The notes under the pieces: generated by a model | What the model was told of the DNA's origin: nothing | The model's input: only the letters and a program-made list of their open reading frames with translations | The model's database searches: none | NCBI RefSeq assembly: GCF_002902965.1 | Contig: NZ_CP026106.1 | Coordinates: forward strand, 1,240,001-1,304,000 | Direction: 5' to 3' | Length of the DNA: 64,000 bases | From: Paraburkholderia hospita | Lineage (GTDB): Bacteria; Pseudomonadota; Gammaproteobacteria; Burkholderiales; Burkholderiaceae | Made by a program: the position numbers and the translations under genes | In this document: positions 1-64,000 of the stretch, one piece after another | How positions within the stretch are numbered: the stretch's first letter is position 1 | How the letters are laid out: the number at the start of each line of letters is the position of its first letter

Positions 1-1107
1 CGCGAGTTGCCGTACGACGGCTTCACGCTGTTCCGGCAATCGGGGCTCGGGCGTTTGCGCTTGCCTGTCGAATGGGGCGGCCTGGGCGGCTCGCTTGAAG
101 ACGTGTTCGATGTGATCGCCACGCTCGCTGCCGGGGAAAGCAACATCGCGCACGCGCTGCGCATTCATTTCGACCAGACCGAGGCGTTGCTGCTACAACC
201 GCGCACGGCGTTCAACGCGTTGCAGATCGAGCGCGTCGTCGAGGGCGCGATTTTCGGTGGCGCTTCGACGGAGCTGGGCACGTCCCGTCCCGGCGAGATC
301 ACGACGCAGCTTCGCCGCGACGGCGAGCACTACCGGTTGAGCGGCCGCAAATACTACGCGACGGGCACGGCGTTCTCCGACTTCGCACGGCTGAACCTGC
401 AGGATGAGAACGGCAATCCCGTGGTCGCTATCGTGCCTGTCAAACGCGAAGGCTTTCGCGTGCTCGACGATTGGGACGGCATGGGCCAACGGATGACGGC
501 AAGCGGCAGCCTCGAATTCGACAACCTGCTGGTGCTCGCAGACGAGGTCACGCCGCGCGTGCAGACGACCTTGGCCGGCCGTCACGGCGGCGCGCTGCGG
601 CAGTTGCATCTCGTCGCAGTGGGCGCGGGGATCGTGCGCAATGTCGTCGCCGATGCCAAGGGCTATGTGCTGCGGCATGGCCGTCCTGCGCTGCACAGTC
701 CCGCGCCGTCGGCGCGCGAAGACGCGTTCATCCAGCAGGTGATCGGCGATTTGACGGCACACAGCCATACGATCGACGTGCTGGTGCGCGACAACGCGCG
801 CGTGCTGGAGCGCTCTTCGCAGGCGATTCGCAATGGCGAGCCCGATGCGGAAACGCGTGTGCTCGAAGGCGCGCTCGCGACGGCGCGCACGCAACTGATC
901 GTCAGCAAGCTCGCGCTGTATGCGGCCGAGCGCATGTTCGAAGCGGGCGGCGCGTCGGCGACATCGCGTGCGCATAACTTCGATCGTCACTGGCGCAATC
1001 TGCGCACCATCTTCAGCCACAACCCGCTATTGCATAAAGCACGCGTGATCGGCGATTACGAACTGAACGGCGTGACGACGCATCTGACGGAAGGCCGTGT
1101 TTTCTAG
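1..1107 (+). CDS. Acyl-CoA dehydrogenase-fold flavoprotein, DszC/SfnC-like (5' truncated by window edge)
   Basis: The reading frame is open from base 1 to a TAG at 1107 (at least 368 residues), so the N-terminus lies outside the window. The LPVEWGGLGG stretch, followed by a segment on atypical activity with small glycine-rich turns (GGASTELG), is characteristic of acyl-CoA dehydrogenase-fold flavoproteins. The lack of a typical catalytic glutamate region and the company of LLM monooxygenases point to the DszC/SfnC monooxygenase branch, which uses reduced flavin and O2 on sulfur compounds. Only the N-terminal tip appears missing, since family members are about 400 residues. The following genes at 1234, 1640 and 3023 are on the same strand with short gaps, suggesting one operon. 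The substrate is not deducible. An ordinary acyl-CoA dehydrogenase is the alternative. Confidence 0.8.
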   Translation, partial: RELPYDGFTLFRQSGLGRLRLPVEWGGLGGSLEDVFDVIATLAAGESNIAHALRIHFDQTEALLLQPRTAFNALQIERVVEGAIFGGASTELGTSRPGEITTQLRRDGEHYRLSGRKYYATGTAFSDFARLNLQDENGNPVVAIVPVKREGFRVLDDWDGMGQRMTASGSLEFDNLLVLADEVTPRVQTTLAGRHGGALRQLHLVAVGAGIVRNVVADAKGYVLRHGRPALHSPAPSAREDAFIQQVIGDLTAHSHTIDVLVRDNARVLERSSQAIRNGEPDAETRVLEGALATARTQLIVSKLALYAAERMFEAGGASATSRAHNFDRHWRNLRTIFSHNPLLHKARVIGDYELNGVTTHLTEGRVF

Positions 1108-1233
1108 GGCGATCCGCTCGCGCAAACGCGCATAGCGTGCAACGGCATATCGATGTGCCGATTTCTTCGTGGCGGCGCGCAAGCGCCGCATTCGACAATA
1201 TCAACGTTACGTTCCAATCAGGGGCCTCCCGCG

Positions 1234-1578
1234 ATGAGCCGTGATCTTCTTCTGTTGCTCGAACCCGGATTTACCGATCCCCGTTATCCGGGCGAACGTT
1301 TCATCTGTCCCGACGGCGCGCCCATCGAAGGGCTGCTCGCCAGCGACCCGGCGCGCGTTGCAGGGCTCGACGTGCGGCGCGTGCCGTTCGAGCGTCCGCG
1401 CCAGGCCGTCGTCGAAGCACTCGACGAAGCGCATCAAGGCTTGCCCGTGCTCGTGCTGGGCGACGAGCAACCCGCGCCCGCCGATGCGCAGACGCTGGGC
1501 GAGCGCCGCTTCATTACCGACACGCGTCGCATCCTCGACCTGCTTGCCGAGCGCCACGGCTTTCCGAAAGTGCATTGA
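1234..1578 (+). CDS. DUF3088 family protein
   Basis: This 114-residue protein matches my memory of the DUF3088 family, small soluble proteins of unknown role found in Proteobacteria. Visible hallmarks are an N-terminal LLLLEPGFTDP segment, then FICPDGAPIEGLL and a C-terminal RRILDLLAERHGFP. The N-terminal LEPGFxDP...CPDxxxIEG pattern resembles a thioredoxin-like fold lacking a CxxC pair. I chose the ATG at 1234 rather than the upstream in-frame ATG at 1153, because similarity begins there and a purine-rich GGGG lies just upstream. It sits between the DszC-like gene and the first LLM monooxygenase, so it may accompany flavin-dependent sulfur scavenging, but no direct role can be assigned. Confidence 0.8.
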   Translation: MSRDLLLLLEPGFTDPRYPGERFICPDGAPIEGLLASDPARVAGLDVRRVPFERPRQAVVEALDEAHQGLPVLVLGDEQPAPADAQTLGERRFITDTRRILDLLAERHGFPKVH

Positions 1579-1639
1579 CGCATAAGTGAAAGCATCGTGA
1601 GTGCGCGTGCAAGCGCACCCGACACAGCGGAGAATTTCG

Positions 1640-2989
1640 ATGAGCCGTAACACGGCACCGGCCACGCCGCGCCGCCTGCATCTGAACGTCAACATCCTGC
1701 ACTCGGGCTTTGTGCCTTCTGCGTGGCGGCTGGCCGACGCGGACCCGCGCGCATTCGTCGACGTCAATCACTATGTGCGCGTCGCACAGATCGCCGAAGC
1801 GGGCAAACTCGATGCCGTTTTTCTCGCGGATAACGCCGCGATCATCGATCAGATCGATTTCCGTCCCATCACCGCGCTGGAGCCGACCGTGCTGCTCGCG
1901 AGCATCGCCGCCGCGACGACACACATCGGTGTGATCGGCACTGCATCGACGAGCTATAACGAGCCGTACAACATCGCGCGGCGTTTCGCGACCCTCGACC
2001 ATGTGAGCAACGGACGCGCGGGATGGAACGTCGTGACGACGGCCGATCTGCCGTCCGCGCGCAACTTCGGCCGCGATGCCGTGCCGGACCATGCGCAGCG
2101 TTACGAGCGCGCCGCCGAGTTCACCGAACTCGTGAAAGCGCTGTGGGACAGCTGGGAAGACGATGCGTTCGTCGGCGACAAGGCGGGCGGCCGTTTCATT
2201 GATGTTTCGAAAGTGCATCCCGTCGCGCATCGCGGCCGGCACTTCGATGTGCAAGGTCCGCTGAACCTGCCGCGCTCGCCGCAAGGCCATCCCGTGGTGG
2301 TGCAGGCGGGCGGCTCGCCGGATGGCCGCGATCTCGCTGCGCGCCACGCGGAAGCGGTGTTTTCGGCGTCCCAGTCGCTCGAGGAATCGGTGGCGTACCG
2401 GCGCGACCTCAACGCGCGCGCGGCGGCATACGGGCGTCCCGGCGTGAAGGTGCTTGCGGGTCTCACGACCATCATCGGCGCGACCGAGGCCGAGGCGCTG
2501 CGCCGCCGCGACGAACTGGTCGATCAGATTCCTTGGCGCTACAGCCTGAACCGTCTGGCGGGCACGCTGGGCATCGACGCGGAGCGTCTGAAGCTCGACC
2601 AGCCGTTGCCCGACGATCTCGCGCTGCCCGGCGGCGGCAACGGCAACCATACCTTCTTTCACGCGACCATCGCGCAGGGCCGTCGTCACGGCTACACGGT
2701 GCGCGAACTGATCCGCTCGCTGGCGGGCGGAACGGGGCATCGCGTGATCGTCGGCACGCCCGAGCAGATCGCCGACGATATCGAGCACTGGTTCAACGGC
2801 GGTGCAGCCGACGGCTTCAATCTGATGCCCGATGCGTTGCCGAGCGGTCTGCAAGACTTCGTGGACGGCGTCGTGCCGATCCTGCAGAAGCGCGGCATTT
2901 TCCGCACCGACTACGAAGGCGCGACGCTGCGCGAGCACCTTGGGCTCGCGCGTCCCGACAATGCGCAGCTATGGCGCAAGAGTGCCTGA
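1640..2989 (+). CDS. LLM-class FMN-dependent monooxygenase (NtaA/DmoA-like), copy 1
   Basis: A 449-residue protein of the bacterial luciferase-like group, NtaA/SnaA/DmoA branch. These TIM-barrel enzymes use FMNH2 supplied by a separate reductase, with O2, to oxidise organic N or S compounds. Diagnostic stretches are LDAVFLADN, the TYNEPYNIARRFATLDHVSNGRAGWN type segment (here TSYNEPYNIARRF), WDSWEDDAF, and VVQAGGSPDGRDLAARHAEAVF. The ATG at 1640 has GGAG 8 bases upstream, so the in-frame ATG at 1601 is not used. The next gene encodes a paralogue, giving a tandem pair. No flavin reductase gene is visible here. Substrate unknown; sulfonates, sulfones and thioethers are reasonable guesses. Confidence 0.9.
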   Translation: MSRNTAPATPRRLHLNVNILHSGFVPSAWRLADADPRAFVDVNHYVRVAQIAEAGKLDAVFLADNAAIIDQIDFRPITALEPTVLLASIAAATTHIGVIGTASTSYNEPYNIARRFATLDHVSNGRAGWNVVTTADLPSARNFGRDAVPDHAQRYERAAEFTELVKALWDSWEDDAFVGDKAGGRFIDVSKVHPVAHRGRHFDVQGPLNLPRSPQGHPVVVQAGGSPDGRDLAARHAEAVFSASQSLEESVAYRRDLNARAAAYGRPGVKVLAGLTTIIGATEAEALRRRDELVDQIPWRYSLNRLAGTLGIDAERLKLDQPLPDDLALPGGGNGNHTFFHATIAQGRRHGYTVRELIRSLAGGTGHRVIVGTPEQIADDIEHWFNGGAADGFNLMPDALPSGLQDFVDGVVPILQKRGIFRTDYEGATLREHLGLARPDNAQLWRKSA

Positions 2990-3022
2990 GTCCACGCCCA
3001 TCCACTCCTATTCTCTCCAGTC

Positions 3023-4378
3023 ATGAGTTCACGCAAGGGTCATCTGCGCCTCGGCGCTTTTCTCTATCCGACGGGACATCACATTGCCGCATGGCGGCAT
3101 CCCGACTCGCTGGTCGACGCGGGGCGCAATTTCCGGCACTACGTCCAGCTTGCGCAGGCCGCGGAGGCCGCGAAATTCGATCTGATCTTTCTCGCGGACG
3201 GCGCGGGCACGCGCGGCGACAACGTCGATTTTCTGAGCCGCACGGCGCACAGCTATGTCGCGCAGTTCGAGCCGCTCACGCTGCTGTCGGCACTCGCCGC
3301 TGTCACGGAGCGGATCGGTCTGGTCGGCACGGCATCGACGACGTTCAACGAGCCGTATCACATCGCGCGCAAATTTGCGTCACTCGATCACATCAGTGGC
3401 GGGCGCGCGGGGTGGAATCTCGTCACGTCGTCGAGCTCGCACGAGGCGAAGAACTTCAACTTCGACGAGCATCTCGCGCATGCGCGGCGTTATGAGCGCG
3501 CGGTTGAATTCGCCGAGGTCGTCGAAGGTCTGTGGGACAGCTGGGACGAAGACGCGTTTGTGCGCGACAAGGCGTCGGGGCGCTATTTCGATCCGTCGAA
3601 GCGCCATGTGCTCGACCATCGCGGCGAGTTCTTCAATGTGCGCGGGCCGCTGAACGTCGAGCGTTCGCCGCAGGGCAGGCCCGTCGTCGTGCAGGCGGGT
3701 TCGTCCGAGGCGGGCAAGGCACTGGCCGCGCGCACGGCGGAAGTGATCTTCACCGCGCAGCAGACGCTCGACGATGCCGTCGCGTTCTATGCGGACGTCA
3801 AAGGGCGGATGGCGGCGTATGGCCGCGAGCCGGACGATCTCAAGATCATGCCGGGCGTGATGCCGATTGTCGGCGCGACCGAAACCGAGGCACGCGAAAA
3901 GTTCGACGCGCTTCAGGCGCTGATCGATCCCGCTGTGGGGCTTGCGCTGGTATCGACGGTGACGGGTGGCTTCGACCTGTCCGGTTATCCGCTCGACGGT
4001 CCGATCCCGGAACTGCCGGAAACCAACGCCAGCAAGAGCCGCCAGTTGCTGGCGCTCGAACTCGCGCGGCGCGAGAACCTCACGATCCGCGAACTGTATC
4101 TGCGCATCGCGGGCGCGCGTGGGCACTGGCAACTGGTCGGCACGCCGGAGCAGATCGTCGATGCGCTCGAAGAGCGCTTCGTCAACCATGGCGCGGACGG
4201 CTACAACGTGATGCCGGCGCTGCTGCCCAACAGCCTCGACGATTTCATCCGGCTCGTGCTGCCGGAACTGCGGCGACGTGGGCTGTTCCGCAGCGAGTAC
4301 GAAGGGCGCACGCTGCGCGAGAACCTTGGTTTGACGCAGCCTGTTTCGCGCTATGCGCGCGAGACGGTGACGCAGTGA
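3023..4378 (+). CDS. LLM-class FMN-dependent monooxygenase (NtaA/DmoA-like), copy 2
   Basis: A 451-residue paralogue of the preceding gene, lying 33 bases downstream. It keeps the same landmarks: FDLIFLADG, TTFNEPYHIARKFASLDHISGGRAGWN, WDSWDEDAF and VVVQAGSSEAGKALAARTAEVIF. The conserved FMN-phosphate-binding serines and the family length (about 440-450) are intact. Differences from copy 1 are concentrated in the N-terminal GAFLYPTGHHIAAW region and around residues 290-330, where substrate contacts are expected in LLM enzymes, so the two probably act on different or successive substrates. No clear Shine-Dalgarno precedes the ATG, consistent with translational coupling to the upstream gene. 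It is followed by a convergent porin gene. Confidence 0.9.
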   Translation: MSSRKGHLRLGAFLYPTGHHIAAWRHPDSLVDAGRNFRHYVQLAQAAEAAKFDLIFLADGAGTRGDNVDFLSRTAHSYVAQFEPLTLLSALAAVTERIGLVGTASTTFNEPYHIARKFASLDHISGGRAGWNLVTSSSSHEAKNFNFDEHLAHARRYERAVEFAEVVEGLWDSWDEDAFVRDKASGRYFDPSKRHVLDHRGEFFNVRGPLNVERSPQGRPVVVQAGSSEAGKALAARTAEVIFTAQQTLDDAVAFYADVKGRMAAYGREPDDLKIMPGVMPIVGATETEAREKFDALQALIDPAVGLALVSTVTGGFDLSGYPLDGPIPELPETNASKSRQLLALELARRENLTIRELYLRIAGARGHWQLVGTPEQIVDALEERFVNHGADGYNVMPALLPNSLDDFIRLVLPELRRRGLFRSEYEGRTLRENLGLTQPVSRYARETVTQ

Positions 4379-4439
4379 GTTGTCGCGAGTACTTGCGTCA
4401 CCCATAACGGATGACGCATTCGAACCCACACCAGAACTA

Positions 4440-5630
4440 TTAGAACTTCACGCGCACCCCCGAGAACACCGCGACCTGACGATTCGTCGATGAAGCTGTG
4501 CCAGCGTCGGCAATAGCCGCAATCTTCTGATAACCCGTGCCGACGCGTGTCGATGCATCGCCTGCCGCGAGTTGATACGCCGCCGACAGATAAAGATCGG
4601 TGCGCTTGGACAGCGCGTAATCGACGCCAAGCGTGAACTGATGCCAGCGCGGCTTCAGGTTCGCGCCATTGGTGCCGGGCAGATTGCTCGCGCGTCCATC
4701 CGTGTACGTGTACACGCCGATCAATGTCAGTGCGGGCGTGAACAGATAGCGCGCGTTCAGATCGTAGTTGTTGAACTTGCGCGACGAGCCATCGCTGTAA
4801 TCGAGCTGCGTGTGGCTCCATGCGAAGCCGAACGTCGCTGCGCCGAGCGCGTAGCTGGTGCCTGCTGCCGCAATCTGCTGACGCACGACGCCGCCATTCA
4901 ATCCATAGAAGAACGCGCCGCTGTAGTCGTCGCCGGACGTGGTCGATGCGCCGCCGATCGCGCCGCCTGTGTTCGATGCGGCGTTCGGATGATTCAAAAC
5001 GTTATAGCCGCCGCCGATCGAAAACGGACCGTTCGTGTAGTTCGCCGCCACGCCCCATGCGCGGTTGTTGCTGAAGCCCGTGCCGTTGCTGCCGTTCGCC
5101 TGGTTGCTGAATGCGTAGAGGCCGTCGACGGTGAAGCCCGCAATCGTGTCGCTGCGGAACTTGACCGCGTTGTTCACGCGGAAGGTCTGGTTCAGATTGT
5201 CGTTGTCGCCGATGTGGGTCGACGGCGACCAGAAGCCCGGGCCTGCATACTGCGAGACGAGATCGGTCACAGGCTCGTATTGCCGGCCAACGGCTACCGT
5301 GCCGATCCCCGTCTTCTGCACGCCCACGAAAGCCTGGCGGCCGAACAGACGTCCGCCTTGTCCCGCTGTGCCGTCGTTCGGACGGAAGCCGCTTTCCAGC
5401 GTGAAGACCGTCTTCAGTCCGTCACCGAGATCTTCGACGCCGCGCAAGCCCCAGCGGCTGCCGTTGAGCTTGCCGCTCGTCTGCTGAATGTTGCTCGCGC
5501 CTTTCTGGTTGTTGGTATAGGTGATGCCCGCATCGACGAGTCCATACAACGTGACGGCACTCTGCGCATGCACGAGTGCGGGCGATGCAGCGACAAGACT
5601 TGCGGCGCTGGCCAGAACAACACGCTTCAT
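4440..5630 (-). CDS. Gram-negative trimeric porin (Burkholderiales OmpC-like)
   Basis: A 396-residue outer-membrane porin. The N-terminus is a standard Sec signal peptide (MKRVVLASAASLVAASPALVHA) cut before QSAVTLYGLVDAGI, the near-invariant start of the mature Burkholderiales porin barrel. Further landmarks are GSRWGLRGVEDLGDGLKTVFTLESGF, RQAFVGVQ, an acidic/tyrosine-rich constriction-loop region, and a C-terminal strand ending in aromatic Phe (RVKF), the usual BamA recognition signal. AGGGA lies upstream of the ATG. It is convergent with the monooxygenase unit and could provide small-solute uptake for it, but porins of this type are abundant and position alone proves nothing. Confidence 0.95.
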   Translation of the reverse strand: MKRVVLASAASLVAASPALVHAQSAVTLYGLVDAGITYTNNQKGASNIQQTSGKLNGSRWGLRGVEDLGDGLKTVFTLESGFRPNDGTAGQGGRLFGRQAFVGVQKTGIGTVAVGRQYEPVTDLVSQYAGPGFWSPSTHIGDNDNLNQTFRVNNAVKFRSDTIAGFTVDGLYAFSNQANGSNGTGFSNNRAWGVAANYTNGPFSIGGGYNVLNHPNAASNTGGAIGGASTTSGDDYSGAFFYGLNGGVVRQQIAAAGTSYALGAATFGFAWSHTQLDYSDGSSRKFNNYDLNARYLFTPALTLIGVYTYTDGRASNLPGTNGANLKPRWHQFTLGVDYALSKRTDLYLSAAYQLAAGDASTRVGTGYQKIAAIADAGTASSTNRQVAVFSGVRVKF

Positions 5631-5853
5631 TGGATTCCCTTTTTATTGAAGTCACTGAATTAATAAGGAACCCGATGCTATTAGGGAGAACACTAAACAC
5701 GAAGCAACTATTTCTACTTTGTTATCCAAATGCAATTCGATTTACAACGGACTTTCGCAGTGAAATGCAGATCAGCCGCGTAGCGGATTGCGTTGTGGCA
5801 TAGTGGCCCTCTCTCCGGACTCGCAACTTCAAGTCGATATTCATCGAGGCTCT

Positions 5854-6471
5854 ATGATCGATTTCTCCGCCGTGGCGGCCGTGTTCTCTGTTTATATCGT
5901 CGGTGTCGTGATACCGGGGCCGAACTTCGTCGCTGTCGCGCACAAGTCGGTGTCGGCAACACGTCCCGATGCATTTGCGCTCGTCGCGGGGATCGTATTG
6001 GTCAATCTCTTCTGGGCCACCTGTGCGATCCTCGGCGTCGGCGTCGTGTTTGCTATCTTTCCGTGGATAGCCATTGGCGTGAAGCTCGCCGGAGCGGGCT
6101 ATCTGATCTGGTTTGGCCTGCGCCTCATCATGTCGGCGGGCACGCGTCCGATGGCGGTGCAAAAGCCTTCGGCGTCGTCGGGCTTTGGCTCTGCGTTCAT
6201 GCAAGGTGTCGCGACCAACATTGCCAATCCGAAATCGATCGCGTTCTACGCGGCTGTGTTTTCAACAGCGGCGCCTGCGCATGTGTCCGCACCGACCTTC
6301 CTCGCGATGCTCGCTACCGTGGGTGTGGTGGCGTCGTGCTGGTACGGCGGCGTTGCGCTGTTTCTGTCGCATGAGGCCGTTTCAGGCGCGTATCGCCGCG
6401 CACAGAAATGGATCGACCGGGCGTGCGGTGCGGTGATCGTCGCGCTTGGCATACGACAGGCGCTGCGCTGA
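5854..6471 (+). CDS. LysE/RhtB-family amino-acid exporter
   Basis: A 205-residue inner-membrane protein with about six hydrophobic segments and the LysE-family N-terminal signature VVIPGPNFVAVA (PGPN motif near residue 20). The NIANPKSIAFYAAVF segment in the middle is another family hallmark. These permeases export amino acids or related metabolites. The ATG at 5854 has GAGG 4-8 bases upstream and starts directly at the first hydrophobic helix, so the longer in-frame start at 5788 was rejected. The gene is divergent from the porin, and the AT-richer 5631-5853 gap should hold both promoters. Substrate not predictable. Confidence 0.9.
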   Translation: MIDFSAVAAVFSVYIVGVVIPGPNFVAVAHKSVSATRPDAFALVAGIVLVNLFWATCAILGVGVVFAIFPWIAIGVKLAGAGYLIWFGLRLIMSAGTRPMAVQKPSASSGFGSAFMQGVATNIANPKSIAFYAAVFSTAAPAHVSAPTFLAMLATVGVVASCWYGGVALFLSHEAVSGAYRRAQKWIDRACGAVIVALGIRQALR

Positions 6472-6569
6472 CCACGCGGTTTGTTTGTGTTTGCGCAAGG
6501 GGTGCCCCCGTAAATTGGCGGGCGCGCAAAAAGGGGTAGACTTTCGGCTACGCACGCTGAACCGGGTGC

Positions 6570-6598
6570 GACGGGGCGCTCATTCGAGTCGCCCCGTC
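6570..6598 (+). terminator. Hairpin after the LysE gene
   Basis: GACGGGGCG (6570-6578) pairs perfectly with CGCCCCGTC (6590-6598) across an 11-base loop, 99 bases past the LysE-family stop. No clear T-run follows, so it is either an imperfect terminator or a transcript-stabilising hairpin. Confidence 0.5.
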
Positions 6599-6678
6599 TG
6601 CCATGTGCGCAGGTTGTTTTCAGTGCTACAGCACATACGTATTGAAGACAGGCCGAACAGAATTGAGGTCCACAACCC

Positions 6679-7023
6679 ATGCTCAAACCCGAATTCAATG
6701 ACGCGGGCAGCGCGCGTCCAGAACTGCTTTGCTACCTCGTGGCCACCGCGGCAGCGTCGTATGCGCTGACGCAGGAGTGGCGCGTCGATCATGTCGTCGA
6801 ATGCTGCCGCCGCTGGCTCTCGAAGAACGAGGTGAAGATGGACTGGCTCGACCGGGTCCGGATCGGCCAGTTCGCGTTGAAGATCGCGAGCAAGGATCTG
6901 CTTGACGCGGGCATAGCCGTGCGTCTGTCCAGCGTCAATGCGCTCTTTACGAGCGAGATGGAACTGAACGAAGCGAGCACGATGGTGCAACGGATGATGT
7001 CCTTGTGTCAGGAAGCGCTCTGA
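6679..7023 (+). CDS. Hypothetical soluble protein
   Basis: A 114-residue protein with no family I can name. It lacks a signal peptide or membrane segment and is predicted mainly helical, with a tryptophan-rich stretch around residues 33-57 and several cysteines. GAGG lies 10 bases before the ATG. Its codon pattern matches its neighbours and the frame is clean, so it is probably a real lineage-specific gene. It follows the hairpin at 6570 and precedes an exported lipoprotein on the same strand at some distance, so it is likely transcribed alone. Confidence 0.6.
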   Translation: MLKPEFNDAGSARPELLCYLVATAAASYALTQEWRVDHVVECCRRWLSKNEVKMDWLDRVRIGQFALKIASKDLLDAGIAVRLSSVNALFTSEMELNEASTMVQRMMSLCQEAL

Positions 7024-7182
7024 GCACGTTTTGATCAAACGTCAAGCCTGAATTGCGGAGCGTGCACCGGGCGAACACTGTGTTGCAACTTCGATAGCTG
7101 ATCGAAAGACGGGGCCAATTCATACTTCGCGATGGTCGCGCACCGCATCGTGCAGGTGCGAGCGTTCAGCTTAGAGGTTGTC

Positions 7183-7554
7183 GTGAATACATTTGAAGTC
7201 AATCAAGTCCTGTCAGGTCTGACTAATCTGGTCAGGCAACGCGTTGCAGTCGTGGCGCGAAGGCGGGCCGTGGGTGCAGCGATTTTCGCGCTGGTGCCCT
7301 TGCTGATGCAGGCGTGCGCGAGTTCCAGCCCCGTCGTCGAGACGGGCGATGCGGGGCGATACACGCTGCACGCATCGGCGGCGGGCGGCAGCGCGGCGTG
7401 GGCGAGGTCTCACAAGGCAGTCATGCAGAGCGCAAGCAACTTTTGCGCGCAACGCGGCGAGGTGCCGAGCGTCGTGTCGGAGTCGTCCAGAGGCGTGCGG
7501 GCGCTCGAAGCTCACGAGGCCGACCTCACGTTCGAATGTCACCCGCACTTTTGA
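7183..7554 (+). CDS. Small putative lipoprotein
   Basis: A 123-residue product read from a GTG at 7183 preceded by GAGG. An in-frame ATG at 7132 would add 17 residues without a ribosome site. A basic patch (RQRVAVVARRRA) leads into a hydrophobic segment ending LLMQAC, a plausible lipobox with lipidated Cys near residue 45. The basic n-region is unusually long. The mature part is about 80 residues, serine-rich at first, then AVMQSASNFCAQRG and a C-terminal FECHPHF. The two downstream cysteines could form a disulfide. I cannot assign a family with certainty; role unknown, probably envelope-associated. Confidence 0.6.
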   Translation: MNTFEVNQVLSGLTNLVRQRVAVVARRRAVGAAIFALVPLLMQACASSSPVVETGDAGRYTLHASAAGGSAAWARSHKAVMQSASNFCAQRGEVPSVVSESSRGVRALEAHEADLTFECHPHF

Positions 7555-7754
7555 CGGACGCGTCAACCAATACGCCAGACGAAACAGAAAGCAAAAAGTT
7601 CAGCGGGCGTAAGCCATCGTTAAGGATGCGCAGCTATAACGTTTGATGGAAATGCGATCTGCGCGGCGTTGCCAGTCAACGATCAAAAAAGGGTGACCCG
7701 GACTCGCGGATTCAACCGACGACAGCGTCGATGTCCATTCAGAGGTCGCCCGTC

Positions 7755-8135
7755 ATGCCGATCCACTCTCGCTCCATTGGGCGTGTTTCCGCGCTTGTTC
7801 CCAGGCTTATTCCCGCGACATTCGCGTTGCTGCTTGCGACGCCAGTCCACGCCGAGTCCACTTGTCCCGACTTCGTGATATTGCCGTCGGGCAGCGTGTT
7901 CAACATCGCCAAGCTGATCGCCGATACCGGCTCACCGGAGGCCGCGCTCAGAAAAGTCAGGGGCGCACTCGATGAGATCGCCGCAAACGGTGGTTGCCCG
8001 AAGTCAGTGCGACGCGCCGTGTGTGACGAAACGATGGCGGTCGCGAGGAAAGCCGTCGTCGCGCTTCAATCCTGCGCCGCGCATGGTCCTCAGGCTGACG
8101 GCGTGGAGAAGGACGGGCGCAGTGCGTCGAAGTAG
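7755..8135 (+). CDS. Hypothetical exported protein
   Basis: A 126-residue protein with a signal peptide (IPATFALLLATPVHA, probable cleavage before ESTCPDF). The mature part has four cysteines (TCPDF, GGCPKS, AVCDET, LQSCAA), an even number consistent with two periplasmic disulfides. AGAGG lies 9 bases before the ATG at 7755, favouring it over the in-frame ATG at 7731. It ends 45 bases before the convergent LysR gene. No recognised domain. Confidence 0.6.
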   Translation: MPIHSRSIGRVSALVPRLIPATFALLLATPVHAESTCPDFVILPSGSVFNIAKLIADTGSPEAALRKVRGALDEIAANGGCPKSVRRAVCDETMAVARKAVVALQSCAAHGPQADGVEKDGRSASK

Positions 8136-8145
8136 GCAGGACGCG

Positions 8146-8175
8146 AAGCGGATCACTAAGCGGATCACTAAGCGG
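8146..8175. repeat. Short tandem 12-mer repeat
   Basis: The unit AAGCGGATCACT occurs twice in direct succession (8146-8157 and 8158-8169), followed by a third partial copy AAGCGG. It fills the gap between two convergent genes. Copy number may vary among strains by slippage. Confidence 0.8.
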
Positions 8176-8180
8176 CCGCG

Positions 8181-9059
8181 TCAAGCCGACGCGTTCGTCG
8201 TGCGCAGCGCGGCGCCCAGGCTGCGGATCGTTTCTCTCATGCCGGCATCCCGCACGCGCGTATAGACGGCGATTTCGATCGGCGCGAGCGGTGGCAAACC
8301 GAGCCGGCTGCCGACATCGACGGCTCGCGGCGGGCATCCCCGTCGCGTCATGGGCGCGACCGCGAGACCTGCCATCACGGCGGCGCCCACCGTGCCGATG
8401 CCGCCGCCGACAAATACCTCCGTCCACTTGATGCCGGCTTCATCCAGCGCTTTCAGCGCGTTTGCGCGCACGCCGCAAGGGGCGGACAGCGACGCGATCC
8501 GCAACGGCTCGCCGGGACTGTGCGTCCATTGCGGCGAGGCAAACCATCCGCAGTGTTCGACGAACAGTTTTTCCGCGTCCCTTCGCGTGGCGTCGCGTCG
8601 CGCGAAGACGGCATCGAGCTCGCCGGAGTCGTAGCCGGCGAGCATTTCGCTCGATGCGCCGATCTTCACTTCGACCCGCAACGTGGTGTCCTGCGCGGAA
8701 ATGCGCGCAATCAACGGTATCAACCCGTCCGCGGCGGTGTGGTCGATGATGCCCAGCCGCAGGCTGCGTTGCGCCTGCACCGTCGGATTCAGCGCGCGGT
8801 CGTGCGCGCTCAGCAACTCCCGGGCGGCCGCAAGGAACGCCGCGCCCTCTGGCAGCAGTTGCACGCGCCGCGGCGTGCGTTCGAGAAGGCGGCGCCCGAG
8901 TCGTTCTTCGAGCCGCTTCATCTTCAGGCTGATCGACGATTGCGTGATGTCGAGCACTTCGGCGGCGCGCGTGAAACTGCTGAGGTCGGCGACCAGCACG
9001 AATGCCTGAACGTCGTCGAGATCGAGGCGTCGCGTCGTCGATTGATAATCGGTGCTCAT
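8181..9059 (-). CDS. LysR-family transcriptional regulator
   Basis: A 292-residue LysR-type regulator. Residues about 10-70 form the winged helix-turn-helix (DVQAFVLVADLSSFTRAAEVLDITQSSISLKMKRLEERLG), and the remainder is the periplasmic-binding-protein-like effector domain. The ATG at 9059 has GGAG with 8-base spacing; the in-frame ATG 18 bases upstream has no such site. It is divergent from the tautomerase/acetoacetate-decarboxylase pair, the classical LysR arrangement, so those two genes are the likely targets, with the shared 9060-9272 region holding the operator. The effector is unknown. Confidence 0.9.
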   Translation of the reverse strand: MSTDYQSTTRRLDLDDVQAFVLVADLSSFTRAAEVLDITQSSISLKMKRLEERLGRRLLERTPRRVQLLPEGAAFLAAARELLSAHDRALNPTVQAQRSLRLGIIDHTAADGLIPLIARISAQDTTLRVEVKIGASSEMLAGYDSGELDAVFARRDATRRDAEKLFVEHCGWFASPQWTHSPGEPLRIASLSAPCGVRANALKALDEAGIKWTEVFVGGGIGTVGAAVMAGLAVAPMTRRGCPPRAVDVGSRLGLPPLAPIEIAVYTRVRDAGMRETIRSLGAALRTTNASA

Positions 9060-9165
9060 GTTAGCGGCTCCAGTCATCGCGTTTCTAAATCATAGACGAG
9101 TGCCTGGTTTTTCCCAGTAGCAGCGCGATGCCACCCACACGGCGGGGCGAAGCAAGAAAGTGCGG

Positions 9166-9183
9166 TTTCAATCATTGGTGAAA
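9166..9183. promoter_or_regulatory. Candidate LysR operator dyad
   Basis: TTTCA (9166-9170) and TGAAA (9179-9183) form a 5+5 inverted repeat with an 8-base spacer in the divergent region between the LysR gene and the tautomerase gene. The position fits a LysR recognition site. The short arms make chance occurrence possible. Confidence 0.35.
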
Positions 9184-9272
9184 ATCATCGCAGAAATACT
9201 TAGTGATGAATTGTTGTTATCGAAGCGCAACCCTAAGATTCATCTCAAGCAAACGCACTTCAGGAGCTTCAA

Positions 9273-9695
9273 ATGCCAATGACCCATGTCTCGATGCGCA
9301 GCGGCAAGCCCGCCGCGTACCGCACCGCTGTTCTCGAAGGTATCCACGAAACGCTGCACGCGTCGCTTGGCGTGCATCCCGAGACGTTCTTCATGACCGT
9401 CAGCGAACACGAGGACGCGAACTTTCACGTCAACACGACTTTTCCGTTCGCGCGCTCGTCCGACGTGCTGCTGGTCCAGATCACGCTGACAGCGGGCCGT
9501 TCAGCCGACGACAAGCAACGCTTCTATCAAGACCTCGTTGTACGGCTCGAAAAGAACCCGGGCGTCAAACCCGCCGATGTATTCATCAACCTCATCGAGG
9601 TGGCGGGCGAGAACTGGTCGGCAGGAAACGGACTCGCCGGACGAAGCGCAGCTTTGGCAGCGGACGGCTCGACAGCCGCCGGCACTGCCGCCTGA
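9273..9695 (+). CDS. Tautomerase-family protein
   Basis: A 140-residue protein of the 4-oxalocrotonate tautomerase superfamily. Pro2 directly follows the initiator Met, as needed for the N-terminal catalytic proline after Met removal. The core reads PMTHVSMRSGKPAAYRTAVLEG, then FFMTVSEHE, and a second half containing LVQITLTAGRSADDKQRFY with an arginine suited to substrate carboxylate binding, so it looks like a fused two-repeat member rather than the 62-residue type. About 20 Ala/Gly-rich residues at the C-terminus are likely disordered. AGGAG precedes the ATG. It lies 43 bases before the acetoacetate decarboxylase-like gene, so the two are likely cotranscribed, handling enol/keto intermediates. 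Confidence 0.85.
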   Translation: MPMTHVSMRSGKPAAYRTAVLEGIHETLHASLGVHPETFFMTVSEHEDANFHVNTTFPFARSSDVLLVQITLTAGRSADDKQRFYQDLVVRLEKNPGVKPADVFINLIEVAGENWSAGNGLAGRSAALAADGSTAAGTAA

Positions 9696-9738
9696 AACAT
9701 CCATCCGCCCTACGCTAATCTGATTCTGGAGAAAAATC

Positions 9739-10551
9739 ATGTCGAAGCAATACGCCGTTCCTCTTTCGCCCCGTGGCCTCTCGAGCATCGCACCGCCGCC
9801 GCCGTGGCACTATTCGGGCGACTTTCTGATCGTCGAGTTCTGGGCCGATCCTGCCGCTGTGGCGGCGACGTTGCCGGCGGGTCTGAGCGTCGATCCGTCG
9901 TCGCCGGGTCACGCAACGGCGCTGTTCGTCGACTGGCAGTTCACGGGCCAAAACGATGAACTGCTGGACCCGGCGCGCTATCAGTATCGCGAGTTCTTCC
10001 TGCTCGTCGATGCGTTGTATGAAGGCCAGCCAGTCGCATATTGCCCGTACATTTTCGTGGACAACGACTCGGCGATGATGCGCGGCCTGATTCAAGGCTT
10101 CCCGAAGCGCCTCGGCGCCGTGCACCAGACGCGCACGTTCGCGGCACCCAGCCTCGCTGCTGCGCAGGTAGCGCCGGGCGCGCGATTTGCGGCGACGGCA
10201 TCGACGGCGGGCCAGCGCATTGCGCGCGCAGAGGTCAAGTTGACGGGCAAGGTGGACGATCCTTCAACGGTCAGTCTCGCCGGACGTCCGATCGTGAATC
10301 TGCGTCACTTCCCGAGACTGGCTGCCGGGCAGCATGAGACGCCCGCCGTACACGAACTCGTGATGTCGATCATGGACGACCCGCGCATGGCCGACGTGTG
10401 GGCAGGCGAGGGGCAACTGAGCTTGCCCGTCGCCGAGGGTGAAGAGATTTCCGACCTCGCGCCTGTGCGCGTCGGCGCGGGTTATCGGCTGTCGATGTCG
10501 TACACGGTGACGGACCTGAAGACGCTGAGCGACGGCACGCAGGCTGCGTGA
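9739..10551 (+). CDS. Acetoacetate decarboxylase-family protein
   Basis: A 270-residue member of the acetoacetate decarboxylase fold. The segment MMRGLIQGFPKRLG carries Lys123 in the FPKR motif that corresponds to the Schiff-base lysine of authentic enzymes (GYPKK). The N-terminal PPPPWHYSGDFLIVEFWAD and the EFFLLVDALYEGQPVAYCPYIFVDND segments fit the beta-barrel. Some homologues act as aldolase-dehydratases or enamine-forming enzymes instead of decarboxylases, so the chemistry is not fixed. The gene follows the tautomerase, and a strong hairpin lies 29 bases after its stop. Confidence 0.85.
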   Translation: MSKQYAVPLSPRGLSSIAPPPPWHYSGDFLIVEFWADPAAVAATLPAGLSVDPSSPGHATALFVDWQFTGQNDELLDPARYQYREFFLLVDALYEGQPVAYCPYIFVDNDSAMMRGLIQGFPKRLGAVHQTRTFAAPSLAAAQVAPGARFAATASTAGQRIARAEVKLTGKVDDPSTVSLAGRPIVNLRHFPRLAAGQHETPAVHELVMSIMDDPRMADVWAGEGQLSLPVAEGEEISDLAPVRVGAGYRLSMSYTVTDLKTLSDGTQAA

Positions 10552-10579
10552 GACTGACGATCACACCGCTATCGAAGTA

Positions 10580-10623
10580 AAGCCACGCGGCCCAGGAAGC
10601 AAAACTTCCGGGCCGCGTGGCTT
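10580..10623. terminator. Bidirectional terminator, long nested hairpin
   Basis: AAGCCACGCGGCCC (10580-10593) pairs perfectly with GGGCCGCGTGGCTT (10610-10623), and GGAAG/CTTCC continues the stem inside, giving about 19 pairs. The arms begin in AA and end in TT, suiting termination on both strands between two convergent genes. Confidence 0.85.
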
Positions 10624-10657
10624 GTTGCGCATTTGATCGCGCAATACGCGACGGCTA

Positions 10658-11299
10658 TTACGCCGCGAGCCGCTCTTCATGACGGGCAACGACGGCCGCT
10701 TCGTCGCTGAGCGCCTTCTGCGCAGACGGGCGAGCTTCGACGCGCGCCACATAGGCCATCAGGTTCTTCAGATGGTCGAGCTTCACACCCGAACGCTCAT
10801 GCCACATCGTTGCCCACACGTAGGCGTCGGCGACCGTGAACTGCTCGCCCGTCAGATACGGGCGTCCATCGGCGAGACGTTTGTCGAGCGCGGCGTAGGC
10901 CGACAGCAGCTTGTTCGTATGAAATGCGATGCCCTCCGGCGTCATCAGTTTGCGCATCAGCGGAATGTGTTTTTGCGCGATCTCGGTGGCAACGAACGTT
11001 AGCAGTTGATCCATGCGCACGCGCTCGATCGTCCCGCGTTGCGGAATCAGATCGGAGCCGGGATGCTGGTCCGCCAGGTACGACGCGATCACGACCGTTT
11101 CCGTCAGGACGTCCTGACTTTCGTTGTCGAGTTCGAGCGCGGGCACATACAGCAGCGCATTGACATCGGCGAACGCCAAGCCATTCGACGTCGACTTGCC
11201 GAGCACGTCGAAATGCACGAGTTCCGGCGCGAGGCCGAGTTCGTTGGCGACGAGCTGGACGGCGAGCGAGCAGGTTGCTTTGGCGATATAGAGCTTCAT
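10658..11299 (-). CDS. Glutathione S-transferase, beta-class-like
   Basis: A 213-residue GST. The N-terminus MKLYIAKATCSLAVQLVANELG places a cysteine at position 10, the catalytic/mixed-disulfide residue of bacterial beta-class enzymes. LYVPALELDNESQDVLTETVVIASYLADQHP gives the cis-proline (VPAL) and the glutathione gamma-glutamyl site (TETVVI, with Glu/Ser-type region). The C-terminal helical domain carries YLTGEQFTVADAYVWATMW. The start at 11299 has AAGGA 9 bases upstream; the ATG 9 bases further upstream abuts that site and is unlikely. It detoxifies electrophiles with glutathione. It is divergent from an MFS drug-type exporter, a sensible pairing for detoxification. Confidence 0.93.
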   Translation of the reverse strand: MKLYIAKATCSLAVQLVANELGLAPELVHFDVLGKSTSNGLAFADVNALLYVPALELDNESQDVLTETVVIASYLADQHPGSDLIPQRGTIERVRMDQLLTFVATEIAQKHIPLMRKLMTPEGIAFHTNKLLSAYAALDKRLADGRPYLTGEQFTVADAYVWATMWHERSGVKLDHLKNLMAYVARVEARPSAQKALSDEAAVVARHEERLAA

Positions 11300-11642
11300 G
11301 GTCGACATTCCTTGTAGCGCGGACCGGTCAGGGTCGGGTTTCGTTGGGGCGCCGTCGTCGGCACCGTTGCAGCAAAGTATGGGCAGTTTCCGTTGCGCGA
11401 TAAACGGGGGAAGGGGAGTCGCTGAGTCGCTTTGCAAGCGACAATCCGGCGGGGGTATGCGTACGTCACGCGGTTTTGTGTGGGCGCAACGTGTTTCGAT
11501 TGTCGCGTTGTGGGAGACGCACTGAATACCGCGCGGTTGTTTATCGAGAGAGTATCGGGCCGCATAATCGGGCCCCTGTCTATCAGCCGTGATGCAGCGT
11601 TGCATCCCCGGCTCCTCTCCTGTCATTACCTCTCTCCCGATC
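11300..11642. other. Divergent intergenic region with a hairpin
   Basis: This 343-base gap separates the GST and MFS genes and must hold both promoters. A perfect dyad, GTCGCTT (11426-11432) and AAGCGAC (11436-11442) around a 3-base loop, is the only clear structure. No credible gene was seen. Confidence 0.5.
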
Positions 11643-13217
11643 ATGCGCACTCCCTCGTCTAACGGCGCGGAGGGCAACAAGCTGCTGATTCTGGCCGCCG
11701 TTTGCCTCGCCGCGTTAGTCTTGCCCCTGTCTTTCTCCGGGGGCGCTGTCGCGACTCCTGCAATCGGTCGCGATCTTGGCGGGACGGCCACGTCGCTGAC
11801 CTGGATCACGAATGCGTTCATGTTGACGTTCGGCAGCTTGCTGATGGCAGCGGGCGCACTCGCGGACCAGTTCGGTCGAAAGAAGCTGTTTGTTGTCGGG
11901 CTCGGCGGTTTCGTGCTGACGTCGGCGGCGATGAGCTTCGTGCCGTCGGTGTTATGGCTCGACATCTTGCGCGGCGCACAGGGCGTGGTCGCCGCCGCAT
12001 CGCTGTCGAGCGGCGCTGCTTCGCTTGCTCAGGAGTTCGATGGACATGCGCGCACCCGCGCGTTCAGCCTGCTTGGCACGAGCTTCGGTATCGGCCTCGC
12101 ATTCGGGCCGTTGATGGCGGGTGTGCTGATCGAGCACTTCGGCTGGCGTTCGATTTTCATGGTCATCGCAGCGATCGGTACGCTTGCGTTCATGTTCGGC
12201 GTGCCGCGCATGCGCGAGACGCGCGATCCGGGCGCGACGGGCCTCGACTATCCCGGCACGATCACCTTTACGGCGACGCTCGTTCTGTTCACGTTCGGTG
12301 TCATTCAGGCGCCGGCGAGCGGATGGGACAGCGCGCCCGTCGTCCTGCTGCTGATCGCTTCCGCCGTTTTCCTCGTTGCCTTCATCGTGATCGAGACCAG
12401 CGTGAAGCGGCCGATGCTGGAGCTGAGTCTGTTTCGCTATCCGCGATTCGTCGGCGTGCAGATCTTGCCGGTGGGGACGTGCTACTGCTATATCGTGCTC
12501 GTCGTGATGCTGCCGTTGCGCTTCATCGGCGCGGAAGGACTCAGCGAAATCGACGCGGGCGTGCTGATGATCGCGTTGTCGGCGCCGATGCTGGTGGTGC
12601 CGCTTCTCGTTGCATCGTTCACGCGTTGGGTATCAGCCGGTGTGCTGTCCGGTGTCGGCTTTCTGATCGCCGCGGCGGGACTCTACTGGCTGAGCCTCGT
12701 CGACTTCAGCGGAGCGAAGGCCGCGCTGGTGATGCCGATGCTGGTGATCGGCATCGGCGCGGGCATGCCGTGGGGCTTGATGGATGGCCTGTCCGTCAGC
12801 GTCGTGCCCAAAGAGCGCGCGGGCATGGCAGCAGGCATATTCAGCACGACGCGCGTGGCGGGTGAAGGGATTGCGCTCGCCATCGCGACTGCCATTCTTG
12901 CGGCGTTGGCGCACACGAGCCTGATGCACGTGGTGCCGGATACGGACGCTAGAGTCGGCGCGCGAATCGCGGAAGCGGCACAACGCGTCGTTGCCGGCGA
13001 CATGATCCATGCGGCGGCGATTCTTCCGGAAGCCACCCGTCACGCGCTCTCGATGAGTTACGCCGATGCATTCACGCGCCTTCTGCATGTGCTGATCGTC
13101 ATCACGCTGCTATCCGCCGTGGCGACGTTCGCATTCCTCAGTCGCACGCCCGGTCAGAATGACGAACCCGACGCGCAGACACGAGAAAAGCAGTTGAAAG
13201 AAACGGTGGACGCATAG
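11643..13217 (+). CDS. MFS transporter, DHA2-like (14 helices)
   Basis: A 524-residue major facilitator. The stretch ATPAIGRDLGGTATSLTWITNAFMLTFGSLLMAAGALADQFGRKK contains the DHA2-type TM1-TM2 region and motif A (GALADQFGRKK). GPLMAGVLIEHFGWRSIF is motif C of drug:H+ antiporters. Length and spacing fit 14 transmembrane segments. The start is uncertain: the ATG at 11643 begins near the homologous region, while an in-frame GTG/ATG at 11589/11592 would add 17-18 non-conserved residues; none has a good ribosome site. The role is probably efflux of toxic organics. It faces a GST gene on one side and precedes a LysR gene by 87 bases. Confidence 0.88.
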   Translation: MRTPSSNGAEGNKLLILAAVCLAALVLPLSFSGGAVATPAIGRDLGGTATSLTWITNAFMLTFGSLLMAAGALADQFGRKKLFVVGLGGFVLTSAAMSFVPSVLWLDILRGAQGVVAAASLSSGAASLAQEFDGHARTRAFSLLGTSFGIGLAFGPLMAGVLIEHFGWRSIFMVIAAIGTLAFMFGVPRMRETRDPGATGLDYPGTITFTATLVLFTFGVIQAPASGWDSAPVVLLLIASAVFLVAFIVIETSVKRPMLELSLFRYPRFVGVQILPVGTCYCYIVLVVMLPLRFIGAEGLSEIDAGVLMIALSAPMLVVPLLVASFTRWVSAGVLSGVGFLIAAAGLYWLSLVDFSGAKAALVMPMLVIGIGAGMPWGLMDGLSVSVVPKERAGMAAGIFSTTRVAGEGIALAIATAILAALAHTSLMHVVPDTDARVGARIAEAAQRVVAGDMIHAAAILPEATRHALSMSYADAFTRLLHVLIVITLLSAVATFAFLSRTPGQNDEPDAQTREKQLKETVDA

Positions 13218-13304
13218 CGTGAACCACACGGCTGTCTCACGCGTAATTGCAATGGACCTGCTAAAGTGGCCGAACCCCTCGATTCCACGCCAATCGATCG
13301 TCAA

Positions 13305-14216
13305 ATGAACGAACGCGCAGATGCACCGATCAATGAGATCGCGGTCTTCGTTGCGGTCGCGCAGAGCGGCAGCTTCACCCGCGCGGCCGAAGAAATAGGC
13401 AGCAGCAAGTCGAATGTCGGGAAGGCGGTACAGCGGCTCGAAGCGCGCCTCGGCACGAAGCTGTTCCAGCGTACGACGCGCGCGGTCCGCCTCACCGAAG
13501 ATGGCGAGACCTATCTACAGGCCGCCCAACAGGCGCTCGACGGTCTACGCGAAGCGGAGCAGCAGCTCGCGTCGAGACGCTCGGAGCCGGCGGGGCGCGT
13601 CAAGATCGATCTGCCTGCGGGGTTCGGCCGGCTGCTGCTTCCCAGCTTCATTCAACTGCGCGACAAGCATCCAAAGATCACGCTCGAAGTGGCGCTTACC
13701 GACCGGATGTCGGACCCCATCGGCGAAGGATGGGATGTCGTCGTGCGTATTGGTGCGTTGCCCGATGATAGCGAGCTGACGGTGCGCAAGCTGTGCGACC
13801 TGCGCCTCGGGCTCTATGCGTCGCCGGAGTACCTTCAACGGCGCGGCGATATTCACGATATCGGCGCGCTCGCTGCACACGATGCGATCGTTTTTCGTGG
13901 ACCTTCAGGACGTTTGCGCGCATGGACGTTGCAGGATAGCGATGCTGTCAGGGAGTATTCGCCACAGCCCGTGCTGGTGCTCGCCGACGGACAGGCGCTC
14001 GTGGAAGCGGCCGTCGCCGGCTTCGGCGTCGCGCAGATTCTCGATCGCGTGGCGCTTCCGTATGTGAAGGCGGGAAGGCTCGTGCATCTGTTGCCGAATG
14101 CCGATGTCGATGGGCCACCCGTGCACGCGATTATCTCGCTCGGGCAGAAAATGGCGGCGAAGACGCGCGCGGTCGTCAATCATCTCGCGGAGACGTTGCA
14201 GCGAGAGGGGCGCTAG
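13305..14216 (+). CDS. LysR-family transcriptional regulator
   Basis: A 303-residue LysR regulator from the ATG at 13305; a GTG at 13266 in frame would add 13 residues. The helix-turn-helix spans roughly residues 8-66 (FVAVAQSGSFTRAAEEIGSSKSNVGKAVQRLEARLGTKLFQRTTR), typical of the subgroup that includes regulators of aromatic degradation and oxidoreductase genes. The effector domain follows, with FGRLLLPSFIQLRDKHPKITLEVALTDR. It lies downstream of the MFS gene on the same strand, so it may be cotranscribed with and control it, or act elsewhere. Confidence 0.9.
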   Translation: MNERADAPINEIAVFVAVAQSGSFTRAAEEIGSSKSNVGKAVQRLEARLGTKLFQRTTRAVRLTEDGETYLQAAQQALDGLREAEQQLASRRSEPAGRVKIDLPAGFGRLLLPSFIQLRDKHPKITLEVALTDRMSDPIGEGWDVVVRIGALPDDSELTVRKLCDLRLGLYASPEYLQRRGDIHDIGALAAHDAIVFRGPSGRLRAWTLQDSDAVREYSPQPVLVLADGQALVEAAVAGFGVAQILDRVALPYVKAGRLVHLLPNADVDGPPVHAIISLGQKMAAKTRAVVNHLAETLQREGR

Positions 14217-14289
14217 GCGCTTGTGTTTCGATCTCTCCGATAAAGGGTTTATTGAGGATTTCGGGGGGGTGTGGCTGCCGGATGTTTGA

Positions 14290-14560
14290 GTTTTGTTCTG
14301 CGCGGACGCCGTTGGTCTTTCGCTTTCGCTTTTGCTTTTGCTGGCATCCGCGTTATGCCTACGTGCTGCAAGCGTCGCCCCTGTGCGGGGCGGCACCTAC
14401 TTTTCTTTGCCGCCGCAAAGAAAAGTAGGCAAAAGAAAGCGGCTAACACCGCCAATCCTTGTTATTGCCTGCGGGCCCCCAACGGCCGCGTCCCGTTCGC
14501 GGCGGCGTTCTTGCTGAGACCCGCTGCCAACGCTCTTGCCAGTCACATCACCTCCTTCAA
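14290..14560. repeat. Burkholderiaceae-type intergenic repeat with palindromic core
   Basis: This block sits in the 514-base gap between the LysR gene and the efflux operon. Its core is a perfect 15-bp hairpin, CCTACTTTTCTTTGC (14396-14410) with GCAAAGAAAAGTAGG (14415-14429) around CGCC. It is preceded by a smaller hairpin CGCCCC/GGGGCG at 14376-14392 and followed by an AAAGAAAGCGGCTAACACCG stretch. I recall this arrangement as a dispersed element of Paraburkholderia genomes. Short frames across it (for example 14271-14570) are repeat-encoded and not treated as genes. The two convergent genes both end here, so the core may also terminate transcription. Confidence 0.7.
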
Positions 14561-14730
14561 TCACCCGTAGAGAGGCTGGCGGCAGCGAATCGTTGCTGCC
14601 GCCCAGGTGGCAAACTGTGTGTAGGTTGTCGCGTCACACAAGTCTGCGCTCTTGCGACACCGACCTTGCTTTCCAGTCCGGAGTGATGCGTACGACGCGA
14701 AAGCCTGCTCACAGTTGTCACCATCAAGCC

Positions 14731-16275
14731 TTACTTCTGTGCGACTGTCGTTTGCGTCGCGGTTGGATGCCCCGCTTCACCCAGCGCGGCCGGCTGCGGA
14801 ACGACATCATCCCATCCACCGCCAAGCGCGCGAATCAGATTGACCGTCGATGCAGTCTGCACGCCCTGCAATTGCACGGCCGCGCGTCTTGCCTGCAAAA
14901 CAGTCCGCTCGGCGTCGATCACATCGAGATAGTTCACAGCGCCTTCCACATACTGCTTGCGGGAGAGATCGGCGGCGCGCTGCGAGGCGTTGACGGCTTC
15001 TTCCTGAGTTCGCGTCTGGGTTTCGAGGATGCGCATGTCGGAGAGGTTGTCTTCGACTTCCTGAAACGCGACGAGCACCTGCTGGCGATACTTCGCCACA
15101 TCCTCTTCATAGACGGCGCGCGCATTCGCCAGATTTCCCTTGCGACGGCCACCGTCGAAGATCGGCACGTTCAGCGCGGTGCCCGCCAGCGGACCTAACA
15201 GAAACGCGCGGCTGCTCCATTTGAAGAGATCGCCGAGCGTTGCCGATTCGAAGCCTCCCGTGCCCGTCAGCGTCAGCGACGGGAAGAACGCAGCCTTCGC
15301 AACGCCGATGCGCGCATTGGCGGCCGCCATGCCGCGCTCGGCGGCAGCGATATCCGGACGGCGCTCCAGTAGCGATGAAGGCAGGCCAGGCGGAATCCGA
15401 AAGTTGACGGGTTCGAGCGGATTGACCGCCATCGAAAATTCTGCGGGCGCGTGGCCGAGCAGAACCGCGAGGCCGTGCTCGGAAGCCGCGCGAAGGCGCT
15501 GCACCGTCATCGCGTCGGACTTCGCTGATGCAAGCTCGGCCTGTGCGCGTTGCAGATCGAGTTCCGTGATGTCGCCTTCCGCAAATCGACGCTGCACGAG
15601 CTTCAACGCCTGTTCACGCAACGATACGGCCTGCGCGAACACCTGCGCTTCGGCATCGAGTTCACGCAACGCAAAGTAGTTTTGCGCGACATCCGCCTGA
15701 AGCGTCAGCAGCACCGAACGATAGAGCGCTTCGCTTTGTTGCGTATCGGCTTTTGCGGCATCGACGCTCGACGCGACGCGGCCAAACAGATCGACCTCGT
15801 ATGATGCGCTAGCCTGCGCGCGCCAGAAGGTTTGCTGCGGCACGTTCGTGCCGTCGGGTTCGAACAGCGATGCCGCCGACACGCGTTGCCGCGTCGGGCC
15901 GAAACCCGCATCGAGCGTCGGGAACAGGCCCGCGCGCGCAGCCTGGTTCAGTGCACGCGCTTCCTTCACGCGCGCCGCGGCCGCCTTCAGATTCTGATTG
16001 GCGTCGAGCGCCTGCTGTTCCAGTTCATCGAGCTTCGGATCGGCGAACACTTTCCACCACTCGCCTCGGGCCACGTCCTCGGAAGGCTGCGCCGCCTTCC
16101 AGGCGCCCACTGCTTCACCCGCAAGCGGTTGGGGCGGCGCTTCCTTGAACGTGCCGCTGACGCCCGGCGTCGCGGGCACGTCGTAGGTCGGCGCCAGCGA
16201 GCAACCGGCGACGACCAGCAGCGCGCCAAGCAGCAGCGAACCCGTAAAACCCTGTTTCCAGAATGTGCTTCTCAT
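14731..16275 (-). CDS. Outer-membrane factor of RND efflux system (OprN/OprM/NodT family)
   Basis: A 514-residue TolC-like lipoprotein channel. The signal peptide ends GALLVVAGCSLAPTY, a good lipobox with lipidated cysteine. Two internal repeats each contain the coiled-coil AEA-type helices (for instance LQRAQAELASAKSDAMTVQRLR and QRAADLSRKQYVEGAVNYLDVIDAERTVL), and LLERRPDIAAAERGMAAANARIGVAKAAFFPSL is the family signature. The ATG at 16275 has AGGAG upstream. It is the last gene of the operon, 11 bases after the permease, and completes the tripartite pump spanning both membranes. Confidence 0.95.
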   Translation of the reverse strand: MRSTFWKQGFTGSLLLGALLVVAGCSLAPTYDVPATPGVSGTFKEAPPQPLAGEAVGAWKAAQPSEDVARGEWWKVFADPKLDELEQQALDANQNLKAAAARVKEARALNQAARAGLFPTLDAGFGPTRQRVSAASLFEPDGTNVPQQTFWRAQASASYEVDLFGRVASSVDAAKADTQQSEALYRSVLLTLQADVAQNYFALRELDAEAQVFAQAVSLREQALKLVQRRFAEGDITELDLQRAQAELASAKSDAMTVQRLRAASEHGLAVLLGHAPAEFSMAVNPLEPVNFRIPPGLPSSLLERRPDIAAAERGMAAANARIGVAKAAFFPSLTLTGTGGFESATLGDLFKWSSRAFLLGPLAGTALNVPIFDGGRRKGNLANARAVYEEDVAKYRQQVLVAFQEVEDNLSDMRILETQTRTQEEAVNASQRAADLSRKQYVEGAVNYLDVIDAERTVLQARRAAVQLQGVQTASTVNLIRALGGGWDDVVPQPAALGEAGHPTATQTTVAQK

Positions 16276-16286
16276 GATGATGCTCC

Positions 16287-19200
16287 TTAATCCTGCAAGG
16301 CCGGTTCGCGGACCTTCGCATCCGCTGCGGCGGGCCTGCCGCTCGCGCCATGTTCGTTGCCGTCGCGCTCGTCCGGACCATGAACGTGCGGACGGCGGCC
16401 GTGCTTGTCCCTGAGCCGCTTGCCGCCCGAGAGCTTGCGCAGGAGCACGTAGAACACGGGCGTCAGCAGCAGCCCGAAGAACGTGACGCCCAGCATCCCG
16501 AAGAACACCGCAATGCCCATCGCGCGACGCATCTCCGAGCCCGCGCCCGTCGAGATGACGAGCGGCACCACACCCATGATGAAAGCGATCGACGTCATCA
16601 GAATCGGACGCAAGCGCAGGCGACATGCTTCGATCGCGGCCTGCACGATCGAGCGCCCCTGAATTTCCAGCTCCCGCGCGAACTCGACGATCAGAATCGC
16701 GTTCTTCGCCGACAGACCGACCAGCACCATCAAGCCGATCTGCGTGAAGATGTTGTTGTCGCCACGCGTGAGCCACACGCCGAACAGCGCGGACAGAATG
16801 CTCATCGGCACGATCAGGAGAATGGCGAGCGGCAGCGTGAGGCTTTCATACATTGCGGCCAGTACGAGGAACACCAGCAGCACGCTGATGGGAAACACCC
16901 AGAACGCCGTATTGCCCGTCAAAATCTGCTGATACGTGAGATCGGTCCACTCGAATCGGATGCCGCGCGGCAAGGTCTGCGCGGCGATGCGTTCGACGGC
17001 CGCCATCGCCTGACCCGACGAGTAGCCTGGCGCGGGACCGCCGTTGATGTCTGCGGCGAGATAGCCGTTGTAGCGCACCACCATTTCCGGGCCGTAAGTC
17101 GGCGTCACCTTCACGAGCGACGACAGCGGCACCATCTCGCCTTTGTCGTTGCGCGTCTTCAGTTGCAGGATGCTGTCCGCCGTCGCGCGAAACGGCGCGT
17201 CGGCCTGCGCCCGAACCTGATACACACGGCCGAATTTGTTGAAGTCGTTCACGTACAGCGAGCCGAGATAGATCTGCATCGTGTCGAAGACGTCCGTCAC
17301 GGACACGCCGAGTTGCTTCGCCTTCTCGCGGTCCAGTTCGACGTTCAGCTGAGGCACGTTGATCTGATAGCTGGAGAAAGACGGGCCGAGTTCGGGCGCC
17401 TTCGCAGCCGCGGCGAGGAACGCCTGCGTGGCCTTGTTCAGCGCTTCGTAGCCGAGCGCGCCGCGGTCCTCGATCTGCAGCTTGAATCCGCCGATCGTGC
17501 CGAGACCCTGAACGGGCGGCGGCGGAAACGTCGCAATGGCCGCGTCCTTGATGCCCGCGTATTTCGTGTTCAATCCGCCGACGATGTCGGCCGCCTTTTC
17601 GCCTTTGCCGCGCTCCTTCGACGGGTTGGTCACGGAGAACACCAGGCCGCTGCTCGACGAATTCATCAGGCCCGTCACCGACAGCCCCGGGAATTCCGTC
17701 GTGTGCTTGACACCCGGCTGCTGGCGCGCGATGTCGCCCATTTCGTTCACCACCTTCTCGGTGCGATCGAGCGATGCGCCTGCGGGCAGTTGCAGGATGC
17801 TCACGAAATAGTCCTTGTCCTGCGCGGGGACGAAGCCGCCGGGCACGATCTTGCCCAGCAGGACGGTGCCGCCCAGCAGCACGGCATACACGGCCATCAT
17901 CGCGAGCTTGCGGTTGATGATGCCGCCGACACCCTTGCCGTACGCGTCGGAACCGCGATTGAACAGCCTGTTGAACAGGTTGAAGAACGGCCCGAAGACG
18001 CGGTCCATAACGCGCGTGAGCCAATCCTTTGGCGCGTGATGGTCCTTCAGCAGCAGGGCCGAGAGGGCCGGCGACAGCGTGAGCGAGTTGAACGCCGAGA
18101 TGACGGTCGAAATCGCAATCGTCATCGCGAACTGCTTGTAGAACTGCCCGGTGAGCCCCGACATGAACGCAAGCGGAACGAACACGGCGACCAGCGTGAG
18201 CGCAATCGCGATGATCGGGCCGCTCACTTCCCGCATCGCCTCATACGATGCTTCGAGCGGTGTGAGGCCCGCCGCGATATTGCGCTCGACGTTCTCGACG
18301 ACGACGATCGCATCGTCGACCACAATGCCGATAGCCAGCACCATGCCGAACAGCGATAACGCGTTGATCGTGAAGCCGAACGCGAGCATCAGCGAGAACG
18401 TGCCGACAATCGACACGGGCACCGCGAGCAGTGGAATCAGCGAAGCGCGCCAGGTTTGCAGAAACACGATGACCACGACCACCACGAGGAGAATCGCCTC
18501 GAACAGCGTGTGCACCACGGCATCGATGCTTTCTCGCACGAACTGCGTCGGGTCGTAGACGATCTCCGCCTTGACGCCTTCGGGCATGTCCTTTTGCATT
18601 TCGGCTGTAAGACGGCGGATATCGTCCGAGATCTGCAGTGAGTTCGCATTGGGCTGCTGGAAGAGGATGATCTGAACGGCCTTCTTCCCGTCGATACCCG
18701 CGCGCAGCGCGTAATCGGACGCGCCCATCTCGACGCGCGCGACGTCACCCAGATGCGTGACCGCGCCATCGGGCGACGTCTTCAGGATGATCCTGCGGAA
18801 CTCGTCCTCCGTTTTCAGGCGGCCTTGCGCGTTCACGCTCAGCTGCAGCGGAATGTTGGTCGACATCGGCGCGCCGCCGACGATGCCCGCCGCGACCTGC
18901 ACGTTCTGCTCGCGAATCGCCTTGACGACGTCGGTTGCCGTCAGGTTCTGGCGCGCCACCTTGGTTGGATCGAGCCACACGCGCATCGAATAGTCGCCCG
19001 AACCCCATAGCACGACTTCGCCGACGCCCGGCACCTGCGCGAAGCGGTCCTTGATGTTGATGAGCGCGTAGTTGCGCAGATACGTCAGGTCGTAGCGATC
19101 GTTCGGCGAGACGAGATTGACGCCCATCGTGAGCGTCGGCGACGACTTGACGGTCGTCACGCCTAGCCGCTGAACGTCCTCGGGCAAGCGCGGCATCGCC

Positions 19201-19544
19201 TGCGATACCCGGTTCTGCACGAGTTGCTGCGCCTTGTCCGGGTCGGTGCCGAGCTTGAACGTTACCGTCGTCGTCATGTTGCCGTCGCTGTTGGCCTGCG
19301 ACTGCATGTACAGCATGTTCTCGACGCCATTGATCTGTTCCTCGATGGGCGACGCGACGGTCTCCGCGATCACTTTCGGGTTCGCGCCTGGATACTGCGC
19401 GCGGACCACGACGGAAGGCGGCACGACTTCGGGATATTCCGCCGTCGGCAATTTCGTCAGCGCGATCACGCCCGCCAGCAGGATCACTACCGACAGCATG
19501 GCCGCGAAAATCGGCCTGTCGATGAAAAACTTTGAGATGTTCAT
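16287..19544 (-). CDS. RND multidrug efflux permease (MexF/BpeF/OqxB-like HAE1)
   Basis: A 1085-residue inner-membrane proton-driven transporter. The N-terminus (MNISKFFIDRPIFAAMLSVV) and the two periplasmic loop repeats are standard HAE1. The proton-relay pair Asp410-Asp411 lies in TM4 (LAIGIVVDDAIVVVENVER), matching Asp407/Asp408 of AcrB. TM10-12 signatures include GLSAKNAILIVEFA. The periplasmic FPPPPVQGLGTIGGFKLQIEDR segment is closest in my memory to MexF/BpeF/OqxB pumps, which export chloramphenicol, fluoroquinolones and trimethoprim. About 30 extra polar residues rich in His, Asp and Arg form the C-terminal tail. It sits between adaptor and outer-membrane factor genes in one operon. 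Confidence 0.95.
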   Translation of the reverse strand: MNISKFFIDRPIFAAMLSVVILLAGVIALTKLPTAEYPEVVPPSVVVRAQYPGANPKVIAETVASPIEEQINGVENMLYMQSQANSDGNMTTTVTFKLGTDPDKAQQLVQNRVSQAMPRLPEDVQRLGVTTVKSSPTLTMGVNLVSPNDRYDLTYLRNYALINIKDRFAQVPGVGEVVLWGSGDYSMRVWLDPTKVARQNLTATDVVKAIREQNVQVAAGIVGGAPMSTNIPLQLSVNAQGRLKTEDEFRRIILKTSPDGAVTHLGDVARVEMGASDYALRAGIDGKKAVQIILFQQPNANSLQISDDIRRLTAEMQKDMPEGVKAEIVYDPTQFVRESIDAVVHTLFEAILLVVVVVIVFLQTWRASLIPLLAVPVSIVGTFSLMLAFGFTINALSLFGMVLAIGIVVDDAIVVVENVERNIAAGLTPLEASYEAMREVSGPIIAIALTLVAVFVPLAFMSGLTGQFYKQFAMTIAISTVISAFNSLTLSPALSALLLKDHHAPKDWLTRVMDRVFGPFFNLFNRLFNRGSDAYGKGVGGIINRKLAMMAVYAVLLGGTVLLGKIVPGGFVPAQDKDYFVSILQLPAGASLDRTEKVVNEMGDIARQQPGVKHTTEFPGLSVTGLMNSSSSGLVFSVTNPSKERGKGEKAADIVGGLNTKYAGIKDAAIATFPPPPVQGLGTIGGFKLQIEDRGALGYEALNKATQAFLAAAAKAPELGPSFSSYQINVPQLNVELDREKAKQLGVSVTDVFDTMQIYLGSLYVNDFNKFGRVYQVRAQADAPFRATADSILQLKTRNDKGEMVPLSSLVKVTPTYGPEMVVRYNGYLAADINGGPAPGYSSGQAMAAVERIAAQTLPRGIRFEWTDLTYQQILTGNTAFWVFPISVLLVFLVLAAMYESLTLPLAILLIVPMSILSALFGVWLTRGDNNIFTQIGLMVLVGLSAKNAILIVEFARELEIQGRSIVQAAIEACRLRLRPILMTSIAFIMGVVPLVISTGAGSEMRRAMGIAVFFGMLGVTFFGLLLTPVFYVLLRKLSGGKRLRDKHGRRPHVHGPDERDGNEHGASGRPAAADAKVREPALQD

Positions 19545-19572
19545 GATGAGTCTCTCGTCTCTTCTCGTCTTG

Positions 19573-20748
19573 TTACGCCGGCTGGCGTGCCGCATTGACC
19601 ATGTCGACGGCGTGAGGCTGCACGGTGTCGTTCGGACGGGCGCGCATCGAGCCGTTGACGACGATGCGTTCGCCTGCCTTGAGACCCGAATCGACGACGC
19701 GCAGGTTGTCGTGCAGCGCCCCGAGCTTGACCTCGCGGTAGTGGACCTTGTTCGCGCCGTCGACGACGAGCACGTACTTTTTGGCCTGATCGGTGGCGAC
19801 GGCGGCGTCGTCGATGAGGATCGCGGGGTGCGCTTCGCCGCCGCCCACTTGCACGCGCGCGTAAAGGCCGGGGACGAGCGCGCCGTCGCGGTTATCGATG
19901 GTGGCGCGCACGCGAATGGTCGCCGACGATGTGTCGAGCCGGTTGTCCACCGAACTGATCGTGCCTTTGAGCGAATAGCCTTCCTCGTTCGCAAGACCGA
20001 TCGTGACGGGCACCTTTGCATTGCGGTCGCGGCCGAGGTACTGCAGATAGGTTTGTTCGTCGACTTCGAATGACGCGTAGATGGGGGACACGGAAACGAG
20101 GGTCGTCAACAGCGGAGCGTTGGCGCCCGCCGATACGATGTTGCCGGCCGTCAGTTCCGCGCGCGACACGCGGCCCGTCACGGGCGCTGTCACGTTCGTG
20201 TAGCCGAGATTCACCTGCGCGGATTCGAGCGAGGCTTCGGCCGCCTTGACGGCCGCCGATGCTTCACGGTCCGCGTTGTGCTTTTCGTCGTAGTCGCGTT
20301 TTGCGATCGCGTTGTCGGCGAGCAGGCGGTCAGCCCGCGCCGCATCCGTCGATGCATACGAAGCGCGCGCTTTCGCAGCCGCGAGCTGCGCCGCCGCGCG
20401 ATCGACTTCCGCCTGATAGGGACGCGGGTCGATCGTGAACAACGGGTCGCCTTTTTTCACCAGTGCGCCGTCCTTGAAGTGCACTGCGACGATCGTGCCG
20501 GGTACGAGCGGGCGTACGTCGACGCGATCGATGGCTTCGAGCCGTCCCGAGTAGCTTTGCCAGTCCGTGATGGTCTGAGACAGGACCGTCGCGACATCGA
20601 CTTCGACGGCGGTTGGCGGCATATCGGCGGCATGGGCGGTGTCGACGGGACCGCTGAGCGGACCGCGAAGATAGCCAAGCCCGGCGACAGCGCCAACGAA
20701 GGCGACAGCACCGAGCGCGACGGTCATCCGTTTTCGGTTGGGATACAT
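19573..20748 (-). CDS. RND efflux periplasmic adaptor (MexE/BpeE-like)
   Basis: A 391-residue membrane-fusion protein, first gene of the efflux operon. After an N-terminal anchor (RMTVALGAVAFVGAVAGLGYL) come the lipoyl half-domains (YSGRLEAIDRVDVRPLVPGTIVAVHFKDGALVKKGDPLFTIDPRPY), an alpha-helical hairpin around residues 110-180, and the beta-barrel (VSPIYASFEVDEQTYLQYL). AAGGA lies 9 bases before the ATG. The D-x-R-P lipoyl-domain signature is of the MexE/OqxA type. The stop is 28 bases before the permease start. The LysR gene upstream on the same strand probably controls it through the 20749-20953 gap. Confidence 0.95.
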   Translation of the reverse strand: MYPNRKRMTVALGAVAFVGAVAGLGYLRGPLSGPVDTAHAADMPPTAVEVDVATVLSQTITDWQSYSGRLEAIDRVDVRPLVPGTIVAVHFKDGALVKKGDPLFTIDPRPYQAEVDRAAAQLAAAKARASYASTDAARADRLLADNAIAKRDYDEKHNADREASAAVKAAEASLESAQVNLGYTNVTAPVTGRVSRAELTAGNIVSAGANAPLLTTLVSVSPIYASFEVDEQTYLQYLGRDRNAKVPVTIGLANEEGYSLKGTISSVDNRLDTSSATIRVRATIDNRDGALVPGLYARVQVGGGEAHPAILIDDAAVATDQAKKYVLVVDGANKVHYREVKLGALHDNLRVVDSGLKAGERIVVNGSMRARPNDTVQPHAVDMVNAARQPA

Positions 20749-20953
20749 GAATAGATATCCTTATCAATGTAAATGGATCATTGAAGAAGCGGTCGAATTG
20801 ATTTCCTGCGCGAGCCCGTTGCATTCGCGGGCTGTCAGCGTTGCCGCGAGTATGGACTGTGCGATCTGGCGGATAAAGCGGGCGGGAGTGGTTTCTTTGT
20901 GGCTTGTGGGGCGACAATGTTGCGTGCGTTCGACGCAGTCGTCCGCGAACCGG

Positions 20954-21931
20954 CTATGAATGCACGAGGTCCGTTTCCTGGGATCGTGCGATGCCGTGAT
21001 GGTCGTGGCTCATTGCTACGGATAGGCTTTTACGTAGCAGATGACAGCCTTCGAACCGCTCGGACACCCACTCGACAAACGCTCTGACTTGTGGCGACAA
21101 ATGCCGGTTGTGCGGATAAACCGCCCACACAGGTAAGGGCGCGCGGCGCCATTCGCCCAGCACTTCGATCAGCGCGCCAGTTTGCAGATAGCGCGAAGCG
21201 AAAAATTGAGGCACCTGGATCAGCCCGAGCCCCTGCAGTCCGCATTGAAGGTAGGCGTCTCCATCATTGGCGGCGAGTTTCGAACGCATGCGAACTTCCA
21301 CCGGCTCACCGTCGACGATGAAGTTCATCTCCATGATTCGGCCGTTGCGGCGGGAGAAATAGTTGACTGCGACATGAGCGTCGAGCTCAGCCAGCGACTT
21401 CGGCTCTCCGAATCGCGACAGATAGTCCGGGCTGGCGACAGTGACGAACTCCGATGTGCCGATACGCCGCGCGACGAGCGTCGAGTCGGGCAGATGGCCC
21501 ATGCGTATCGCGCAATCGACGCCTTCCTGCACGAGGTCGACGGGTTTGTCGCTGACGCCGAGCATCAGATCGATGTCGGGATAGCGCGCGTGGAAGTCGT
21601 CGAGCGCGGGCACGACGACGAGCCGGCTTATCGAGCCGGGCATGTCTACTTTTAGTTTTCCGCGTGGCAGGGCCGCAGTCGAAAGCGAGGTTTCGGAGTC
21701 TTCGACCTCAGCGAGAATACGAGCGCATCGCTCGTAGTAGGCCGCGCCGTCGGGCGTCAGGCTGATGCGTCGCGTGGTGCGGTTCAGCAGACGCACCTTG
21801 AGGTATGCCTCCAGATTCTGGACGATCGTCGTCACCGACGAACGTGTCATCTGCAGCGCGTCGGCCGCGCCGGAAAAGCTGTTGCAGTCCACGACCTTCG
21901 TGAAGACCTGCATCGCCTGAAGTTTGTCCAT
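20954..21931 (-). CDS. LysR-family regulator, probable controller of the RND operon
   Basis: A 325-residue LysR regulator. The start is the ATG at 21931 (MDKLQAMQVFTKVVDCNSFSGAADALQMTRSSVTTIVQNLEAYLKVRLLNRTTRRISLTPDG), the normal N-terminal helix-turn-helix for the family; the further upstream ATG at 22039 would add unrelated sequence overlapping the ChaC gene. The C-terminal domain begins near residue 90. BpeEF-OprC and MexEF-OprN pumps are each controlled by an adjacent LysR protein (BpeT, MexT), and this gene lies immediately upstream of the adaptor in the same direction, so the same logic is likely. About 25 polar residues extend the C-terminus. Confidence 0.88.
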   Translation of the reverse strand: MDKLQAMQVFTKVVDCNSFSGAADALQMTRSSVTTIVQNLEAYLKVRLLNRTTRRISLTPDGAAYYERCARILAEVEDSETSLSTAALPRGKLKVDMPGSISRLVVVPALDDFHARYPDIDLMLGVSDKPVDLVQEGVDCAIRMGHLPDSTLVARRIGTSEFVTVASPDYLSRFGEPKSLAELDAHVAVNYFSRRNGRIMEMNFIVDGEPVEVRMRSKLAANDGDAYLQCGLQGLGLIQVPQFFASRYLQTGALIEVLGEWRRAPLPVWAVYPHNRHLSPQVRAFVEWVSERFEGCHLLRKSLSVAMSHDHHGIARSQETDLVHS

Positions 21932-21959
21932 GATTGCGTGCTTCGTGTCGAGGCGTCTT

Positions 21960-22706
21960 TCAATGCTCGCCACGGCAGACGGGCACGTCGCGCGAGTCGT
22001 GCGAAGGACGTTCGATTGCGTGGACAATCGCTTCGACATAAGGATCGTTCACGCCGCATTCCGTAAGCGCCGCGTGCAGCTTGAACAGATACTCGGCATT
22101 GGTGCCGAACGTGCCCATCGCGCACCCGATCAGCGGGGCGACGGTGGGCACGGACGAATCGTGCTGGAACTGCTCGCGGGATTCATCCGCGACGAAGGCA
22201 ATCGCGTGCGTTTGCCTGCCGTCTTCGAGCGTGATGGGCGCCCAGGTGGGACGGTACGACCCGAGCACCATCTCCCGTATCCAGATGAGCCGCAACTCGT
22301 CGTTCGATGTCGCGGCGCGTAGTCGAAACGCGATGCCCCGGGTGTGCCCGCCGGGACGAAGCGCGAGCATCCTGCCTGGGTTGTCCGGGCTTGCGCGGCC
22401 CGCTGTCATCTGCAGGCAGAAGCTGCGTTGCCAGCCGTGCAGCGTCGCGACCATCCGCTTGTCGAACTCGATCATCGGGTTCCAGATGAGCGAGCCATAG
22501 GCGAATACCCATATCGAGCCGGCGTCGGCTGGCTTGTCCCGCAGCGTTGCTTCGAGCGATGCGGCGATCTGTTCGAGCGTCCAGAGGTCCGGCAACGATT
22601 CGAAGTGTTGCAGGTATGCGCCTGAGTCAATGATCTGTCTGGTCACCATCTTCGTCGCCCGTGGAGATTGCGTCACATCGGGACGTGACGCGGTGATCGG
22701 CGACAT
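21960..22706 (-). CDS. chaC: Glutathione-specific gamma-glutamylcyclotransferase, ChaC-like
   Basis: A 248-residue protein. The hallmark FAYGSLIWNP motif (YGSL phosphate/substrate-loop) is present near residue 70, followed by GWQRSFCLQM, GGHTRGIAFRLR and the REMVLGSYRPTWAPI segment that carries the catalytic-side residues of ChaC enzymes. These enzymes split glutathione into 5-oxoproline and Cys-Gly in the cytoplasm. The start is uncertain between ATG 22706 and ATG 22649, neither having a strong ribosome site. It stands 28 bases before the LysR start on the same strand, so it may be read with it. Glutathione turnover next to efflux regulation is thematically consistent with the GST at 10658. 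Confidence 0.85.
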   Translation of the reverse strand: MSPITASRPDVTQSPRATKMVTRQIIDSGAYLQHFESLPDLWTLEQIAASLEATLRDKPADAGSIWVFAYGSLIWNPMIEFDKRMVATLHGWQRSFCLQMTAGRASPDNPGRMLALRPGGHTRGIAFRLRAATSNDELRLIWIREMVLGSYRPTWAPITLEDGRQTHAIAFVADESREQFQHDSSVPTVAPLIGCAMGTFGTNAEYLFKLHAALTECGVNDPYVEAIVHAIERPSHDSRDVPVCRGEH

Positions 22707-22903
22707 GTCCCGAGAATGGGCACGAGTATGACGACGGCAGCGCGTCGGATAAACCGTTGCTGCGGAAACGCTTTGGCGACGCAGGGGCGACAATCGGGCT
22801 TTTACTGAAGCTGCGACGTGAGGAAGACTCCACTGTAATACCTGCCGCGACGTCAGGCCTGTTTCATGCTCCGCGCTGTTCATCGATTCGTGGGGAGCGA
22901 AAG

Positions 22904-23287
22904 ATGAGCAACGCACGCATGACTCAAGCCGCATTCGACAGCGAAGTGGAAGCTCAGGTCACTTTGCTTACGTTGATAGTCGCGCTGCATCTGCTCGTCT
23001 ATGCCGAAACACGATGGTGGCTGTCGCCGTCGCAGGCGGTCGACACAATGCGACGTTGGCACATGCCCGATTCGAGCGCGGTCGATGTCACGCGCCGGGT
23101 CATGCTGTCGAGCAGGGCACTACCGCTTGCGATGCGTCTCGCCGAGTGCCACTCGTGTCTCGTCGACCCGGCCGGAATGCAGGCTACCTTTACCGATCAT
23201 ATTCACATCGACAGAGGCGCGGACCGATACCTGCTTATCCGCGAAGCATGTAAAGCAGCGCTGTTGCGCCAGCGAGATGGAATGTGA
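22904..23287 (+). CDS. Hypothetical protein with N-terminal hydrophobic segment
   Basis: A 127-residue protein preceded by an excellent GGGGAG site. Residues about 19-36 (VTLLTLIVALHLLVYAET) are hydrophobic enough for a membrane-association helix. The rest is soluble, with two cysteines (ECHSCLVD) in close succession that could bind metal or form a disulfide, and a C-terminal YLLIREACKAALLRQ helix. I do not recognise a family. It is divergent from ChaC and convergent with the following small gene. Confidence 0.6.
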   Translation: MSNARMTQAAFDSEVEAQVTLLTLIVALHLLVYAETRWWLSPSQAVDTMRRWHMPDSSAVDVTRRVMLSSRALPLAMRLAECHSCLVDPAGMQATFTDHIHIDRGADRYLLIREACKAALLRQRDGM

Positions 23288-23374
23288 TGTTCCATGCGGG
23301 GTGGGCGCGTGCTTCGCCCGAGGACGGCCGCGAAGCACGCGTTACGCGCAGCGAATGTGCGCGGTGGGTCGGTG

Positions 23375-23611
23375 TCAGCCTTGCGGCAGCGGTTGCCCGG
23401 CCGTTTGCCAGTGCTCGGTGACGGCCTTGTCGGTGATGCGGACCTTCGCGAGCAGCGGCACATAGCCACGCAACTTGATCTCGCCGACAGCGAGCATTTC
23501 TGAACGGTAGATCTCCGGGGTCACTTTGGTGCCGTCCTTGAATTCGACGGTGTATCCATCGATCGGCCCCCATCGGCCCTTCGGTACGGGTTCGACATAA
23601 ACGTGCAACAT
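23375..23611 (-). CDS. Small conserved-looking protein of unknown function
   Basis: A 78-residue protein beginning MLHVYVEPVPKGRWGPIDGY. It is rich in beta-type alternation and resembles the short Burkholderiaceae proteins built on a VEPVPKGR-G-I-Y-V-E pattern; the function is unknown to me. The ATG at 23611 has GGAG 8-9 bases upstream, so the ATG at 23656 is probably not used. The protein carries no signal peptide or membrane segment. Confidence 0.6.
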   Translation of the reverse strand: MLHVYVEPVPKGRWGPIDGYTVEFKDGTKVTPEIYRSEMLAVGEIKLRGYVPLLAKVRITDKAVTEHWQTAGQPLPQG

Positions 23612-23964
23612 TTGATTTTCTCCAGCGGTATGAAAAAAACACTGGGCGGGTCGCACCGGCTCGCCGATCGGTCGGCTGGTCGTCGTCGAGTATCCACCTC
23701 TTGTATAAGAGAGTACCGAATCGGGAGATCGCCGCGAGGTAGGAATGTGGTGCGTCGAACGGATAAAAAATGTTTAAAAATCAAATGGATGCTGATCGTA
23801 TTTCACAAAGCGAAACGAGTTTTTCCCATGCGCATCGCTTTCACGATGCCATGCAGCATGCGGTTTTGTGACACGGGCAATGATTTTGCAATGTGGGATT
23901 TCGAGTACAGGTCGTAAGCGCACGCATGTCGAGCGGGATTTGAAGGCCATTGCGTTCACACGAA
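23612..23964. other. Intergenic region, nothing recognised
   Basis: This 353-base stretch upstream of the small gene is less GC-rich than its surroundings. No convincing gene, hairpin or repeat was found. It should contain the promoter of the 23375-23611 gene. Confidence 0.5.
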
Positions 23965-24498
23965 CTACGTATCGTCTTCTTCACGATAGACGCGAGGCAT
24001 ATGCAGGCACGGCGTGGTCAGAAAGACCTGGCCTGTTTTGCTCACGATGATTGCCCCTCTCGTGTCGAGAATCGAAACGTTCAGGATGAAAACCAGGTTG
24101 GTGATGTTTCGTTTGTTGTCGGGCGTTTGCCACCACCAGAGTTCGGGCATTTTCAGATAGAGCGAGTACATCCCCAAAATGCTGATTCCCGCCTCCGATG
24201 TTGGCCCCTTCTTGGTGTGCATCGGGTCACAAGTCAAAACCTTTATTGTTTCCAGCTCTCCATTGCCCCAGAAAGCGGCCGAGAAATTTCGCGCGATCAG
24301 GCCTTCAACAGGTACTCCGTCTGCGCTGCGGACACGGACGAGAGTCGGAACTTTGATTGCCGACTTGTCCGCGGCAGGGTTGAACATCGGACCAGCCGGT
24401 GTCGACGTAAAGCCGATTGCTCCGTCGACGAGGATGTCTTCGTGAGCAAAGCGGACGGGGGTATCTGCGGGTGCCTTGACGATAGGTCCAGTAACCAC
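23965..24498 (-). CDS. Hypothetical protein, low-GC orphan
   Basis: A 177-residue protein read from a GTG at 24498 with a strong AAGGAGTG site just upstream. It has no signal peptide or membrane helix. Distinct stretches are PAGPMFNPAADKSAIKVPTLVRVRS, a Trp triplet (ELWWWQTPDNKRN) and a C-terminal acidic tail (REEDDT). The DNA is visibly less GC-rich than neighbouring genes and the codon choice looks less biased, suggesting recent acquisition. I cannot assign a family. Its isolated position, between a spacer and the RpiR unit, gives no functional clue. Confidence 0.6.
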   Translation of the reverse strand: MVTGPIVKAPADTPVRFAHEDILVDGAIGFTSTPAGPMFNPAADKSAIKVPTLVRVRSADGVPVEGLIARNFSAAFWGNGELETIKVLTCDPMHTKKGPTSEAGISILGMYSLYLKMPELWWWQTPDNKRNITNLVFILNVSILDTRGAIIVSKTGQVFLTTPCLHMPRVYREEDDT

Positions 24499-24693
24499 GG
24501 TTCACTCCTTGTTATGGGCGCAATTGCGACGCGGGATGATTTATCTGCTTTCAAATCGTCGACGAGTGCTACTGCATTACGTTAGGTCAATCAGGGTGAT
24601 TGCGTGTTTCGAAGTGTTGGCAAGCGAACAAAACATCATGGTTCTTCAGCAGGCCCACCACGCCACTCCTCATTGGCCCCCCTCCATACCGGG

Positions 24694-24711
24694 TGATAAC
24701 ATTTGTTGTCA
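24694..24711. promoter_or_regulatory. Palindromic operator upstream of the RpiR gene
   Basis: TGATAACATTTGTTGTCA is an 18-base imperfect palindrome (one arm mismatch) ending 22 bases before the RpiR start codon. The same consensus, TGAYAACATWTGTTGTMA, occurs upstream of the C45 gene at 25656. Two copies in two promoters of one locus point to the RpiR protein's own binding site. Confidence 0.7.
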
Positions 24712-24733
24712 TCCTCATCCCCCGGTACACCGT

Positions 24734-25594
24734 ATGCCCGACACCTTCGACCAGCTCGCCGCCCTGATCCGTGGACGCTTCTCCGAACTCAGTCCGCAGT
24801 TCCAGATGGGCGCGGCGTTTCTGCTCGATCATCCCGATGAGGTCGCCGTCTCGTCGATGCGCAAGGTCGCCGAGCGCGCGCAGGTGCAACCCGCGTCGCT
24901 CGTGCGGCTGTCGCAGCAACTGGGCTTTCCGGGCTGGAACGAATTGCGCGATCTGTTCGTCGCACGGGTGCGCACCCGGCCCGAGCCGCTGACGAGCCGC
25001 GCCCGCTCGCTCGTCAAGGGTCACGCGAAAGACGCGCTCGCGCACGATCTGCTCGTCGCGCAACAGCACAATCTCGAAGTCACGGCCGCGCACAACGCGC
25101 GCGTCACCGTCGAAGCGGCCAAGCTGCTGCGGCGCGCGCCGCACGTGCATGTCGCCGGGTTCCGGTCGTGCTTTCCCGTCGCGTTCGGTTTCGTCTATGG
25201 ATACCGGCTGTTTCGTTCGTCCGTCTCGCTGCTGTCAGGCGAAGCGGGCACGCTCGAAATGCAGTTGCGCGGCATCGAACGCGACAGCGCGACCGTCGTC
25301 GTCAGCTTCGCGCCATATTCCGTCGAGGCGGCGCGCGTCGCCGAAGCCGCGCTGGAAAAGGGCAGCAAGCTGATTGCGATCACCGACAGCGCCGTGTCGC
25401 CCATCGCGCTGAACGCCGACAAGGTGCTGATCTTCTCGCACGAAAGCCCGTCGTTCTTCCCCTCGCTCGTGGCGGCGACGGCGATTGCGGAATCGCTGGT
25501 CGCGCATCTGCTCGCGCTCGAAGGCACGGACGCCGTCCAGCAGCTCGAACTCGCCGAGCAGTCGCTGCACGCGAAGGGCGCCTACGTGCCCTGA
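24734..25594 (+). CDS. RpiR/MurR-family transcriptional regulator
   Basis: A 286-residue regulator. Residues 1-80 form the RpiR helix-turn-helix (LSPQFQMGAAFLLDHPDEVAVSSMRKVAERAQVQPASLVRLSQQLGFPGWNELRDLF). Residues about 110-260 form a SIS sugar-isomerase-type binding domain, with HVAGFRSCFPVAFGFVYGY and VVVSFAPYSVEAARVAEAALEKGSKLIAITDSAVSPIALNADKVL. These domains usually sense phosphorylated sugars, amines or similar acids. ATG 24734 follows the start of similarity; longer upstream frames are ignored. The gene precedes the C45 operon by 126 bases and has its own copy of the shared palindrome, consistent with autoregulation. Confidence 0.93.
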   Translation: MPDTFDQLAALIRGRFSELSPQFQMGAAFLLDHPDEVAVSSMRKVAERAQVQPASLVRLSQQLGFPGWNELRDLFVARVRTRPEPLTSRARSLVKGHAKDALAHDLLVAQQHNLEVTAAHNARVTVEAAKLLRRAPHVHVAGFRSCFPVAFGFVYGYRLFRSSVSLLSGEAGTLEMQLRGIERDSATVVVSFAPYSVEAARVAEAALEKGSKLIAITDSAVSPIALNADKVLIFSHESPSFFPSLVAATAIAESLVAHLLALEGTDAVQQLELAEQSLHAKGAYVP

Positions 25595-25655
25595 CCGGCG
25601 CCCGCAACGCTCACGGCAAGGTTCATCGCAACAGACGGGCGCATTGCATCGTCAT

Positions 25656-25673
25656 TGACAACATATGTTGTAA
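25656..25673. promoter_or_regulatory. Palindromic operator upstream of the C45 operon
   Basis: TGACAACATATGTTGTAA carries a perfect 14-base palindrome (ACAACATATGTTGT, 25658-25671). It sits 47 bases before the GTG start of the C45 gene, where a repressor would block transcription, and matches the site upstream of the RpiR gene. Confidence 0.75.
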
Positions 25674-25720
25674 TGAACTATAAATGTGCATCGCGTGTTG
25701 ATTGATGTTCGAGGTGTCGT

Positions 25721-26761
25721 GTGTCGAAGCAGAGTTGGGAGTTGCATCGGATAGCGGGCGAGCCGTTTGAAATCGGCCGTCAGCTTGGCGAACTGGCGCG
25801 GCCGGCGTTCGATCCGTACATGCAGCAGAGCGCGGCGTGGCGCGACGTGCAGGCGTGGCGCGGCCACGCGTTCGTGCAACATCTGCGTGACGCGGCGCGC
25901 GCGCACTGTCCGGATCAGCTAGCCGAGCTGGATGGCATGGCGGCGGGTCTCGGCTGGCGGGCGGACGACATTTTCCTGTGGAACTGCCGCGGCGAACTGG
26001 TGCACAACACGCCCGACGGCTGCACGACTTTCGCGGCCGTGCGCAGCGGCGACACGCTGATCGCGCACAACGAAGACGGCGATCCGTTCCTGCTCGGCAA
26101 GGGTTTGCTCGTCGACATCCAGCCGAAGGGCAAGCCTGGCTTCATCAGCTTCTATTATCCCGGCTCGCTGCCAGGCCACACGTTCGCGGCGAATCGCGCG
26201 GGTCTCGCGCAGGCGATCAACAATCTGCGCATCCGTCAGCCCGTGACGGGCGTGCCGCGCATGATCCTGGCGCGTGCGGTGCTCGATCAATCGACGCTCG
26301 ATCAAGCCGTGCAGCTTCTGCACGACACGCCGCGCGCGAGCGGCTTTCATCACACGCTCGGCGCAGCGGGAGATCGCCGTGTGTTCAGCGTCGAGGCCAC
26401 GGCAATGCGCTGTTCGGTCGAACCCGTCGAGCGGATTGCGGGCCACGCCAATCACATGATTCATGCTGGCTGCGAAGCCGAGGCGCAGATCGTCACCGAT
26501 TCGTCATGCGATCGTCAGGCGCGCGTCGGCGTGCTGCTCGAACAGCGCGGCGCGCAGCTCGACGGCGACGCGCTCGTCGACATGCTGCATGACAAGGCGC
26601 CTACGGGTCTGCCCATCTACCGCGACGACCCCCGCGATTCCGACGACGAAAACACGCTCGCGACGGCGCTGTTCCAACTCCACGACGACGGTGTCGCATT
26701 GCGTGTTCACGCGCAACGCGCCGTCGTTTTCGAAACCTTCATTGCACGCACGGCGGCCTGA
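25721..26761 (+). CDS. C45-family autoproteolytic acyltransferase/hydrolase (isopenicillin N acyltransferase-like)
   Basis: A 346-residue Ntn-hydrolase precursor. Cys101 in NTPDGCTTFAA is the expected nucleophile, exposed when the chain cuts itself at Gly100-Cys101. IAHNEDGDPF and the later GFISFYYPGSLPGHTFAANRAGLAQAINNL are family hallmarks seen in isopenicillin N acyltransferase and its bacterial relatives. Such enzymes cleave or transfer acyl groups on amides. The GTG start has GAGG upstream. It is the first gene of the RpiR-controlled operon, 34 bases before a class III aminotransferase, so amide hydrolysis followed by transamination of the released amine is a sensible inference. The true substrate is unknown; no transporter is next to it. 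Confidence 0.85.
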   Translation: MSKQSWELHRIAGEPFEIGRQLGELARPAFDPYMQQSAAWRDVQAWRGHAFVQHLRDAARAHCPDQLAELDGMAAGLGWRADDIFLWNCRGELVHNTPDGCTTFAAVRSGDTLIAHNEDGDPFLLGKGLLVDIQPKGKPGFISFYYPGSLPGHTFAANRAGLAQAINNLRIRQPVTGVPRMILARAVLDQSTLDQAVQLLHDTPRASGFHHTLGAAGDRRVFSVEATAMRCSVEPVERIAGHANHMIHAGCEAEAQIVTDSSCDRQARVGVLLEQRGAQLDGDALVDMLHDKAPTGLPIYRDDPRDSDDENTLATALFQLHDDGVALRVHAQRAVVFETFIARTAA

Positions 26762-26795
26762 ACGTCGCTGGCTTCCGCTCACTCAAGGAAAGCGC

Positions 26796-28133
26796 ATGAC
26801 TACCGTATTCCACCGCATGCCGAAGCAGACCTTGCCCGTGGCCGTCAAAGGCGAGGGCATCGAGATCGTCGATTCGACGGGCAAGCGTTATATCGATGCA
26901 TCGGGCGGCGCGGCCGTCTCGTGCCTCGGCCACAGCAACCAGCGCGTGATCGATGCGATCAAGCGTCAGGTGCAGGAACTGCCATACGCGCACACGTCGT
27001 TCTTCACGACGCAGCCCGCCGAGGAACTCGCCAGCTATCTCGTCGAACGCGCGCCGCAAGGTCTCGCGCACGTGTATTTCGTGTCGGGCGGATCGGAGGC
27101 GATCGAAGCGGCGTTGAAGCTCGCGCGTCAATATTTCGTCGAAGTGGGGCAGCCGCAACGGCGGCACATCATCGCGCGCCGTCAGAGCTATCACGGCAAC
27201 ACGCTGGGCGCGCTTGCGATCGGCGGCAATGCGTGGCGGCGCGAGCCGTTCCTTCCGCTGCTGATCGACGCGCATCACGTGAGCCCGTGCTATGCGTATC
27301 GCGAGCAGCGCCCGGACGAAACGGAAGAGCAGTTCGCGCAGCGCCTCGCCGACGAGTTGGAGCAGAAGATTCTCGAACTCGGTTCCGACACGGTCGCCGC
27401 GTTCGTCGCGGAGACGGTGGTCGGCGCGACAGCGGGTGCGGTGCCGCCCGTGCGCGAGTATTTCCGCAAGATTCGCGCGGTGTGCGACCGCTATGGAGTA
27501 TTGCTGATTCTCGATGAAATCATGTCAGGCATGGGCCGCACGGGCCACTTGTTCGCATGCGAAGAGGACGGCATCACGCCTGATCTGCTGACCATCGCAA
27601 AGGGCCTCGGCGCGGGTTATCAGCCGATCGGCGCGACGCTCGTGAGCGACAAAATCTACCAGGCGATCACGGGCGGCTCCGGCTTCTTCCAGCACGGCCA
27701 CACCTATATTGGCCACGCGACGGCCTGCGCCGCCGCGCTCGAAGTGCAGCGCGTGATCGCCGATGAACATCTGCTCGACAACGTGAAAGCGCGTGGCGAG
27801 CAACTCCGTTCGCTGCTGCGCGAACACTATGCGCAGCAGCCGTACATCGGCGATGTGCGCGGACGCGGGCTCTTCGTCGGCGTGGAACTGGTGCAGGACC
27901 GCGCGACGAAAACGCCGTTCGATGCGAAACTGAAGCTGCATGCCGCGATCAAGCGTGAGGCGTTCCAGCGTGGTCTGATGGTGTACCCGATGGGCGGCAC
28001 GGTCGACGGCAAGATCGGCGATCATGTGCTGCTCGCGCCGCCGTTCATCTGCACGCCGCGCGATATCGAACAGATCGTCAGCCGCTTGACGGATGCGATC
28101 GAAGGCGCGCTCGCGGCATCGGGCGCGGCCTGA
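26796..28133 (+). CDS. Class III PLP-dependent aminotransferase
   Basis: A 445-residue enzyme of the class III (omega-amino acid/diamine) group. Lys269 in LTIAKGLGAGY is the PLP Schiff-base lysine, and LILDEIMSGMGRTG holds the Asp that pairs with the pyridine nitrogen. VYFVSGGSEAIEAALKLAR and the YHGNTLGALA segments build the cofactor pocket. The ATG at 26796 has AAGGA upstream; earlier in-frame codons overlap the C45 gene. Class III enzymes transfer amino groups from omega-amino acids, diamines or amino alcohols to pyruvate or 2-oxoglutarate. Sitting directly after the C45 gene suggests it uses the amine that enzyme releases. Confidence 0.92.
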   Translation: MTTVFHRMPKQTLPVAVKGEGIEIVDSTGKRYIDASGGAAVSCLGHSNQRVIDAIKRQVQELPYAHTSFFTTQPAEELASYLVERAPQGLAHVYFVSGGSEAIEAALKLARQYFVEVGQPQRRHIIARRQSYHGNTLGALAIGGNAWRREPFLPLLIDAHHVSPCYAYREQRPDETEEQFAQRLADELEQKILELGSDTVAAFVAETVVGATAGAVPPVREYFRKIRAVCDRYGVLLILDEIMSGMGRTGHLFACEEDGITPDLLTIAKGLGAGYQPIGATLVSDKIYQAITGGSGFFQHGHTYIGHATACAAALEVQRVIADEHLLDNVKARGEQLRSLLREHYAQQPYIGDVRGRGLFVGVELVQDRATKTPFDAKLKLHAAIKREAFQRGLMVYPMGGTVDGKIGDHVLLAPPFICTPRDIEQIVSRLTDAIEGALAASGAA

Positions 28134-28165
28134 TCGAACCACAAACCCTGCACGAAGAGCTATTC

Positions 28166-28720
28166 ATGACCAACCGCTTGCCTCCTTTCGACGCCAGCCA
28201 CGCGACACCCGACCAGAAAGCCGTGCTCGACGAAATCCTGTCGGGACCGCGCGGCAATCTGAACGGGCCGTTTCTCGGCTGGATTCATAGCCCCGAACTC
28301 GCGCAGCACGCCCAGCGCCTCGGCGCATTCTGCCGCTACAAGACGGGCTTGCCGCTGCGCCTGTCGGAACTGGCGATTCTCGTCACGGCCTCGCGCTGGC
28401 AGGCGCAGGCCGAGTGGTTCATCCACTATCCGATCGCCATCGACGCCGGCGTGCGCGCCGAAGACGCCGAAGCGATCCGCCTGGGCCAGACGCCTTCGTT
28501 CGCCGACGCCGACGATGCGCTCATCTACGCATTCGCGACGGAACTGTACGACGCGAAGCGCGTGTCCGACGCGACCTACGCGAAGACGGTCGAACGCTTC
28601 AGTCACGAGGTCGCGATCAATCTGGTCGCGCTGCTCGGCTATTACGCGCTGGTCGCGATGACGCTGAACGTGTTCGGTATGCGCGCGCAAGGGCAGGACT
28701 CGCTGCCGTTCACCGAGTAA
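28166..28720 (+). CDS. Carboxymuconolactone decarboxylase-family protein lacking the usual cysteine
   Basis: A 184-residue all-helical protein of the AhpD/carboxymuconolactone decarboxylase superfamily, with LSELAILVTASRWQAQAEWFIHYPIAIDAGV as the core. In redox-active AhpD-type members this core contains a CxxC pair; here the place reads EWFIHYP, with His and no cysteine, so a peroxidase role is unlikely. It may act as a lactone-type decarboxylase or hydratase. GAAGAG precedes the ATG. It is the last gene of the RpiR-controlled operon, 32 bases after the aminotransferase, and is followed by a terminator hairpin. Confidence 0.88.
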   Translation: MTNRLPPFDASHATPDQKAVLDEILSGPRGNLNGPFLGWIHSPELAQHAQRLGAFCRYKTGLPLRLSELAILVTASRWQAQAEWFIHYPIAIDAGVRAEDAEAIRLGQTPSFADADDALIYAFATELYDAKRVSDATYAKTVERFSHEVAINLVALLGYYALVAMTLNVFGMRAQGQDSLPFTE

Positions 28721-28753
28721 GCGGGTTCGGCGCAATCCAGCGCGACAAAAGCA

Positions 28754-28790
28754 AAGGCCCCGGCGGACTTCATGAGTCAGCCGGGGCCTT
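28754..28790 (+). terminator. Rho-independent-like terminator after the C45 operon
   Basis: AAGGCCCCGGC (28754-28764) pairs perfectly with GCCGGGGCCTT (28780-28790) around a 15-base loop, followed by CGTTCTTT. It lies between the convergent CMD-family and DUF4148 genes and may serve both. Confidence 0.85.
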
Positions 28791-28857
28791 CGTTCTTTGG
28801 ACGGCGGCGCGTGAACCTTGAATCACACGCGCCGCGTCACGTCACGGCAAAAAATGC

Positions 28858-29151
28858 TTAGTTGCCGCGGAACGTCGAGAAGATGCGCTGTTCGACGCTC
28901 GGACGCTTGCCCGACTGCGACGAGCCAGCCGAGACGCCGCCGACTTCCGTCGCTCCCGACGTTGCGCCCAATTGCGGCTTGGCGGGCGGATACGCCACGT
29001 CGTTCTGGTCCAGCGAGCCGTTTTGCTGCGCGGCGACCAGTTCAGCCTGGACTTGCGCGCGCGTCACGGGGCCATTGGCTTGCTGCGCGAACGCGGCGGC
29101 GGGAACGATCAGAGCGGATGCGACGACCACTGCGGAAAGAAGCGATTTCAT
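28858..29151 (-). CDS. DUF4148 exported protein
   Basis: A 97-residue exported protein with signal peptide MKSLLSAVVVASALIVPAAAFA, cleaved before QQANGPVTRAQVQAELVAAQQNG. The V-T-R-A-Q-V-x-A-E-L segment is the DUF4148 signature, a Burkholderiales-expanded family of small periplasmic proteins, often abundant and stress-responsive, with unknown biochemical role. A GGAGGT site precedes the ATG at 29151. The tail after residue 60 is Gly/Ser-rich and ends FSTFRGN. Confidence 0.9.
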   Translation of the reverse strand: MKSLLSAVVVASALIVPAAAFAQQANGPVTRAQVQAELVAAQQNGSLDQNDVAYPPAKPQLGATSGATEVGGVSAGSSQSGKRPSVEQRIFSTFRGN

Positions 29152-29476
29152 GATGACCTCCGAGAACATTTGTTGATCGGTTCGGTTTGAACACCGATGT
29201 CCGAACCGTTGACCAGAGTGTATTTCCGACAGGGTGATGAAAAAAGCGGCAGATTGGATAAAGATTCTTGCGGTGGATGAAATAATGGCCATGCGCGCTG
29301 CTTCACGGCAGTGCCACCGATATCCGCCTATGATGAAGCTTCGGTCCACGCCCACGGCCCACGGGTTTGGCGCAGCACGCGTGACCGATGCCGACGCGCG
29401 TGATTTCGGGCGGGACCGTCGCGGCCGGCATCGTGGTTGGGAACGCGGCAGCGCGAACGCGACACAGGAGCGACTA
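29152..29476. other. Divergent intergenic region, nothing recognised
   Basis: A 325-base gap between DUF4148 and osmC. It must contain both promoters. No gene or distinctive repeat was seen. Frames that run through it into osmC lack coding character upstream of the osmC ribosome site. Confidence 0.5.
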
Positions 29477-29902
29477 ATGAAGCGCAAAGCATCAGCAATC
29501 TGGCAGGGCGGTCTGCAAGACGGCAAGGGCTCGATCTCCACCGATAGCGGCGTGCTCAAGGACACGCAGTATTCGTTCGCGACGCGCTTCGAAAACGGCA
29601 TCGGCACGAACCCCGAAGAACTGATCGCGGCGGCGCATGCGGGATGCTTTTCGATGGCGTTGTCGGCGGAACTCGGCAAGGCGAACATCAAACCGGAGCG
29701 CATCGCGACCACGGCCACGGTCACGCTCGACAAGGACGGCGGCGGCTTCGCGGTGACGGCCTCGCATCTGGACGTCGTGGTGAAGATTCCGGGCGGCGAC
29801 AAGGCCGCGTTCGACAAGGCCACGGCCGACGCCAAGGCCGGTTGCCCGATCTCGAAGGTATTGAACGCAACGATCACGATGGACGCGAAGCTCGAAACCT
29901 GA
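29477..29902 (+). CDS. osmC: OsmC-family organic hydroperoxide reductase
   Basis: A 141-residue protein of the OsmC peroxidase family. The two redox-active cysteines are visible: Cys57 in AAAHAGCFSMAL and Cys123 in AKAGCPISKV. GIGTNPEELIAAAHAGC and SGVLKDTQYSFATRFEN match the E. coli OsmC subgroup (143 residues) better than Ohr. It reduces organic hydroperoxides with thiols in the cytoplasm. AGGAG lies before the ATG at 29477; a longer frame from 29234 is not supported. It stands alone, 120 bases before the PEP-mutase-like gene. Confidence 0.94.
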   Translation: MKRKASAIWQGGLQDGKGSISTDSGVLKDTQYSFATRFENGIGTNPEELIAAAHAGCFSMALSAELGKANIKPERIATTATVTLDKDGGGFAVTASHLDVVVKIPGGDKAAFDKATADAKAGCPISKVLNATITMDAKLET

Positions 29903-30022
29903 GCAAGCGGCGCATATTGCGCATCTTTTGCTTTTGCCCGGTCATGAGACAGGCTGGGCAAAACTTCCCATTCCGCACATCCCGAACATTCCGCATCCAC
30001 TTGTGCGACCGTTGGAGCCGCC

Positions 30023-30862
30023 ATGACAACAACACAAGCAGACAAGGCGCGGGCGTTTCGCGCGCTTCACGAGGCCAGCGTGCCGTTCATCATTCCCAAT
30101 CCGTGGGATATCGGCTCCGCGCGCCTGCTCGAAGCGCTCGGCTTCAAGGCGCTGGCGACCACGAGCGCCGGCTACGCTTTCACGCTGGGCTTGCCGGACA
30201 ACGCCGTCGGCCGCGACCAGATGATCCGGCATCTCGCCGAACTCGCGCCGTCGACGGATCTGCCCGTCAGCGCGGACCTCGAAAACGGCTTCGGCGACGC
30301 GCCGGAAGACGCGGCCGAGACGATTCGCCAGGCGGCTGCGGCGGGCGTCGTCGGCGGCTCGATCGAGGACGCGACGGGCCGCGCGGGCGATCCCATCTAT
30401 GCACATGACCTCGCCGTCGAGCGCGTGCGCGCCGCCGTGGAAGCCGCCCGTTCGCTGCCGTTTCCGTTCACGCTGACGGCGCGCGCGGAGAATTATCTGA
30501 ACGGCCGCGCCGATCTCGCCGATACGATCCGCCGCTTGCAGGCTTTCCAGGAAGCAGGCGCCGACGTGCTCTACGCGCCAGGCCTGAAAACGCGCGAGGA
30601 TATTGCCGCCGTCGTCAGTTCCGTCGACCGGCCCGTCAACGTGCTGATGGGTATGGCGGGCATGCCGTTTTCCGTCGACGATCTCGCGCAGATGGGCGTG
30701 AAGCGGATCAGCGTCGGCGGGGCGCTTGCGCGCGCGGCGCTGGGCGCGTTGCTGCGCGCCGCCAATGAGATGCTCGGGCGCGGCACGTTCACGTACACGA
30801 ACGAAGCGGCATCGATGAAGGAGGTCACCGATCTGTTCGCGGCCGTGCGCAAGCACGATTAA
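30023..30862 (+). CDS. Isocitrate lyase/PEP mutase-family enzyme
   Basis: A 279-residue TIM-barrel protein. FIIPNPWDIGSARLLEALGFKALATTSAGYAF gives the first strands, PVSADLENGFGD the metal-binding Asp, and SIEDATG the second acidic ligand, as in the methylisocitrate lyase/PEP mutase superfamily. The catalytic KKCGH-type cysteine of true isocitrate lyases is missing, so it belongs with phosphonopyruvate-hydrolase or oxaloacetate-decarboxylase-like members that cleave small 2-oxo acids with Mg2+. GGAG lies before the ATG. No phosphonate genes are nearby, so the substrate is open. Confidence 0.9.
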   Translation: MTTTQADKARAFRALHEASVPFIIPNPWDIGSARLLEALGFKALATTSAGYAFTLGLPDNAVGRDQMIRHLAELAPSTDLPVSADLENGFGDAPEDAAETIRQAAAAGVVGGSIEDATGRAGDPIYAHDLAVERVRAAVEAARSLPFPFTLTARAENYLNGRADLADTIRRLQAFQEAGADVLYAPGLKTREDIAAVVSSVDRPVNVLMGMAGMPFSVDDLAQMGVKRISVGGALARAALGALLRAANEMLGRGTFTYTNEAASMKEVTDLFAAVRKHD

Positions 30863-30936
30863 CGCAGCGTTGCGCGTGGCGTTATCGACCCGTAACAGAG
30901 CAGGACGGCGATTCGCGCGAACAGCATGGAGCTGTG

Positions 30937-32442
30937 TTACGAAGCGTCAGGGCGTTTGGCCGGGTAATGCTGATCGGTGACCGGCTGCCAGGGCGGCTCC
31001 AACCTGCCTTCCGAACCCGGGTCCTGGCCGTCGGCGGCGTCCGTGTCATAGATATTCGACGCGGCCGCTTTTTCCGCGCGCCAGCGCTGGCGCGATGCGT
31101 ACATCGTCTGCAGCGCGAGGCGTGCCATCTTCACCCATCCGGAGGGGCGCGGGTCGGCCAGCATGCTGAGCGCGCGTGCGTAGTCGAGCGTGAGTCCGGG
31201 CGTCCATGCCATCGTCGCCGAGCGCTTTCTGACCTGTGCCGCGACCCAGAGTTCGGGCGTGGTCGCCACGCGCAGGAACGGCTTCCAGCCCGTGCGCTTT
31301 CCCCAGGCACGCACCGATGCGCCCTCGATCGCCGCCTCCAGCGCTTTCGCGACCGTGCTCGAACAATTGCGGTACGTGAGGTTATAGGTCGTATCGCGAC
31401 GATACTCGGCCCAGAATCGTTCGAGCCGCTCCGGATCATAGTTACGGATGCGGATTTGCCGCGTCGACGGACACCATGCTGCCGATTCCGTCGCGTAGTC
31501 CGGCTGGAACAGACCGGGCACGTCGTTGTCGCGTGTCGCGCGCAGGATCCGCGAAAATTCCTCCGGCGACCGCTCGATTTCAACCGCCGGGTACAGGCTG
31601 ATATAGATGCCTTCGGCCGTTTCGAGCGCGGCGTGCCCCGTCGAGATCGAGCCGTTCCTGTCGACGGCGGCAATGTAGCGGTCGACGATCGGCTGCCGCC
31701 GCGCTTCGGCTTTTACTGTCCCAACGGGCGTCCAGACGTGCACGGTCAGCACATGCTCGTGCGGTTCGGGCGGACCGTCGAATGAGTCCGGCAGCGGGCG
31801 CTTTTGTCCTGCTGGCGTATCCGTCGTGGCGGTCGTCGCCGCTGCAGTCGCGTGCCCAGCGGGTTGCTCATCGGCGACGGCGGGGTTGATCGCCATTCGC
31901 CGTACGCGCATGGCGAGCAGGATCATGTTCCAGCCCCCAAACAGCAAGCCGAATGCCACGCAATACGCAACGGTGCCCGCATAGTGATCGGGGTAGGGCT
32001 GATAGAAGAAGATTGCAATCGCAACCTCCAGCCCGCCGCCTGCGGCTGCAATTTTCCACTTCCGGTAGCGGACCACTCTGGCCGCGATCATTTGCAATGC
32101 GCCGTCCACGAGAAACAGCGTGCCGAAGATCATCGACAGAATAAAGTTGCCGTGTTCCCCGCCGACCAGCACGAGGGCCGCGGACAGAATGAACGTGATC
32201 CCTTTCACGTAGCGCAGGGTGCGCTGGCCGCCCATGCCCGTCCAGGCGACGCATACCGTCGCGACGCCCTCGAGCAGCAGCAGGGCGGCAAACGGCATGA
32301 TTGGGAACCACAGTGCGCCGTCGAGCGCATCGCAGAAGATCGTCACACCGAGCACGACACTCAGGCAGCCGACCATCAACAGTTCGCGCCAGCGGACGCG
32401 GAGATAGTCGACACCAAGAAGAATCATCGCGAGACGGACCAT
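30937..32442 (-). CDS. HdeD-like membrane domain fused to a permuted papain-like domain
   Basis: A 501-residue two-part protein. Residues about 15-180 carry some six hydrophobic helices of the HdeD/DUF308 type (LLMVGCLSVVLGVTIF, GTLFLVDGALQMIAAR). A Thr/Ala-rich linker (about 185-225) leads to a soluble domain with His270 in STGHAALETAEGIYISLYP and Cys360 in YRNCSSTVAKALEAAIEG. The His-before-Cys order is that of permuted NlpC/P60/LRAT-like papain folds, which act as amidases, proteases or acyltransferases. The catalytic assignment is inference from this motif order. AAGGA precedes the ATG at 32442. HdeD itself is linked to acid resistance; what the fused hydrolase adds is unknown. Confidence 0.8.
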   Translation of the reverse strand: MVRLAMILLGVDYLRVRWRELLMVGCLSVVLGVTIFCDALDGALWFPIMPFAALLLLEGVATVCVAWTGMGGQRTLRYVKGITFILSAALVLVGGEHGNFILSMIFGTLFLVDGALQMIAARVVRYRKWKIAAAGGGLEVAIAIFFYQPYPDHYAGTVAYCVAFGLLFGGWNMILLAMRVRRMAINPAVADEQPAGHATAAATTATTDTPAGQKRPLPDSFDGPPEPHEHVLTVHVWTPVGTVKAEARRQPIVDRYIAAVDRNGSISTGHAALETAEGIYISLYPAVEIERSPEEFSRILRATRDNDVPGLFQPDYATESAAWCPSTRQIRIRNYDPERLERFWAEYRRDTTYNLTYRNCSSTVAKALEAAIEGASVRAWGKRTGWKPFLRVATTPELWVAAQVRKRSATMAWTPGLTLDYARALSMLADPRPSGWVKMARLALQTMYASRQRWRAEKAAASNIYDTDAADGQDPGSEGRLEPPWQPVTDQHYPAKRPDAS

Positions 32443-32886
32443 GCTTTCATCCTTGCTGCATTTCCCGATTGATGCAGGCCGGGAGACCAGTTGGACTGCG
32501 CTTGCCGCGGGCGTCTTGGGCGATGCCGCGTGGCGGGCAACACAACGCATCATAGTGCGATTCTGTGAGATGTGAGAAACGGTTGGCGGGATGCAGGTTG
32601 AGCGCTGCATTGGATGTTTTGTGTGACGATAGGCGGTGAATTTTTACGTCCCGTCCAGAGCGTCGCTGTTCGACCATCCCCGGCACGTTGACGTCTTATC
32701 AGACTCACCAACGGGCGAATTGATGTCGATGACTTGCCTCCAGAAATCCCTCGGCCTTTGCTTGCGAAAGCCTTCCGTTCAGGCATGGACTAGCCCAACA
32801 CGGGCTCACGCGCGCTCGCTAGACAAAATTTCGCGAGTCAGTCACTCGCCTCACAATATTTTTCTTCGCGGATCGTCATCACGGGT
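32443..32886. other. Divergent intergenic region upstream of ECF sigma factor
   Basis: A 444-base region between the HdeD-like and sigma-factor genes. Its first half shows nothing distinctive. Near the sigma gene lies the 32833-32849 dyad. Frames such as 32636-32917 cross into the sigma gene out of phase and are not credible. Confidence 0.5.
32833..32849. promoter_or_regulatory. Dyad upstream of the ECF sigma gene
   Basis: GCGAGT (32833-32838) and ACTCGC (32844-32849) form a perfect 6+6 inverted repeat with a 5-base spacer, 37 bases before the sigma-factor start. It is well placed for an operator. Confidence 0.4.
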
Positions 32887-33465
32887 ATGGAACCGCCAAA
32901 CGCCCCGAGCACGATGACCGAGCAGGACCGCGAAATCGCCGATGCGGTCGCCCGCGAGCGTCCAAGGCTGCGCAATTTCATCCGCCGCCGCGTCATCGAT
33001 CAGGACGAAGCCGACGACATCCTTCAGGACGTTTTCGAAGAACTCGTCGAGGCCTGGCGGCTGCCGGACCCCGTTGAGCAGGTCGGCGCGTGGCTGTTTC
33101 GCGTCGCGAGAAACCGGATCATCGACCGCTTCCGCAAGAAGAAGGAAGCGCCGCTACCCGATGCCGCCGATGGTGAAGAAGCTGACGACGAATACCGCCT
33201 GGACCTGACGCTGCCCTCGGCCGACGCCGGACCCGAGGCCGCTTACGCACGCGCGGCGCTGCTCGACACACTGCGCACCGCGCTCGACGAGTTGCCCGCG
33301 AACCAGCGTGAGGTGTTCATCGCTCACGAACTGGACGGCCGCAGCTTCAAGGAGATGGCGGCCGCGACGGGCGTCGGCATCAACACGCTGCTCGCGCGCA
33401 AGCGCTACGCGGTGCTGCATCTGCGCGAGCGCCTGCGATCGTCCTATGACGGCTTCGAGATATGA
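32887..33465 (+). CDS. ECF-type RNA polymerase sigma factor
   Basis: A 192-residue sigma-70 family member with sigma2 and sigma4 only. Region 2 reads RPRLRNFIRRRVIDQDEADDILQDVFEELVEAW and WLFRVARNRIIDRFRKKKE (promoter melting and -10 contacts). Region 4 reads LDELPANQREVFIAHELDGRSFKEMAAATGVGINTLLARKRYAVLHLRERL (-35 helix-turn-helix). The start could be ATG 32887 or ATG 32914, both without a convincing ribosome site. It is followed at 16 bases by a small membrane protein gene, the usual place for an anti-sigma factor, though that protein is not a recognised one. Confidence 0.92.
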   Translation: MEPPNAPSTMTEQDREIADAVARERPRLRNFIRRRVIDQDEADDILQDVFEELVEAWRLPDPVEQVGAWLFRVARNRIIDRFRKKKEAPLPDAADGEEADDEYRLDLTLPSADAGPEAAYARAALLDTLRTALDELPANQREVFIAHELDGRSFKEMAAATGVGINTLLARKRYAVLHLRERLRSSYDGFEI

Positions 33466-33481
33466 ACCCAAGGAGAATGGA

Positions 33482-33796
33482 ATGAAACTCCGCCGCAAAA
33501 TTTTCGCCAAGGCGCTGTTGCTCGTGCTGATCATTGCGCTGCTCGGCTGGATCGTCATGAGGCTATGGAACTGGATCATCCCGACCCTCGTCATCGATGC
33601 GCATGCGATCGACTATCCGCGCGCGATCGGTCTGCTCGTGCTGTGCCGGATTCTTTTCGGCGGATTCCGGGGACATGGCGGCTGCTACAAAGCCCGGCAA
33701 TGGCGTCACTGGCAACAGATGACGCAGCAAGAGCGTGAGCGGCTGCGCAACGACCCAACGTCGGCTTCGCGCCAGAACGAGGGAGCGGGCACATGA
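33482..33796 (+). CDS. Small membrane protein coupled to the ECF sigma factor
   Basis: A 104-residue protein with an excellent AAGGAG site. Two hydrophobic segments (about residues 9-31, FAKALLLVLIIALLGWIVMRLW, and 44-60, YPRAIGLLVLCRILFGGF) predict an integral inner-membrane protein. The C-terminal part is charged: RGHGGCYKARQWRHWQQMTQQERERLRND. I recall similar short proteins downstream of ECF sigma genes in Xanthomonas and Burkholderia, so it may be an unusual anti-sigma partner, but lacks a ZAS zinc motif. Its stop overlaps the ferredoxin start (ATGA), so the two are translationally coupled. Confidence 0.75.
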   Translation: MKLRRKIFAKALLLVLIIALLGWIVMRLWNWIIPTLVIDAHAIDYPRAIGLLVLCRILFGGFRGHGGCYKARQWRHWQQMTQQERERLRNDPTSASRQNEGAGT

Positions 33797-34089
33797 CACG
33801 CAATGCCACTTCGGCCTGCAAACAGCCGCCCGGCGTGATCGTCCCAAAGGTCGATTTCGCGCGCTGCGAAGGCAAGGCGGATTGCGCGGTTGTCTGCCCT
33901 GAAAACGTATTCGACATCCGCCGCATCGATGCCACCGACTACCAGACGCTCCGTCCATTACAACGGTTCAAGCTGCGCGTGCATGGGATGAAGGTCGCCT
34001 ACGCGCCGCGTGCGGATGCGTGCCGCGCATGCGGGCATTGTGTGTCGGCGTGTCCGGAGCACGCCATCACGCTCGTCAGGATGCGCTGA
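33793..34089 (+). CDS. 4Fe-4S dicluster-type ferredoxin with a degenerate first cluster
   Basis: A 98-residue ferredoxin. The second motif is complete (Cys77, Cys80, Cys83, Cys87 in CRACGHCVSACP). The first is C-x5-C-x3-CP (Cys25, Cys31, Cys35 in CEGKADCAVVCP), one cysteine short of the classic motif, so that cluster may be 3Fe-4S or use another ligand. The CEGKADC pattern is common among small ferredoxins of Proteobacteria. It starts on the stop of the membrane-protein gene (ATGA overlap), linking it to the sigma factor. No obvious redox partner enzyme is present here. Confidence 0.9.
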   Translation: MTRNATSACKQPPGVIVPKVDFARCEGKADCAVVCPENVFDIRRIDATDYQTLRPLQRFKLRVHGMKVAYAPRADACRACGHCVSACPEHAITLVRMR

Positions 34090-34117
34090 ACAGCCGTTCC
34101 ACATCAAGGTTGAGACA

Positions 34118-34369
34118 ATGACCATGCTCAGTCCACATGAACTGGCTACGCTGATGCTCGTGCGCAGCGCACCCGATCAGATCGACACGACGCGTGTCGA
34201 ACTCGATACCCTGCTGGATTACCGGCTCATCTCTATCGAGCCGCGCGTTGGCGGATGGCGTCGTCCGATGCTGACGCCCGCCGGCGTGCATCTGCTGGAA
34301 GCCGCCGCGCGCCTCGAACGAAAACGCTATGGTGACGCGCCGACGACGGAAGACGACAATCTGCTGTAG
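34118..34369 (+). CDS. Small winged-helix-like hypothetical protein
   Basis: An 83-residue protein starting at ATG 34118 (an ATG two codons later is also possible) 28 bases after the ferredoxin. The sequence LSPHELATLMLVRSAPDQIDTTRVELDTLLDYRLISIEPRVGGWRRPMLTPAGVHLLEAAARLER resembles a short helix-turn-helix with a wing (RVGGWRRPMLTPAG), as in small DNA-binding or effector proteins. The family is unknown to me. It is the last of the four-gene sigma-factor unit. Confidence 0.65.
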   Translation: MTMLSPHELATLMLVRSAPDQIDTTRVELDTLLDYRLISIEPRVGGWRRPMLTPAGVHLLEAAARLERKRYGDAPTTEDDNLL

Positions 34370-34462
34370 CCACAGAGACGAACCGACGACAAACCGCGCC
34401 GCGAACGTTCCAATTGACGGGCTGACATAATCCACCTGTCGTCCATCCACCCAGAAATCTCC

Positions 34463-36274
34463 ATGCCCGATACCGCCGCGCGCACACTACGTGTCGCTCC
34501 GCTTTTTGCCCTGCTGCCGTTCTTGCGTCCTTATGCGAAGCGCTGGGCGCTCGCGTTCCTGGCGCTCCTGACGTCGGCGGGCGCGACGCTGGCGCTGCCC
34601 GTCGCGTTCAAGTACCTGATCGACCGTGGCTTCGCGAGCGGCGACCGCACGCATATCGATCGCTATTTCATCGCGCTGTTCATCGTCTCGCTGATTCTCG
34701 CCGCCGCGACGGCGCTGCGCTTCTATTGGGTGTCATGGCTCGGCGAACGGGTCACGGCCGATTTGCGGCGTGCCGTCTACGACCACGTAATGCGCATGAG
34801 CCCGCAGTTCTTCGAGACCACGCAGACGGGCGAGGTGCTGTCGCGGCTCACCACCGACACGACGCTGATCCAGACCGTGGTTGGCACGAGCCTGTCGCTC
34901 GGACTGCGCAATGTGCTGCTGGCTGTCGGTGGCATTGCGATGCTGGTCACGACGAGCCCGGTGCTGTCCGGCTACATCATCGCGACGCTGGTCGTAGTGG
35001 TCGCGCCCATCGTGATCTTCGGGCGGCGCGTGCGGCGGCTTTCGCGCGCGAGCCAGGACAAGATCGCGAACGCCAGCGCGCTGGCGGGTGAAGTGCTCAA
35101 TGCAATGCCGACCGTGCAGTCGTACACGCAGGAGACCTATGAGGCGAAGCGCTTCGGTAGCGCTGTCGAACTGGCCTTCGACACAGCACTCACTCGCATT
35201 CGTGCGCGCGCGTCGCTGACGGCGGTGGTGATCGTGTTCGTCTTCGCCGCCGTCGTGTTCGTGCTCTGGCTGGGCGCGCAGGCGGTACTCGCTGGACAGA
35301 TGACAGCGGGCCAGCTGTCGCAGTTCATCCTTTATGCGGTTTTCACGGCGGGTGCGGTGGGAGCCGTCGCCGAAGTGTGGGGCGATCTGCAGCGGGCTGC
35401 CGGCGCAACGGAACGGCTACTGCAACTACTGGCCGCGCGTTCGCCAGTGGAGGAGGCCGGGACGACCGTGCCGCTGCCCGCGCATGGAGACGGTATCCGT
35501 TTTCACGATGTCAGCTTCTCTTATCCGTCGCGTCCCGGCATCGCCGCGCTCTCCGGCTTCTCGCTCGATGTGCGTCCGGGTGAGCATGTCGCGCTGGTCG
35601 GGCCGTCTGGCGCGGGAAAGACAACGCTGTTTCAACTGCTCTTGCGCTTTTACGAACCGCAGTCCGGCGACATACTGATCAACGGCGTGTCGACGAATCA
35701 GGTCTCGCTCGCTTCATTGCGCAAGGCGATTGGTGTCGTGTTGCAGGAATCGGTGATCTTTTCGGGCAGCGTGCTCGACAACATCCGCTACGGGATGCCC
35801 GACGCAACACTCGCTCAAGTGCAGCGCGCCGCCGAGATGGCGGCTGCCGCCGGCTTTATCGCGGAACTGCCGCAAGGTTATGACACGTTCCTGGGGGAGC
35901 GCGGTGTGCGGCTGTCGGGCGGTCAGCGTCAGCGCCTTGCGATTGCGCGCGCGATTCTCAAGAACCCGCCCATCCTGCTGCTCGACGAAGCGACCAGCGC
36001 GCTCGATGCCGCGAGCGAACGGCTCGTGCAAACGGCGCTGGACAACGCCGCGCTGAACCGCACTACGCTTGTCATCGCGCATCGTCTTGCTACTGTGCAG
36101 CAAGCGGACCGCATCGTTGTTCTGGACCAGGGCCGCATTGTCGCGCAAGGTCGTCACACAGAGCTTCTGCAGAGTTCGCCGCTTTATGCGCAGCTTGCGG
36201 CACTGCAGTTTGGCGAACTGCACGGGAAGAGTGTGGAGCGTGACGTCTTGCGCGCTCACGTTGGATTTCAGTGA
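34463..36274 (+). CDS. ABC exporter with fused membrane and ATPase domains (MsbA/LapB-type)
   Basis: A 603-residue half-transporter. Residues about 20-320 hold six membrane helices (type I exporter fold). The nucleotide-binding domain follows with Walker A GPSGAGKTT (about 380-388), the Q-loop VVLQESVIFSGSV, the signature LSGGQRQR, Walker B ILLLDEATSALD and the H-loop VIAHRLATV. It likely works as a homodimer moving lipids or hydrophobic compounds out across the inner membrane. It has no accessory HlyD or TolC gene beside it, so it is closer to MsbA-type than to type I secretion. It converges with phaC and is followed by a hairpin. Confidence 0.95.
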   Translation: MPDTAARTLRVAPLFALLPFLRPYAKRWALAFLALLTSAGATLALPVAFKYLIDRGFASGDRTHIDRYFIALFIVSLILAAATALRFYWVSWLGERVTADLRRAVYDHVMRMSPQFFETTQTGEVLSRLTTDTTLIQTVVGTSLSLGLRNVLLAVGGIAMLVTTSPVLSGYIIATLVVVVAPIVIFGRRVRRLSRASQDKIANASALAGEVLNAMPTVQSYTQETYEAKRFGSAVELAFDTALTRIRARASLTAVVIVFVFAAVVFVLWLGAQAVLAGQMTAGQLSQFILYAVFTAGAVGAVAEVWGDLQRAAGATERLLQLLAARSPVEEAGTTVPLPAHGDGIRFHDVSFSYPSRPGIAALSGFSLDVRPGEHVALVGPSGAGKTTLFQLLLRFYEPQSGDILINGVSTNQVSLASLRKAIGVVLQESVIFSGSVLDNIRYGMPDATLAQVQRAAEMAAAAGFIAELPQGYDTFLGERGVRLSGGQRQRLAIARAILKNPPILLLDEATSALDAASERLVQTALDNAALNRTTLVIAHRLATVQQADRIVVLDQGRIVAQGRHTELLQSSPLYAQLAALQFGELHGKSVERDVLRAHVGFQ

Positions 36275-36358
36275 GCCGGTCAGGCGGACTTGCGCAGTTG
36301 TCGGCTGCAACCGGCCGCGAACCGTTCTGCATCCTGATCGTCGCAAGTACACCAGCAT

Positions 36359-36389
36359 AGCGGGACGCGTTTGACTGCGACGTCCCGCT
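36359..36389. terminator. Hairpin between ABC exporter and phaC
   Basis: AGCGGGACG (36359-36367) pairs perfectly with CGTCCCGCT (36381-36389). A smaller hairpin, CCCCG-TAGG-CGGGG, lies at 36406-36419. Both are in the gap between convergent genes, suitable for bidirectional termination, though no strong T-run follows. Confidence 0.65.
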
Positions 36390-36429
36390 CACTTCATGCA
36401 ATCGTCCCCGTAGGCGGGGCGCGACGACA

Positions 36430-38172
36430 CTAGTCCGCCCGCACCTTCACATACCGGCCAGGCGCCGGTTCGATCGGCCGGTGTTTCGTACTGCCCAGCC
36501 GCGTGCGCGCTTTCACCTGCTCGCCCGCATGCTGCTTCAGCCACACGATCCAATGGTTCCACCAGCTACCCGGCTGTTCTTCGGCGGACTCCAGCCATGC
36601 TCCGGCGTTGCTGGCAGACTCGTCGCTCGTCCAATAGCTGCGCTTGTTCTTCGAAGCAGGATTGATGACGCCAGCGATATGCCCGCTAGCGCCCAGCACG
36701 AATTCGACCTTACCGCCCAACAGTTGTGTCGAGCGCCACGCAGATTGCCATGGAACGATGTGATCCTCCTGCGTTGCAAGCAGATAGCCCGGCATGTCGA
36801 TGTGCTTGAGATCGACGGGCGTGCCGCACATCGTGAGCTTGCCGGGCACGCGGAGATTGTTCTCGAGATACATGTTACGCAGATACCAGCTATACATCGG
36901 CCCGGGAAGATTCGTCGTGTCCGCGTTCCAGTACAGCAGATCGAATGCGGCCGGCGTTTTGCCTTTCAGGTAGTTGTTCACGACGTACGGCCAGATCAGA
37001 TCGTTCGCGCGTAGCGTTTGAAAGGTGAAGCCGAGCTCACGTCCGGGATACAGCCCACCGCGGCCGATCGACTGCTCGCGCATCGAGACACCCGCTTCGT
37101 CGACGAATACGCCGAGGTCGCCCGGTTCGCTGAAGTCGAGCAACGCTGTCAGCAAGGTCACACTGGATACCGACTCGTCGCCATTGGCACGCATCACCGC
37201 GAGTGCGGACGACAGCATCGTACCGCCGACGCACCAGCCCAATGCATTGACCTTATCGGCGCGACTGATGGCGCGCGTCACTTCGATGGCCGTCATCACG
37301 CCATGTTCGAGGTAATCGTCCCAACTGGTATGAGCCTTCTGTGTGTCCGCATTGCGCCAGGACACCATGAACACGGTGAGACCCTGTTCATTGGCAAAGC
37401 GCACAAAGGAGTTCTGAGGCTGCAGGTCCAGAATGTAGAACTTGTTGATGCAAGGCGGGACGATCACGAGCGGGCGCTGCGCGACCGTTGGCGTGAGCGG
37501 TGCGTACTGGATCAGCTGGAACAGATCATTCTCGAATACCACCGACCCTTCGGACACCGCGACGCTGCGGCCCACTTCGAACGCGCTCTGATCGGTGATC
37601 GAAATGGTGCCTTGCTTCATATCCTCCAGCAGATGCGTGAGGCCCGCCAGCAAACTGCTACCGCTGGTTTCGAGCGCACGCCGGATCACTTCGGGATTGG
37701 TTGCAGCAAAATTCGAAGGACTCGCCAGGTCGATGAACTGCCGCATGTAAAAACGGAGTTTCTGTTTTTCCTTCTCATTCAACGCGCTCGCCTCGGTCAT
37801 GTCTTCGAGCATCTGGGCGTTGATCAGATAGTTTTCCTTCAGAAAGCCAAACCAGCCATTTCCGGACCATTCTTCGGCATGAAAGCGCCGGTCGCCACGC
37901 GTTGGCTCCACTACCGGATTCACGCCCGGCTTTGCGCCGAGCACGCGAGTCAAGGCGCTGTTCCAAAGCCCTGCTTGCTGTTGCCAGTATCGGGTGCTGG
38001 CACGCATCATGATGTTTCGAGCGCCGGATGCGACGGGATGGATCTCGTTGCCGTCGGTGTCCAATACGGTCATGTCGGGACCGTCGGTTAGCGGCAGTCC
38101 TCGCCAGAAATTGAAGCTGGCATCGAGCCAGCCTGTAGCGAACTCATCCGGCATGCTAAATAACATCTTCAT
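36430..38172 (-). CDS. phaC: Class I polyhydroxyalkanoate synthase
   Basis: A 580-residue PHA synthase. The lipase-like box GWCVGG carries the nucleophile Cys314; Asp470 (EDHIVPW) and His498 (SGHIAG) complete the triad, matching Cys319/Asp480/His508 of the Cupriavidus necator enzyme. Length and the N-terminal segment before the alpha/beta-hydrolase core (NWxxxFLKENYLINAQML region) fit class I, which polymerises short 3-hydroxyacyl-CoA. It follows phaJ by 15 bases in one operon; no phaA or phaB is nearby, so monomers would come via phaJ from beta-oxidation. The C-terminal tail (KARTRLGSTKHRPIEPAPGRY) is the usual synthase ending. Confidence 0.95.
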   Translation of the reverse strand: MKMLFSMPDEFATGWLDASFNFWRGLPLTDGPDMTVLDTDGNEIHPVASGARNIMMRASTRYWQQQAGLWNSALTRVLGAKPGVNPVVEPTRGDRRFHAEEWSGNGWFGFLKENYLINAQMLEDMTEASALNEKEKQKLRFYMRQFIDLASPSNFAATNPEVIRRALETSGSSLLAGLTHLLEDMKQGTISITDQSAFEVGRSVAVSEGSVVFENDLFQLIQYAPLTPTVAQRPLVIVPPCINKFYILDLQPQNSFVRFANEQGLTVFMVSWRNADTQKAHTSWDDYLEHGVMTAIEVTRAISRADKVNALGWCVGGTMLSSALAVMRANGDESVSSVTLLTALLDFSEPGDLGVFVDEAGVSMREQSIGRGGLYPGRELGFTFQTLRANDLIWPYVVNNYLKGKTPAAFDLLYWNADTTNLPGPMYSWYLRNMYLENNLRVPGKLTMCGTPVDLKHIDMPGYLLATQEDHIVPWQSAWRSTQLLGGKVEFVLGASGHIAGVINPASKNKRSYWTSDESASNAGAWLESAEEQPGSWWNHWIVWLKQHAGEQVKARTRLGSTKHRPIEPAPGRYVKVRAD

Positions 38173-38187
38173 ATCAAGTCCCGACCA

Positions 38188-38658
38188 TTACCTTTTATTC
38201 GCTGAAAGATCCGTGGATGTCTTGCTCAGCTCGTCGCGCGAAGTGGGCATGACGAGCGCGTCGCCTTCTATCACGACCTTGCCGCCGACCGTGCAGATCG
38301 TCGACATCACCACGCGGCGTTTCTCCGGAATCAGTTCCTTGATGGTCACTTCTGCGTGCACCGTATCGCCTGGGCGTACGGGGGCTTTGAAGCGAAGGTT
38401 CTGCCCAAGATAGACAGTGCCCGGACCCGGCAGCCGGCCGGCAATGGTCGCGGAGATGATGCTCGCCGTGAGCATCCCGTGCGCGATGCGCCCCTTGAAG
38501 GGCGTCGTCTGCGCGAATTGCTCGTTGATGTGAACCGCGTTCATGTCGCCCGACGCACCAGCGAACAACAGAATGTCGGCCTCCGTGATGGTCTTGGCAA
38601 AGCTGGCGCTCATACCAGGCTGCAGGTCTTCGTAGTCGTAACCGTTCAGTTCGTTCAT
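38188..38658 (-). CDS. phaJ: (R)-specific enoyl-CoA hydratase, MaoC/PhaJ family
   Basis: A 156-residue hot-dog-fold hydratase read from ATG 38658. Asp38 and His43 lie in AGASGDMNAVHINEQFA, the catalytic D-x4-H of (R)-hydratases, followed by the GRIAHGMLTAS segment. The enzyme converts trans-2-enoyl-CoA to (R)-3-hydroxyacyl-CoA, the direct substrate of PHA synthase. Upstream in-frame ATGs at 38697 and 38724 would lengthen it to 178 residues, without clear ribosome sites; the shorter form fits the family length. It precedes phaC by 15 bases, so monomer supply and polymerisation are coupled. Confidence 0.9.
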   Translation of the reverse strand: MNELNGYDYEDLQPGMSASFAKTITEADILLFAGASGDMNAVHINEQFAQTTPFKGRIAHGMLTASIISATIAGRLPGPGTVYLGQNLRFKAPVRPGDTVHAEVTIKELIPEKRRVVMSTICTVGGKVVIEGDALVMPTSRDELSKTSTDLSANKR

Positions 38659-38935
38659 GCGTTTTTCCAGTTGCCGGCGTGCATTCCCCACTTTCATCGT
38701 GTCTCGCACGTTATGGATCTGCATCGTTCGGTTAGTCCGAGCGGTTTGTCGTGCCTGATATCGTACTGTCAGGGTCCGTCGATGCCCGTGTCCAAACCTG
38801 CCGTTGCAGTGACAAAGCAGGCCATGCTGGCCATCAGGGCAATGCGGGATCGTCGCGCACTGGCGTGCGCCAGTGCGTCGAGATCAATGCTCCGGGTGGA
38901 AACCGACGCGGGTGATGACCGGGTCGGCGGTATCG

Positions 38936-39937
38936 TCATTTCAATCGGCTGTTTCGCCAGTCACGCGGCGTCACACGAAATTGCGAAGTGAACCACTTCG
39001 TGAACGAGCCTTGTTGCGAGTAGCCCAGCAGTGCTGAGACCCGGCCGATCGGATAGCGTGGATTGCTCATATAGCGCACGGCCAGTTCGCGCCGGACTTC
39101 CTCGACCAGCGTCGAGAAGCTGGTCTCCGCCGATTCGAGCTGACGCTGCATGGTGCGTACGCTCAGACCCAGCTGCCGCGAAACCAGCTCGACCGTGGCT
39201 TGCTCGAGCGGTAGCAGCAAATAAATCGCCTTGCGCACTTCGAGCGCAGCCGAGTCGGCACTCGCCGCGTTCATTGGCGTGGCGAGGCTTTCGGCGTATC
39301 GCACCAGTTCTGGATCAGCGGCAGGATTCGGGTAGTCGAGATCGGCCGCTGCACAGACGAAGCCGTTGAAGTCGCTTCCGAACTGCAGTGCACAGCCGAA
39401 GAACCGTCGATGAAACGTCAGGTCGGCAGGTCCGGCGTGAGTGAAATGGACAGTGCGCGGCTTCCAGTGGTCGCCGAGCAGGGCGCTGGCATGGCGTGCG
39501 AGCACGGCGACCGCCAGCTCGATCGCCTGCTTTGTCGGGGTGCCCGGTTCGACGACGAGTTCCTCCCTGATGGTGACCGTGTCGCCCGCGTTCTCGACGT
39601 AGACCGCCAGCGCTTCGTTGAGCAGATGCCGGTATTCGGCTGCGGCGAGCAGCACCTCGCGCAATGTGCGTTTGTGGGCGAGCAGGATATTGACCACGCC
39701 AGTCCCGAACTTCTGACGGGTTTCCGCCATTTGCAGGGCGAAGGTCGGGCAAGACGCCATATCGGCCGTCAGTTCGATGAGCCGGCAGCATGCGGTGGCC
39801 GGAACCCGATCGTCGGGATTGGCGAGCGCTGCCGCATCGATCCCGAACTGCTGCACGAGCTCGAACGGGTTCAGTCCGAGCCGCCGTGCCACATCGAAAT
39901 AGCCGCCCATCGCCACCGACCGCAACATCGTTTCCAT
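38936..39937 (-). CDS. AraC-family transcriptional regulator with arabinose-binding-like N domain
   Basis: A 333-residue AraC/XylS regulator of the OruR/ArgR-like type. The N-terminal 200 residues resemble the AraC-type arabinose-binding domain family (PF12625), with FGIDAAALANPDDRVPATACCRLIELTADMASCPTFALQMAE. The C-terminal domain holds two helix-turn-helix units, VELVSRQLGLSVRTMQRQLESAETSFSTLVEEVRRELAVRYM and YPIGRVSALLGYSQQGSFTKWFTSQFRVTPRDWR. GGGAG precedes the ATG. It is divergent from the BKACE-to-porin cluster starting at 40144, and reads toward phaJ, so it is the likely activator of that cluster. Confidence 0.92.
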   Translation of the reverse strand: METMLRSVAMGGYFDVARRLGLNPFELVQQFGIDAAALANPDDRVPATACCRLIELTADMASCPTFALQMAETRQKFGTGVVNILLAHKRTLREVLLAAAEYRHLLNEALAVYVENAGDTVTIREELVVEPGTPTKQAIELAVAVLARHASALLGDHWKPRTVHFTHAGPADLTFHRRFFGCALQFGSDFNGFVCAAADLDYPNPAADPELVRYAESLATPMNAASADSAALEVRKAIYLLLPLEQATVELVSRQLGLSVRTMQRQLESAETSFSTLVEEVRRELAVRYMSNPRYPIGRVSALLGYSQQGSFTKWFTSQFRVTPRDWRNSRLK

Positions 39938-40143
39938 CGCTACTCCCGCTTGAACGTGTGGGCCGCCAACTCGCGCCAGCTACAGGCTAGGTGTTTTCAC
40001 GGAGTGGCATGCAACGCTAAAACAATGGCGCCCAATCACAAAAGTGTAGCGCGTGATTCCCGTACTGTGCGGATATCGGTTCTGGTGTTTTCGCTGATGC
40101 GACGCGCCACCGGAACATCCTCACCCCACACCGGAGACAAAAG

Positions 40144-41199
40144 ATGCAGTTTCTCGACGATTCGCTCCACCCGGAGAACCAGGACAAGGTTGTCATCACC
40201 ACCGCGCCGTACGGTCCGGAATGGATGCCGGCTGACTTCCCGGAAGACATTCCGGTGACGATGGACCAGCAGGTCCAGAAGGCCGTCGACTGCTACAACG
40301 CTGGCGCCACGGTGCTTCACCTGCACGTGCGCGAACTGGACGGCAAGGGCTCGAAGCGCCTGTCCAAGTTCAACGAACTGATCGCGGGTGTGCGCGCCGC
40401 CGTGCCCGACATGATTATCCAGGTGGGCGGTTCGATATCGTTTGCACCGGAAAACGACGGACAGGCCGCGAAGTGGCTCTCCGACGATACGCGTCACATG
40501 CTGGCCGATCTCGACCCGAAGCCGGACCAGGTGACGGTCGCGATCAACACGACGCAGATGAACATCATGGAGCTGCTCTATCCGGAGTACCTGGCAGGCA
40601 CCTCGCTGTCCAATCCGGCGTTCATGGCCGCGTACAGCGAAATGACCGTGCCTGCGGGTCCGGCATGGGTCGAGGAACATCTGCGCCGCCTGCAGGCCTC
40701 GGGCATTCAGCCGCACTTCCAGCTCACGGGCATCCACGCGCTCGAAACGCTGGAGCGCCTCGTGCGCAAGGGCGTCTACAAGGGGCCGCTGAACCTGACA
40801 TGGATCGGCATCGGCGGCGGCTTCGACGGCCCGAACCCGTTCAATTTCTTCAATTTCGTGCATCGCGCGCCGGACGGCTGCACGCTGACTGCTGAGTCGT
40901 TGCTCAAGAACGTGTTGCCGTTCAACATGATGGCAATGTCGATGGGTCTGCATCCTCGCTGCGGTATCGAAGACACGATCATCGATCAGCACGGCAATCG
41001 CTTCACGTCGGTGCAGCAGATCGAGCAGTGCGTGCGCGTCGCGCGCGAACTCGGGCGCGAAATTGCCACCGGCAAGGAAGCACGCGAGATCTACCGCATC
41101 GGCGTGCAGTACGAGACGGCCGATGAGACGCTCGCGGCCAACGGCATGGCGCCGAACCGCGAGACGGGCGTCAGGAACCTGCCGCTGCGCGCGGCGTGA
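40144..41199 (+). CDS. Beta-keto acid cleavage enzyme (BKACE/DUF849)
   Basis: A 351-residue BKACE-family protein. The metal-binding HxH pair is His59 and His61 in TVLHLHVRELDGKGS. These Zn2+-dependent TIM-barrel enzymes condense a beta-keto acid with acetyl-CoA, giving acetoacetate and a new acyl-CoA; known substrates include 3-keto-5-aminohexanoate and dehydrocarnitine. The GGSISFAPENDG and GIGGGFDGPNPFNFFNFVHRAPDG segments line the substrate pocket and may define a subfamily different from Kce. CCGGAG precedes the ATG. It is the first gene of the colinear cluster; its specificity would set the final degradation step. Confidence 0.92.
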   Translation: MQFLDDSLHPENQDKVVITTAPYGPEWMPADFPEDIPVTMDQQVQKAVDCYNAGATVLHLHVRELDGKGSKRLSKFNELIAGVRAAVPDMIIQVGGSISFAPENDGQAAKWLSDDTRHMLADLDPKPDQVTVAINTTQMNIMELLYPEYLAGTSLSNPAFMAAYSEMTVPAGPAWVEEHLRRLQASGIQPHFQLTGIHALETLERLVRKGVYKGPLNLTWIGIGGGFDGPNPFNFFNFVHRAPDGCTLTAESLLKNVLPFNMMAMSMGLHPRCGIEDTIIDQHGNRFTSVQQIEQCVRVARELGREIATGKEAREIYRIGVQYETADETLAANGMAPNRETGVRNLPLRAA

Positions 41200-41249
41200 T
41201 GGTGGGCGTGCAGTCCAGGCGGTAGTTGTCGCCGGTTTCAAAGGCGGGA

Positions 41250-41325
41250 CTCCCCGGTTAGCGCCGGGGAGCGAGTTGCGATATCCATAAGCGGTCGCTG
41301 TGCCCTGAGGGCAAAGACGGCCGCT
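41250..41325 (+). other. Two intergenic hairpins between BKACE and MFS genes
   Basis: CTCCCCGG (41250-41257) pairs with CCGGGGAG (41264-41271). A second stem, AGCGGTCG (41290-41297) with CGGCCGCT (41318-41325, one wobble pair), encloses a small GCCC/GGGC hairpin. They lie inside what is otherwise one transcription unit, so they may adjust relative expression or stabilise mRNA ends instead of terminating. Confidence 0.6.
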
Positions 41326-41351
41326 ATCAAGCGGGACGAAGGAGACACATC

Positions 41352-42671
41352 ATGCTCATGCAGCATGCCGAACCCACGGCGGGCAATGTACCCGTCACAC
41401 AAGCGGACGTGCGCGGCTATGCATGGATCGTATTTGCCCTGACGGTCGGGCTGTTGCTCTCCGACTACATGTCGCGGCAGGTGTTGAACGCCGTGTTTCC
41501 GCTGCTCAAGGCCACATGGGGCCTTTCCGATACCCGGCTGGGTTCGCTGAGCAGCGTGGTCGCGCTGATGGTCGGCGTGCTCACCTTTCCGCTGTCGGTG
41601 CTTGCCGATCGCTGGGGGCGCGTGAAGAGCATCGTCCTGATGGCGGCGATGTGGAGTCTCGCGACGCTGGGCTGCGCGATCTCGACGAACTATGGCGAGA
41701 TGCTGCTGGCGCGGGCGTTCGTCGGTATCGGCGAAGCTGCCTACGGCAGTGTCGGGATCGCAGTGGTCCTGAGCATTTTCCCCGCACGGCTGCGCTCCAC
41801 GCTGACGGGCGCGTTCATGGCGGGCGGGGCGTTCGGCTCAGTGCTGGGCATGGCACTGGGCGGCGCGGTCGCGGCCCAGATGGGCTGGCGTATGGCGTTT
41901 GGCGCGATGGCGGCACTGGGGATCGTGCTGGTGATCGTCTACCGGCTCGTCGTTACCGAACAGCGTCTCGCGCTGCTGCAGCCGGCAAGCCTGAACAAGG
42001 CGGAAGGGCTCGGTGTGCGGATGAGCCTGCGCGCGCTGATGAAGGGGCTGTTCTCGACGAAGTCCGTCGTGTGCGCTTATGTCGGCAGCGGTATCCATCT
42101 GCTGGTTCCCGCCGCTGTGTGGGCGTGGATGCCGAGCTTTCTGAATCGCTACTACGGCATGCCCATCGGCAAGGCCGCGACGAGCGCGGCAGTGTTCGTG
42201 CTGGTGACGGGCGTTGGCATGGTGGTGTGCGGCAGTCTCGCCGACCGGCTCAGCAAGAATGGACGCGAACGCAAGTGGAGCGCTGCTATCGCCTTCTGCC
42301 TGGCGTCCTTCACGCTGCTCGCGATTGGCTTTCGCATGCCAGCGGGTCCGTTGCAACTGATGGTGATCGGCGTTGGCATGTTCTTCTGCGCAGGGGCGAG
42401 CGGCCCGTCGGGTGCGATGGTGGCCAACCTCACGCCGCCGTCGATACATGCATCGGCGTTTGCGACCCTGACGCTCGCGAACAACCTGCTGGGTCTGGCA
42501 CCCGCTGCCGTGCTCACAGGCGTCATTGCCGACCGGCTCGGACTGCTCGGCGCATTGCAACTCGTGCCGTTTGCACCGCTCATCGCAGCTATCGCGTTCT
42601 TTATCGGCAAGCGGAACTACGCGAGCGATCTCGATCGCCTGAATACGCTGCGCGAAGAGGCCGCACACTGA
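41352..42671 (+). CDS. MFS transporter, probable importer of the cluster substrate
   Basis: A 439-residue major facilitator with about 12 helices. QVLNAVFPLLKATWGLSDTRLGSLSSVVALMVGVLTFPLSVLADRWGRVK contains motif A (LADRWGRVK) and AYGSVGIAVVLSIFPARLRSTLTGAFMAGGAFGSVLG covers the TM4-5 region. The pattern is that of MFS carriers for organic acids or aromatics (ACS/AAHS-like). GAAGGAG lies 7 bases before the ATG at 41352. Being the second gene of the catabolic cluster, it probably imports the substrate across the inner membrane, with the porin at 47317 serving the outer membrane. Confidence 0.9.
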   Translation: MLMQHAEPTAGNVPVTQADVRGYAWIVFALTVGLLLSDYMSRQVLNAVFPLLKATWGLSDTRLGSLSSVVALMVGVLTFPLSVLADRWGRVKSIVLMAAMWSLATLGCAISTNYGEMLLARAFVGIGEAAYGSVGIAVVLSIFPARLRSTLTGAFMAGGAFGSVLGMALGGAVAAQMGWRMAFGAMAALGIVLVIVYRLVVTEQRLALLQPASLNKAEGLGVRMSLRALMKGLFSTKSVVCAYVGSGIHLLVPAAVWAWMPSFLNRYYGMPIGKAATSAAVFVLVTGVGMVVCGSLADRLSKNGRERKWSAAIAFCLASFTLLAIGFRMPAGPLQLMVIGVGMFFCAGASGPSGAMVANLTPPSIHASAFATLTLANNLLGLAPAAVLTGVIADRLGLLGALQLVPFAPLIAAIAFFIGKRNYASDLDRLNTLREEAAH

Positions 42672-42747
42672 TTGATCCATGGCAACGCGTGCGTTACGCC
42701 GCGGGCCAAAACTAATTCGCAGTTGAGTAATGGATAGGAGATTCAAC

Positions 42748-43728
42748 ATGGCAAAGGCAGTGCGCTTCCATGAAACGGGTGGTCCCGAAGTCTTGCGCTA
42801 CGAGGACGTTGAAGTGGGCGATCCCGGCCCAGGGCAGGTCCGCCTGCGTCACGAGGCAGTCGGCCTGAATTTCGCCGACACGTATTTCCGCAGCGGCCTC
42901 TACCCGGTCCCACTGCCTGCAGGCATGGGCGTCGAGGCGGCGGGCGTGGTCGAATCGATTGGCCCGGGTGTGACGAACGTCGCGGTGGGCGATCGCGTGA
43001 CTTACACGGGTTTCGTCAATACGCTCGGCGCCTATAGCACCGAACGCCTGGTTCCAGCGGGTCCGCTCATCAAGCTGCCCGATGCGATCTCCAGCGAAAC
43101 GGCTGCTGGCATGACCATGCGCGGCCTGACCGCGTCGTATCTGATGCGCCGTATCCATGACTTCAAGGCGGGCGACGTCATTCTGCTGCATGCCGCTGCG
43201 GGTGGCGTTGGGCTGATCGTGTCGCAATGGGCGAAGCTGCTGGGTCTGACCGTGATCGGCACGGTTTCGACGGAAGCCAAGGGCGAGATTGCCCGCGCGC
43301 ATGGCTGCGACCACGTCGTCTACTACGGCCGGGAGAACGTTGCGAAGCGCGTGCGTGAACTGACGGATGGCGTCGGCGTGAACGTGGTGTTCGACAGCGT
43401 CGGCAAGGATACCTTTGAGGCTTCACTCGATTCGCTCAAGCGTCGCGGTCTGATGGTCTGCGTAGGCACGGCGTCGGGTCCGATCCCGCCGTTCAATCCG
43501 CAGATGCTGGCGGTGAAAGGCTCGCTGTATATGACTCGCCCGGCGCTGGCCGACTATATCGCCGACCCCGTCGAAAAGAACGAACTGGCAGGCGAAATCT
43601 TCGGGCATATCGCCGCGGGCCGCATCAAGATCGAGCTCAACCAGCGCTACGCGCTCGAGGATGCGGCGCAAGCGCACCGCGACCTGGAAGCGCGCAAGAC
43701 GACCGGCTCATCGGTCTTCGTCATCTGA
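42748..43728 (+). CDS. qor: NADPH:quinone oxidoreductase-type zinc-free MDR enzyme
   Basis: A 326-residue protein of the medium-chain dehydrogenase/reductase superfamily, quinone oxidoreductase branch. There are no structural or catalytic zinc cysteines. MAKAVRFHETGGPEVLRYEDVEVG begins the GroES-like domain, and HAAAGGVGLIVSQWAKLLGL is the Rossmann nucleotide loop (AxxGGVG). Y-x-x-x-R-like residues typical for NADPH binding follow. TAGGAG precedes the ATG at 42748. In this cluster it could reduce an alpha,beta-unsaturated intermediate. General quinone detoxification is the alternative. Confidence 0.92.
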   Translation: MAKAVRFHETGGPEVLRYEDVEVGDPGPGQVRLRHEAVGLNFADTYFRSGLYPVPLPAGMGVEAAGVVESIGPGVTNVAVGDRVTYTGFVNTLGAYSTERLVPAGPLIKLPDAISSETAAGMTMRGLTASYLMRRIHDFKAGDVILLHAAAGGVGLIVSQWAKLLGLTVIGTVSTEAKGEIARAHGCDHVVYYGRENVAKRVRELTDGVGVNVVFDSVGKDTFEASLDSLKRRGLMVCVGTASGPIPPFNPQMLAVKGSLYMTRPALADYIADPVEKNELAGEIFGHIAAGRIKIELNQRYALEDAAQAHRDLEARKTTGSSVFVI

Positions 43729-43738
43729 GGAACATGCC

Positions 43739-44587
43739 ATGCAAGTCGAACCCTTGACGTGTACGATCGGCGCCGAACTGACGGGCGTGCATCTCGCCGA
43801 TGCGATCCACGATGACGGCCTGTTTGCGGAAATCCGTGCGGCGCTGCTGAAACACCGCGTGGTGTTCCTGCGCGACCAGGAGATCACGCGCACCGAGCAT
43901 GTTGCGTTTGCGCGCCGGTTCGGAGAACTGGAAGATCATCCCGTCGCAGGCAGCGATCCGGATCATCCGGGCCTCGTGCGCATCTACAAGAATCCGGACC
44001 AGCCCAACGACCGCTACGAAAACGCTTGGCACGCCGACGCCACCTGGCGGGAAGCGCCGCAGTTCGGCGCGGTGCTGCGTTGCGTGGAGTGTCCGCCCGT
44101 GGGCGGCGACACGATGTGGGCGAATATGGTCCTCGCCTACGAGAACCTGCCGGAGCACATCAAGACGCAAATCGCGGACTTGCGTGCCCGCCACAGTATC
44201 GAGGCGAGTTTCGGCGCCGCGATGCCCATCGAGAAACGCCTCGCACTGAAGGCGCAATTCCCGGACGCGGAGCACCCGGTGGTGCGCACGCACCCTGAAA
44301 CAGGCGAGAAGGTGTTGTTCGTGAATGCTTTCACCACGCATTTCACCAACTATCACACGCCGGCACGAGTGCGCTTCGGGCAGGACGCGAATCCGGGTGC
44401 GGGCGATCTGCTGCGCTATCTGGTCAGCCAGGCTTACCTACCCGAGTACCAGGTGCGCTGGCGCTGGAAGCCGAACAGCATCGCGATATGGGACAACCGC
44501 AGCACGCAACACTATGCGGTGATGGACTACGCGCCGTGCCATCGCAAGATGGAGCGCGCCGGGATTATCGGCGACAAGCCGTATTGA
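43739..44587 (+). CDS. TauD/TfdA-family 2-oxoglutarate/Fe(II) dioxygenase
   Basis: A 282-residue member of the TauD/TfdA family. The iron facial triad is visible as His98 and Asp100 (WHADATW) with His258 (STQHYAV); Arg273 (KMERAGI) fits the 2-oxoglutarate carboxylate. The N-terminal TCTIGAELTGVHLAD and VVFLRDQEITRTEHVAFARRFGELEDHP stretches are standard. Such enzymes hydroxylate substrates next to S, N or O heteroatoms so that they split (taurine, 2,4-D, alkyl sulfates). GAGGA lies before the ATG, 10 bases after qor. In this cluster it would perform the first oxygen-dependent attack. Confidence 0.93.
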   Translation: MQVEPLTCTIGAELTGVHLADAIHDDGLFAEIRAALLKHRVVFLRDQEITRTEHVAFARRFGELEDHPVAGSDPDHPGLVRIYKNPDQPNDRYENAWHADATWREAPQFGAVLRCVECPPVGGDTMWANMVLAYENLPEHIKTQIADLRARHSIEASFGAAMPIEKRLALKAQFPDAEHPVVRTHPETGEKVLFVNAFTTHFTNYHTPARVRFGQDANPGAGDLLRYLVSQAYLPEYQVRWRWKPNSIAIWDNRSTQHYAVMDYAPCHRKMERAGIIGDKPY

Positions 44588-44606
44588 TGGGAAAGGCAAC
44601 GTCGTC

Positions 44607-45167
44607 ATGACTCTCGGTATCACACCCACCATTCTGATCGTGCCGGGCTTGCGCGATCACGTCGCCGGGCATTGGCAAACGCTGCTGGAGCAGACGTTGC
44701 CGAACGCGGCTTCCGTGCCGCCGCTCGAATACGACGGGCTCAGTTGCGCGGCGCGTGTCGCGGCACTCGATGCGGCGCTCGCGAAAATCGACGGCCCGGT
44801 GATTCTGGTGGCGCATAGCGCGGGCGTGATGATCACGGTGCATTGGGCGAGGCAGCACGACCGCAAGATTCACGGTGCGCTGCTCGCAGCGCCTGCCGAC
44901 CTCGAAACGCCGCTGCCGGCTGGCTATCCGACTTTCGATGCGCTCGCAGTGAATGGCTGGCATCCCATTCCGCGCGAACGGCTGCCGTTTCCGAGCATCG
45001 TGGGCGCGAGCCGCAACGATCCGCTCGGGAAGTTCGAGCGTGTGGAAGCGATGGCGCATGACTGGGGCAGCCGTCTCGTCGATCTCGGCGAAGTCGGTCA
45101 CCTCAATCCCGCTGCGGGCTTTGGCGAATGGCCGATGGCGACGACGCTGATCCGCGAGTTGCTCTGA
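44607..45167 (+). CDS. RBBP9/YdeN-family serine hydrolase
   Basis: A 186-residue small alpha/beta hydrolase of the RBBP9/YdeN type. Ser71 is the nucleophile in VAHSAG, the Asp sits in GASRNDPLG, and the His in VGHLNPAAGFGEW. The N-terminal ILIVPGLRDHVAGHWQT matches the oxyanion-hole signature of this family. Function in other bacteria is poorly known; esterase or amidase activity on small molecules is likely. It follows the dioxygenase by 19 bases. It could release a product or hydrolyse a CoA thioester arising in the pathway. Confidence 0.9.
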   Translation: MTLGITPTILIVPGLRDHVAGHWQTLLEQTLPNAASVPPLEYDGLSCAARVAALDAALAKIDGPVILVAHSAGVMITVHWARQHDRKIHGALLAAPADLETPLPAGYPTFDALAVNGWHPIPRERLPFPSIVGASRNDPLGKFERVEAMAHDWGSRLVDLGEVGHLNPAAGFGEWPMATTLIRELL

Positions 45168-45206
45168 GCTGACTGTTACCTCATTTGGCAAGAAAAGGAG
45201 CCTGCG

Positions 45207-45617
45207 ATGTCACGTCAGGTAGGGATCGGTGTTGCCGGCGAAATCGAACCGGGCCAGCGCAAGCGGGTATTCGTCGACGGTCGATGCATCGTGGTTTTCA
45301 ACGTCGATGGTGCGATTTACGCGATCGACGACTCGTGCCCGCACAACGGCGCGTCGCTCGGGAATGGTCAGCTGGAAGGGTGCGTACTGCGCTGTCCCGC
45401 ACACGGCCTGCGTTTCGATCTGCGCACGGGATGCACGCCCGGAACGGGCGGCTTGAGCCTCATCAGGTTCGCCGTTGAGACAGTCGATTCGAAGCTGGTC
45501 CTGAATCTCGACGAACAGAACACAGTGCTGACGAACGTGACAGGCGGCAATGCAGCAGGACAACCGGAAGCGCGGCAGTGCGCGACCAGACAGGAGAAGC
45601 AACAATGCAAGGTTTGA
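45207..45617 (+). CDS. Stand-alone Rieske [2Fe-2S] ferredoxin
   Basis: A 136-residue Rieske protein. The cluster ligands are Cys44 and His46 (CPHNGA) and Cys63 and His66 (CPAH), the ordinary C-x-H/C-x2-H pair. It has no membrane anchor, so it resembles the soluble ferredoxins of multicomponent dioxygenases. The last 30 residues, after VLNLDEQN, are low complexity and of unknown purpose. AAAGGAG precedes the ATG. Its 3' end overlaps the start of the ligase gene by 13 bases. No Rieske-type oxygenase or ferredoxin reductase is in this window, so the electron partner is unclear. Confidence 0.93.
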   Translation: MSRQVGIGVAGEIEPGQRKRVFVDGRCIVVFNVDGAIYAIDDSCPHNGASLGNGQLEGCVLRCPAHGLRFDLRTGCTPGTGGLSLIRFAVETVDSKLVLNLDEQNTVLTNVTGGNAAGQPEARQCATRQEKQQCKV

Positions 45618-47233
45618 TGATGCAGCAGCCGCTGCTGGTCGCGTCGCTGCTCACGCATGCGGAACGTCATCACGGTGGGCAGGAAATCGTGTCGCGACGC
45701 GTCGAAGGGGATATTCACCGCTATTCGTACCGGGACCTCGCGCAACGCGCACGCGGCATGGCCAATGCGCTTGCCGCCCTCGGCATCGAGCAAGGCGAGC
45801 GGGTAGGGACGCTCGCATGGAATGGCTACCGCCATATGGAGCTTTACTTTGCCGTGTCGGGTTCCGGCGCCGTGTTGCATACGCTCAACCCACGGCTGCA
45901 TGTCGATCAGCTCGCGTACATCATCGAGCACGCGCAGGATCGCATCGTGTTCTTCGACCTCACGTTCCTGCCGTTGATCGAGAGCGTCGCGTCGCGCGTG
46001 AAAAGCCCGAAGATTTTCGTCGCGATGACCGATCGGGCGCACATGCCGACAACGCATGGCCTGTCCTCGATGCTGATGTGCTATGAGGATCTCATCGATC
46101 TTCACCATGATGTATTCGAATGGCCGCTGCTCGACGAAAACAGCGCCTCGTCGCTGTGCTACACGTCGGGCACCACGGGCAATCCGAAGGGCGTGCTGTA
46201 CAGCCACCGCTCGACCGTGCTGCACACCTATGCGGCAGCGTTGCCCGATTCGCTCAACTGTTCGGCGCGCGATGCAATTCTCCCCGTCGTGCCGATGTTC
46301 CATGTGAACGCATGGGGATTGCCGTATATCGCGTGTATGGTCGGCGCAAAGCTGGTGTTTCCGGGGCCGGCGCTCGACGGTAAATCCCTCTACGAACTGA
46401 TCGAAGCAGAGCAGGTCACCTTGTCGGCGGGTGTGCCGACGGTCTGGCAGGGACTGCTCGCACACGTCGACGCGATCAAGGGTGCGTTCTCGCATATGAG
46501 GCGCACGATCGTCGGCGGCGCAGCGTGTCCGACTGCGATGACGGCCGCATTCAGGGAGTCTCATCGCGTCGAGGTCCTGCACGCCTGGGGAATGACGGAA
46601 TTGAGCCCGGTCGGCACGGTCTGTAGTCTCAAGGCGCATCAGCTTTCGCTGCCTGTCAGCGAGCGTTACGCGGTCCAGGCGAAGCAGGGGCGCGGGGTGT
46701 TCGGCATCGACATGAAGATCGTCGATGCGGATGGCAACGCGTTGCCGTGGGACGGCATTGCGGCGGGCGATCTGCTGGTGCGCGGTCCGTGGGTCGCGAG
46801 GGAGTACTTTGGCAGCGAAGGCCAGTCGCCGCTGCGCGACGGCTGGTTTCCGACGGGCGACATCGCAAGGATCGACGCTGATGGTTTCATGCAGATCACC
46901 GATCGCAGCAAGGACGTCATCAAGTCGGGCGGAGAATGGATCAGTTCGACCGACATCGAAAACGTCGCGTGCCTGCACCCCGACGTGACGACTGCCGTCT
47001 GCATTGCCGCGCGGCATGCGAAGTGGGACGAACGGCCGTTGCTGCTGATCGTGAAGAAGCCGGGAAGCGGGCTGGACGCGAACGGAGTGCTGGCTTTCCT
47101 CGACGGACGCATTGCCCGATGGTGGAAACCCGACGCCGTGGTGTTCGTCGATACCGTTCCTATCGGCGCAACCGGCAAGGTGCTCAAGAACCAGTTGAGA
47201 GATCAATTCGGCGACTACTACCTGACGGCCTGA
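45605..47233 (+). CDS. AMP-forming acyl-CoA synthetase (medium/long-chain type)
   Basis: A 542-residue acyl-adenylate-forming ligase. The P-loop is YTSGTTGNPKGV, followed by HAWGMTELSPVG (A5 motif), DGWFPTGDIARIDADG (A7) and ITDRSKDVIKSGGEWIS (A8); GATGKVLKN gives the C-terminal catalytic lysine. It closely recalls medium-chain fatty-acid and 3-methylmercaptopropionate CoA ligases. The ATG at 45605 has GGAGAAGC upstream and overlaps the Rieske gene. It would activate the cluster's carboxylic-acid substrate or product to a CoA thioester, the form that feeds beta-oxidation and, via enoyl-CoA, phaJ. Confidence 0.93.
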   Translation: MQGLMMQQPLLVASLLTHAERHHGGQEIVSRRVEGDIHRYSYRDLAQRARGMANALAALGIEQGERVGTLAWNGYRHMELYFAVSGSGAVLHTLNPRLHVDQLAYIIEHAQDRIVFFDLTFLPLIESVASRVKSPKIFVAMTDRAHMPTTHGLSSMLMCYEDLIDLHHDVFEWPLLDENSASSLCYTSGTTGNPKGVLYSHRSTVLHTYAAALPDSLNCSARDAILPVVPMFHVNAWGLPYIACMVGAKLVFPGPALDGKSLYELIEAEQVTLSAGVPTVWQGLLAHVDAIKGAFSHMRRTIVGGAACPTAMTAAFRESHRVEVLHAWGMTELSPVGTVCSLKAHQLSLPVSERYAVQAKQGRGVFGIDMKIVDADGNALPWDGIAAGDLLVRGPWVAREYFGSEGQSPLRDGWFPTGDIARIDADGFMQITDRSKDVIKSGGEWISSTDIENVACLHPDVTTAVCIAARHAKWDERPLLLIVKKPGSGLDANGVLAFLDGRIARWWKPDAVVFVDTVPIGATGKVLKNQLRDQFGDYYLTA

Positions 47234-47316
47234 CACGCGAACCTGAGAGGCACGCGTTCATTTGATCAAACAACGACCGGGAACATCCCGGCACTTATAG
47301 AACCAGAGGAGACAAG

Positions 47317-48462
47317 ATGAAACTGAAGTTATGCTGCGCTGCTGCGCTGGCGATTTTCGCCACGGTGGCCCATGCGCAATCGTCGGTCACGCTGTATGGC
47401 GTCATCGACACCGGGATGCTGTATCAGAGCACGTCGGCGGCAACGTTCCAGCCGCATGCGCCTAACCTCGGCCACGTTTACCAGCTCAAGGACGGCGGTA
47501 TCTACGCCAGCTTCTGGGGGCTCAAGGGAAGCGAGGATATCGGCGGCGGCTACAAGATCAACTTCAAGCTGCAGGGCGTATTCAACTCCACGAACGGCAA
47601 GTTCGGTCTCGCCGATACGCCCGGCACGACCGCGATCTTCAACCAGTTTGCGACGGTCGGGGTATCCGGGCCATTCGGAACATTCGACGCCGGACGGCAG
47701 ATCATCCCGATGATCTACGCGATGGCCGAAACCGACGTGCGCGGCGCGCAGTATTTCGGCAGTATCCTGACTGCATGGCTTGGCATCAATCAGGCGGCCG
47801 GCTGGCCCGGCACCAGCACCAACGCGCCGATCGGCGCCCTGTATGACAGCAATGCGCTCGTCTACAACTCGCCGAAATTTTATGGTGCTTCGCTTGCACT
47901 CGAGTACGCGCCGGGCGGCGTCGCGGGTCAGTTCCAGGGCGGTACGCGTGAATCCGCCGTGCTCAAATATTCGAACTACGGTCTGAATCTGTCTGCCGTG
48001 TACTACAACGGACACGATACCAATCCGTTCCCGCTGACGTATCCGGCCGCTCCCGCCGTGCCCGCGACAGGTCTCGCCAACAACCGTTTCTACTATTTTG
48101 GCGCGATGTACACGATCAGCGGGTTTTCGATATCCGCGTCTTACGGCATCGGCAAGAATCCGGCAAAAAGCAATACTGCCGATTTCGAAATGATATCGGG
48201 CGGCCTTGGCTACCAGTTCAACCCTAGCTTCAAGGTTACGTCCGGCTACTACTACCTGAAGGACCGGAACAATTCAGCGAACCACTCGAGCGAATTCGCA
48301 GTGGGCGCGGAATACAACCTGTCCAAACGGACCAAGGCCTACGCGCAGGTCGGCTATGTCGACAACAAGGGGACCATGAACCAGACGATCATCTACGGCG
48401 CGCCGGTTGCGCCGGGAGAGTCCACCACTGCGGCAATGGTCGGCATTCGCCATGCGTTCTGA
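47317..48462 (+). CDS. Gram-negative trimeric porin
   Basis: A 381-residue outer-membrane porin. A signal peptide (LKLCCAAALAIFATVAHA) is followed by QSSVTLYGVIDTGM, the invariant start of the Burkholderiales porin barrel. GLKGSEDIGGGYKINFKLQG, FGTFDAGRQ and a terminal aromatic residue (IRHAF) are further hallmarks. GAGGAG lies before the ATG. It is the last gene of the cluster, 83 bases after the ligase, and most likely lets the substrate cross the outer membrane; the different loop composition compared with the porin at 4440 suggests different selectivity. Confidence 0.93.
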   Translation: MKLKLCCAAALAIFATVAHAQSSVTLYGVIDTGMLYQSTSAATFQPHAPNLGHVYQLKDGGIYASFWGLKGSEDIGGGYKINFKLQGVFNSTNGKFGLADTPGTTAIFNQFATVGVSGPFGTFDAGRQIIPMIYAMAETDVRGAQYFGSILTAWLGINQAAGWPGTSTNAPIGALYDSNALVYNSPKFYGASLALEYAPGGVAGQFQGGTRESAVLKYSNYGLNLSAVYYNGHDTNPFPLTYPAAPAVPATGLANNRFYYFGAMYTISGFSISASYGIGKNPAKSNTADFEMISGGLGYQFNPSFKVTSGYYYLKDRNNSANHSSEFAVGAEYNLSKRTKAYAQVGYVDNKGTMNQTIIYGAPVAPGESTTAAMVGIRHAF

Positions 48463-48492
48463 GTTCACCACGAAGATCAACGGGAGTATTCG

Positions 48493-48882
48493 ATGAAAGA
48501 CAATCACATAGTTGAACTGGCCGTCGCGCTATTGTTCGTCGCAGCGTCCATGAATGCATGGCCCCAGTCGGGTCAGCCAGCAAGTGGGCCTGCCAGTGTA
48601 CCGGGCGCATCCGCGATGACGGCGTCCGGCGCAGCCGCACCGGCTACCGGAAGGAAAGCAGATAGAGCGCTGCGTCGGAAAGTGTATGCGGCCATTGGAA
48701 AGCAAAAGGAGATCAGTGCCGGGGATATCGGCGTCACCGCGAAAGACGGCGCGATAACGTTGTATGGCTCGGTTACCGATGCATCGCAGATCGACAAGGT
48801 CGTGGAGCTCGCGAAAGGCGTTCCGGGCGTGACTTCGGTGACTAACAAACTGGCTGTGAAGAAGCCTCTCGGCGGGATGTAG
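48493..48882 (+). CDS. BON-domain exported protein
   Basis: A 129-residue periplasmic protein. Its N-terminal hydrophobic segment (IVELAVALLFVAASMNAWP) acts as signal peptide, a Pro/Ala/Ser-rich spacer follows, then one BON domain (about residues 55-123: LRRKVYAAIGKQKEISAGDIGVTAKDGAITLYGSVTDASQIDKVVELAKGVPGVTSVTNKL). BON domains bind phospholipid or envelope surfaces, as in OsmY. GGGAG precedes the ATG. It lies 30 bases after the porin and may be cotranscribed, but is a general envelope-stress type protein. Confidence 0.88.
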   Translation: MKDNHIVELAVALLFVAASMNAWPQSGQPASGPASVPGASAMTASGAAAPATGRKADRALRRKVYAAIGKQKEISAGDIGVTAKDGAITLYGSVTDASQIDKVVELAKGVPGVTSVTNKLAVKKPLGGM

Positions 48883-49043
48883 GCGGTCTTGGTCGGTGGC
48901 GGTGACGATGTGTGAGTCGGAGTAGCGGGCCGCAATCGTAACTAAAGTCCTCTTCGCCTCTTGCTTCAAGCCGAGCCGTTTGAAACAGGCGGATAAAAGG
49001 CTTTCGCGATCGACGTTTCCGGTTCCGGGCAGAGGCGCAGAAA

Positions 49044-50894
49044 CTACCGTTCATTCAAGGGCGAGGTTGTGTCAGGCACCCAGATCTGAACACAGTTGCG
49101 TCCGTGATTCTTGGCTGCGTACAACGCTGCGTCGGCGCGTTCCTGTGTTGCGCTGAGATCGCTTTCTTTCTCATCGTACAGGGCGATGCCGATGCTGAGC
49201 GTTTGCGAAACCGTAGCTCCGGATTCGAGCGATATAGGCGTGTCCTGCACGGCGATACGAATGCGTTCGGCGATCGTTCGCGCCTGTTCGAGATCGGTAT
49301 CCAGCAGGATCGCGGCAAATTCTTCGCCTCCAAGCCTGGCCGCCAGATCGTCTTCGCGAAGTGCATTCTCGAACGACCGGGCGGTCACCTGAAGCACGCG
49401 ATCGCCGGCCGCATGTCCCCACGTGTCGTTGACGCGTTTGAAGAAATCCAGGTCCAATGCCAGAACGGATAGCGGCCGGTGATGACGTCGCGCGTGTTCG
49501 ACTGCTTTTTCGGCTGCCTTTGCGAAATACCGGCGATTGGCGAGCCCGGTCAGCGCATCGAAGTCGGCTTCTGTCCGAAGTTGTTTAAGCAATTGATGTT
49601 GATGGGTGATATCCACCAGTGTGACGAGTAGTGAATCCGGTTCATCTCCTTTATCACCTGTTCGAAGCCGGGTGCAATGCACGAGCATGTGCCGGATTCC
49701 GTCACGCGTGAGAAGAGGAACGGGCTCGTCCGTAACGACTTCACGCACTCGCGTCCAACTGCCGGCGTCGACAAAGAGCCGGGAAAACGGTTGGCCCTTA
49801 CCGGCTACGGCGCCAAACAGCGCAAGCAGCGCTTCATTGGCCAGCACGATATTCTCCGTTTTGATGTCGACGATCGTGACGGGTGTCGGCATGTTTTGCA
49901 CGATGGTCAATACCGTGCCCGCAAATCCCTCGATTCGATCGTGCAGGCGGTGCTCACGCTGGATAAGCAGCACGCCGCCCGCCAACATCAGAAGGAGCAG
50001 GGTAGTCCCGGCGAGATTGATGTACATGCTGTTCCGCAGACTGTCGCGGTAGCCGCTGACGGCGTAACCGACGTCCAGTGTCCAGTAACCGGCGGCCGGT
50101 CCCAACACTATCCTGCGCGTCGCGACGAGGCGCTCGGTCGGGTCAAAACTCCAGCGCGCATAGTGAGTGCCCGGGATTGGTCCTTGGCGAGCAGCATTGT
50201 CTTCAACGAGTTCATGCCCGATTGCCAATCCGGAATAGCGGGGATAGCGCGCGATAACACGATGCTCGCTGTCGCTCAATATGATCGCGGTGCCATTCAC
50301 CAGCTTCACGCCTTCGAGCAGGTGCTGTTCGAGGGGAATCAGATAGACCGCGATGGCATCGAATTTCCCCGCCCGGTTGCGATGGCCTTCTGCTACGACC
50401 AGCGCGCCGCTTTGCCTCCACACAACAGGTAGCCAGAGATGGGTAGCGGGGGCGGCGCGTACCGTGTCCAGGATGGTAGTGAAGTTCGATATTTCGTTGC
50501 GGATGCCGGTGCGAGATCCAGCGATAAGGCGCGCACTCCCGTCAAACACGGCAATCGACGCATCGCCTAGCGACTCCTTTAGCGTGTCAGTTACATCGTG
50601 GAGAGATTTATCGGTGAGGTTGTCTGCGTCGATCAGGGTTCGCGTGACAGCCATCATCCCATTGAGATCCCGGAGGCGGTCTTCGACCAGCCGTTGGATA
50701 AGAGAAGTCTGTACATCCAGACGCTGTGCGGCCTGTTGATCGGCCGCCCGAAAGTCATGCAAGGACTGGTAGGTATTGACCACGATATTTGAAGCAACCA
50801 GCACGGCAAATACGGGCAACGCTTTCCGCAGCCACGACTTGCGCATGACGGGATTAAGCGACCAGCTAACAGTCGTGTTGAATGATCGCAGCAT
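49044..50894 (-). CDS. Diguanylate cyclase with Cache-like sensor, PAS and GGDEF domains
   Basis: A 616-residue membrane signalling protein. A helix at about 24-40 leads to a periplasmic Cache-type sensor (about 45-285), a second helix (about 291-311), a PAS domain (about 325-440) and a GGDEF domain (about 445-605). The active-site motif is GGEEF (522-526), with the inhibitory site RxxD (Arg513-Asp516) five residues before it, so the enzyme should make c-di-GMP and be feedback-inhibited. An alternative start is ATG 50846. It is 36 bases downstream of the EAL gene on the same strand, so synthesis and breakdown of c-di-GMP are encoded together. Confidence 0.93.
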   Translation of the reverse strand: MLRSFNTTVSWSLNPVMRKSWLRKALPVFAVLVASNIVVNTYQSLHDFRAADQQAAQRLDVQTSLIQRLVEDRLRDLNGMMAVTRTLIDADNLTDKSLHDVTDTLKESLGDASIAVFDGSARLIAGSRTGIRNEISNFTTILDTVRAAPATHLWLPVVWRQSGALVVAEGHRNRAGKFDAIAVYLIPLEQHLLEGVKLVNGTAIILSDSEHRVIARYPRYSGLAIGHELVEDNAARQGPIPGTHYARWSFDPTERLVATRRIVLGPAAGYWTLDVGYAVSGYRDSLRNSMYINLAGTTLLLLMLAGGVLLIQREHRLHDRIEGFAGTVLTIVQNMPTPVTIVDIKTENIVLANEALLALFGAVAGKGQPFSRLFVDAGSWTRVREVVTDEPVPLLTRDGIRHMLVHCTRLRTGDKGDEPDSLLVTLVDITHQHQLLKQLRTEADFDALTGLANRRYFAKAAEKAVEHARRHHRPLSVLALDLDFFKRVNDTWGHAAGDRVLQVTARSFENALREDDLAARLGGEEFAAILLDTDLEQARTIAERIRIAVQDTPISLESGATVSQTLSIGIALYDEKESDLSATQERADAALYAAKNHGRNCVQIWVPDTTSPLNER

Positions 50895-50930
50895 AGTTCG
50901 CCAAAGTCAGGGGCCCGCATTCACCGCATT

Positions 50931-52526
50931 TCAACGATCGTCGCACTGTTTCATCGGCTCAAGCTGCGTTCTGGGTTCGCCGAGCCAGGCGATGAGTTCC
51001 TTGCTGCGCATCGCCTTTGCGAACAGCCAGCCCTGTCCGTACTGCACGCCCCTCTCTACCAGATAGTCGACCTGGGCATCGTGCTCCACGCCCTCCGCCA
51101 GTATTTCCACTCCTAGCTCGTGTGCCATCCTGATGATATGAGGCGCGACGATGCTCGATGCCGCATCCTGTGCAATGGTGTCGATAAACGACTTGTCTAT
51201 TTTGAGGACGTCGATTTTGAAGGTTTGCAGGTACGACAGGCTGGAATATCCGGTTCCGAAGTCGTCGATATACACCGGGTGACCGGCACGTCTGAACGCC
51301 GCTATTGTATGTCGCGTCGTGTCGGCGTCCAGGAAGATGCGCTCCGTCAATTCGATTCTGATCTGCGCGGGACGGATATCTGTTCCTCTCAGTCGAGCGG
51401 TGAGAACATCCAGGAAGCGACTCGTTTGCAAATCTTCACTGCTCACGTTGATGGAAACGTAGAACGACGGGCGCGAACGCAGGAGTGTCGTTAGTTCGTC
51501 AATCGTTTTGTCCAGTACGAGATCCGTCAATGGCTGAATAAGGCCGTTTTGCTCGGCCACTGCAACGAAGATTTCGGGCGAGATGTTACGGCCGTTCAAC
51601 TTCCATCGGACCAGCGCTTCGACGCCGACGCATTCGCCGTCCACGAGCCTGACGATGGGCTGAAAACACACGTCGATCCGCTTGTGTGCAATTGCCCATT
51701 CGAGCGTCGACGGGAAGGAGAGTTGTCGTGAGATCTTCCTGAACGAAAGCCAGCCGAACAGGCCACCCACGACAACGCCAATCGAGAGCCACATGCCAAG
51801 CAATCCCGTCCAGTTGCCGAGCAGGCTACGACGCGGGGATTTGACTACCACGGCGAGAGGCAGGGTTGCCGAACGGCCAATCGCATAGTGCCACTGGTCG
51901 CTGCTGACGTTTCCCGCCTGCTTCCAGGCGTTGAGCATATCGGCCGAATCTGCACCGGTCGACAACGCCAGAAGCGCGTTGGTGTCGCTGCTGAACACGG
52001 CGATCGGCCTTCGGGCAGGATCGATCAGATCGACGTAAGACTGGCTGTCGATCGAAACGTAATTGCCGTTACGACCCACCTGAATATCCTGGCGCGCGTT
52101 GCTGAGCGGGTTTTTATGCCTGTACCAGATCAGAAAGCCATCGTTGCTGCGCCGGTCAGGCTCAGGCATCGTCAGATGACGTGCCCGTACGTCGCCTAAA
52201 AGCGGTGAACACAAATATTGGCCGCCGCCGTAAGCGCCCGCGTCCTGCACGTATCGGTAGTTGAAGATCACACGGGCAAGTTGCGCGATGTGGGCGGACG
52301 AGCAGGGCGCGCCGGGCGTCGCCTCCATGTCGGCGATGGCGGCCAGTGCCTGATAGGAAACGAGCTCCGCACGCATGACGGCTTTCGCTGCGAATTCCCG
52401 CAGATCATCCTGTTCCCGACGCTCGGCGTCTTCTTCCGCGATATAGACGCTGGTCAATACTGGCGCAAGGGAAGCAAGGCAGCCAAGCGCGATGGAAGCC
52501 GAAACGATCGACAGTCGCTTGATCAT
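50931..52526 (-). CDS. c-di-GMP phosphodiesterase with periplasmic CSS sensor and EAL domain
   Basis: A 531-residue protein. Two membrane helices (about 8-28 and 238-260) bracket a periplasmic domain with the CSS motif (Cys75-Ser76-Ser77) and a second cysteine, Cys106, that could form the regulatory disulfide known for E. coli CSS-EAL proteins. The EAL domain (about 270-520) shows Glu303-Ala-Leu, ELTER, IDDFGTGYSSLSYL, KIDKSF and EGVE, so the catalytic set looks complete. The ATG at 52526 has AGGA 8 bases upstream; a longer frame from 52628 is not supported. It is followed by the GGDEF gene in one operon. Confidence 0.93.
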   Translation of the reverse strand: MIKRLSIVSASIALGCLASLAPVLTSVYIAEEDAERREQDDLREFAAKAVMRAELVSYQALAAIADMEATPGAPCSSAHIAQLARVIFNYRYVQDAGAYGGGQYLCSPLLGDVRARHLTMPEPDRRSNDGFLIWYRHKNPLSNARQDIQVGRNGNYVSIDSQSYVDLIDPARRPIAVFSSDTNALLALSTGADSADMLNAWKQAGNVSSDQWHYAIGRSATLPLAVVVKSPRRSLLGNWTGLLGMWLSIGVVVGGLFGWLSFRKISRQLSFPSTLEWAIAHKRIDVCFQPIVRLVDGECVGVEALVRWKLNGRNISPEIFVAVAEQNGLIQPLTDLVLDKTIDELTTLLRSRPSFYVSINVSSEDLQTSRFLDVLTARLRGTDIRPAQIRIELTERIFLDADTTRHTIAAFRRAGHPVYIDDFGTGYSSLSYLQTFKIDVLKIDKSFIDTIAQDAASSIVAPHIIRMAHELGVEILAEGVEHDAQVDYLVERGVQYGQGWLFAKAMRSKELIAWLGEPRTQLEPMKQCDDR

Positions 52527-52892
52527 CTGGCAAGTCCTGTTGTGGACAACCGCGGAGGAGAACGCGCATGACACGCTGCCGTCCGATCGCGATCGAACGC
52601 GCGGCATCATGATGTCAGCGTAAATCATAGTATCTGACGCTATTTTTTCAATGCATCCATACCTGTGCCGTTTCGAAGAAACACGTTCGGTACGCTGAAT
52701 TCATTGACTGTCGCACCCCGTGGTATTGGAGTGGCTCGCGCTATTTTCAATGCAACTGCATCGTGCATCCGCTACACGGATGGGTTTGCGAAAACCTCCG
52801 ATCCCCGTCGGCAATCTGCGGGAGAAGACTATGCTTTACTTGCGGGTGAAGCCGTCTGAATGTCGATGTCAAGTCAGTCCAGGGGAACTACG
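52527..52892. other. Divergent intergenic region
   Basis: A 366-base gap between the EAL gene and a small lipoprotein gene, holding both promoters. A small dyad GTTTC-GAA-GAAAC lies at 52670-52682. No other structure or credible gene was seen; a 64-codon frame at 52665 lacks a ribosome site. Confidence 0.45.
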
Positions 52893-53318
52893 ATGACTCT
52901 GTGGAGCAAACGGCAATTTCACGCGGTCCTGGGAATTGTCATTCGAACCAGGTCCGGAAAAAGCGGATGTCTAACCGTAAAGTGCGCCCTGCTCATCAGC
53001 ATCTGCGCGTGCTTGTTGCCGTTGGCGGGATGTCCATATTACGCGGTGCCAGCCGGAGCCGTCGTCACGACACCAGCCAGTTTCGATCGGTCCTTCGCCG
53101 CTGCGTCCGGCGCAATGCATGACGAGGGTCTGGTCATCACTGTCCAGGATCCGGCCAGCGGCAACGTTGTCGGCACGTTCGAGGGCAGCACAGTGACGGC
53201 GAGCGTACGCCAGCAAGCTGATGGCAGCGTGGTCGTGCAGTTCAACTCGGTAGACGCGCGCGACCCCACACTGCTCAATCGCATCTCGCGCAGCTACGAT
53301 CGGCGTATGGGGCGTTGA
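52893..53318 (+). CDS. Small putative lipoprotein
   Basis: A 141-residue protein with GGGGAA before the ATG at 52893. A long basic n-region leads to a hydrophobic segment (LTVKCALLISICACLLPLAGC) with Cys47 in a good lipobox. The unusual length before the lipobox leaves the start uncertain. The mature domain, YYAVPAGAVVTTPASFDRSFAAASGAMHDEGLVITVQDPASGNVVGTFEGSTVTASVRQQADGSVVVQF, looks like a small beta-rich envelope protein of the kind seen next to Burkholderia exported proteins. Function unknown. Confidence 0.7.
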   Translation: MTLWSKRQFHAVLGIVIRTRSGKSGCLTVKCALLISICACLLPLAGCPYYAVPAGAVVTTPASFDRSFAAASGAMHDEGLVITVQDPASGNVVGTFEGSTVTASVRQQADGSVVVQFNSVDARDPTLLNRISRSYDRRMGR

Positions 53319-53799
53319 GCGTCTTTCCTCTGCGCGACGGGCCATGGAAATCTATAAATCATTCCTGCAATTTGCGAACTTATTATTCAATGCGAATTTT
53401 TCAATAATACAGTTTAGAAACCCTAAATGAGTTCAATCCTGTAAGATTTGACGTGCGCAGCACGATTCGCCGAAAGGAATGTCGGGAATAACTCGCGCGA
53501 CGGTACACTAACCTCACCATTTGATAAGAAGTTGCAATCTGGTTCGCATTCGCGTTGTGGAGCCTTGTTAGATAAGTCACATCCGCTTGCGATAGCGCAA
53601 GATGTCGCCTATAACAGCCGACAGACCTTTACGTACTCGGTCCGAAGGCATATTTCTATTATCGAACGATTGTGCTTGCATCGCCTCTTTTCCCGCTATG
53701 CGTGCGCTTTCGTGCCATTTATTCACGTGCTGCCGCGTACTCTCAATACGCATGACGACAATCGCGTGAATCTGGATACCATAGACCGGAGAGAAGACT
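53319..53799. other. AT-rich intergenic region
   Basis: A 481-base stretch of which the first part (about 53341-53440) is strikingly AT-rich for this replicon. An imperfect inverted repeat, TATTATTCAA (53381-53390) with TTCAATAATA (53400-53409), lies there. It holds no credible gene; frames of about 110-170 codons cross it without ribosome sites. Confidence 0.5.
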
Positions 53800-54078
53800 A
53801 TGAAGATCATCAGACTCATATTGACTGGTGCGATTGTCACGTTCGCCTCGATTGCTACGGCACAAAACGAGGCTGCGTCTTCCCCGGCAGCCGCACCTTC
53901 GGCGCAGGGTGGCAGCAACGATGCGATCGTGAAGATGCGTCAGCAGGAAGCTGCCGCTAATCGCGCTTATGAAAAGAGGGTGGCGGCCGCGAAGAAGATC
54001 TATGACCACAAAAAGGCGGAGGCCAAGAAAGAGCGTGATGCAGCTATCGCCGCCGCGCGATATGGGACAAACCAATAA
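53800..54078 (+). CDS. Small exported Ala/Lys-rich protein
   Basis: A 92-residue protein with signal peptide MKIIRLILTGAIVTFASIATA cleaved before QNEAASSPAAAP. The mature part has a disordered Ala/Pro/Ser stretch and then a strongly charged helical segment (VKMRQQEAAANRAYEKRVAAAKKIYDHKKAEAKKERDAAIAAA) with coiled-coil character. A GGAGAGAAG site precedes the ATG. The composition is like periplasmic or surface histone-like proteins, but no family was recognised. Confidence 0.7.
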   Translation: MKIIRLILTGAIVTFASIATAQNEAASSPAAAPSAQGGSNDAIVKMRQQEAAANRAYEKRVAAAKKIYDHKKAEAKKERDAAIAAARYGTNQ

Positions 54079-54144
54079 CCAGCAGGCTTACATTTTTATA
54101 TTTTGAAGTCCTTCAATATAGTCGTTGCATTGTCGCGAAAATAT

Positions 54145-54173
54145 CGCGATACAGATTTTCAATCTGTATCGCG
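54145..54173. other. Perfect 13-bp hairpin in a decayed region
   Basis: CGCGATACAGATT (54145-54157) pairs perfectly with AATCTGTATCGCG (54161-54173) around the loop TTC. There is no T-run. It lies about 70 bases after the small exported gene and before the carbamate-kinase relic. Confidence 0.7.
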
Positions 54174-54299
54174 CGACCAAGGCGATCCACCCGGTGTATT
54201 CGAGGGTAGGCCAGAAAACCGTGTGTGGTACCGTCATTCGCGAGGTGCGGAATCCCGGCGTGCTGCAACGGAAATAACATGCTGCGAGGCGTATCAACC

Positions 54300-54607
54300 C
54301 ATATCAACGCAGCTTGCGTCGAATGGGGAAGCCGACGCAAAAGGCCATCGCCGAGGCGCATCCAGACGACCCGGAATGCTGGGTCCCGTGTCGGGGTCGA
54401 TGCGGCTCGAAGTGCAGGCCGCCATCGAGTTCGCGCGCAATACGGGCAAGGACGTCGTGATCGGCGCGCTGCCGGATATCGTCGCGATCACGGGGCAGGG
54501 CTGGTACGCGGATCGGTCTGCACGCGCCCGGGGTCGGTTTCTATCCGCCTGCCTGGCGCAGGGAGAGGTGCACGCATGCGGCAACGGTTGCTTCAATTGC
54601 TGCGTGA
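54300..54607 (+). pseudogene. arcC: Frameshifted C-terminal relic of carbamate kinase
   Basis: Three reading frames join into the C-terminus of a carbamate kinase (ATP + carbamate metabolism, arginine deiminase pathway). Frame one ends at NAACVEWG (about 54306-54327). After a one-base loss it continues [15 protein letters not shown]. After a second shift near 54374-54395 it reads [18 protein letters not shown] and [18 protein letters not shown] (54394-54498), matching the G-S-M-x-x-x-V-x-A-A and ADI-x-AI blocks of the family. An extra G near 54500 then puts GTRI (54503-54514) in another frame, ending at TGA 54605. The N-terminal two thirds are missing, and no arcA or arcB is nearby. The gene is dead and probably arrived or broke here by rearrangement. 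Confidence 0.75.
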
Positions 54608-54638
54608 GCGAGTTGAGCGTAGCGTTGCCGGCGACACG

Positions 54639-55520
54639 CTACGGCGCGTCGGCACCGCCGGGATTCGACGAGGCGGGCGAAGGATCGGCAGTGCGCGGCA
54701 CGCTCAATTGTCCTTCGGACGATGTGTCTTGCCCACCGTGTGGCGCCATGGTCCGAAGCAGGATGAAATCCCGTTCAGGATCGGGCATCGCGATGATCGC
54801 GTGCAAGGTCACTCTCGTCATCCAGCAAACATCCGATGCCGTTGCCTTCGACGGATTGGACGCGTAGAACGCATATCGCTCCATGTTCATCTCGTCGCCG
54901 TGCAGTTCCGCGATGAGCGTGCGCGAGAGTTGCTGATCGGCGGCTGCATACTGTTGTGGCGTTCCCGTTGCAACGGGCGCATTCGATGCCTCGATGACCA
55001 GCACCTTGAACAGCAGCGAGAAGTACAGGTCGACGTCGGAATCCGTCATCTCACGCAACGAGATGCGATTCATCACCGCGCGCATGTCGGACAGACCGAA
55101 GCAGTTGACGGGAACCAGTTCGTCGAGGAATCGGGTCAGCAATGTCACATACTTGAGCCGGTCCGAAGGCGTGAGATGGGTCAGCCCGTTCGACATGTAT
55201 TGTTCACGCGCGGCCGGATCGAGAAAGATCTGATCGACCCGCCGTGTGTCGCCGTTGGTGCCCGTTGCGATGTCGGGGTCGTGCCGGATCTTCTCGACCC
55301 ACGCGCGAATGATGTGAGCCTTGTTAGAGTTCGGATCGATGCCTGCCCTCAGTAGGAGGCTTTCCAGATCGACCTGCTGTGTATCCGTCGGAGCAGCGGA
55401 GAAGGTGGGATCGTCGGTCAGCGAGTCAAACCCGGGATCGCGGCGTATCGCGGCGCCAGCCAACGTCGTGGCCGCCAGTGCGAAGATCAGCAAGGCGATA
55501 CAAGAGCCGGAATGTCTCAT
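54639..55520 (-). CDS. Hypothetical exported protein
   Basis: A 293-residue protein. The ATG at 55520 has a strong GGGAGG site; the ATG five codons upstream does not. The signal peptide is [21 protein letters not shown], cleaved near GAAIRRDPG. The mature chain is helical with several runs ([45 protein letters not shown]) and a Pro/Ser/Gly-rich tail of about 30 residues. I cannot name a family. The segment [29 protein letters not shown] contains one of two cysteines. It is probably periplasmic. Confidence 0.7.
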
Positions 55521-55663
55521 GTTGCCTCCCTGCATCGAGCCGCTTTACGCGTGTGTTAGCCCTGAAAGTCGGGATGAAAGAAGACGCGGGCTGTCTTGTC
55601 GTGAGTGTCCGTTTTTGTCACGGGCTTACGCGGCAGACCAATCGTATAGCCTGAGTCTTGACT

Positions 55664-56581
55664 TCAAGGCTGCACCTTCGCCCAGCCGGGTCCAGGATCG
55701 AACGAGGAAATCGCCTTCGCCTTCGCTGCGCTATCGGGGCCGAGATCGCGTTCATAGACCTGGCCCGCATGGCTGACCATGAAGCTCTTGATGCCCGTGT
55801 CCCCGTAGCGCACAGGCCACGCGAGCACGGCGAAGCCACCGAACAGCTTGCCATGCGCGACATAGTCGTAGGCACCACCCGGCGCATGCGGACCTTGCGA
55901 CGTCAGCAGCTTGTAGTGGTAGCCGTGGTATCCGGCGTCCCCGGCATTGCGAGTGGTGGCCTGCATGAAAGCCGGGCCGAGCGGGCTAGGAGGCGCGTCG
56001 GGTTCTGTCGGCCAATACAGGCCGTCGTGCTTTCCCGGTGAACTCGACAGTTTCGACGCATACCTGAGCAGGCCGACGCCATCGTGATCGGTGAGGGCAT
56101 ATTCGCGCTGCGCGTCGTAGACCGCGAGCATCGTCTGAATGACAGCGAGTTCGTTTCGGCCGATGCGACGCAGGCGCATTTCCTCAACGCCCGCCTGCAT
56201 ATCGAAGTGCCACCCTTTCGCGCTCTTCGTGAGCGGAATGGGAAAAGTCCATCCGTCGTTGCCGACGGTAATACGGGCATGCTTGTCGCCCATCTGCTCG
56301 ACCTGATGCGCCTTGGCCCATTCGTCGAGGAAGCGGCTGCGGATGTCGGCGCCGACGGGAGGAATCAGGTTGCGAAAGTCGCGTCCGAAGATGGATTGCA
56401 GTGTCGCCTCGTTGTTGTTCGTGACGGCTTCGCCGAATGCATTCATCGCGGCATCGGGCGTACTGAAGTCCTTCTCGGCGTGCGCCGCAGGCAATGCGCC
56501 AAAACACAGTACGCATCCCACGGCAAAGATGCGCACGATGCCCGTAAGCCGTCCCGAACCAAATCTTGAGGTGGATGTCAT
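55664..56581 (-). CDS. DUF2950 exported protein
   Basis: A 305-residue exported protein of the DUF2950 family. The signal peptide ends PAAHA and the mature part begins EKDFSTPDAAMNAFGEAVTNNNEATLQSIFGRDFRNLIPP, then GKHDGLYWPTEPDAPPSPLGPAF and GYHGYHYKLLTSQGPHAPGGAYDYVAHGKLFGGFAVLAWPVRYGDTGIKSFMVSH, all typical of the family. Its role is unknown. It follows the DUF3300 gene by 12 bases on the same strand; the two families commonly occur side by side and probably act together in the envelope. GGGAGA precedes the ATG. Confidence 0.92.
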   Translation of the reverse strand: MTSTSRFGSGRLTGIVRIFAVGCVLCFGALPAAHAEKDFSTPDAAMNAFGEAVTNNNEATLQSIFGRDFRNLIPPVGADIRSRFLDEWAKAHQVEQMGDKHARITVGNDGWTFPIPLTKSAKGWHFDMQAGVEEMRLRRIGRNELAVIQTMLAVYDAQREYALTDHDGVGLLRYASKLSSSPGKHDGLYWPTEPDAPPSPLGPAFMQATTRNAGDAGYHGYHYKLLTSQGPHAPGGAYDYVAHGKLFGGFAVLAWPVRYGDTGIKSFMVSHAGQVYERDLGPDSAAKAKAISSFDPGPGWAKVQP

Positions 56582-56593
56582 GCTCGTGTCTCC

Positions 56594-57916
56594 CTAGCGT
56601 CTTCCGCCGCCGCGCCCGCCGCCCCCACGCATGCCGCCGCCGCTTGGTCGGCTGAAGCCTGAGCCCTGCATGCTGGAGCGTCCCCGGTCATGGCTGCGTT
56701 GCGTGGCGCCGCCGGCGCCTACGCCCTGAAATGCGTTGTCGCGCCCGCCACTGACGCCGCCACCGCCGCCTGCTCGATCGCTGGCACGCGAAAAGTCGCT
56801 GGTGCCCGCGCGGTTCGACCCGCCGCCGACATTACCGCCAGCGGATCTGTCAGCGACACCCGCGCCACCCGCCCGATCGCCACCCCGATCGCCCATATTC
56901 GACCTGTCCGCGACGGATGCGCGATTGCCTGCGTTCCCCCGGTCGGCTGTATTGGCGCGTCCACCCGCGCCCGCGTCACGCCCGCGGAAATCATTGCGTC
57001 CCTCGGCGCCGCCGACATTGCGCGAATACTTGTCGCGGGTTGCATTGTCGCGGTACGCCACGCCCTGGCGATGGCTGCCGTCGTGCTGCCAGCGTCCACC
57101 CTCCACCTTGGTGCGGTCGAAGTTGCGATCGATGTTCGCGGCCTTGTTGACGTTGATGTTGACGTCGCCGCCGCCCCAGTTGCAGTTGCTGAAGATCGCG
57201 CCTGCCGCAGCGAGCCCGATTCCCCACGCGAATCCCGTCATCAGCGCCGCGCCCGGATAGTAGGCCGGATAGGGCGGCCAGTAGGTCGGCGGATAGGCGG
57301 GATAACTCCAGGCGCCATAGACCACCGTCGGGTTGTATGCGGGCACATAGATCACTTGCGGATTCGCAGGCTCGATCTTCACGATGGTTTGCCCACCCGC
57401 AGGTGCAGGCTCGACGACCACGTTCTGCTGTTCGTTCGACTTGAGATTGCCCGAGTCTTTCGCGCGGGCGCGCAGTCGCTGCACAGCGGCGAACACCTCC
57501 TTTTGCTGCGAAAGGAAAGCGTCGCCGAGCTTCTGGGTCCAATCGAGTTTGTCATTCATCGGCTCGAGAATTTGTGGGAACGCAACGAGCGATTTCACGC
57601 TGACATCCCACGGCTGGTTTTCGACGGCCTTCACGGCAGCGTCACCCTTGACGTTGGGATTGGCCTTGACCCAGCGTGCCGCGTGCACGATCTCCAGCGG
57701 ATAGGTCGACGCCATCAAAACCTGCGACAGCACGGAATCGGGATACAGCGCGATCGGCGCGACCAGCGCCTCGATTTCTTCCGGCTTGAATGATTCGGCT
57801 GGCGCAGGCTGCGCGACCTGGGCTTCCTGGGCGCGCGCGGAGCCCACGCCGAGCGTCAGCACGACAAGCAGCCAAAGACATGTGGCTTTGGCCCGTCGTA
57901 GGTTCCACGAGGACAT
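56594..57916 (-). CDS. DUF3300 exported protein, copy 1
   Basis: A 440-residue exported protein. After the signal peptide comes the conserved DUF3300 domain (about residues 40-270): FKPEEIEALVAPIALYPDSVLSQVLMASTYPLEIVHAARW, PWDVSVKSLVAFPQIL, NPQVIYVPAYNPTVVYGAW. A hydrophobic segment (PGAALMTGFAWGIGLAAAGAIF) suggests membrane contact. The C-terminal 170 residues are low complexity, rich in Gly, Arg, Asn and Asp, and end GGGGRGGGRR. AAGGAGC precedes the ATG. The gene heads an operon with DUF2950. A second copy lies at 60811. Function unknown in the family. Confidence 0.92.
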   Translation of the reverse strand: MSSWNLRRAKATCLWLLVVLTLGVGSARAQEAQVAQPAPAESFKPEEIEALVAPIALYPDSVLSQVLMASTYPLEIVHAARWVKANPNVKGDAAVKAVENQPWDVSVKSLVAFPQILEPMNDKLDWTQKLGDAFLSQQKEVFAAVQRLRARAKDSGNLKSNEQQNVVVEPAPAGGQTIVKIEPANPQVIYVPAYNPTVVYGAWSYPAYPPTYWPPYPAYYPGAALMTGFAWGIGLAAAGAIFSNCNWGGGDVNINVNKAANIDRNFDRTKVEGGRWQHDGSHRQGVAYRDNATRDKYSRNVGGAEGRNDFRGRDAGAGGRANTADRGNAGNRASVADRSNMGDRGGDRAGGAGVADRSAGGNVGGGSNRAGTSDFSRASDRAGGGGGVSGGRDNAFQGVGAGGATQRSHDRGRSSMQGSGFSRPSGGGMRGGGGRGGGRR

Positions 57917-58385
57917 GGCCGCTCCTTCAGACTGGATGACAGGAACCTCGATGAATCGGTCCTGTTGCGACTGACGGCAGATTGCAGAATGGCTTGCGGG
58001 ATATTACGGCGTCTTCTCAATATGATGTTAGAACATCTATCGGCGCTTGCGATGCAAATAGCCAGTGCTTTCGGCGCAGGGTAAGTCGGGTGGCGATGAT
58101 TGATGACGGCTGCTAGAGTGCTTTTACATCTCTGCATTGTGACCGGCTCATTCTTCATCGCATTCAATCAGGAGCGGAGTGCAACGGCTCGCCTCTCGTG
58201 AACCCAGGTAGCTGCACGTTTTTAGCCTCGTACCGCAATCCGCCTTTCCCAGATCGATGAGTGGCATTAAAAGGCGCGCTGCGTGTGAGTCGTCGTTTGC
58301 GGAGGGCGAATATCAACGGCTGGCTTCAATGATGATCTTCGACGGCAGCCGTTCAGCATAGCCGACGCCGGTCCGGGAGTTGACC
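57917..58385. promoter_or_regulatory. Divergent intergenic region with a palindrome
   Basis: A 469-base region between the DUF3300 operon and the binding-protein gene. GATGTT-AG-AACATC, a perfect 6+6 dyad, lies at 58024-58037, about 110 bases upstream of the DUF3300 start, and is a plausible operator. No credible gene is present. Confidence 0.4.
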
Positions 58386-59420
58386 ATGGTACGTCTCGCA
58401 CAATGCGGCGCGGCAGTCCTGGCGGTCTGCCTCGTGCTCGTAGCGGTTTCAACCAGTGCGTGCGCGGCCGACGGTGACACGCTCGCGCAGGTTCGAGCAC
58501 GCGGTGTGGTGAGATGCGGTGTCAGCGAGGGCGTCCAGGGGTTTTCCATCAAAGACCGATCCGGGCTCTGGAGCGGAATCGATGTGGACTTCTGCCGCGC
58601 GGTGGCGGCCGCAGCGTTGGGCGATCCGTCCAAAGTGGCTTATGTGCCGCTCAGAGCTTCTGCGCGCTTCCCGGCACTCATGGAAGGCATGATCGATCTT
58701 CTCGCCCGCAACACCACGTGGACGCTGCGCCGCGAAGCGGCGCTCAAGGTGCAGTTTGCGGGGGTTCTCTTTTATGACACGCAGGGATTTCTCGTGCGCC
58801 GCCCGGGCGGCATCCAGACGGCTGCCGAGCTGAAGGGTGCAACAGTGTGCGTGGAAAAAGAGACCTCCACACTGGTGCATTTGCGCGACTACTCCGCCGA
58901 CAACCGGCTGGAGATCATGCCGTTGGAGATCGACTCCGCCATCGAAGCGCGGCGGGCCTTTTTCGCCGGGCGTTGCAGCGCGTATGCTGCCGATTCGGCA
59001 CAGCTCGCCGCAGTGCGCATCGAGGCGCCCGATGGGCCGCAATCCGTGCAGATCCTGCCGGAGCGGATTGCCAAAGAACCGCTCAGCCCGGCCGTTCGCG
59101 GTGGCGATCAAAGCTGGTTGACGCTCGTACGCTGGGTGCTCTTCGCGCTTGTGGCGGCCGAAGAGTTGGGTGTCACGCGCGATAACCTGCAATCACGGCT
59201 GAGCGAAGCGGCAATCAGGCGCGCCCTTGCCGATGGCGACGAAAGCGATCGCAGTCTGGGCGTCGAAAGAGGGTGGCGGGTTCGCGCCGTACAAAGTGTC
59301 GGCAACTACGGGGAAATGTTCGATCGGAATCTCGGACCTCGTACATCGCTGAAACTGGACCGCGGCCTGAACCGGCTGTGGACGCAAGGCGGCTTGATGT
59401 ACGCGCCGCCTTTCCGTTAA
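58386..59420 (+). CDS. Amino-acid solute-binding protein (AapJ-like, family 3)
   Basis: A 344-residue periplasmic binding protein. GGGAG precedes ATG 58386 and a signal peptide (AVLAVCLVLVAVSTSACA) follows. The mature chain shows LAQVRARGVVRCGVSEGVQGFSIKD, GLWSGIDVDFCRAVAAAALGDPSKV and DLLARNTTWTLRREA, the order seen in general L-amino acid receptors of ABC systems. No ABC permease or ATPase gene accompanies it, which is unusual. Instead an ArsB/SLC13-like carrier starts 18 bases later. It may serve a distant ABC system or work with that carrier. Confidence 0.9.
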   Translation: MVRLAQCGAAVLAVCLVLVAVSTSACAADGDTLAQVRARGVVRCGVSEGVQGFSIKDRSGLWSGIDVDFCRAVAAAALGDPSKVAYVPLRASARFPALMEGMIDLLARNTTWTLRREAALKVQFAGVLFYDTQGFLVRRPGGIQTAAELKGATVCVEKETSTLVHLRDYSADNRLEIMPLEIDSAIEARRAFFAGRCSAYAADSAQLAAVRIEAPDGPQSVQILPERIAKEPLSPAVRGGDQSWLTLVRWVLFALVAAEELGVTRDNLQSRLSEAAIRRALADGDESDRSLGVERGWRVRAVQSVGNYGEMFDRNLGPRTSLKLDRGLNRLWTQGGLMYAPPFR

Positions 59421-59437
59421 AAGATCTGGATGGTGAC

Positions 59438-60778
59438 ATGAACCAGGTGCAGATCTATATCACGGTTGCCGTATTCGCGGCCGTCATTCTACTGATCGCC
59501 TTCAACGTGATCGACATGGCTGTCGCGGCACTGACGGGCGCATGCATCCTGATCGCGCTCGGCATACTGGACGAGCGGGACCTCGTGGAAGCGGCCCGCA
59601 CGGCTGCCGGGCCGCTTGGCTTGCTGTTCGGCGGCATGGTCGTGGCACGCGTCCTCGCAACCACAGGCCTGTTCGACATCATCGGAGACGCCTATCTCCG
59701 CGCGACAGGCGGAAGCGGAACACGCTTTCTGCTGATGCTGATTGCGCTCGTCGCGCCAATATGCGCTGTATTGCCCAACGCCACGACGGTCATTCTTCTT
59801 GCGCCAATTATTGTTCGCGTGTGCATCGCGCTCGACGCTGACTACGTCAGGCCTATGGTGCTGACAGCGATCATCAGCAACTCGGCTGGATTGCTCACGA
59901 TAGTGGGCGATCCAGCAACCTTCCTCGTAGGCAGCGCGATCGGAATGACGTTTGGAGAATACCTGCGCCATGTGTCGCTCGGAGGGCTGATCGCGGTGCT
60001 CGTCATCGTGCCGCTTCTGCCCGTTCTGATGCGGGATCTGTGGGACCTGAAGCGCGCCTTGCCGCCCCGCGGCCCGGCGAAACGGATTGAACGGCCGGTG
60101 TATGCGACGCTCGCTGGCTCCGTACTCCTTTTCATGATCGTGTTATTCGTATTCGGCGAAAACTTGCCGACGCGTATCGTGCCGCCTGCCGTCGCGCTGA
60201 TCGCAAGCGCCCTGGCGTTACTGGTGGGCTTTGCCGCCAAAGTCGAACCCACCGATAACGTGTTGCGCGACGTGGACTGGAAAACCCTGGTGTTCCTTGC
60301 GAGCATTTTCTGTCTGGTACAAGCGATGGCGAAGACAGGACTGCTCCAGATCCTGGCACTCAAGCTCTATCAGGTATTTGGCGGGCAGTTGACGCTCGTT
60401 GCTCTGACGCTGCTCGCTGGAATTGGGCTGCTGTCGAGCCTGCTTGCCAATGTACCCGTCGCCGCCGCGTCGATCGTGATGGTCAAGGGTTATCTCGTGA
60501 TGGCCGAGGTCGTGCCTGAAACCGCGCTTTCGGCGGGCTTTTCCCAATGGCCCCCCGTTTCCGTGCCGGTATTTATCGGCATGATGTTCGGCGCAACCCT
60601 CGGTGGCAATGCGACGCTCGTCGGCGCAGCGGCCAACATCGTTGCGGCGGGCATTTGCGCGCGTCAAGGAAGACCCATCACGTTTGGCACATTCCTTCGG
60701 TACGGGTTGCCCATTACGCTGGCGCAGCTTGCCGTGTCCGCTTTGTACGTGCTCGCTTTGACCCGCTTCTTACGTTGA
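59438..60778 (+). CDS. ArsB/SLC13-like (ion transporter superfamily) carrier
   Basis: A 446-residue integral inner-membrane protein with about 11-12 helices. AGPLGLLFGGMVVARVLATTGLFDIIGDAYLRATGG and LPNATTVILLAPIIVRVC match the first inverted repeat of the ArsB/CitMHS/NhaD superfamily, and LLANVPVAAASIVMV and GATLGGNATLVGAAANIVAAGI match the second, with the conserved Asn in each re-entrant hairpin. Members move arsenite, dicarboxylates or Na+/H+. The substrate here is unknown. The ATG at 59438 is 18 bases after the binding-protein stop, so the two are cotranscribed. Confidence 0.9.
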   Translation: MNQVQIYITVAVFAAVILLIAFNVIDMAVAALTGACILIALGILDERDLVEAARTAAGPLGLLFGGMVVARVLATTGLFDIIGDAYLRATGGSGTRFLLMLIALVAPICAVLPNATTVILLAPIIVRVCIALDADYVRPMVLTAIISNSAGLLTIVGDPATFLVGSAIGMTFGEYLRHVSLGGLIAVLVIVPLLPVLMRDLWDLKRALPPRGPAKRIERPVYATLAGSVLLFMIVLFVFGENLPTRIVPPAVALIASALALLVGFAAKVEPTDNVLRDVDWKTLVFLASIFCLVQAMAKTGLLQILALKLYQVFGGQLTLVALTLLAGIGLLSSLLANVPVAAASIVMVKGYLVMAEVVPETALSAGFSQWPPVSVPVFIGMMFGATLGGNATLVGAAANIVAAGICARQGRPITFGTFLRYGLPITLAQLAVSALYVLALTRFLR

Positions 60779-60810
60779 GGCGCTGCCGGAAGGGTCCGTC
60801 ACGCTACGAA

Positions 60811-62382
60811 CTAGCGCCGGCCGCCGCCGCGTGCGCCTCCTCCGCCGCCTCCTCCGCCGCCGCCACGGGCTGCGCCGCTCCCACGGTTGAAGTTCGAAGA
60901 CTGTGCGCTCGCTTGTCCGCGATTGAAGTCCCGCTGCGTCGTCGCCGCGCCCCCGCCGACACCCTGGAATGCCGAGTCGCGGCCGCCGCCCGCGTACCCG
61001 CCCGCGCCTCCGTGACCGGCTTGTGCGTTTGACGAGCCCACGCGGGTGGGCGTTTGCGCGCGATTGCCCGCGGTCGCACTTCGATTGGACGTCTGTGCGC
61101 GATTGCCGGCTGCGGCATTGCGGTTGGGCGACTCTGCGCGATTGTTGACGCCAGCAGTCCGGTTGGACGTCTGTGCCCGGTTGCCGGCTGTAGCACCTCG
61201 AGCCGATTTGTCGGACCGATTGTTGGCACCCGCGCTTCGGCCAGCGCGGTCGGCGGTACTCACATTGTTCTGACGACCTGTTCGATTCCCGGCTTCCGCC
61301 CGATTGGCGACCCCCGCGCGCTCTGTGGCGCCGCCGGTGCGGCCGCGATAGTCGCGTCGCCCGTCGGCGCCCTGTGTACCGTTTGCGTACTTGTTGCGAG
61401 TCGCATTGTCACGATACGCGACGCCCTGACGATGCCCCGCATCGTGTTTCCATTTGCCACCCTCCACCTTGGTACGGTCGAAATTGCGGTCGATGTTGGT
61501 GGCCTTGTTCACGTTGATGTTGACGTCGCCGCCGCCCCAGTTGCAGTTGCTGAAGATTGCGCCCGCTGCGGCGATGCCAAGCCCCCACGCGAACCCGCTT
61601 GCAAGCGCTGCGCCGGGGTAATAGGCGGGAGGCGGCGGCCAGTAGGTGGGCGGGTAGGCGGGTGCGCTCCAGCCGCCGTAGACGACGGTCGGGTTGTAGG
61701 CTGGCACGTAGACGACCTGAGGATTGGACGGCTCGATGCGCACGATGGTTTGCTGCGCGGGAGCGGGCTGGCCGCCCGCACTCGGCGCTGGTACTTCGAC
61801 AATGACCTTCTGTTGTTCGTTAGACGCCAGATGTCCGGCCTTTTGCGCACGCATCCTCAATCGCTGCACAGCGTCAAGCACGTCCTTTTCATTTGCGAGG
61901 AACGCATCGCCAAGGCTTTGGGTCCAGTCGAGCTTGTCATTCATCGGTTCCAGCACCTGCGGAAAAGCCACCAGAGACTTCACGCTGACGTCCCACGGCT
62001 GGTCTTGCACTGCTTGCACGGCGGCTTCGCCCTTCAGGTCCTTGTGCGTTTTCACCCAGCGGGCAGCGCGCACGATCTCAAGCGGATACGTCGATGCCAT
62101 CAGGACTTGCGATAGCAGCGAGTCGGGATAGAGCGCAATCGGTGCGACTAGCGCCTCGATTTCTTCCGGCGGAAATTGCCGGGCCTGAGGCTCGGGCGTC
62201 GAGGCCGGGAGTGGGACCGACGCTGGGGCCGCGACAGAGGCTACGGCTGGCGCGGAAGCCGGCACAGAAGCCGGCGCCGAAGCGGGCTGGGTCTGAGCCT
62301 GCTGATCCTGTTGTTTCGATGGGCAGCCCGCCAACAGGACGACGAGGCTGGTGCTCAACAGTCGTGCAATCCTTATGGACAT
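60811..62382 (-). CDS. DUF3300 lipoprotein, copy 2
   Basis: A 523-residue paralogue of the protein at 56594. The start at ATG 62382 has GGGGTGG upstream and gives a lipobox (LVVLLAGC), unlike copy 1, which has a cleavable signal. A Pro/Ala-rich linker (QQAQTQPASAPASVPASAPA) leads to the DUF3300 core (FPPEEIEALVAPIALYPDSLLSQVLMASTYPLEIVRAARW, NPQVVYVPAYNPTVVYGGW). The C-terminal part carries a 13-residue repeat block (61033-61188) and a Gly-rich end. It stands alone, without DUF2950, convergent with the carrier gene. Lineage duplication and divergence of the C-terminus are evident. Confidence 0.9.
   Translation of the reverse strand: MSIRIARLLSTSLVVLLAGCPSKQQDQQAQTQPASAPASVPASAPAVASVAAPASVPLPASTPEPQARQFPPEEIEALVAPIALYPDSLLSQVLMASTYPLEIVRAARWVKTHKDLKGEAAVQAVQDQPWDVSVKSLVAFPQVLEPMNDKLDWTQSLGDAFLANEKDVLDAVQRLRMRAQKAGHLASNEQQKVIVEVPAPSAGGQPAPAQQTIVRIEPSNPQVVYVPAYNPTVVYGGWSAPAYPPTYWPPPPAYYPGAALASGFAWGLGIAAAGAIFSNCNWGGGDVNINVNKATNIDRNFDRTKVEGGKWKHDAGHRQGVAYRDNATRNKYANGTQGADGRRDYRGRTGGATERAGVANRAEAGNRTGRQNNVSTADRAGRSAGANNRSDKSARGATAGNRAQTSNRTAGVNNRAESPNRNAAAGNRAQTSNRSATAGNRAQTPTRVGSSNAQAGHGGAGGYAGGGRDSAFQGVGGGAATTQRDFNRGQASAQSSNFNRGSGAARGGGGGGGGGGARGGGRR
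61033..61188 (-). repeat. Four 39-bp tandem repeats inside DUF3300 copy 2
   Basis: The protein reads AGNRAQTSNRTAG, VNNRAESPNRNAA, AGNRAQTSNRSAT and AGNRAQTPTRVGS in succession, so four units of 13 residues (39 bases each). The DNA is not identical among units. Similar Asn/Arg-rich motifs continue upstream in less regular form. Confidence 0.85.
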
Positions 62383-62882
62383 GGCCACCCCTGTTTCTTC
62401 GTCAGGCAGCGAAACGTTCCAGGGCGTCGACCGCACAAGGCCGCATGAGCAGGCGGATGAATTCGCTGATTGATAGATTGACGCGACGCTGCACTACGAT
62501 TCGATGGTTTATCACTCACTAGATTAGTACTCGATGCACGATCGGTACAGTTAGATGCAGTGTGATCGAATACTGAAAGTCAGAAAAATGACGGTTCGCA
62601 CAAAGTACTCCATCGGGAAGTTGGCGCAAGAGCGGCATTCAATTAGAGTCATCGAGAGGAGAAAAGCCATGCGGCGCGTCGACACGACGAGCATAGTGTG
62701 CGCTGCCTTCGATCCCACATGAGTTCACGCAACCATCTTTACTGAAACAATCCGGCCAATGGATTCGCTTTTCGCATTGATCGTGATGCCTGTTTCGGGT
62801 AGTGAATGCCATGTTCATTTCGTTCGTCCGTGGGAATCCGGAATCTGGCAGCGATGTCCATCGCGCGCACAGGGTTACCACC
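62383..62882. other. Intergenic region, 500 bases, with one possible micro-ORF
   Basis: This region separates the DUF3300 lipoprotein and the D15-like gene and holds both promoters. AT content is higher in 62480-62600. The only item of note is a micro-ORF at 62669-62722 with a strong ribosome site. No repeat or terminator was seen. Confidence 0.5.
62669..62722 (+). CDS. Possible 17-residue micro-ORF (leader?)
   Basis: GAGAGGAG lies 7 bases before an ATG, followed by 17 sense codons (MRRVDTTSIVCAAFDPT) and TGA. It precedes the D15-like gene by 160 bases. The ribosome site is as good as any nearby, but the short length makes chance possible. Confidence 0.25.
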   Translation: MRRVDTTSIVCAAFDPT

Positions 62883-64000
62883 ATGCGGACGGGAATTCGC
62901 AGTGGCTCTGCGAAGCGTTTGACAAGACAAAGGCGTCCTCGTCGTAACGGGTTGTTCCGGGCAACGTGGGTTGCAGCGATTTTTTCGGCTATCGTCTTCA
63001 CGTCGGTTGATGCGCGCGCGGGTGATGAAACCCTCAGTTTCACGGACCCGGATGACGGGCAATTCGACGTAAGCGACTTCCTGCTCAAACACAAAGGCGC
63101 GTTACCCGTACCCATCCTGATCACCGAGCCCGCTGTCGGCTACGGCCTTGGACTCGGACTATTGTTCTTTTCCGATCCGGACTCTGACGCCGGGGCGGGT
63201 CCTCCCCGCGATAGCAAGGAGCGCGTGCCGCCGAACGTCACGGCACTGGGCGGCCTGTACACCCAGAACGGTACATGGGCCGCCGCCGCGGGTCACTTCC
63301 ACACCTGGGACGATGACAGATACCGATACATTGGTGCGATTGCCAAAGTGGACGCACATCTGGACTACTTTGGCCTTTCGAGTCAGCCGAGATCCTATAC
63401 GCTCCAAGGTGTTGCGTTGATCCAGCAAATGCTGATGCGTATCGGCAACAGCCGCTGGTATGCGGGTTTGCGCTATATCTTTTTCGATTCGTCGTCCACG
63501 TTCGGTTCTGGCGAAGCACCGGGAGAACTGGGCAGCGTGCAAAAAGATCAGCGCATCAGCGCCGGCAGTATCGTGGTGGACTATGATTCCCGAGACAATA
63601 TTTTCTACCCGGGCGAAGGCAGTTTCCTCGAGATCGAGGCGCAGGCCGCCAGGACGGCTTTCGGCGGCACGCAAAACTACGATATCTACGCTGCGCGCGG
63701 CTACACATGGCAACCGTTGACGCATACGCTGATACTTGGCCTGCGCGTGGACAGCAGATTTTCCAGCGGTGACATTCCGTTTTACGCACAACCGTATGTC
63801 GATCTGCGTGGCGTTCAGAAGGGCCGGTACCAGGACAGAAATGCCGTGACGGCCGAAATTGAACTGAGATGGGATCTCGTTCCCCGGTGGTCATTGCTCG
63901 GCTTTACAGGCGTGGGGAAGGCATATGGACGATGGCACAGCTTTTCTGAATCGCAGAATGTACAGAGCGTCGGCGCGGGCGTGCGCTATCTGATCGCACG
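62883..64000 (+). CDS. D15/BamA-like outer-membrane barrel protein (3' truncated by window edge)
   Basis: The frame from ATG 62883 is open to the window end (at least 372 residues). AGGG lies 8 bases before the ATG. A basic n-region (MRTGIRSGSAKRLTRQRRPR) leads to a hydrophobic segment (WVAAIFSAIVFTSVDARA) that serves as a signal peptide. The mature chain has no POTRA repeats. It shows beta-strand alternation and the surface-antigen pattern PVPILITEPAVGYGLGLGLLFF, VVDYDSRDNIFYPGEGSFLEIEA and LLGFTGVGKAYGRW, as in D15/BamA-type C-terminal barrels. It is probably a small stand-alone outer-membrane barrel of unknown role. Confidence 0.85.
   Translation, partial: MRTGIRSGSAKRLTRQRRPRRNGLFRATWVAAIFSAIVFTSVDARAGDETLSFTDPDDGQFDVSDFLLKHKGALPVPILITEPAVGYGLGLGLLFFSDPDSDAGAGPPRDSKERVPPNVTALGGLYTQNGTWAAAAGHFHTWDDDRYRYIGAIAKVDAHLDYFGLSSQPRSYTLQGVALIQQMLMRIGNSRWYAGLRYIFFDSSSTFGSGEAPGELGSVQKDQRISAGSIVVDYDSRDNIFYPGEGSFLEIEAQAARTAFGGTQNYDIYAARGYTWQPLTHTLILGLRVDSRFSSGDIPFYAQPYVDLRGVQKGRYQDRNAVTAEIELRWDLVPRWSLLGFTGVGKAYGRWHSFSESQNVQSVGAGVRYLIA

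Follow-up and report, generated by a model that had tools for sequence, protein, structure and literature searches.

A possible organosulfonate-degrading gene cluster in Paraburkholderia hospita that combines a TauD-family dioxygenase with a divergent BKACE enzyme

Background

Oxygenases of the TauD superfamily carry out reactions on ethers, amines and unactivated beta-carbons, and the carnitine operon is a known case in which such an enzyme is paired with a BKACE. Xsc makes sulfite from a sulfonate, and the substrates of most known sulfonate routes are small, either C2-C3 compounds or sugar sulfonates. Organic sulfur in soil consists mainly of sulfonates and sulfate esters, according to an excerpt of PMC4267179. 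In Salmonella, resistance to sulfite is determined mainly by yeiH, and the growth defect linked to this gene concerns sulfite specifically and not sulfate (excerpt of PMC12880088). BsfD, a homologue of BKACE, transfers an acetyl group to a phosphonate and does not cleave it (excerpt of PMC12871164).

Here we analyse a gene cluster in a stretch of 64,000 nucleotides of the Paraburkholderia hospita genome, referred to as the window, in which a TauD-family dioxygenase and a BKACE are encoded together.

Gene content and organization of the cluster

An earlier note had described eight colinear genes divergent from an AraC regulator. All eight were found in place and in the same orientation, with the named domains scoring above their Pfam cut-offs, and the regulator was found on the opposite strand. 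The features are as follows.

38936..39937, minus strand: AraC-family regulator, Pfam PF12625 and PF12833 above cut-off, divergent from the cluster
39989..40070, no strand: putative promoter/operator-like block in the AraC-BKACE intergenic region, largely conserved
40144..41199, plus strand: BKACE-family enzyme of a divergent subfamily, PF05853 (206.3 bits versus a cut-off of 24.8)
41352..42671, plus strand: MFS transporter, PF07690, predicted to take up organic anions
42730..43728, plus strand: Qor, an NADPH:quinone reductase-like MDR enzyme, NF008024 (365.7 versus 348)
43739..44587, plus strand: TauD/TfdA-family Fe(II)/2-oxoglutarate dioxygenase, PF02668, predicted desulfonating oxygenase
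44607..45167, plus strand: RBBP9/YdeN-like serine hydrolase, PF06821
45207..45617, plus strand: Rieske-type [2Fe-2S] ferredoxin, PF00355, with a C-x-H...C-x2-H motif in the translation
45605..47233, plus strand: AMP-forming acyl-CoA ligase, PF00501, NF005426 (905.3 versus 822)
47317..48462, plus strand: general (Porin_4) outer-membrane porin, PF13609
48493..48882, plus strand: putative BON-domain protein, with a BON-annotated homologue in locus L044

The last of these genes begins 30 bp past the porin on the same strand, and tblastn gave homologues in 37 of the 90 loci compared; the unit therefore probably has nine genes. The longest ORF of TauD begins at 43661, inside Qor. A start at 43739, 10 bp past Qor, is likelier, as it matches the point at which most relatives begin and also lines up with PDB 5VN6. 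For the ligase the likelier start is 45605, which leaves a single true overlap in the cluster, of 13 bp with the Rieske gene. The close spacing reported before (gaps mostly under 90 bases and one overlap) holds for this overlap and for gaps of 10-83 bp, but not between BKACE and MFS, which are 152 bp apart.

No NCBIfam equivalog reached its cut-off for the AraC regulator, and the top NCBIfam match of the MFS transporter, TIGR00893, scored 107.7 bits, below the cut-off of 395. The NCBIfam profile matched by the ligase is named DmdB, 3-(methylthio)propionyl-CoA ligase, a putative function taken from the profile; in many relatives the ligase is missing or of a different type. An oxygenase partner for the Rieske ferredoxin was not found within the cluster. 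A phaC/MaoC pair lies upstream in the window.

The intergenic block was delimited by MAFFT alignment of the window with 14 chosen Paraburkholderia/Caballeronia-type loci. It reads GGTGTT...AGTGGC...AAAAGTGTA.CGC...CCGTA in the window, and several positions differ in loci L050, L052, L072 and L073.

Conservation of the Qor-TauD-BKACE core

A total of 103 loci were collected by similarity to the window BKACE, which is therefore present by construction. Qor and TauD were adjacent on the same strand in 85 of them, and in 90 TauD and BKACE lay no more than 10 kb apart. The three genes Qor, TauD and BKACE make up a conserved core, which was seen in Burkholderiales (Paraburkholderia included) and in Azoarcus, Pseudomonas, Aeromonas, Novosphingobium, Rhodococcus, Tsukamurella and Streptomyces.

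A control was made on 15 genomes with 39 BKACE rows, of which five were left out, namely four fragments of less than 700 bases, together with G431:C3:5120-5950, which adjoins a TauD and probably belongs to the subfamily. TauD was found within 10 kb of 15 of the 19 subfamily BKACEs versus 3 of 15 other BKACEs (Fisher p 0.0014), and the one of these three that was examined is a carnitine operon. A YeiH gene lay within 10 kb of 7/19 and 0/15, respectively (p 0.011; chance expectation about 0.11). When the five omitted rows were counted as others, the values became 6/20 for TauD (p 0.0036) and 0/20 for YeiH. The window genome has seven BKACE and six TauD genes, and nowhere outside the present cluster do a BKACE and a TauD gene lie within 10 kb of each other. 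Chance clustering is ruled out by this control and by the Qor-TauD adjacency. Mirror-tree correlations were moderate (TauD-BKACE 0.58, below many other pairs) and carry no weight as evidence.

Presence of the other families was counted over the 90 loci from tblastn tables. The porin was found in 45 of them at a loose threshold; most Pseudomonas loci carry DUF1302/DUF1329 in its place, and the Novosphingobium locus a TonB receptor. The earlier view of a full catabolic route with its own inner- and outer-membrane uptake is supported in part, as regards a single catabolic module with regulator, transporter and predicted TauD and BKACE steps; its outer-membrane part is not general.

Proposed pathway

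Genes found beside the core in relatives point to organosulfonates as the class of substrate. We tentatively propose, with slightly less than even confidence, that the AraC-linked cluster degrades an organosulfonate, with TauD desulfonating a 3-sulfo acid and BKACE cleaving the resulting beta-keto acid with acetyl-CoA. The substrate would enter through the porin and the MFS transporter. From the chemistry of its family, TauD would be expected to hydroxylate the sulfonate-bearing carbon:

R-CH(SO3-)-CH2-COO- + O2 + 2-oxoglutarate -> R-CO-CH2-COO- + sulfite + succinate + CO2

The release of sulfite is suggested by the YeiH and SoxC context in relatives. The predicted reaction of BKACE is then:

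R-CO-CH2-COO- + acetyl-CoA -> R-CO-CoA + acetoacetate

Acetoacetate would be activated by a ligase or a CoA-transferase and cut by a thiolase; acetoacetate-CoA ligase (AACS) is encoded in the Streptomyces cluster and scoAB (3-oxoacid CoA-transferase) within 4 loci. The acyl-CoA product may be propionyl-CoA in some hosts, as Caballeronia grimmiae and Aeromonas lusitana have methylcitrate genes next to the cluster. The phaC/MaoC pair of the window, together with prp genes in two relatives, suggests the fate of the carbon and not the substrate. Qor perhaps reduces an enone or a quinone, and the RBBP9-like hydrolase perhaps frees the acid from an ester. The route would follow the logic of carnitine breakdown, except that a sulfonate leaving group takes the place of a separate beta-hydroxy-acid dehydrogenase.

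Core synteny, the 15-genome control, the grouping of the exporters with those linked to xsc, the acetoacetate genes and the kept catalytic residues of TauD and BKACE argue for this pathway, whereas the lack of YeiH in the window cluster, the acetyl transfer by the BKACE relative BsfD and the Thr at the Tyr145 position of BKACE argue against it. Slightly less probable is the wider proposal of a widespread, undescribed aerobic route mineralising secondary (beta-) sulfonates, in which TauD would form the beta-keto acid in one step, a dedicated BKACE subfamily would cleave it, and tandem TauD-BKACE pairs would serve several related sulfonates. The statement that the gene combination matches no described pathway stands within the open-access literature searched, in which no description of the cluster was found; the proposal is one of known enzyme logic in a variant form.

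The TauD-family dioxygenase and the sulfur context in relatives

The HxD...H iron triad and the 2-oxoglutarate Arg of the TauD/TfdA family were identified as H98, D100, H258 and R269, and these, along with H67 and R273, are invariant in all 14 aligned sequences, the window included. Among solved chains, PDB 5VN6 is a close orthologue and E. coli TauD comes next, scoring well above AtsK and Rv3406, which were also matched. PlaO1, another of the solved structures nearest to the window protein, shares the anion-binding residues of TauD. PlaO1 is not known to be a desulfonase; these residues are therefore compatible with desulfonation and not diagnostic of it. The protein scored 251.3 bits with the taurine dioxygenase equivalog NF007104, under the cut-off of 313, and may work in a TauD-like manner though not classed as a taurine dioxygenase. 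Simple taurine use was rejected on this score and on the lack of a Tau transporter in the cluster.

A YeiH-type exporter is encoded in 28 of the 90 loci, 21 of these being Pseudomonas, and none was found in the window cluster or in any Paraburkholderia/Caballeronia locus among the 90. The PF03601 genes of the window genome lie away from the cluster, and two of them, included in the exporter tree, fall outside the xsc-linked group. The cluster exporter scored 168.7 with the NCBIfam YeiH model, below the cut-off of 232.6. Of five plasmid homologues of it examined, four lie directly downstream of xsc; the four are all from Paracoccus or Cereibacter and hence not independent. Thirty of the 32 exporters adjoining a subfamily BKACE group with these four (SH-aLRT 100, in a tree with a tool warning of long branches), the other two (Rhodococcus and one Cupriavidus) fall outside, and one background copy falls inside. 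On a plasmid of a river P. aeruginosa, a subfamily TauD (65.6%), the exporter, other TauDs and a SoxC-type sulfite dehydrogenase above cut-off lie within about 30 kb; such a dehydrogenase was found on this plasmid only, and no BKACE was found on the stretches of it examined.

Part of this context bears against a substrate free of sulfur, a reading that we consider unlikely but worth keeping in mind. TauD would then have an ether or an amine as its substrate, or else act at an unactivated beta-carbon in the manner of gamma-butyrobetaine hydroxylase, BKACE would still cleave a beta-keto acid, and the YeiH of relatives would handle another anion. All such reactions are known in the superfamily, the carnitine operon sets a precedent for the pairing, PlaO1 is a close relative and the window cluster has no YeiH. 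Such a substrate would not account, however, for the SoxC-bearing plasmid or for the presence of an exporter of the xsc type in Pseudomonas, Oxalobacteraceae, Aeromonas, Novosphingobium and others, and the core has no conserved beta-hydroxy-acid dehydrogenase to turn the hydroxyl into a ketone.

It is improbable that the substrate is an acid with a beta-sulfate ester (alkyl sulfate), from which a TauD resembling AtsK or Rv3406 would yield beta-keto acid and sulfate. Those two enzymes were among the TauD-family matches in the PDB search and the exporter family is annotated as a sulfate exporter, yet E. coli TauD outscored both, the plasmid exporter homologues examined sit in four of five cases with xsc, a sulfite producer, and the Salmonella yeiH defect concerns sulfite.

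Juglone, other naphthoquinones and sorgoleone were considered as substrates, and the literature gave no support. Lignosulfonates and surfactants were an idea only, for which the literature search gave nothing relevant. Dibenzothiophene desulfurisation and plant-exudate sulfur genes gained no support from the excerpts of PMC8557817, PMC11852219 and PMC10256816, and in the excerpts on dibenzothiophene desulfurisation no link to the present cluster was found.

The BKACE enzyme

Residues H59, H61, R272, E276 and D277 of the window BKACE (the HxH...E zinc site and the catalytic R/D residues) are invariant in 29 aligned members; L139, a more distant relative, has Glu at the D277 position. Positions were placed by alignment to 2Y7D. 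The equivalents of E143 and Tyr145 of Kce, which are substrate-side positions, are Q193 and T195. Glu is kept at the former in 5 of 6 paralogues of the same genome; the latter is Phe in 4 of 6 and hence no sharp criterion. There is also a 2-residue deletion, with an altered loop after the 'IIQV' strand.

These changes would also suit a different order or chemistry, in which BKACE acts on a still-sulfonated compound or performs a BsfD-like C-acetylation, with TauD acting later. BsfD shows that a family member can transfer acetyl to a phosphonate without cleavage (PMC12871164, in part), but the AACS and scoAB genes of some relatives fit true cleavage, and all 29 aligned members keep the zinc ligands and the Arg and Asp known from the cleaving enzyme. 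We consider this arrangement distinctly improbable.

A carnitine route, already doubted in the earlier note, or a betaine route has next to no probability and was rejected, even though both superfamilies take part in carnitine breakdown: at E 0.001 TauD was not matched by the model for gamma-butyrobetaine dioxygenase, carnitine dehydrogenase is absent from the cluster, BKACE has Gln at the E143 position among its differing residues, and genome G116 holds the present cluster plus a separate carnitine operon in which both models score above cut-off.

Significance

If the proposed pathway is true, desulfonation coupled to BKACE would be a new route for organic-sulfur recycling. It would account for an orphan BKACE subfamily spread over several classes of bacteria, and the solved structure 5VN6, named only 'taurine dioxygenase', would gain a suggested function. 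The question of the substrate is open to direct test with two purified enzymes.

Comparison with known systems

The present cluster shares with E. coli TauD the family, the Fe and 2-oxoglutarate residues and the equivalents of H70 and R270. Y73 and D94/N95, which surround the amine end of taurine, are not conserved, and the window gene is found together with BKACE and Qor in a catabolic-type cluster that adjoins an AraC gene and has no Tau ABC transporter.

BsfD of the Flavophos pathway belongs to the same DUF849/BKACE family and is among the solved matches (9zsc group); it differs in being biosynthetic, with a phosphonate substrate and no cleavage (excerpt of PMC12871164). Deoxyribonate catabolism (PMC6365646) resembles the present cluster in the predicted formation of acetoacetate by BKACE and in its occurrence in Paraburkholderia and Pseudomonas, but there an SDR makes the keto acid, and the words TauD and quinone are absent from that paper.

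The xsc-type dissimilation of taurine and isethionate has an exporter of the same group as most YeiH-bearing relatives. In contrast, the present cluster has no pta, and xsc is absent among its families by Pfam and NCBIfam profiles; the C-S bond is predicted to be broken by TauD and the carbon to be handled by BKACE. The gamma-butyrobetaine/carnitine operon likewise brings together a TauD-superfamily oxygenase and a BKACE, with cleavage of a beta-keto acid by acetyl-CoA in both (predicted for the present cluster). The two differ in the TauD and BKACE subfamilies, in the missing dehydrogenase and the Gln at the E143 position here, and in the sulfite-type exporter that accompanies some relatives of the present cluster.

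Organization and regulation of the gene cluster

The earlier note had claimed an eight-gene, AraC-linked catabolic cluster. Profile matches and ORFs bore out all eight genes, with their named domains and coordinates, but the start sites of TauD and the ligase were corrected: for TauD the most likely position is 43739, leaving a 10-bp gap to Qor, and for the ligase 45605, which gives a 13-bp overlap with the Rieske gene. A BON gene at 48493–48882 is probably the ninth member of the unit. The neighbouring genes are as follows.

36430–38172, minus strand: PhaC-type polymerase gene, upstream of AraC
38188–38724, minus strand: MaoC/PhaJ-like gene, upstream of AraC
Beyond BON, within 48493–52628, minus strand: GGDEF and EAL genes (EAL-CSS), downstream of the cluster

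In an alignment of the window with 14 loci, picked from those that share its divergent arrangement, an 80-bp block between AraC and BKACE is largely conserved; four of the 14 differ at several positions. The block looks like a putative AraC operator and promoter; a sigma-70 consensus scan of it found no promoter.

Conservation of the cluster

Ninety loci, all picked by BKACE similarity (the best 80 of 570 from genome contigs, and 10 plasmid loci) and several of them ending at contig ends, were compared by tblastn. At a loose threshold (E 1e-8, half coverage), by which the MFS, AraC, ligase and porin counts take in paralogues, Qor, TauD and MFS were each found in 81 loci, AraC in 74, the RBBP9-like hydrolase in 70, the Rieske ferredoxin in 63, the AMP-forming ligase in 46, the porin and a DsbA-family protein in 45 each, BON in 37 and the exporter YeiH in 28. 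A PhaC homologue was located inside 18 of the 90 loci, nine of them at 57–80% identity; PhaC and MaoC/PhaJ-like homologues both lie inside the fetched stretch of nine other Paraburkholderia-type loci.

Stricter rules were applied to 103 loci, comprising the 90 and 13 from further genomes (some perhaps repeating species). Qor and TauD were adjacent on one strand in 85, with a median gap of 14 bp between tblastn ends; TauD and BKACE were no more than 10 kb apart in 90 and immediate neighbours in 48. The core was found in Burkholderiales, Azoarcus, Pseudomonas, Aeromonas, Citrobacter, Novosphingobium, Rhodococcus, Tsukamurella and Streptomyces, and a match to the window's BKACE at E ≤1e-90 in 16 of 398 evenly drawn Pseudomonadota genomes, the window genome among them. 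That genome (11.5 Mb, 6 contigs) has seven BKACE and six TauD genes, and this is its only BKACE–TauD pair within 10 kb.

As a control, every BKACE, TauD and YeiH match was located in the other 15 genomes of the draw with such a match. TauD lay within 10 kb of 15 of the 19 BKACEs of the window's subfamily versus 3 of 15 others (Fisher p 0.0014), and YeiH within 10 kb of 7 of 19 versus 0 of 15 (p 0.011; about 0.11 YeiH neighbours expected), the p-values being optimistic because the genomes are related. Left out of this count were four fragments plus a fifth sequence that probably belongs to the subfamily; with these five entered as other BKACEs, the figures for the others become 6/20 for TauD (p 0.0036) and 0/20 for YeiH (p 0.0033). 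One of the three TauD-near other BKACEs was checked and belongs to a gamma-butyrobetaine/carnitine operon.

Two related loci, L109 (5800–11053) and L137 (2406–19596), carry tandem or repeated TauD–BKACE pairs (BKACE 62–86% and TauD 72–86% identical to the window's), which suggests diversification toward several related substrates. Loci L139 and L047 have more distant BKACEs (47–50%) accompanied by carboxymuconolactone-decarboxylase-like genes, in L139 also by a Rieske ferredoxin, while TauD is absent from the stretch fetched; this is possibly an older partner set.

Proposed reactions and active-site residues

Synteny, homology and residues are what the analysis shows; the two reactions and the substrate are inferred, as is any role for Qor, the hydrolase or the ferredoxin. 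TauD would remove the sulfonate from a carbon in the beta position relative to a carboxylate, releasing sulfite and leaving a beta-keto acid, which BKACE would then cleave. This is the most economical reading and is advanced tentatively, at somewhat below an even chance.

By alignment, TauD (43739–44587) retains the iron triad, the arginine for 2-oxoglutarate and the equivalents of E. coli TauD H70 and R270, and does not retain the amine-end residues. PlaO1, which is not known to be a desulfonase, likewise keeps H70 and R270, so that this evidence is permissive; a sulfur-free substrate is a less likely alternative. The window TauD has a close orthologue in PDB 5VN6, deposited simply as taurine dioxygenase, a name that may mismatch its real function.

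BKACE retains the zinc site and the catalytic Arg/Asp. Relative to the cleaving enzyme Kce, E143 is replaced by Gln and Y145 by Thr, and the strand-end motif ahead of them is two residues shorter, changes that would be unfavourable for cationic substrates, dehydrocarnitine among them. BsfD shows that a BKACE-family member can also transfer acetyl without cleavage (PMC12871164).

Putative sulfite exporter and sulfur context

The 28 exporter-bearing loci comprise 21 from Pseudomonas, three from Oxalobacteraceae and one each from Aeromonas, Novosphingobium, Rhodococcus and Cupriavidus. The exporter belongs to PF03601, and its top NCBIfam match is YeiH, below the model's cut-off; Salmonella yeiH mutants are specifically sensitive to sulfite (PMC12880088). 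A plasmid search with the Pseudomonas cluster exporter returned 187 records. In four of the five plasmids opened among 25 matches listed (three Paracoccus, one Cereibacter), the exporter lies between xsc, directly upstream, and pta; the fifth, from river P. aeruginosa, has no xsc in the stretch.

A quick ML tree was built from 49 exporters, and long branches were flagged in it. One group (SH-aLRT 100) stood apart from 11 background copies and held 30 of the 32 BKACE-adjacent exporters, together with the P. aeruginosa plasmid exporter, all four xsc-linked exporters and a single background copy; the Rhodococcus and Cupriavidus BKACE-adjacent exporters fell outside it. On a midpoint-rooted tree of 98 TauD rows the YeiH label takes eight changes, six of which starred branches force. 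The TauDs of Burkholderiaceae, including the window's, branch among those of YeiH-bearing Pseudomonas and Oxalobacteraceae. This branching would fit a window lineage that once had the exporter gene and lost it, and falls short of proving such a loss.

The river plasmid (P. aeruginosa H15, NZ_CP093017.1; loci L164 and L145) carries a large sulfonate-type island. Within about 60 kb it holds the exporter, DUF1302/DUF1329/MMPL genes, thiolases, a SoxC sulfite dehydrogenase scoring over the cut-off (a SoxC query gave no match in the other loci), a ligase named as the window cluster's, and three TauDs, two of them distant and the third sharing 65.6% identity with the window's; the island also has beta-oxidation genes. 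The fetched stretches contain no annotated BKACE, and the 65.6% TauD is paired with a 2,4'-dihydroxyacetophenone-dioxygenase-like cupin. Subfamily TauDs near such a cupin and an alpha/beta hydrolase occur in L163, L164, L132 and L134 (57–59% alike in L132 and L163, about 30% in L134). The set is a possible alternative module, perhaps an oxygenolytic stand-in for BKACE.

Proposed fate of the carbon

By analogy with the family chemistry (PMC6365646, PMC11961710), BKACE should yield acetoacetate and an acyl-CoA. Among relatives of the cluster, an acetoacetate-CoA ligase is found in Streptomyces, and 3-oxoacid CoA-transferase genes scoAB lie inside the cluster in Aeromonas lusitana (model-checked) and in two Pseudomonas loci and one further genome (tblastn); in these relatives such genes would supply the step that follows acetoacetate formation. 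The cluster has methylcitrate-cycle genes next to it in Caballeronia grimmiae, where they start 16 bp past the Rieske gene on its strand, and in A. lusitana, where they are divergent; this suggests a propionyl unit. BKACE15 is reported to accept beta-ketopentanoate (PMC11961710), and cleavage of this acid would give propionyl-CoA.

Comparison with known systems

Desulfonation by TauD would explain the xsc-type exporter beside many cluster copies and the presence of acetoacetate-handling genes; a sulfate ester as the substrate is a fairly unlikely alternative. The carnitine pathway requires a dehydrogenase, whereas this cluster pairs TauD with BKACE without one, a pairing that desulfonation to a beta-keto acid would explain.
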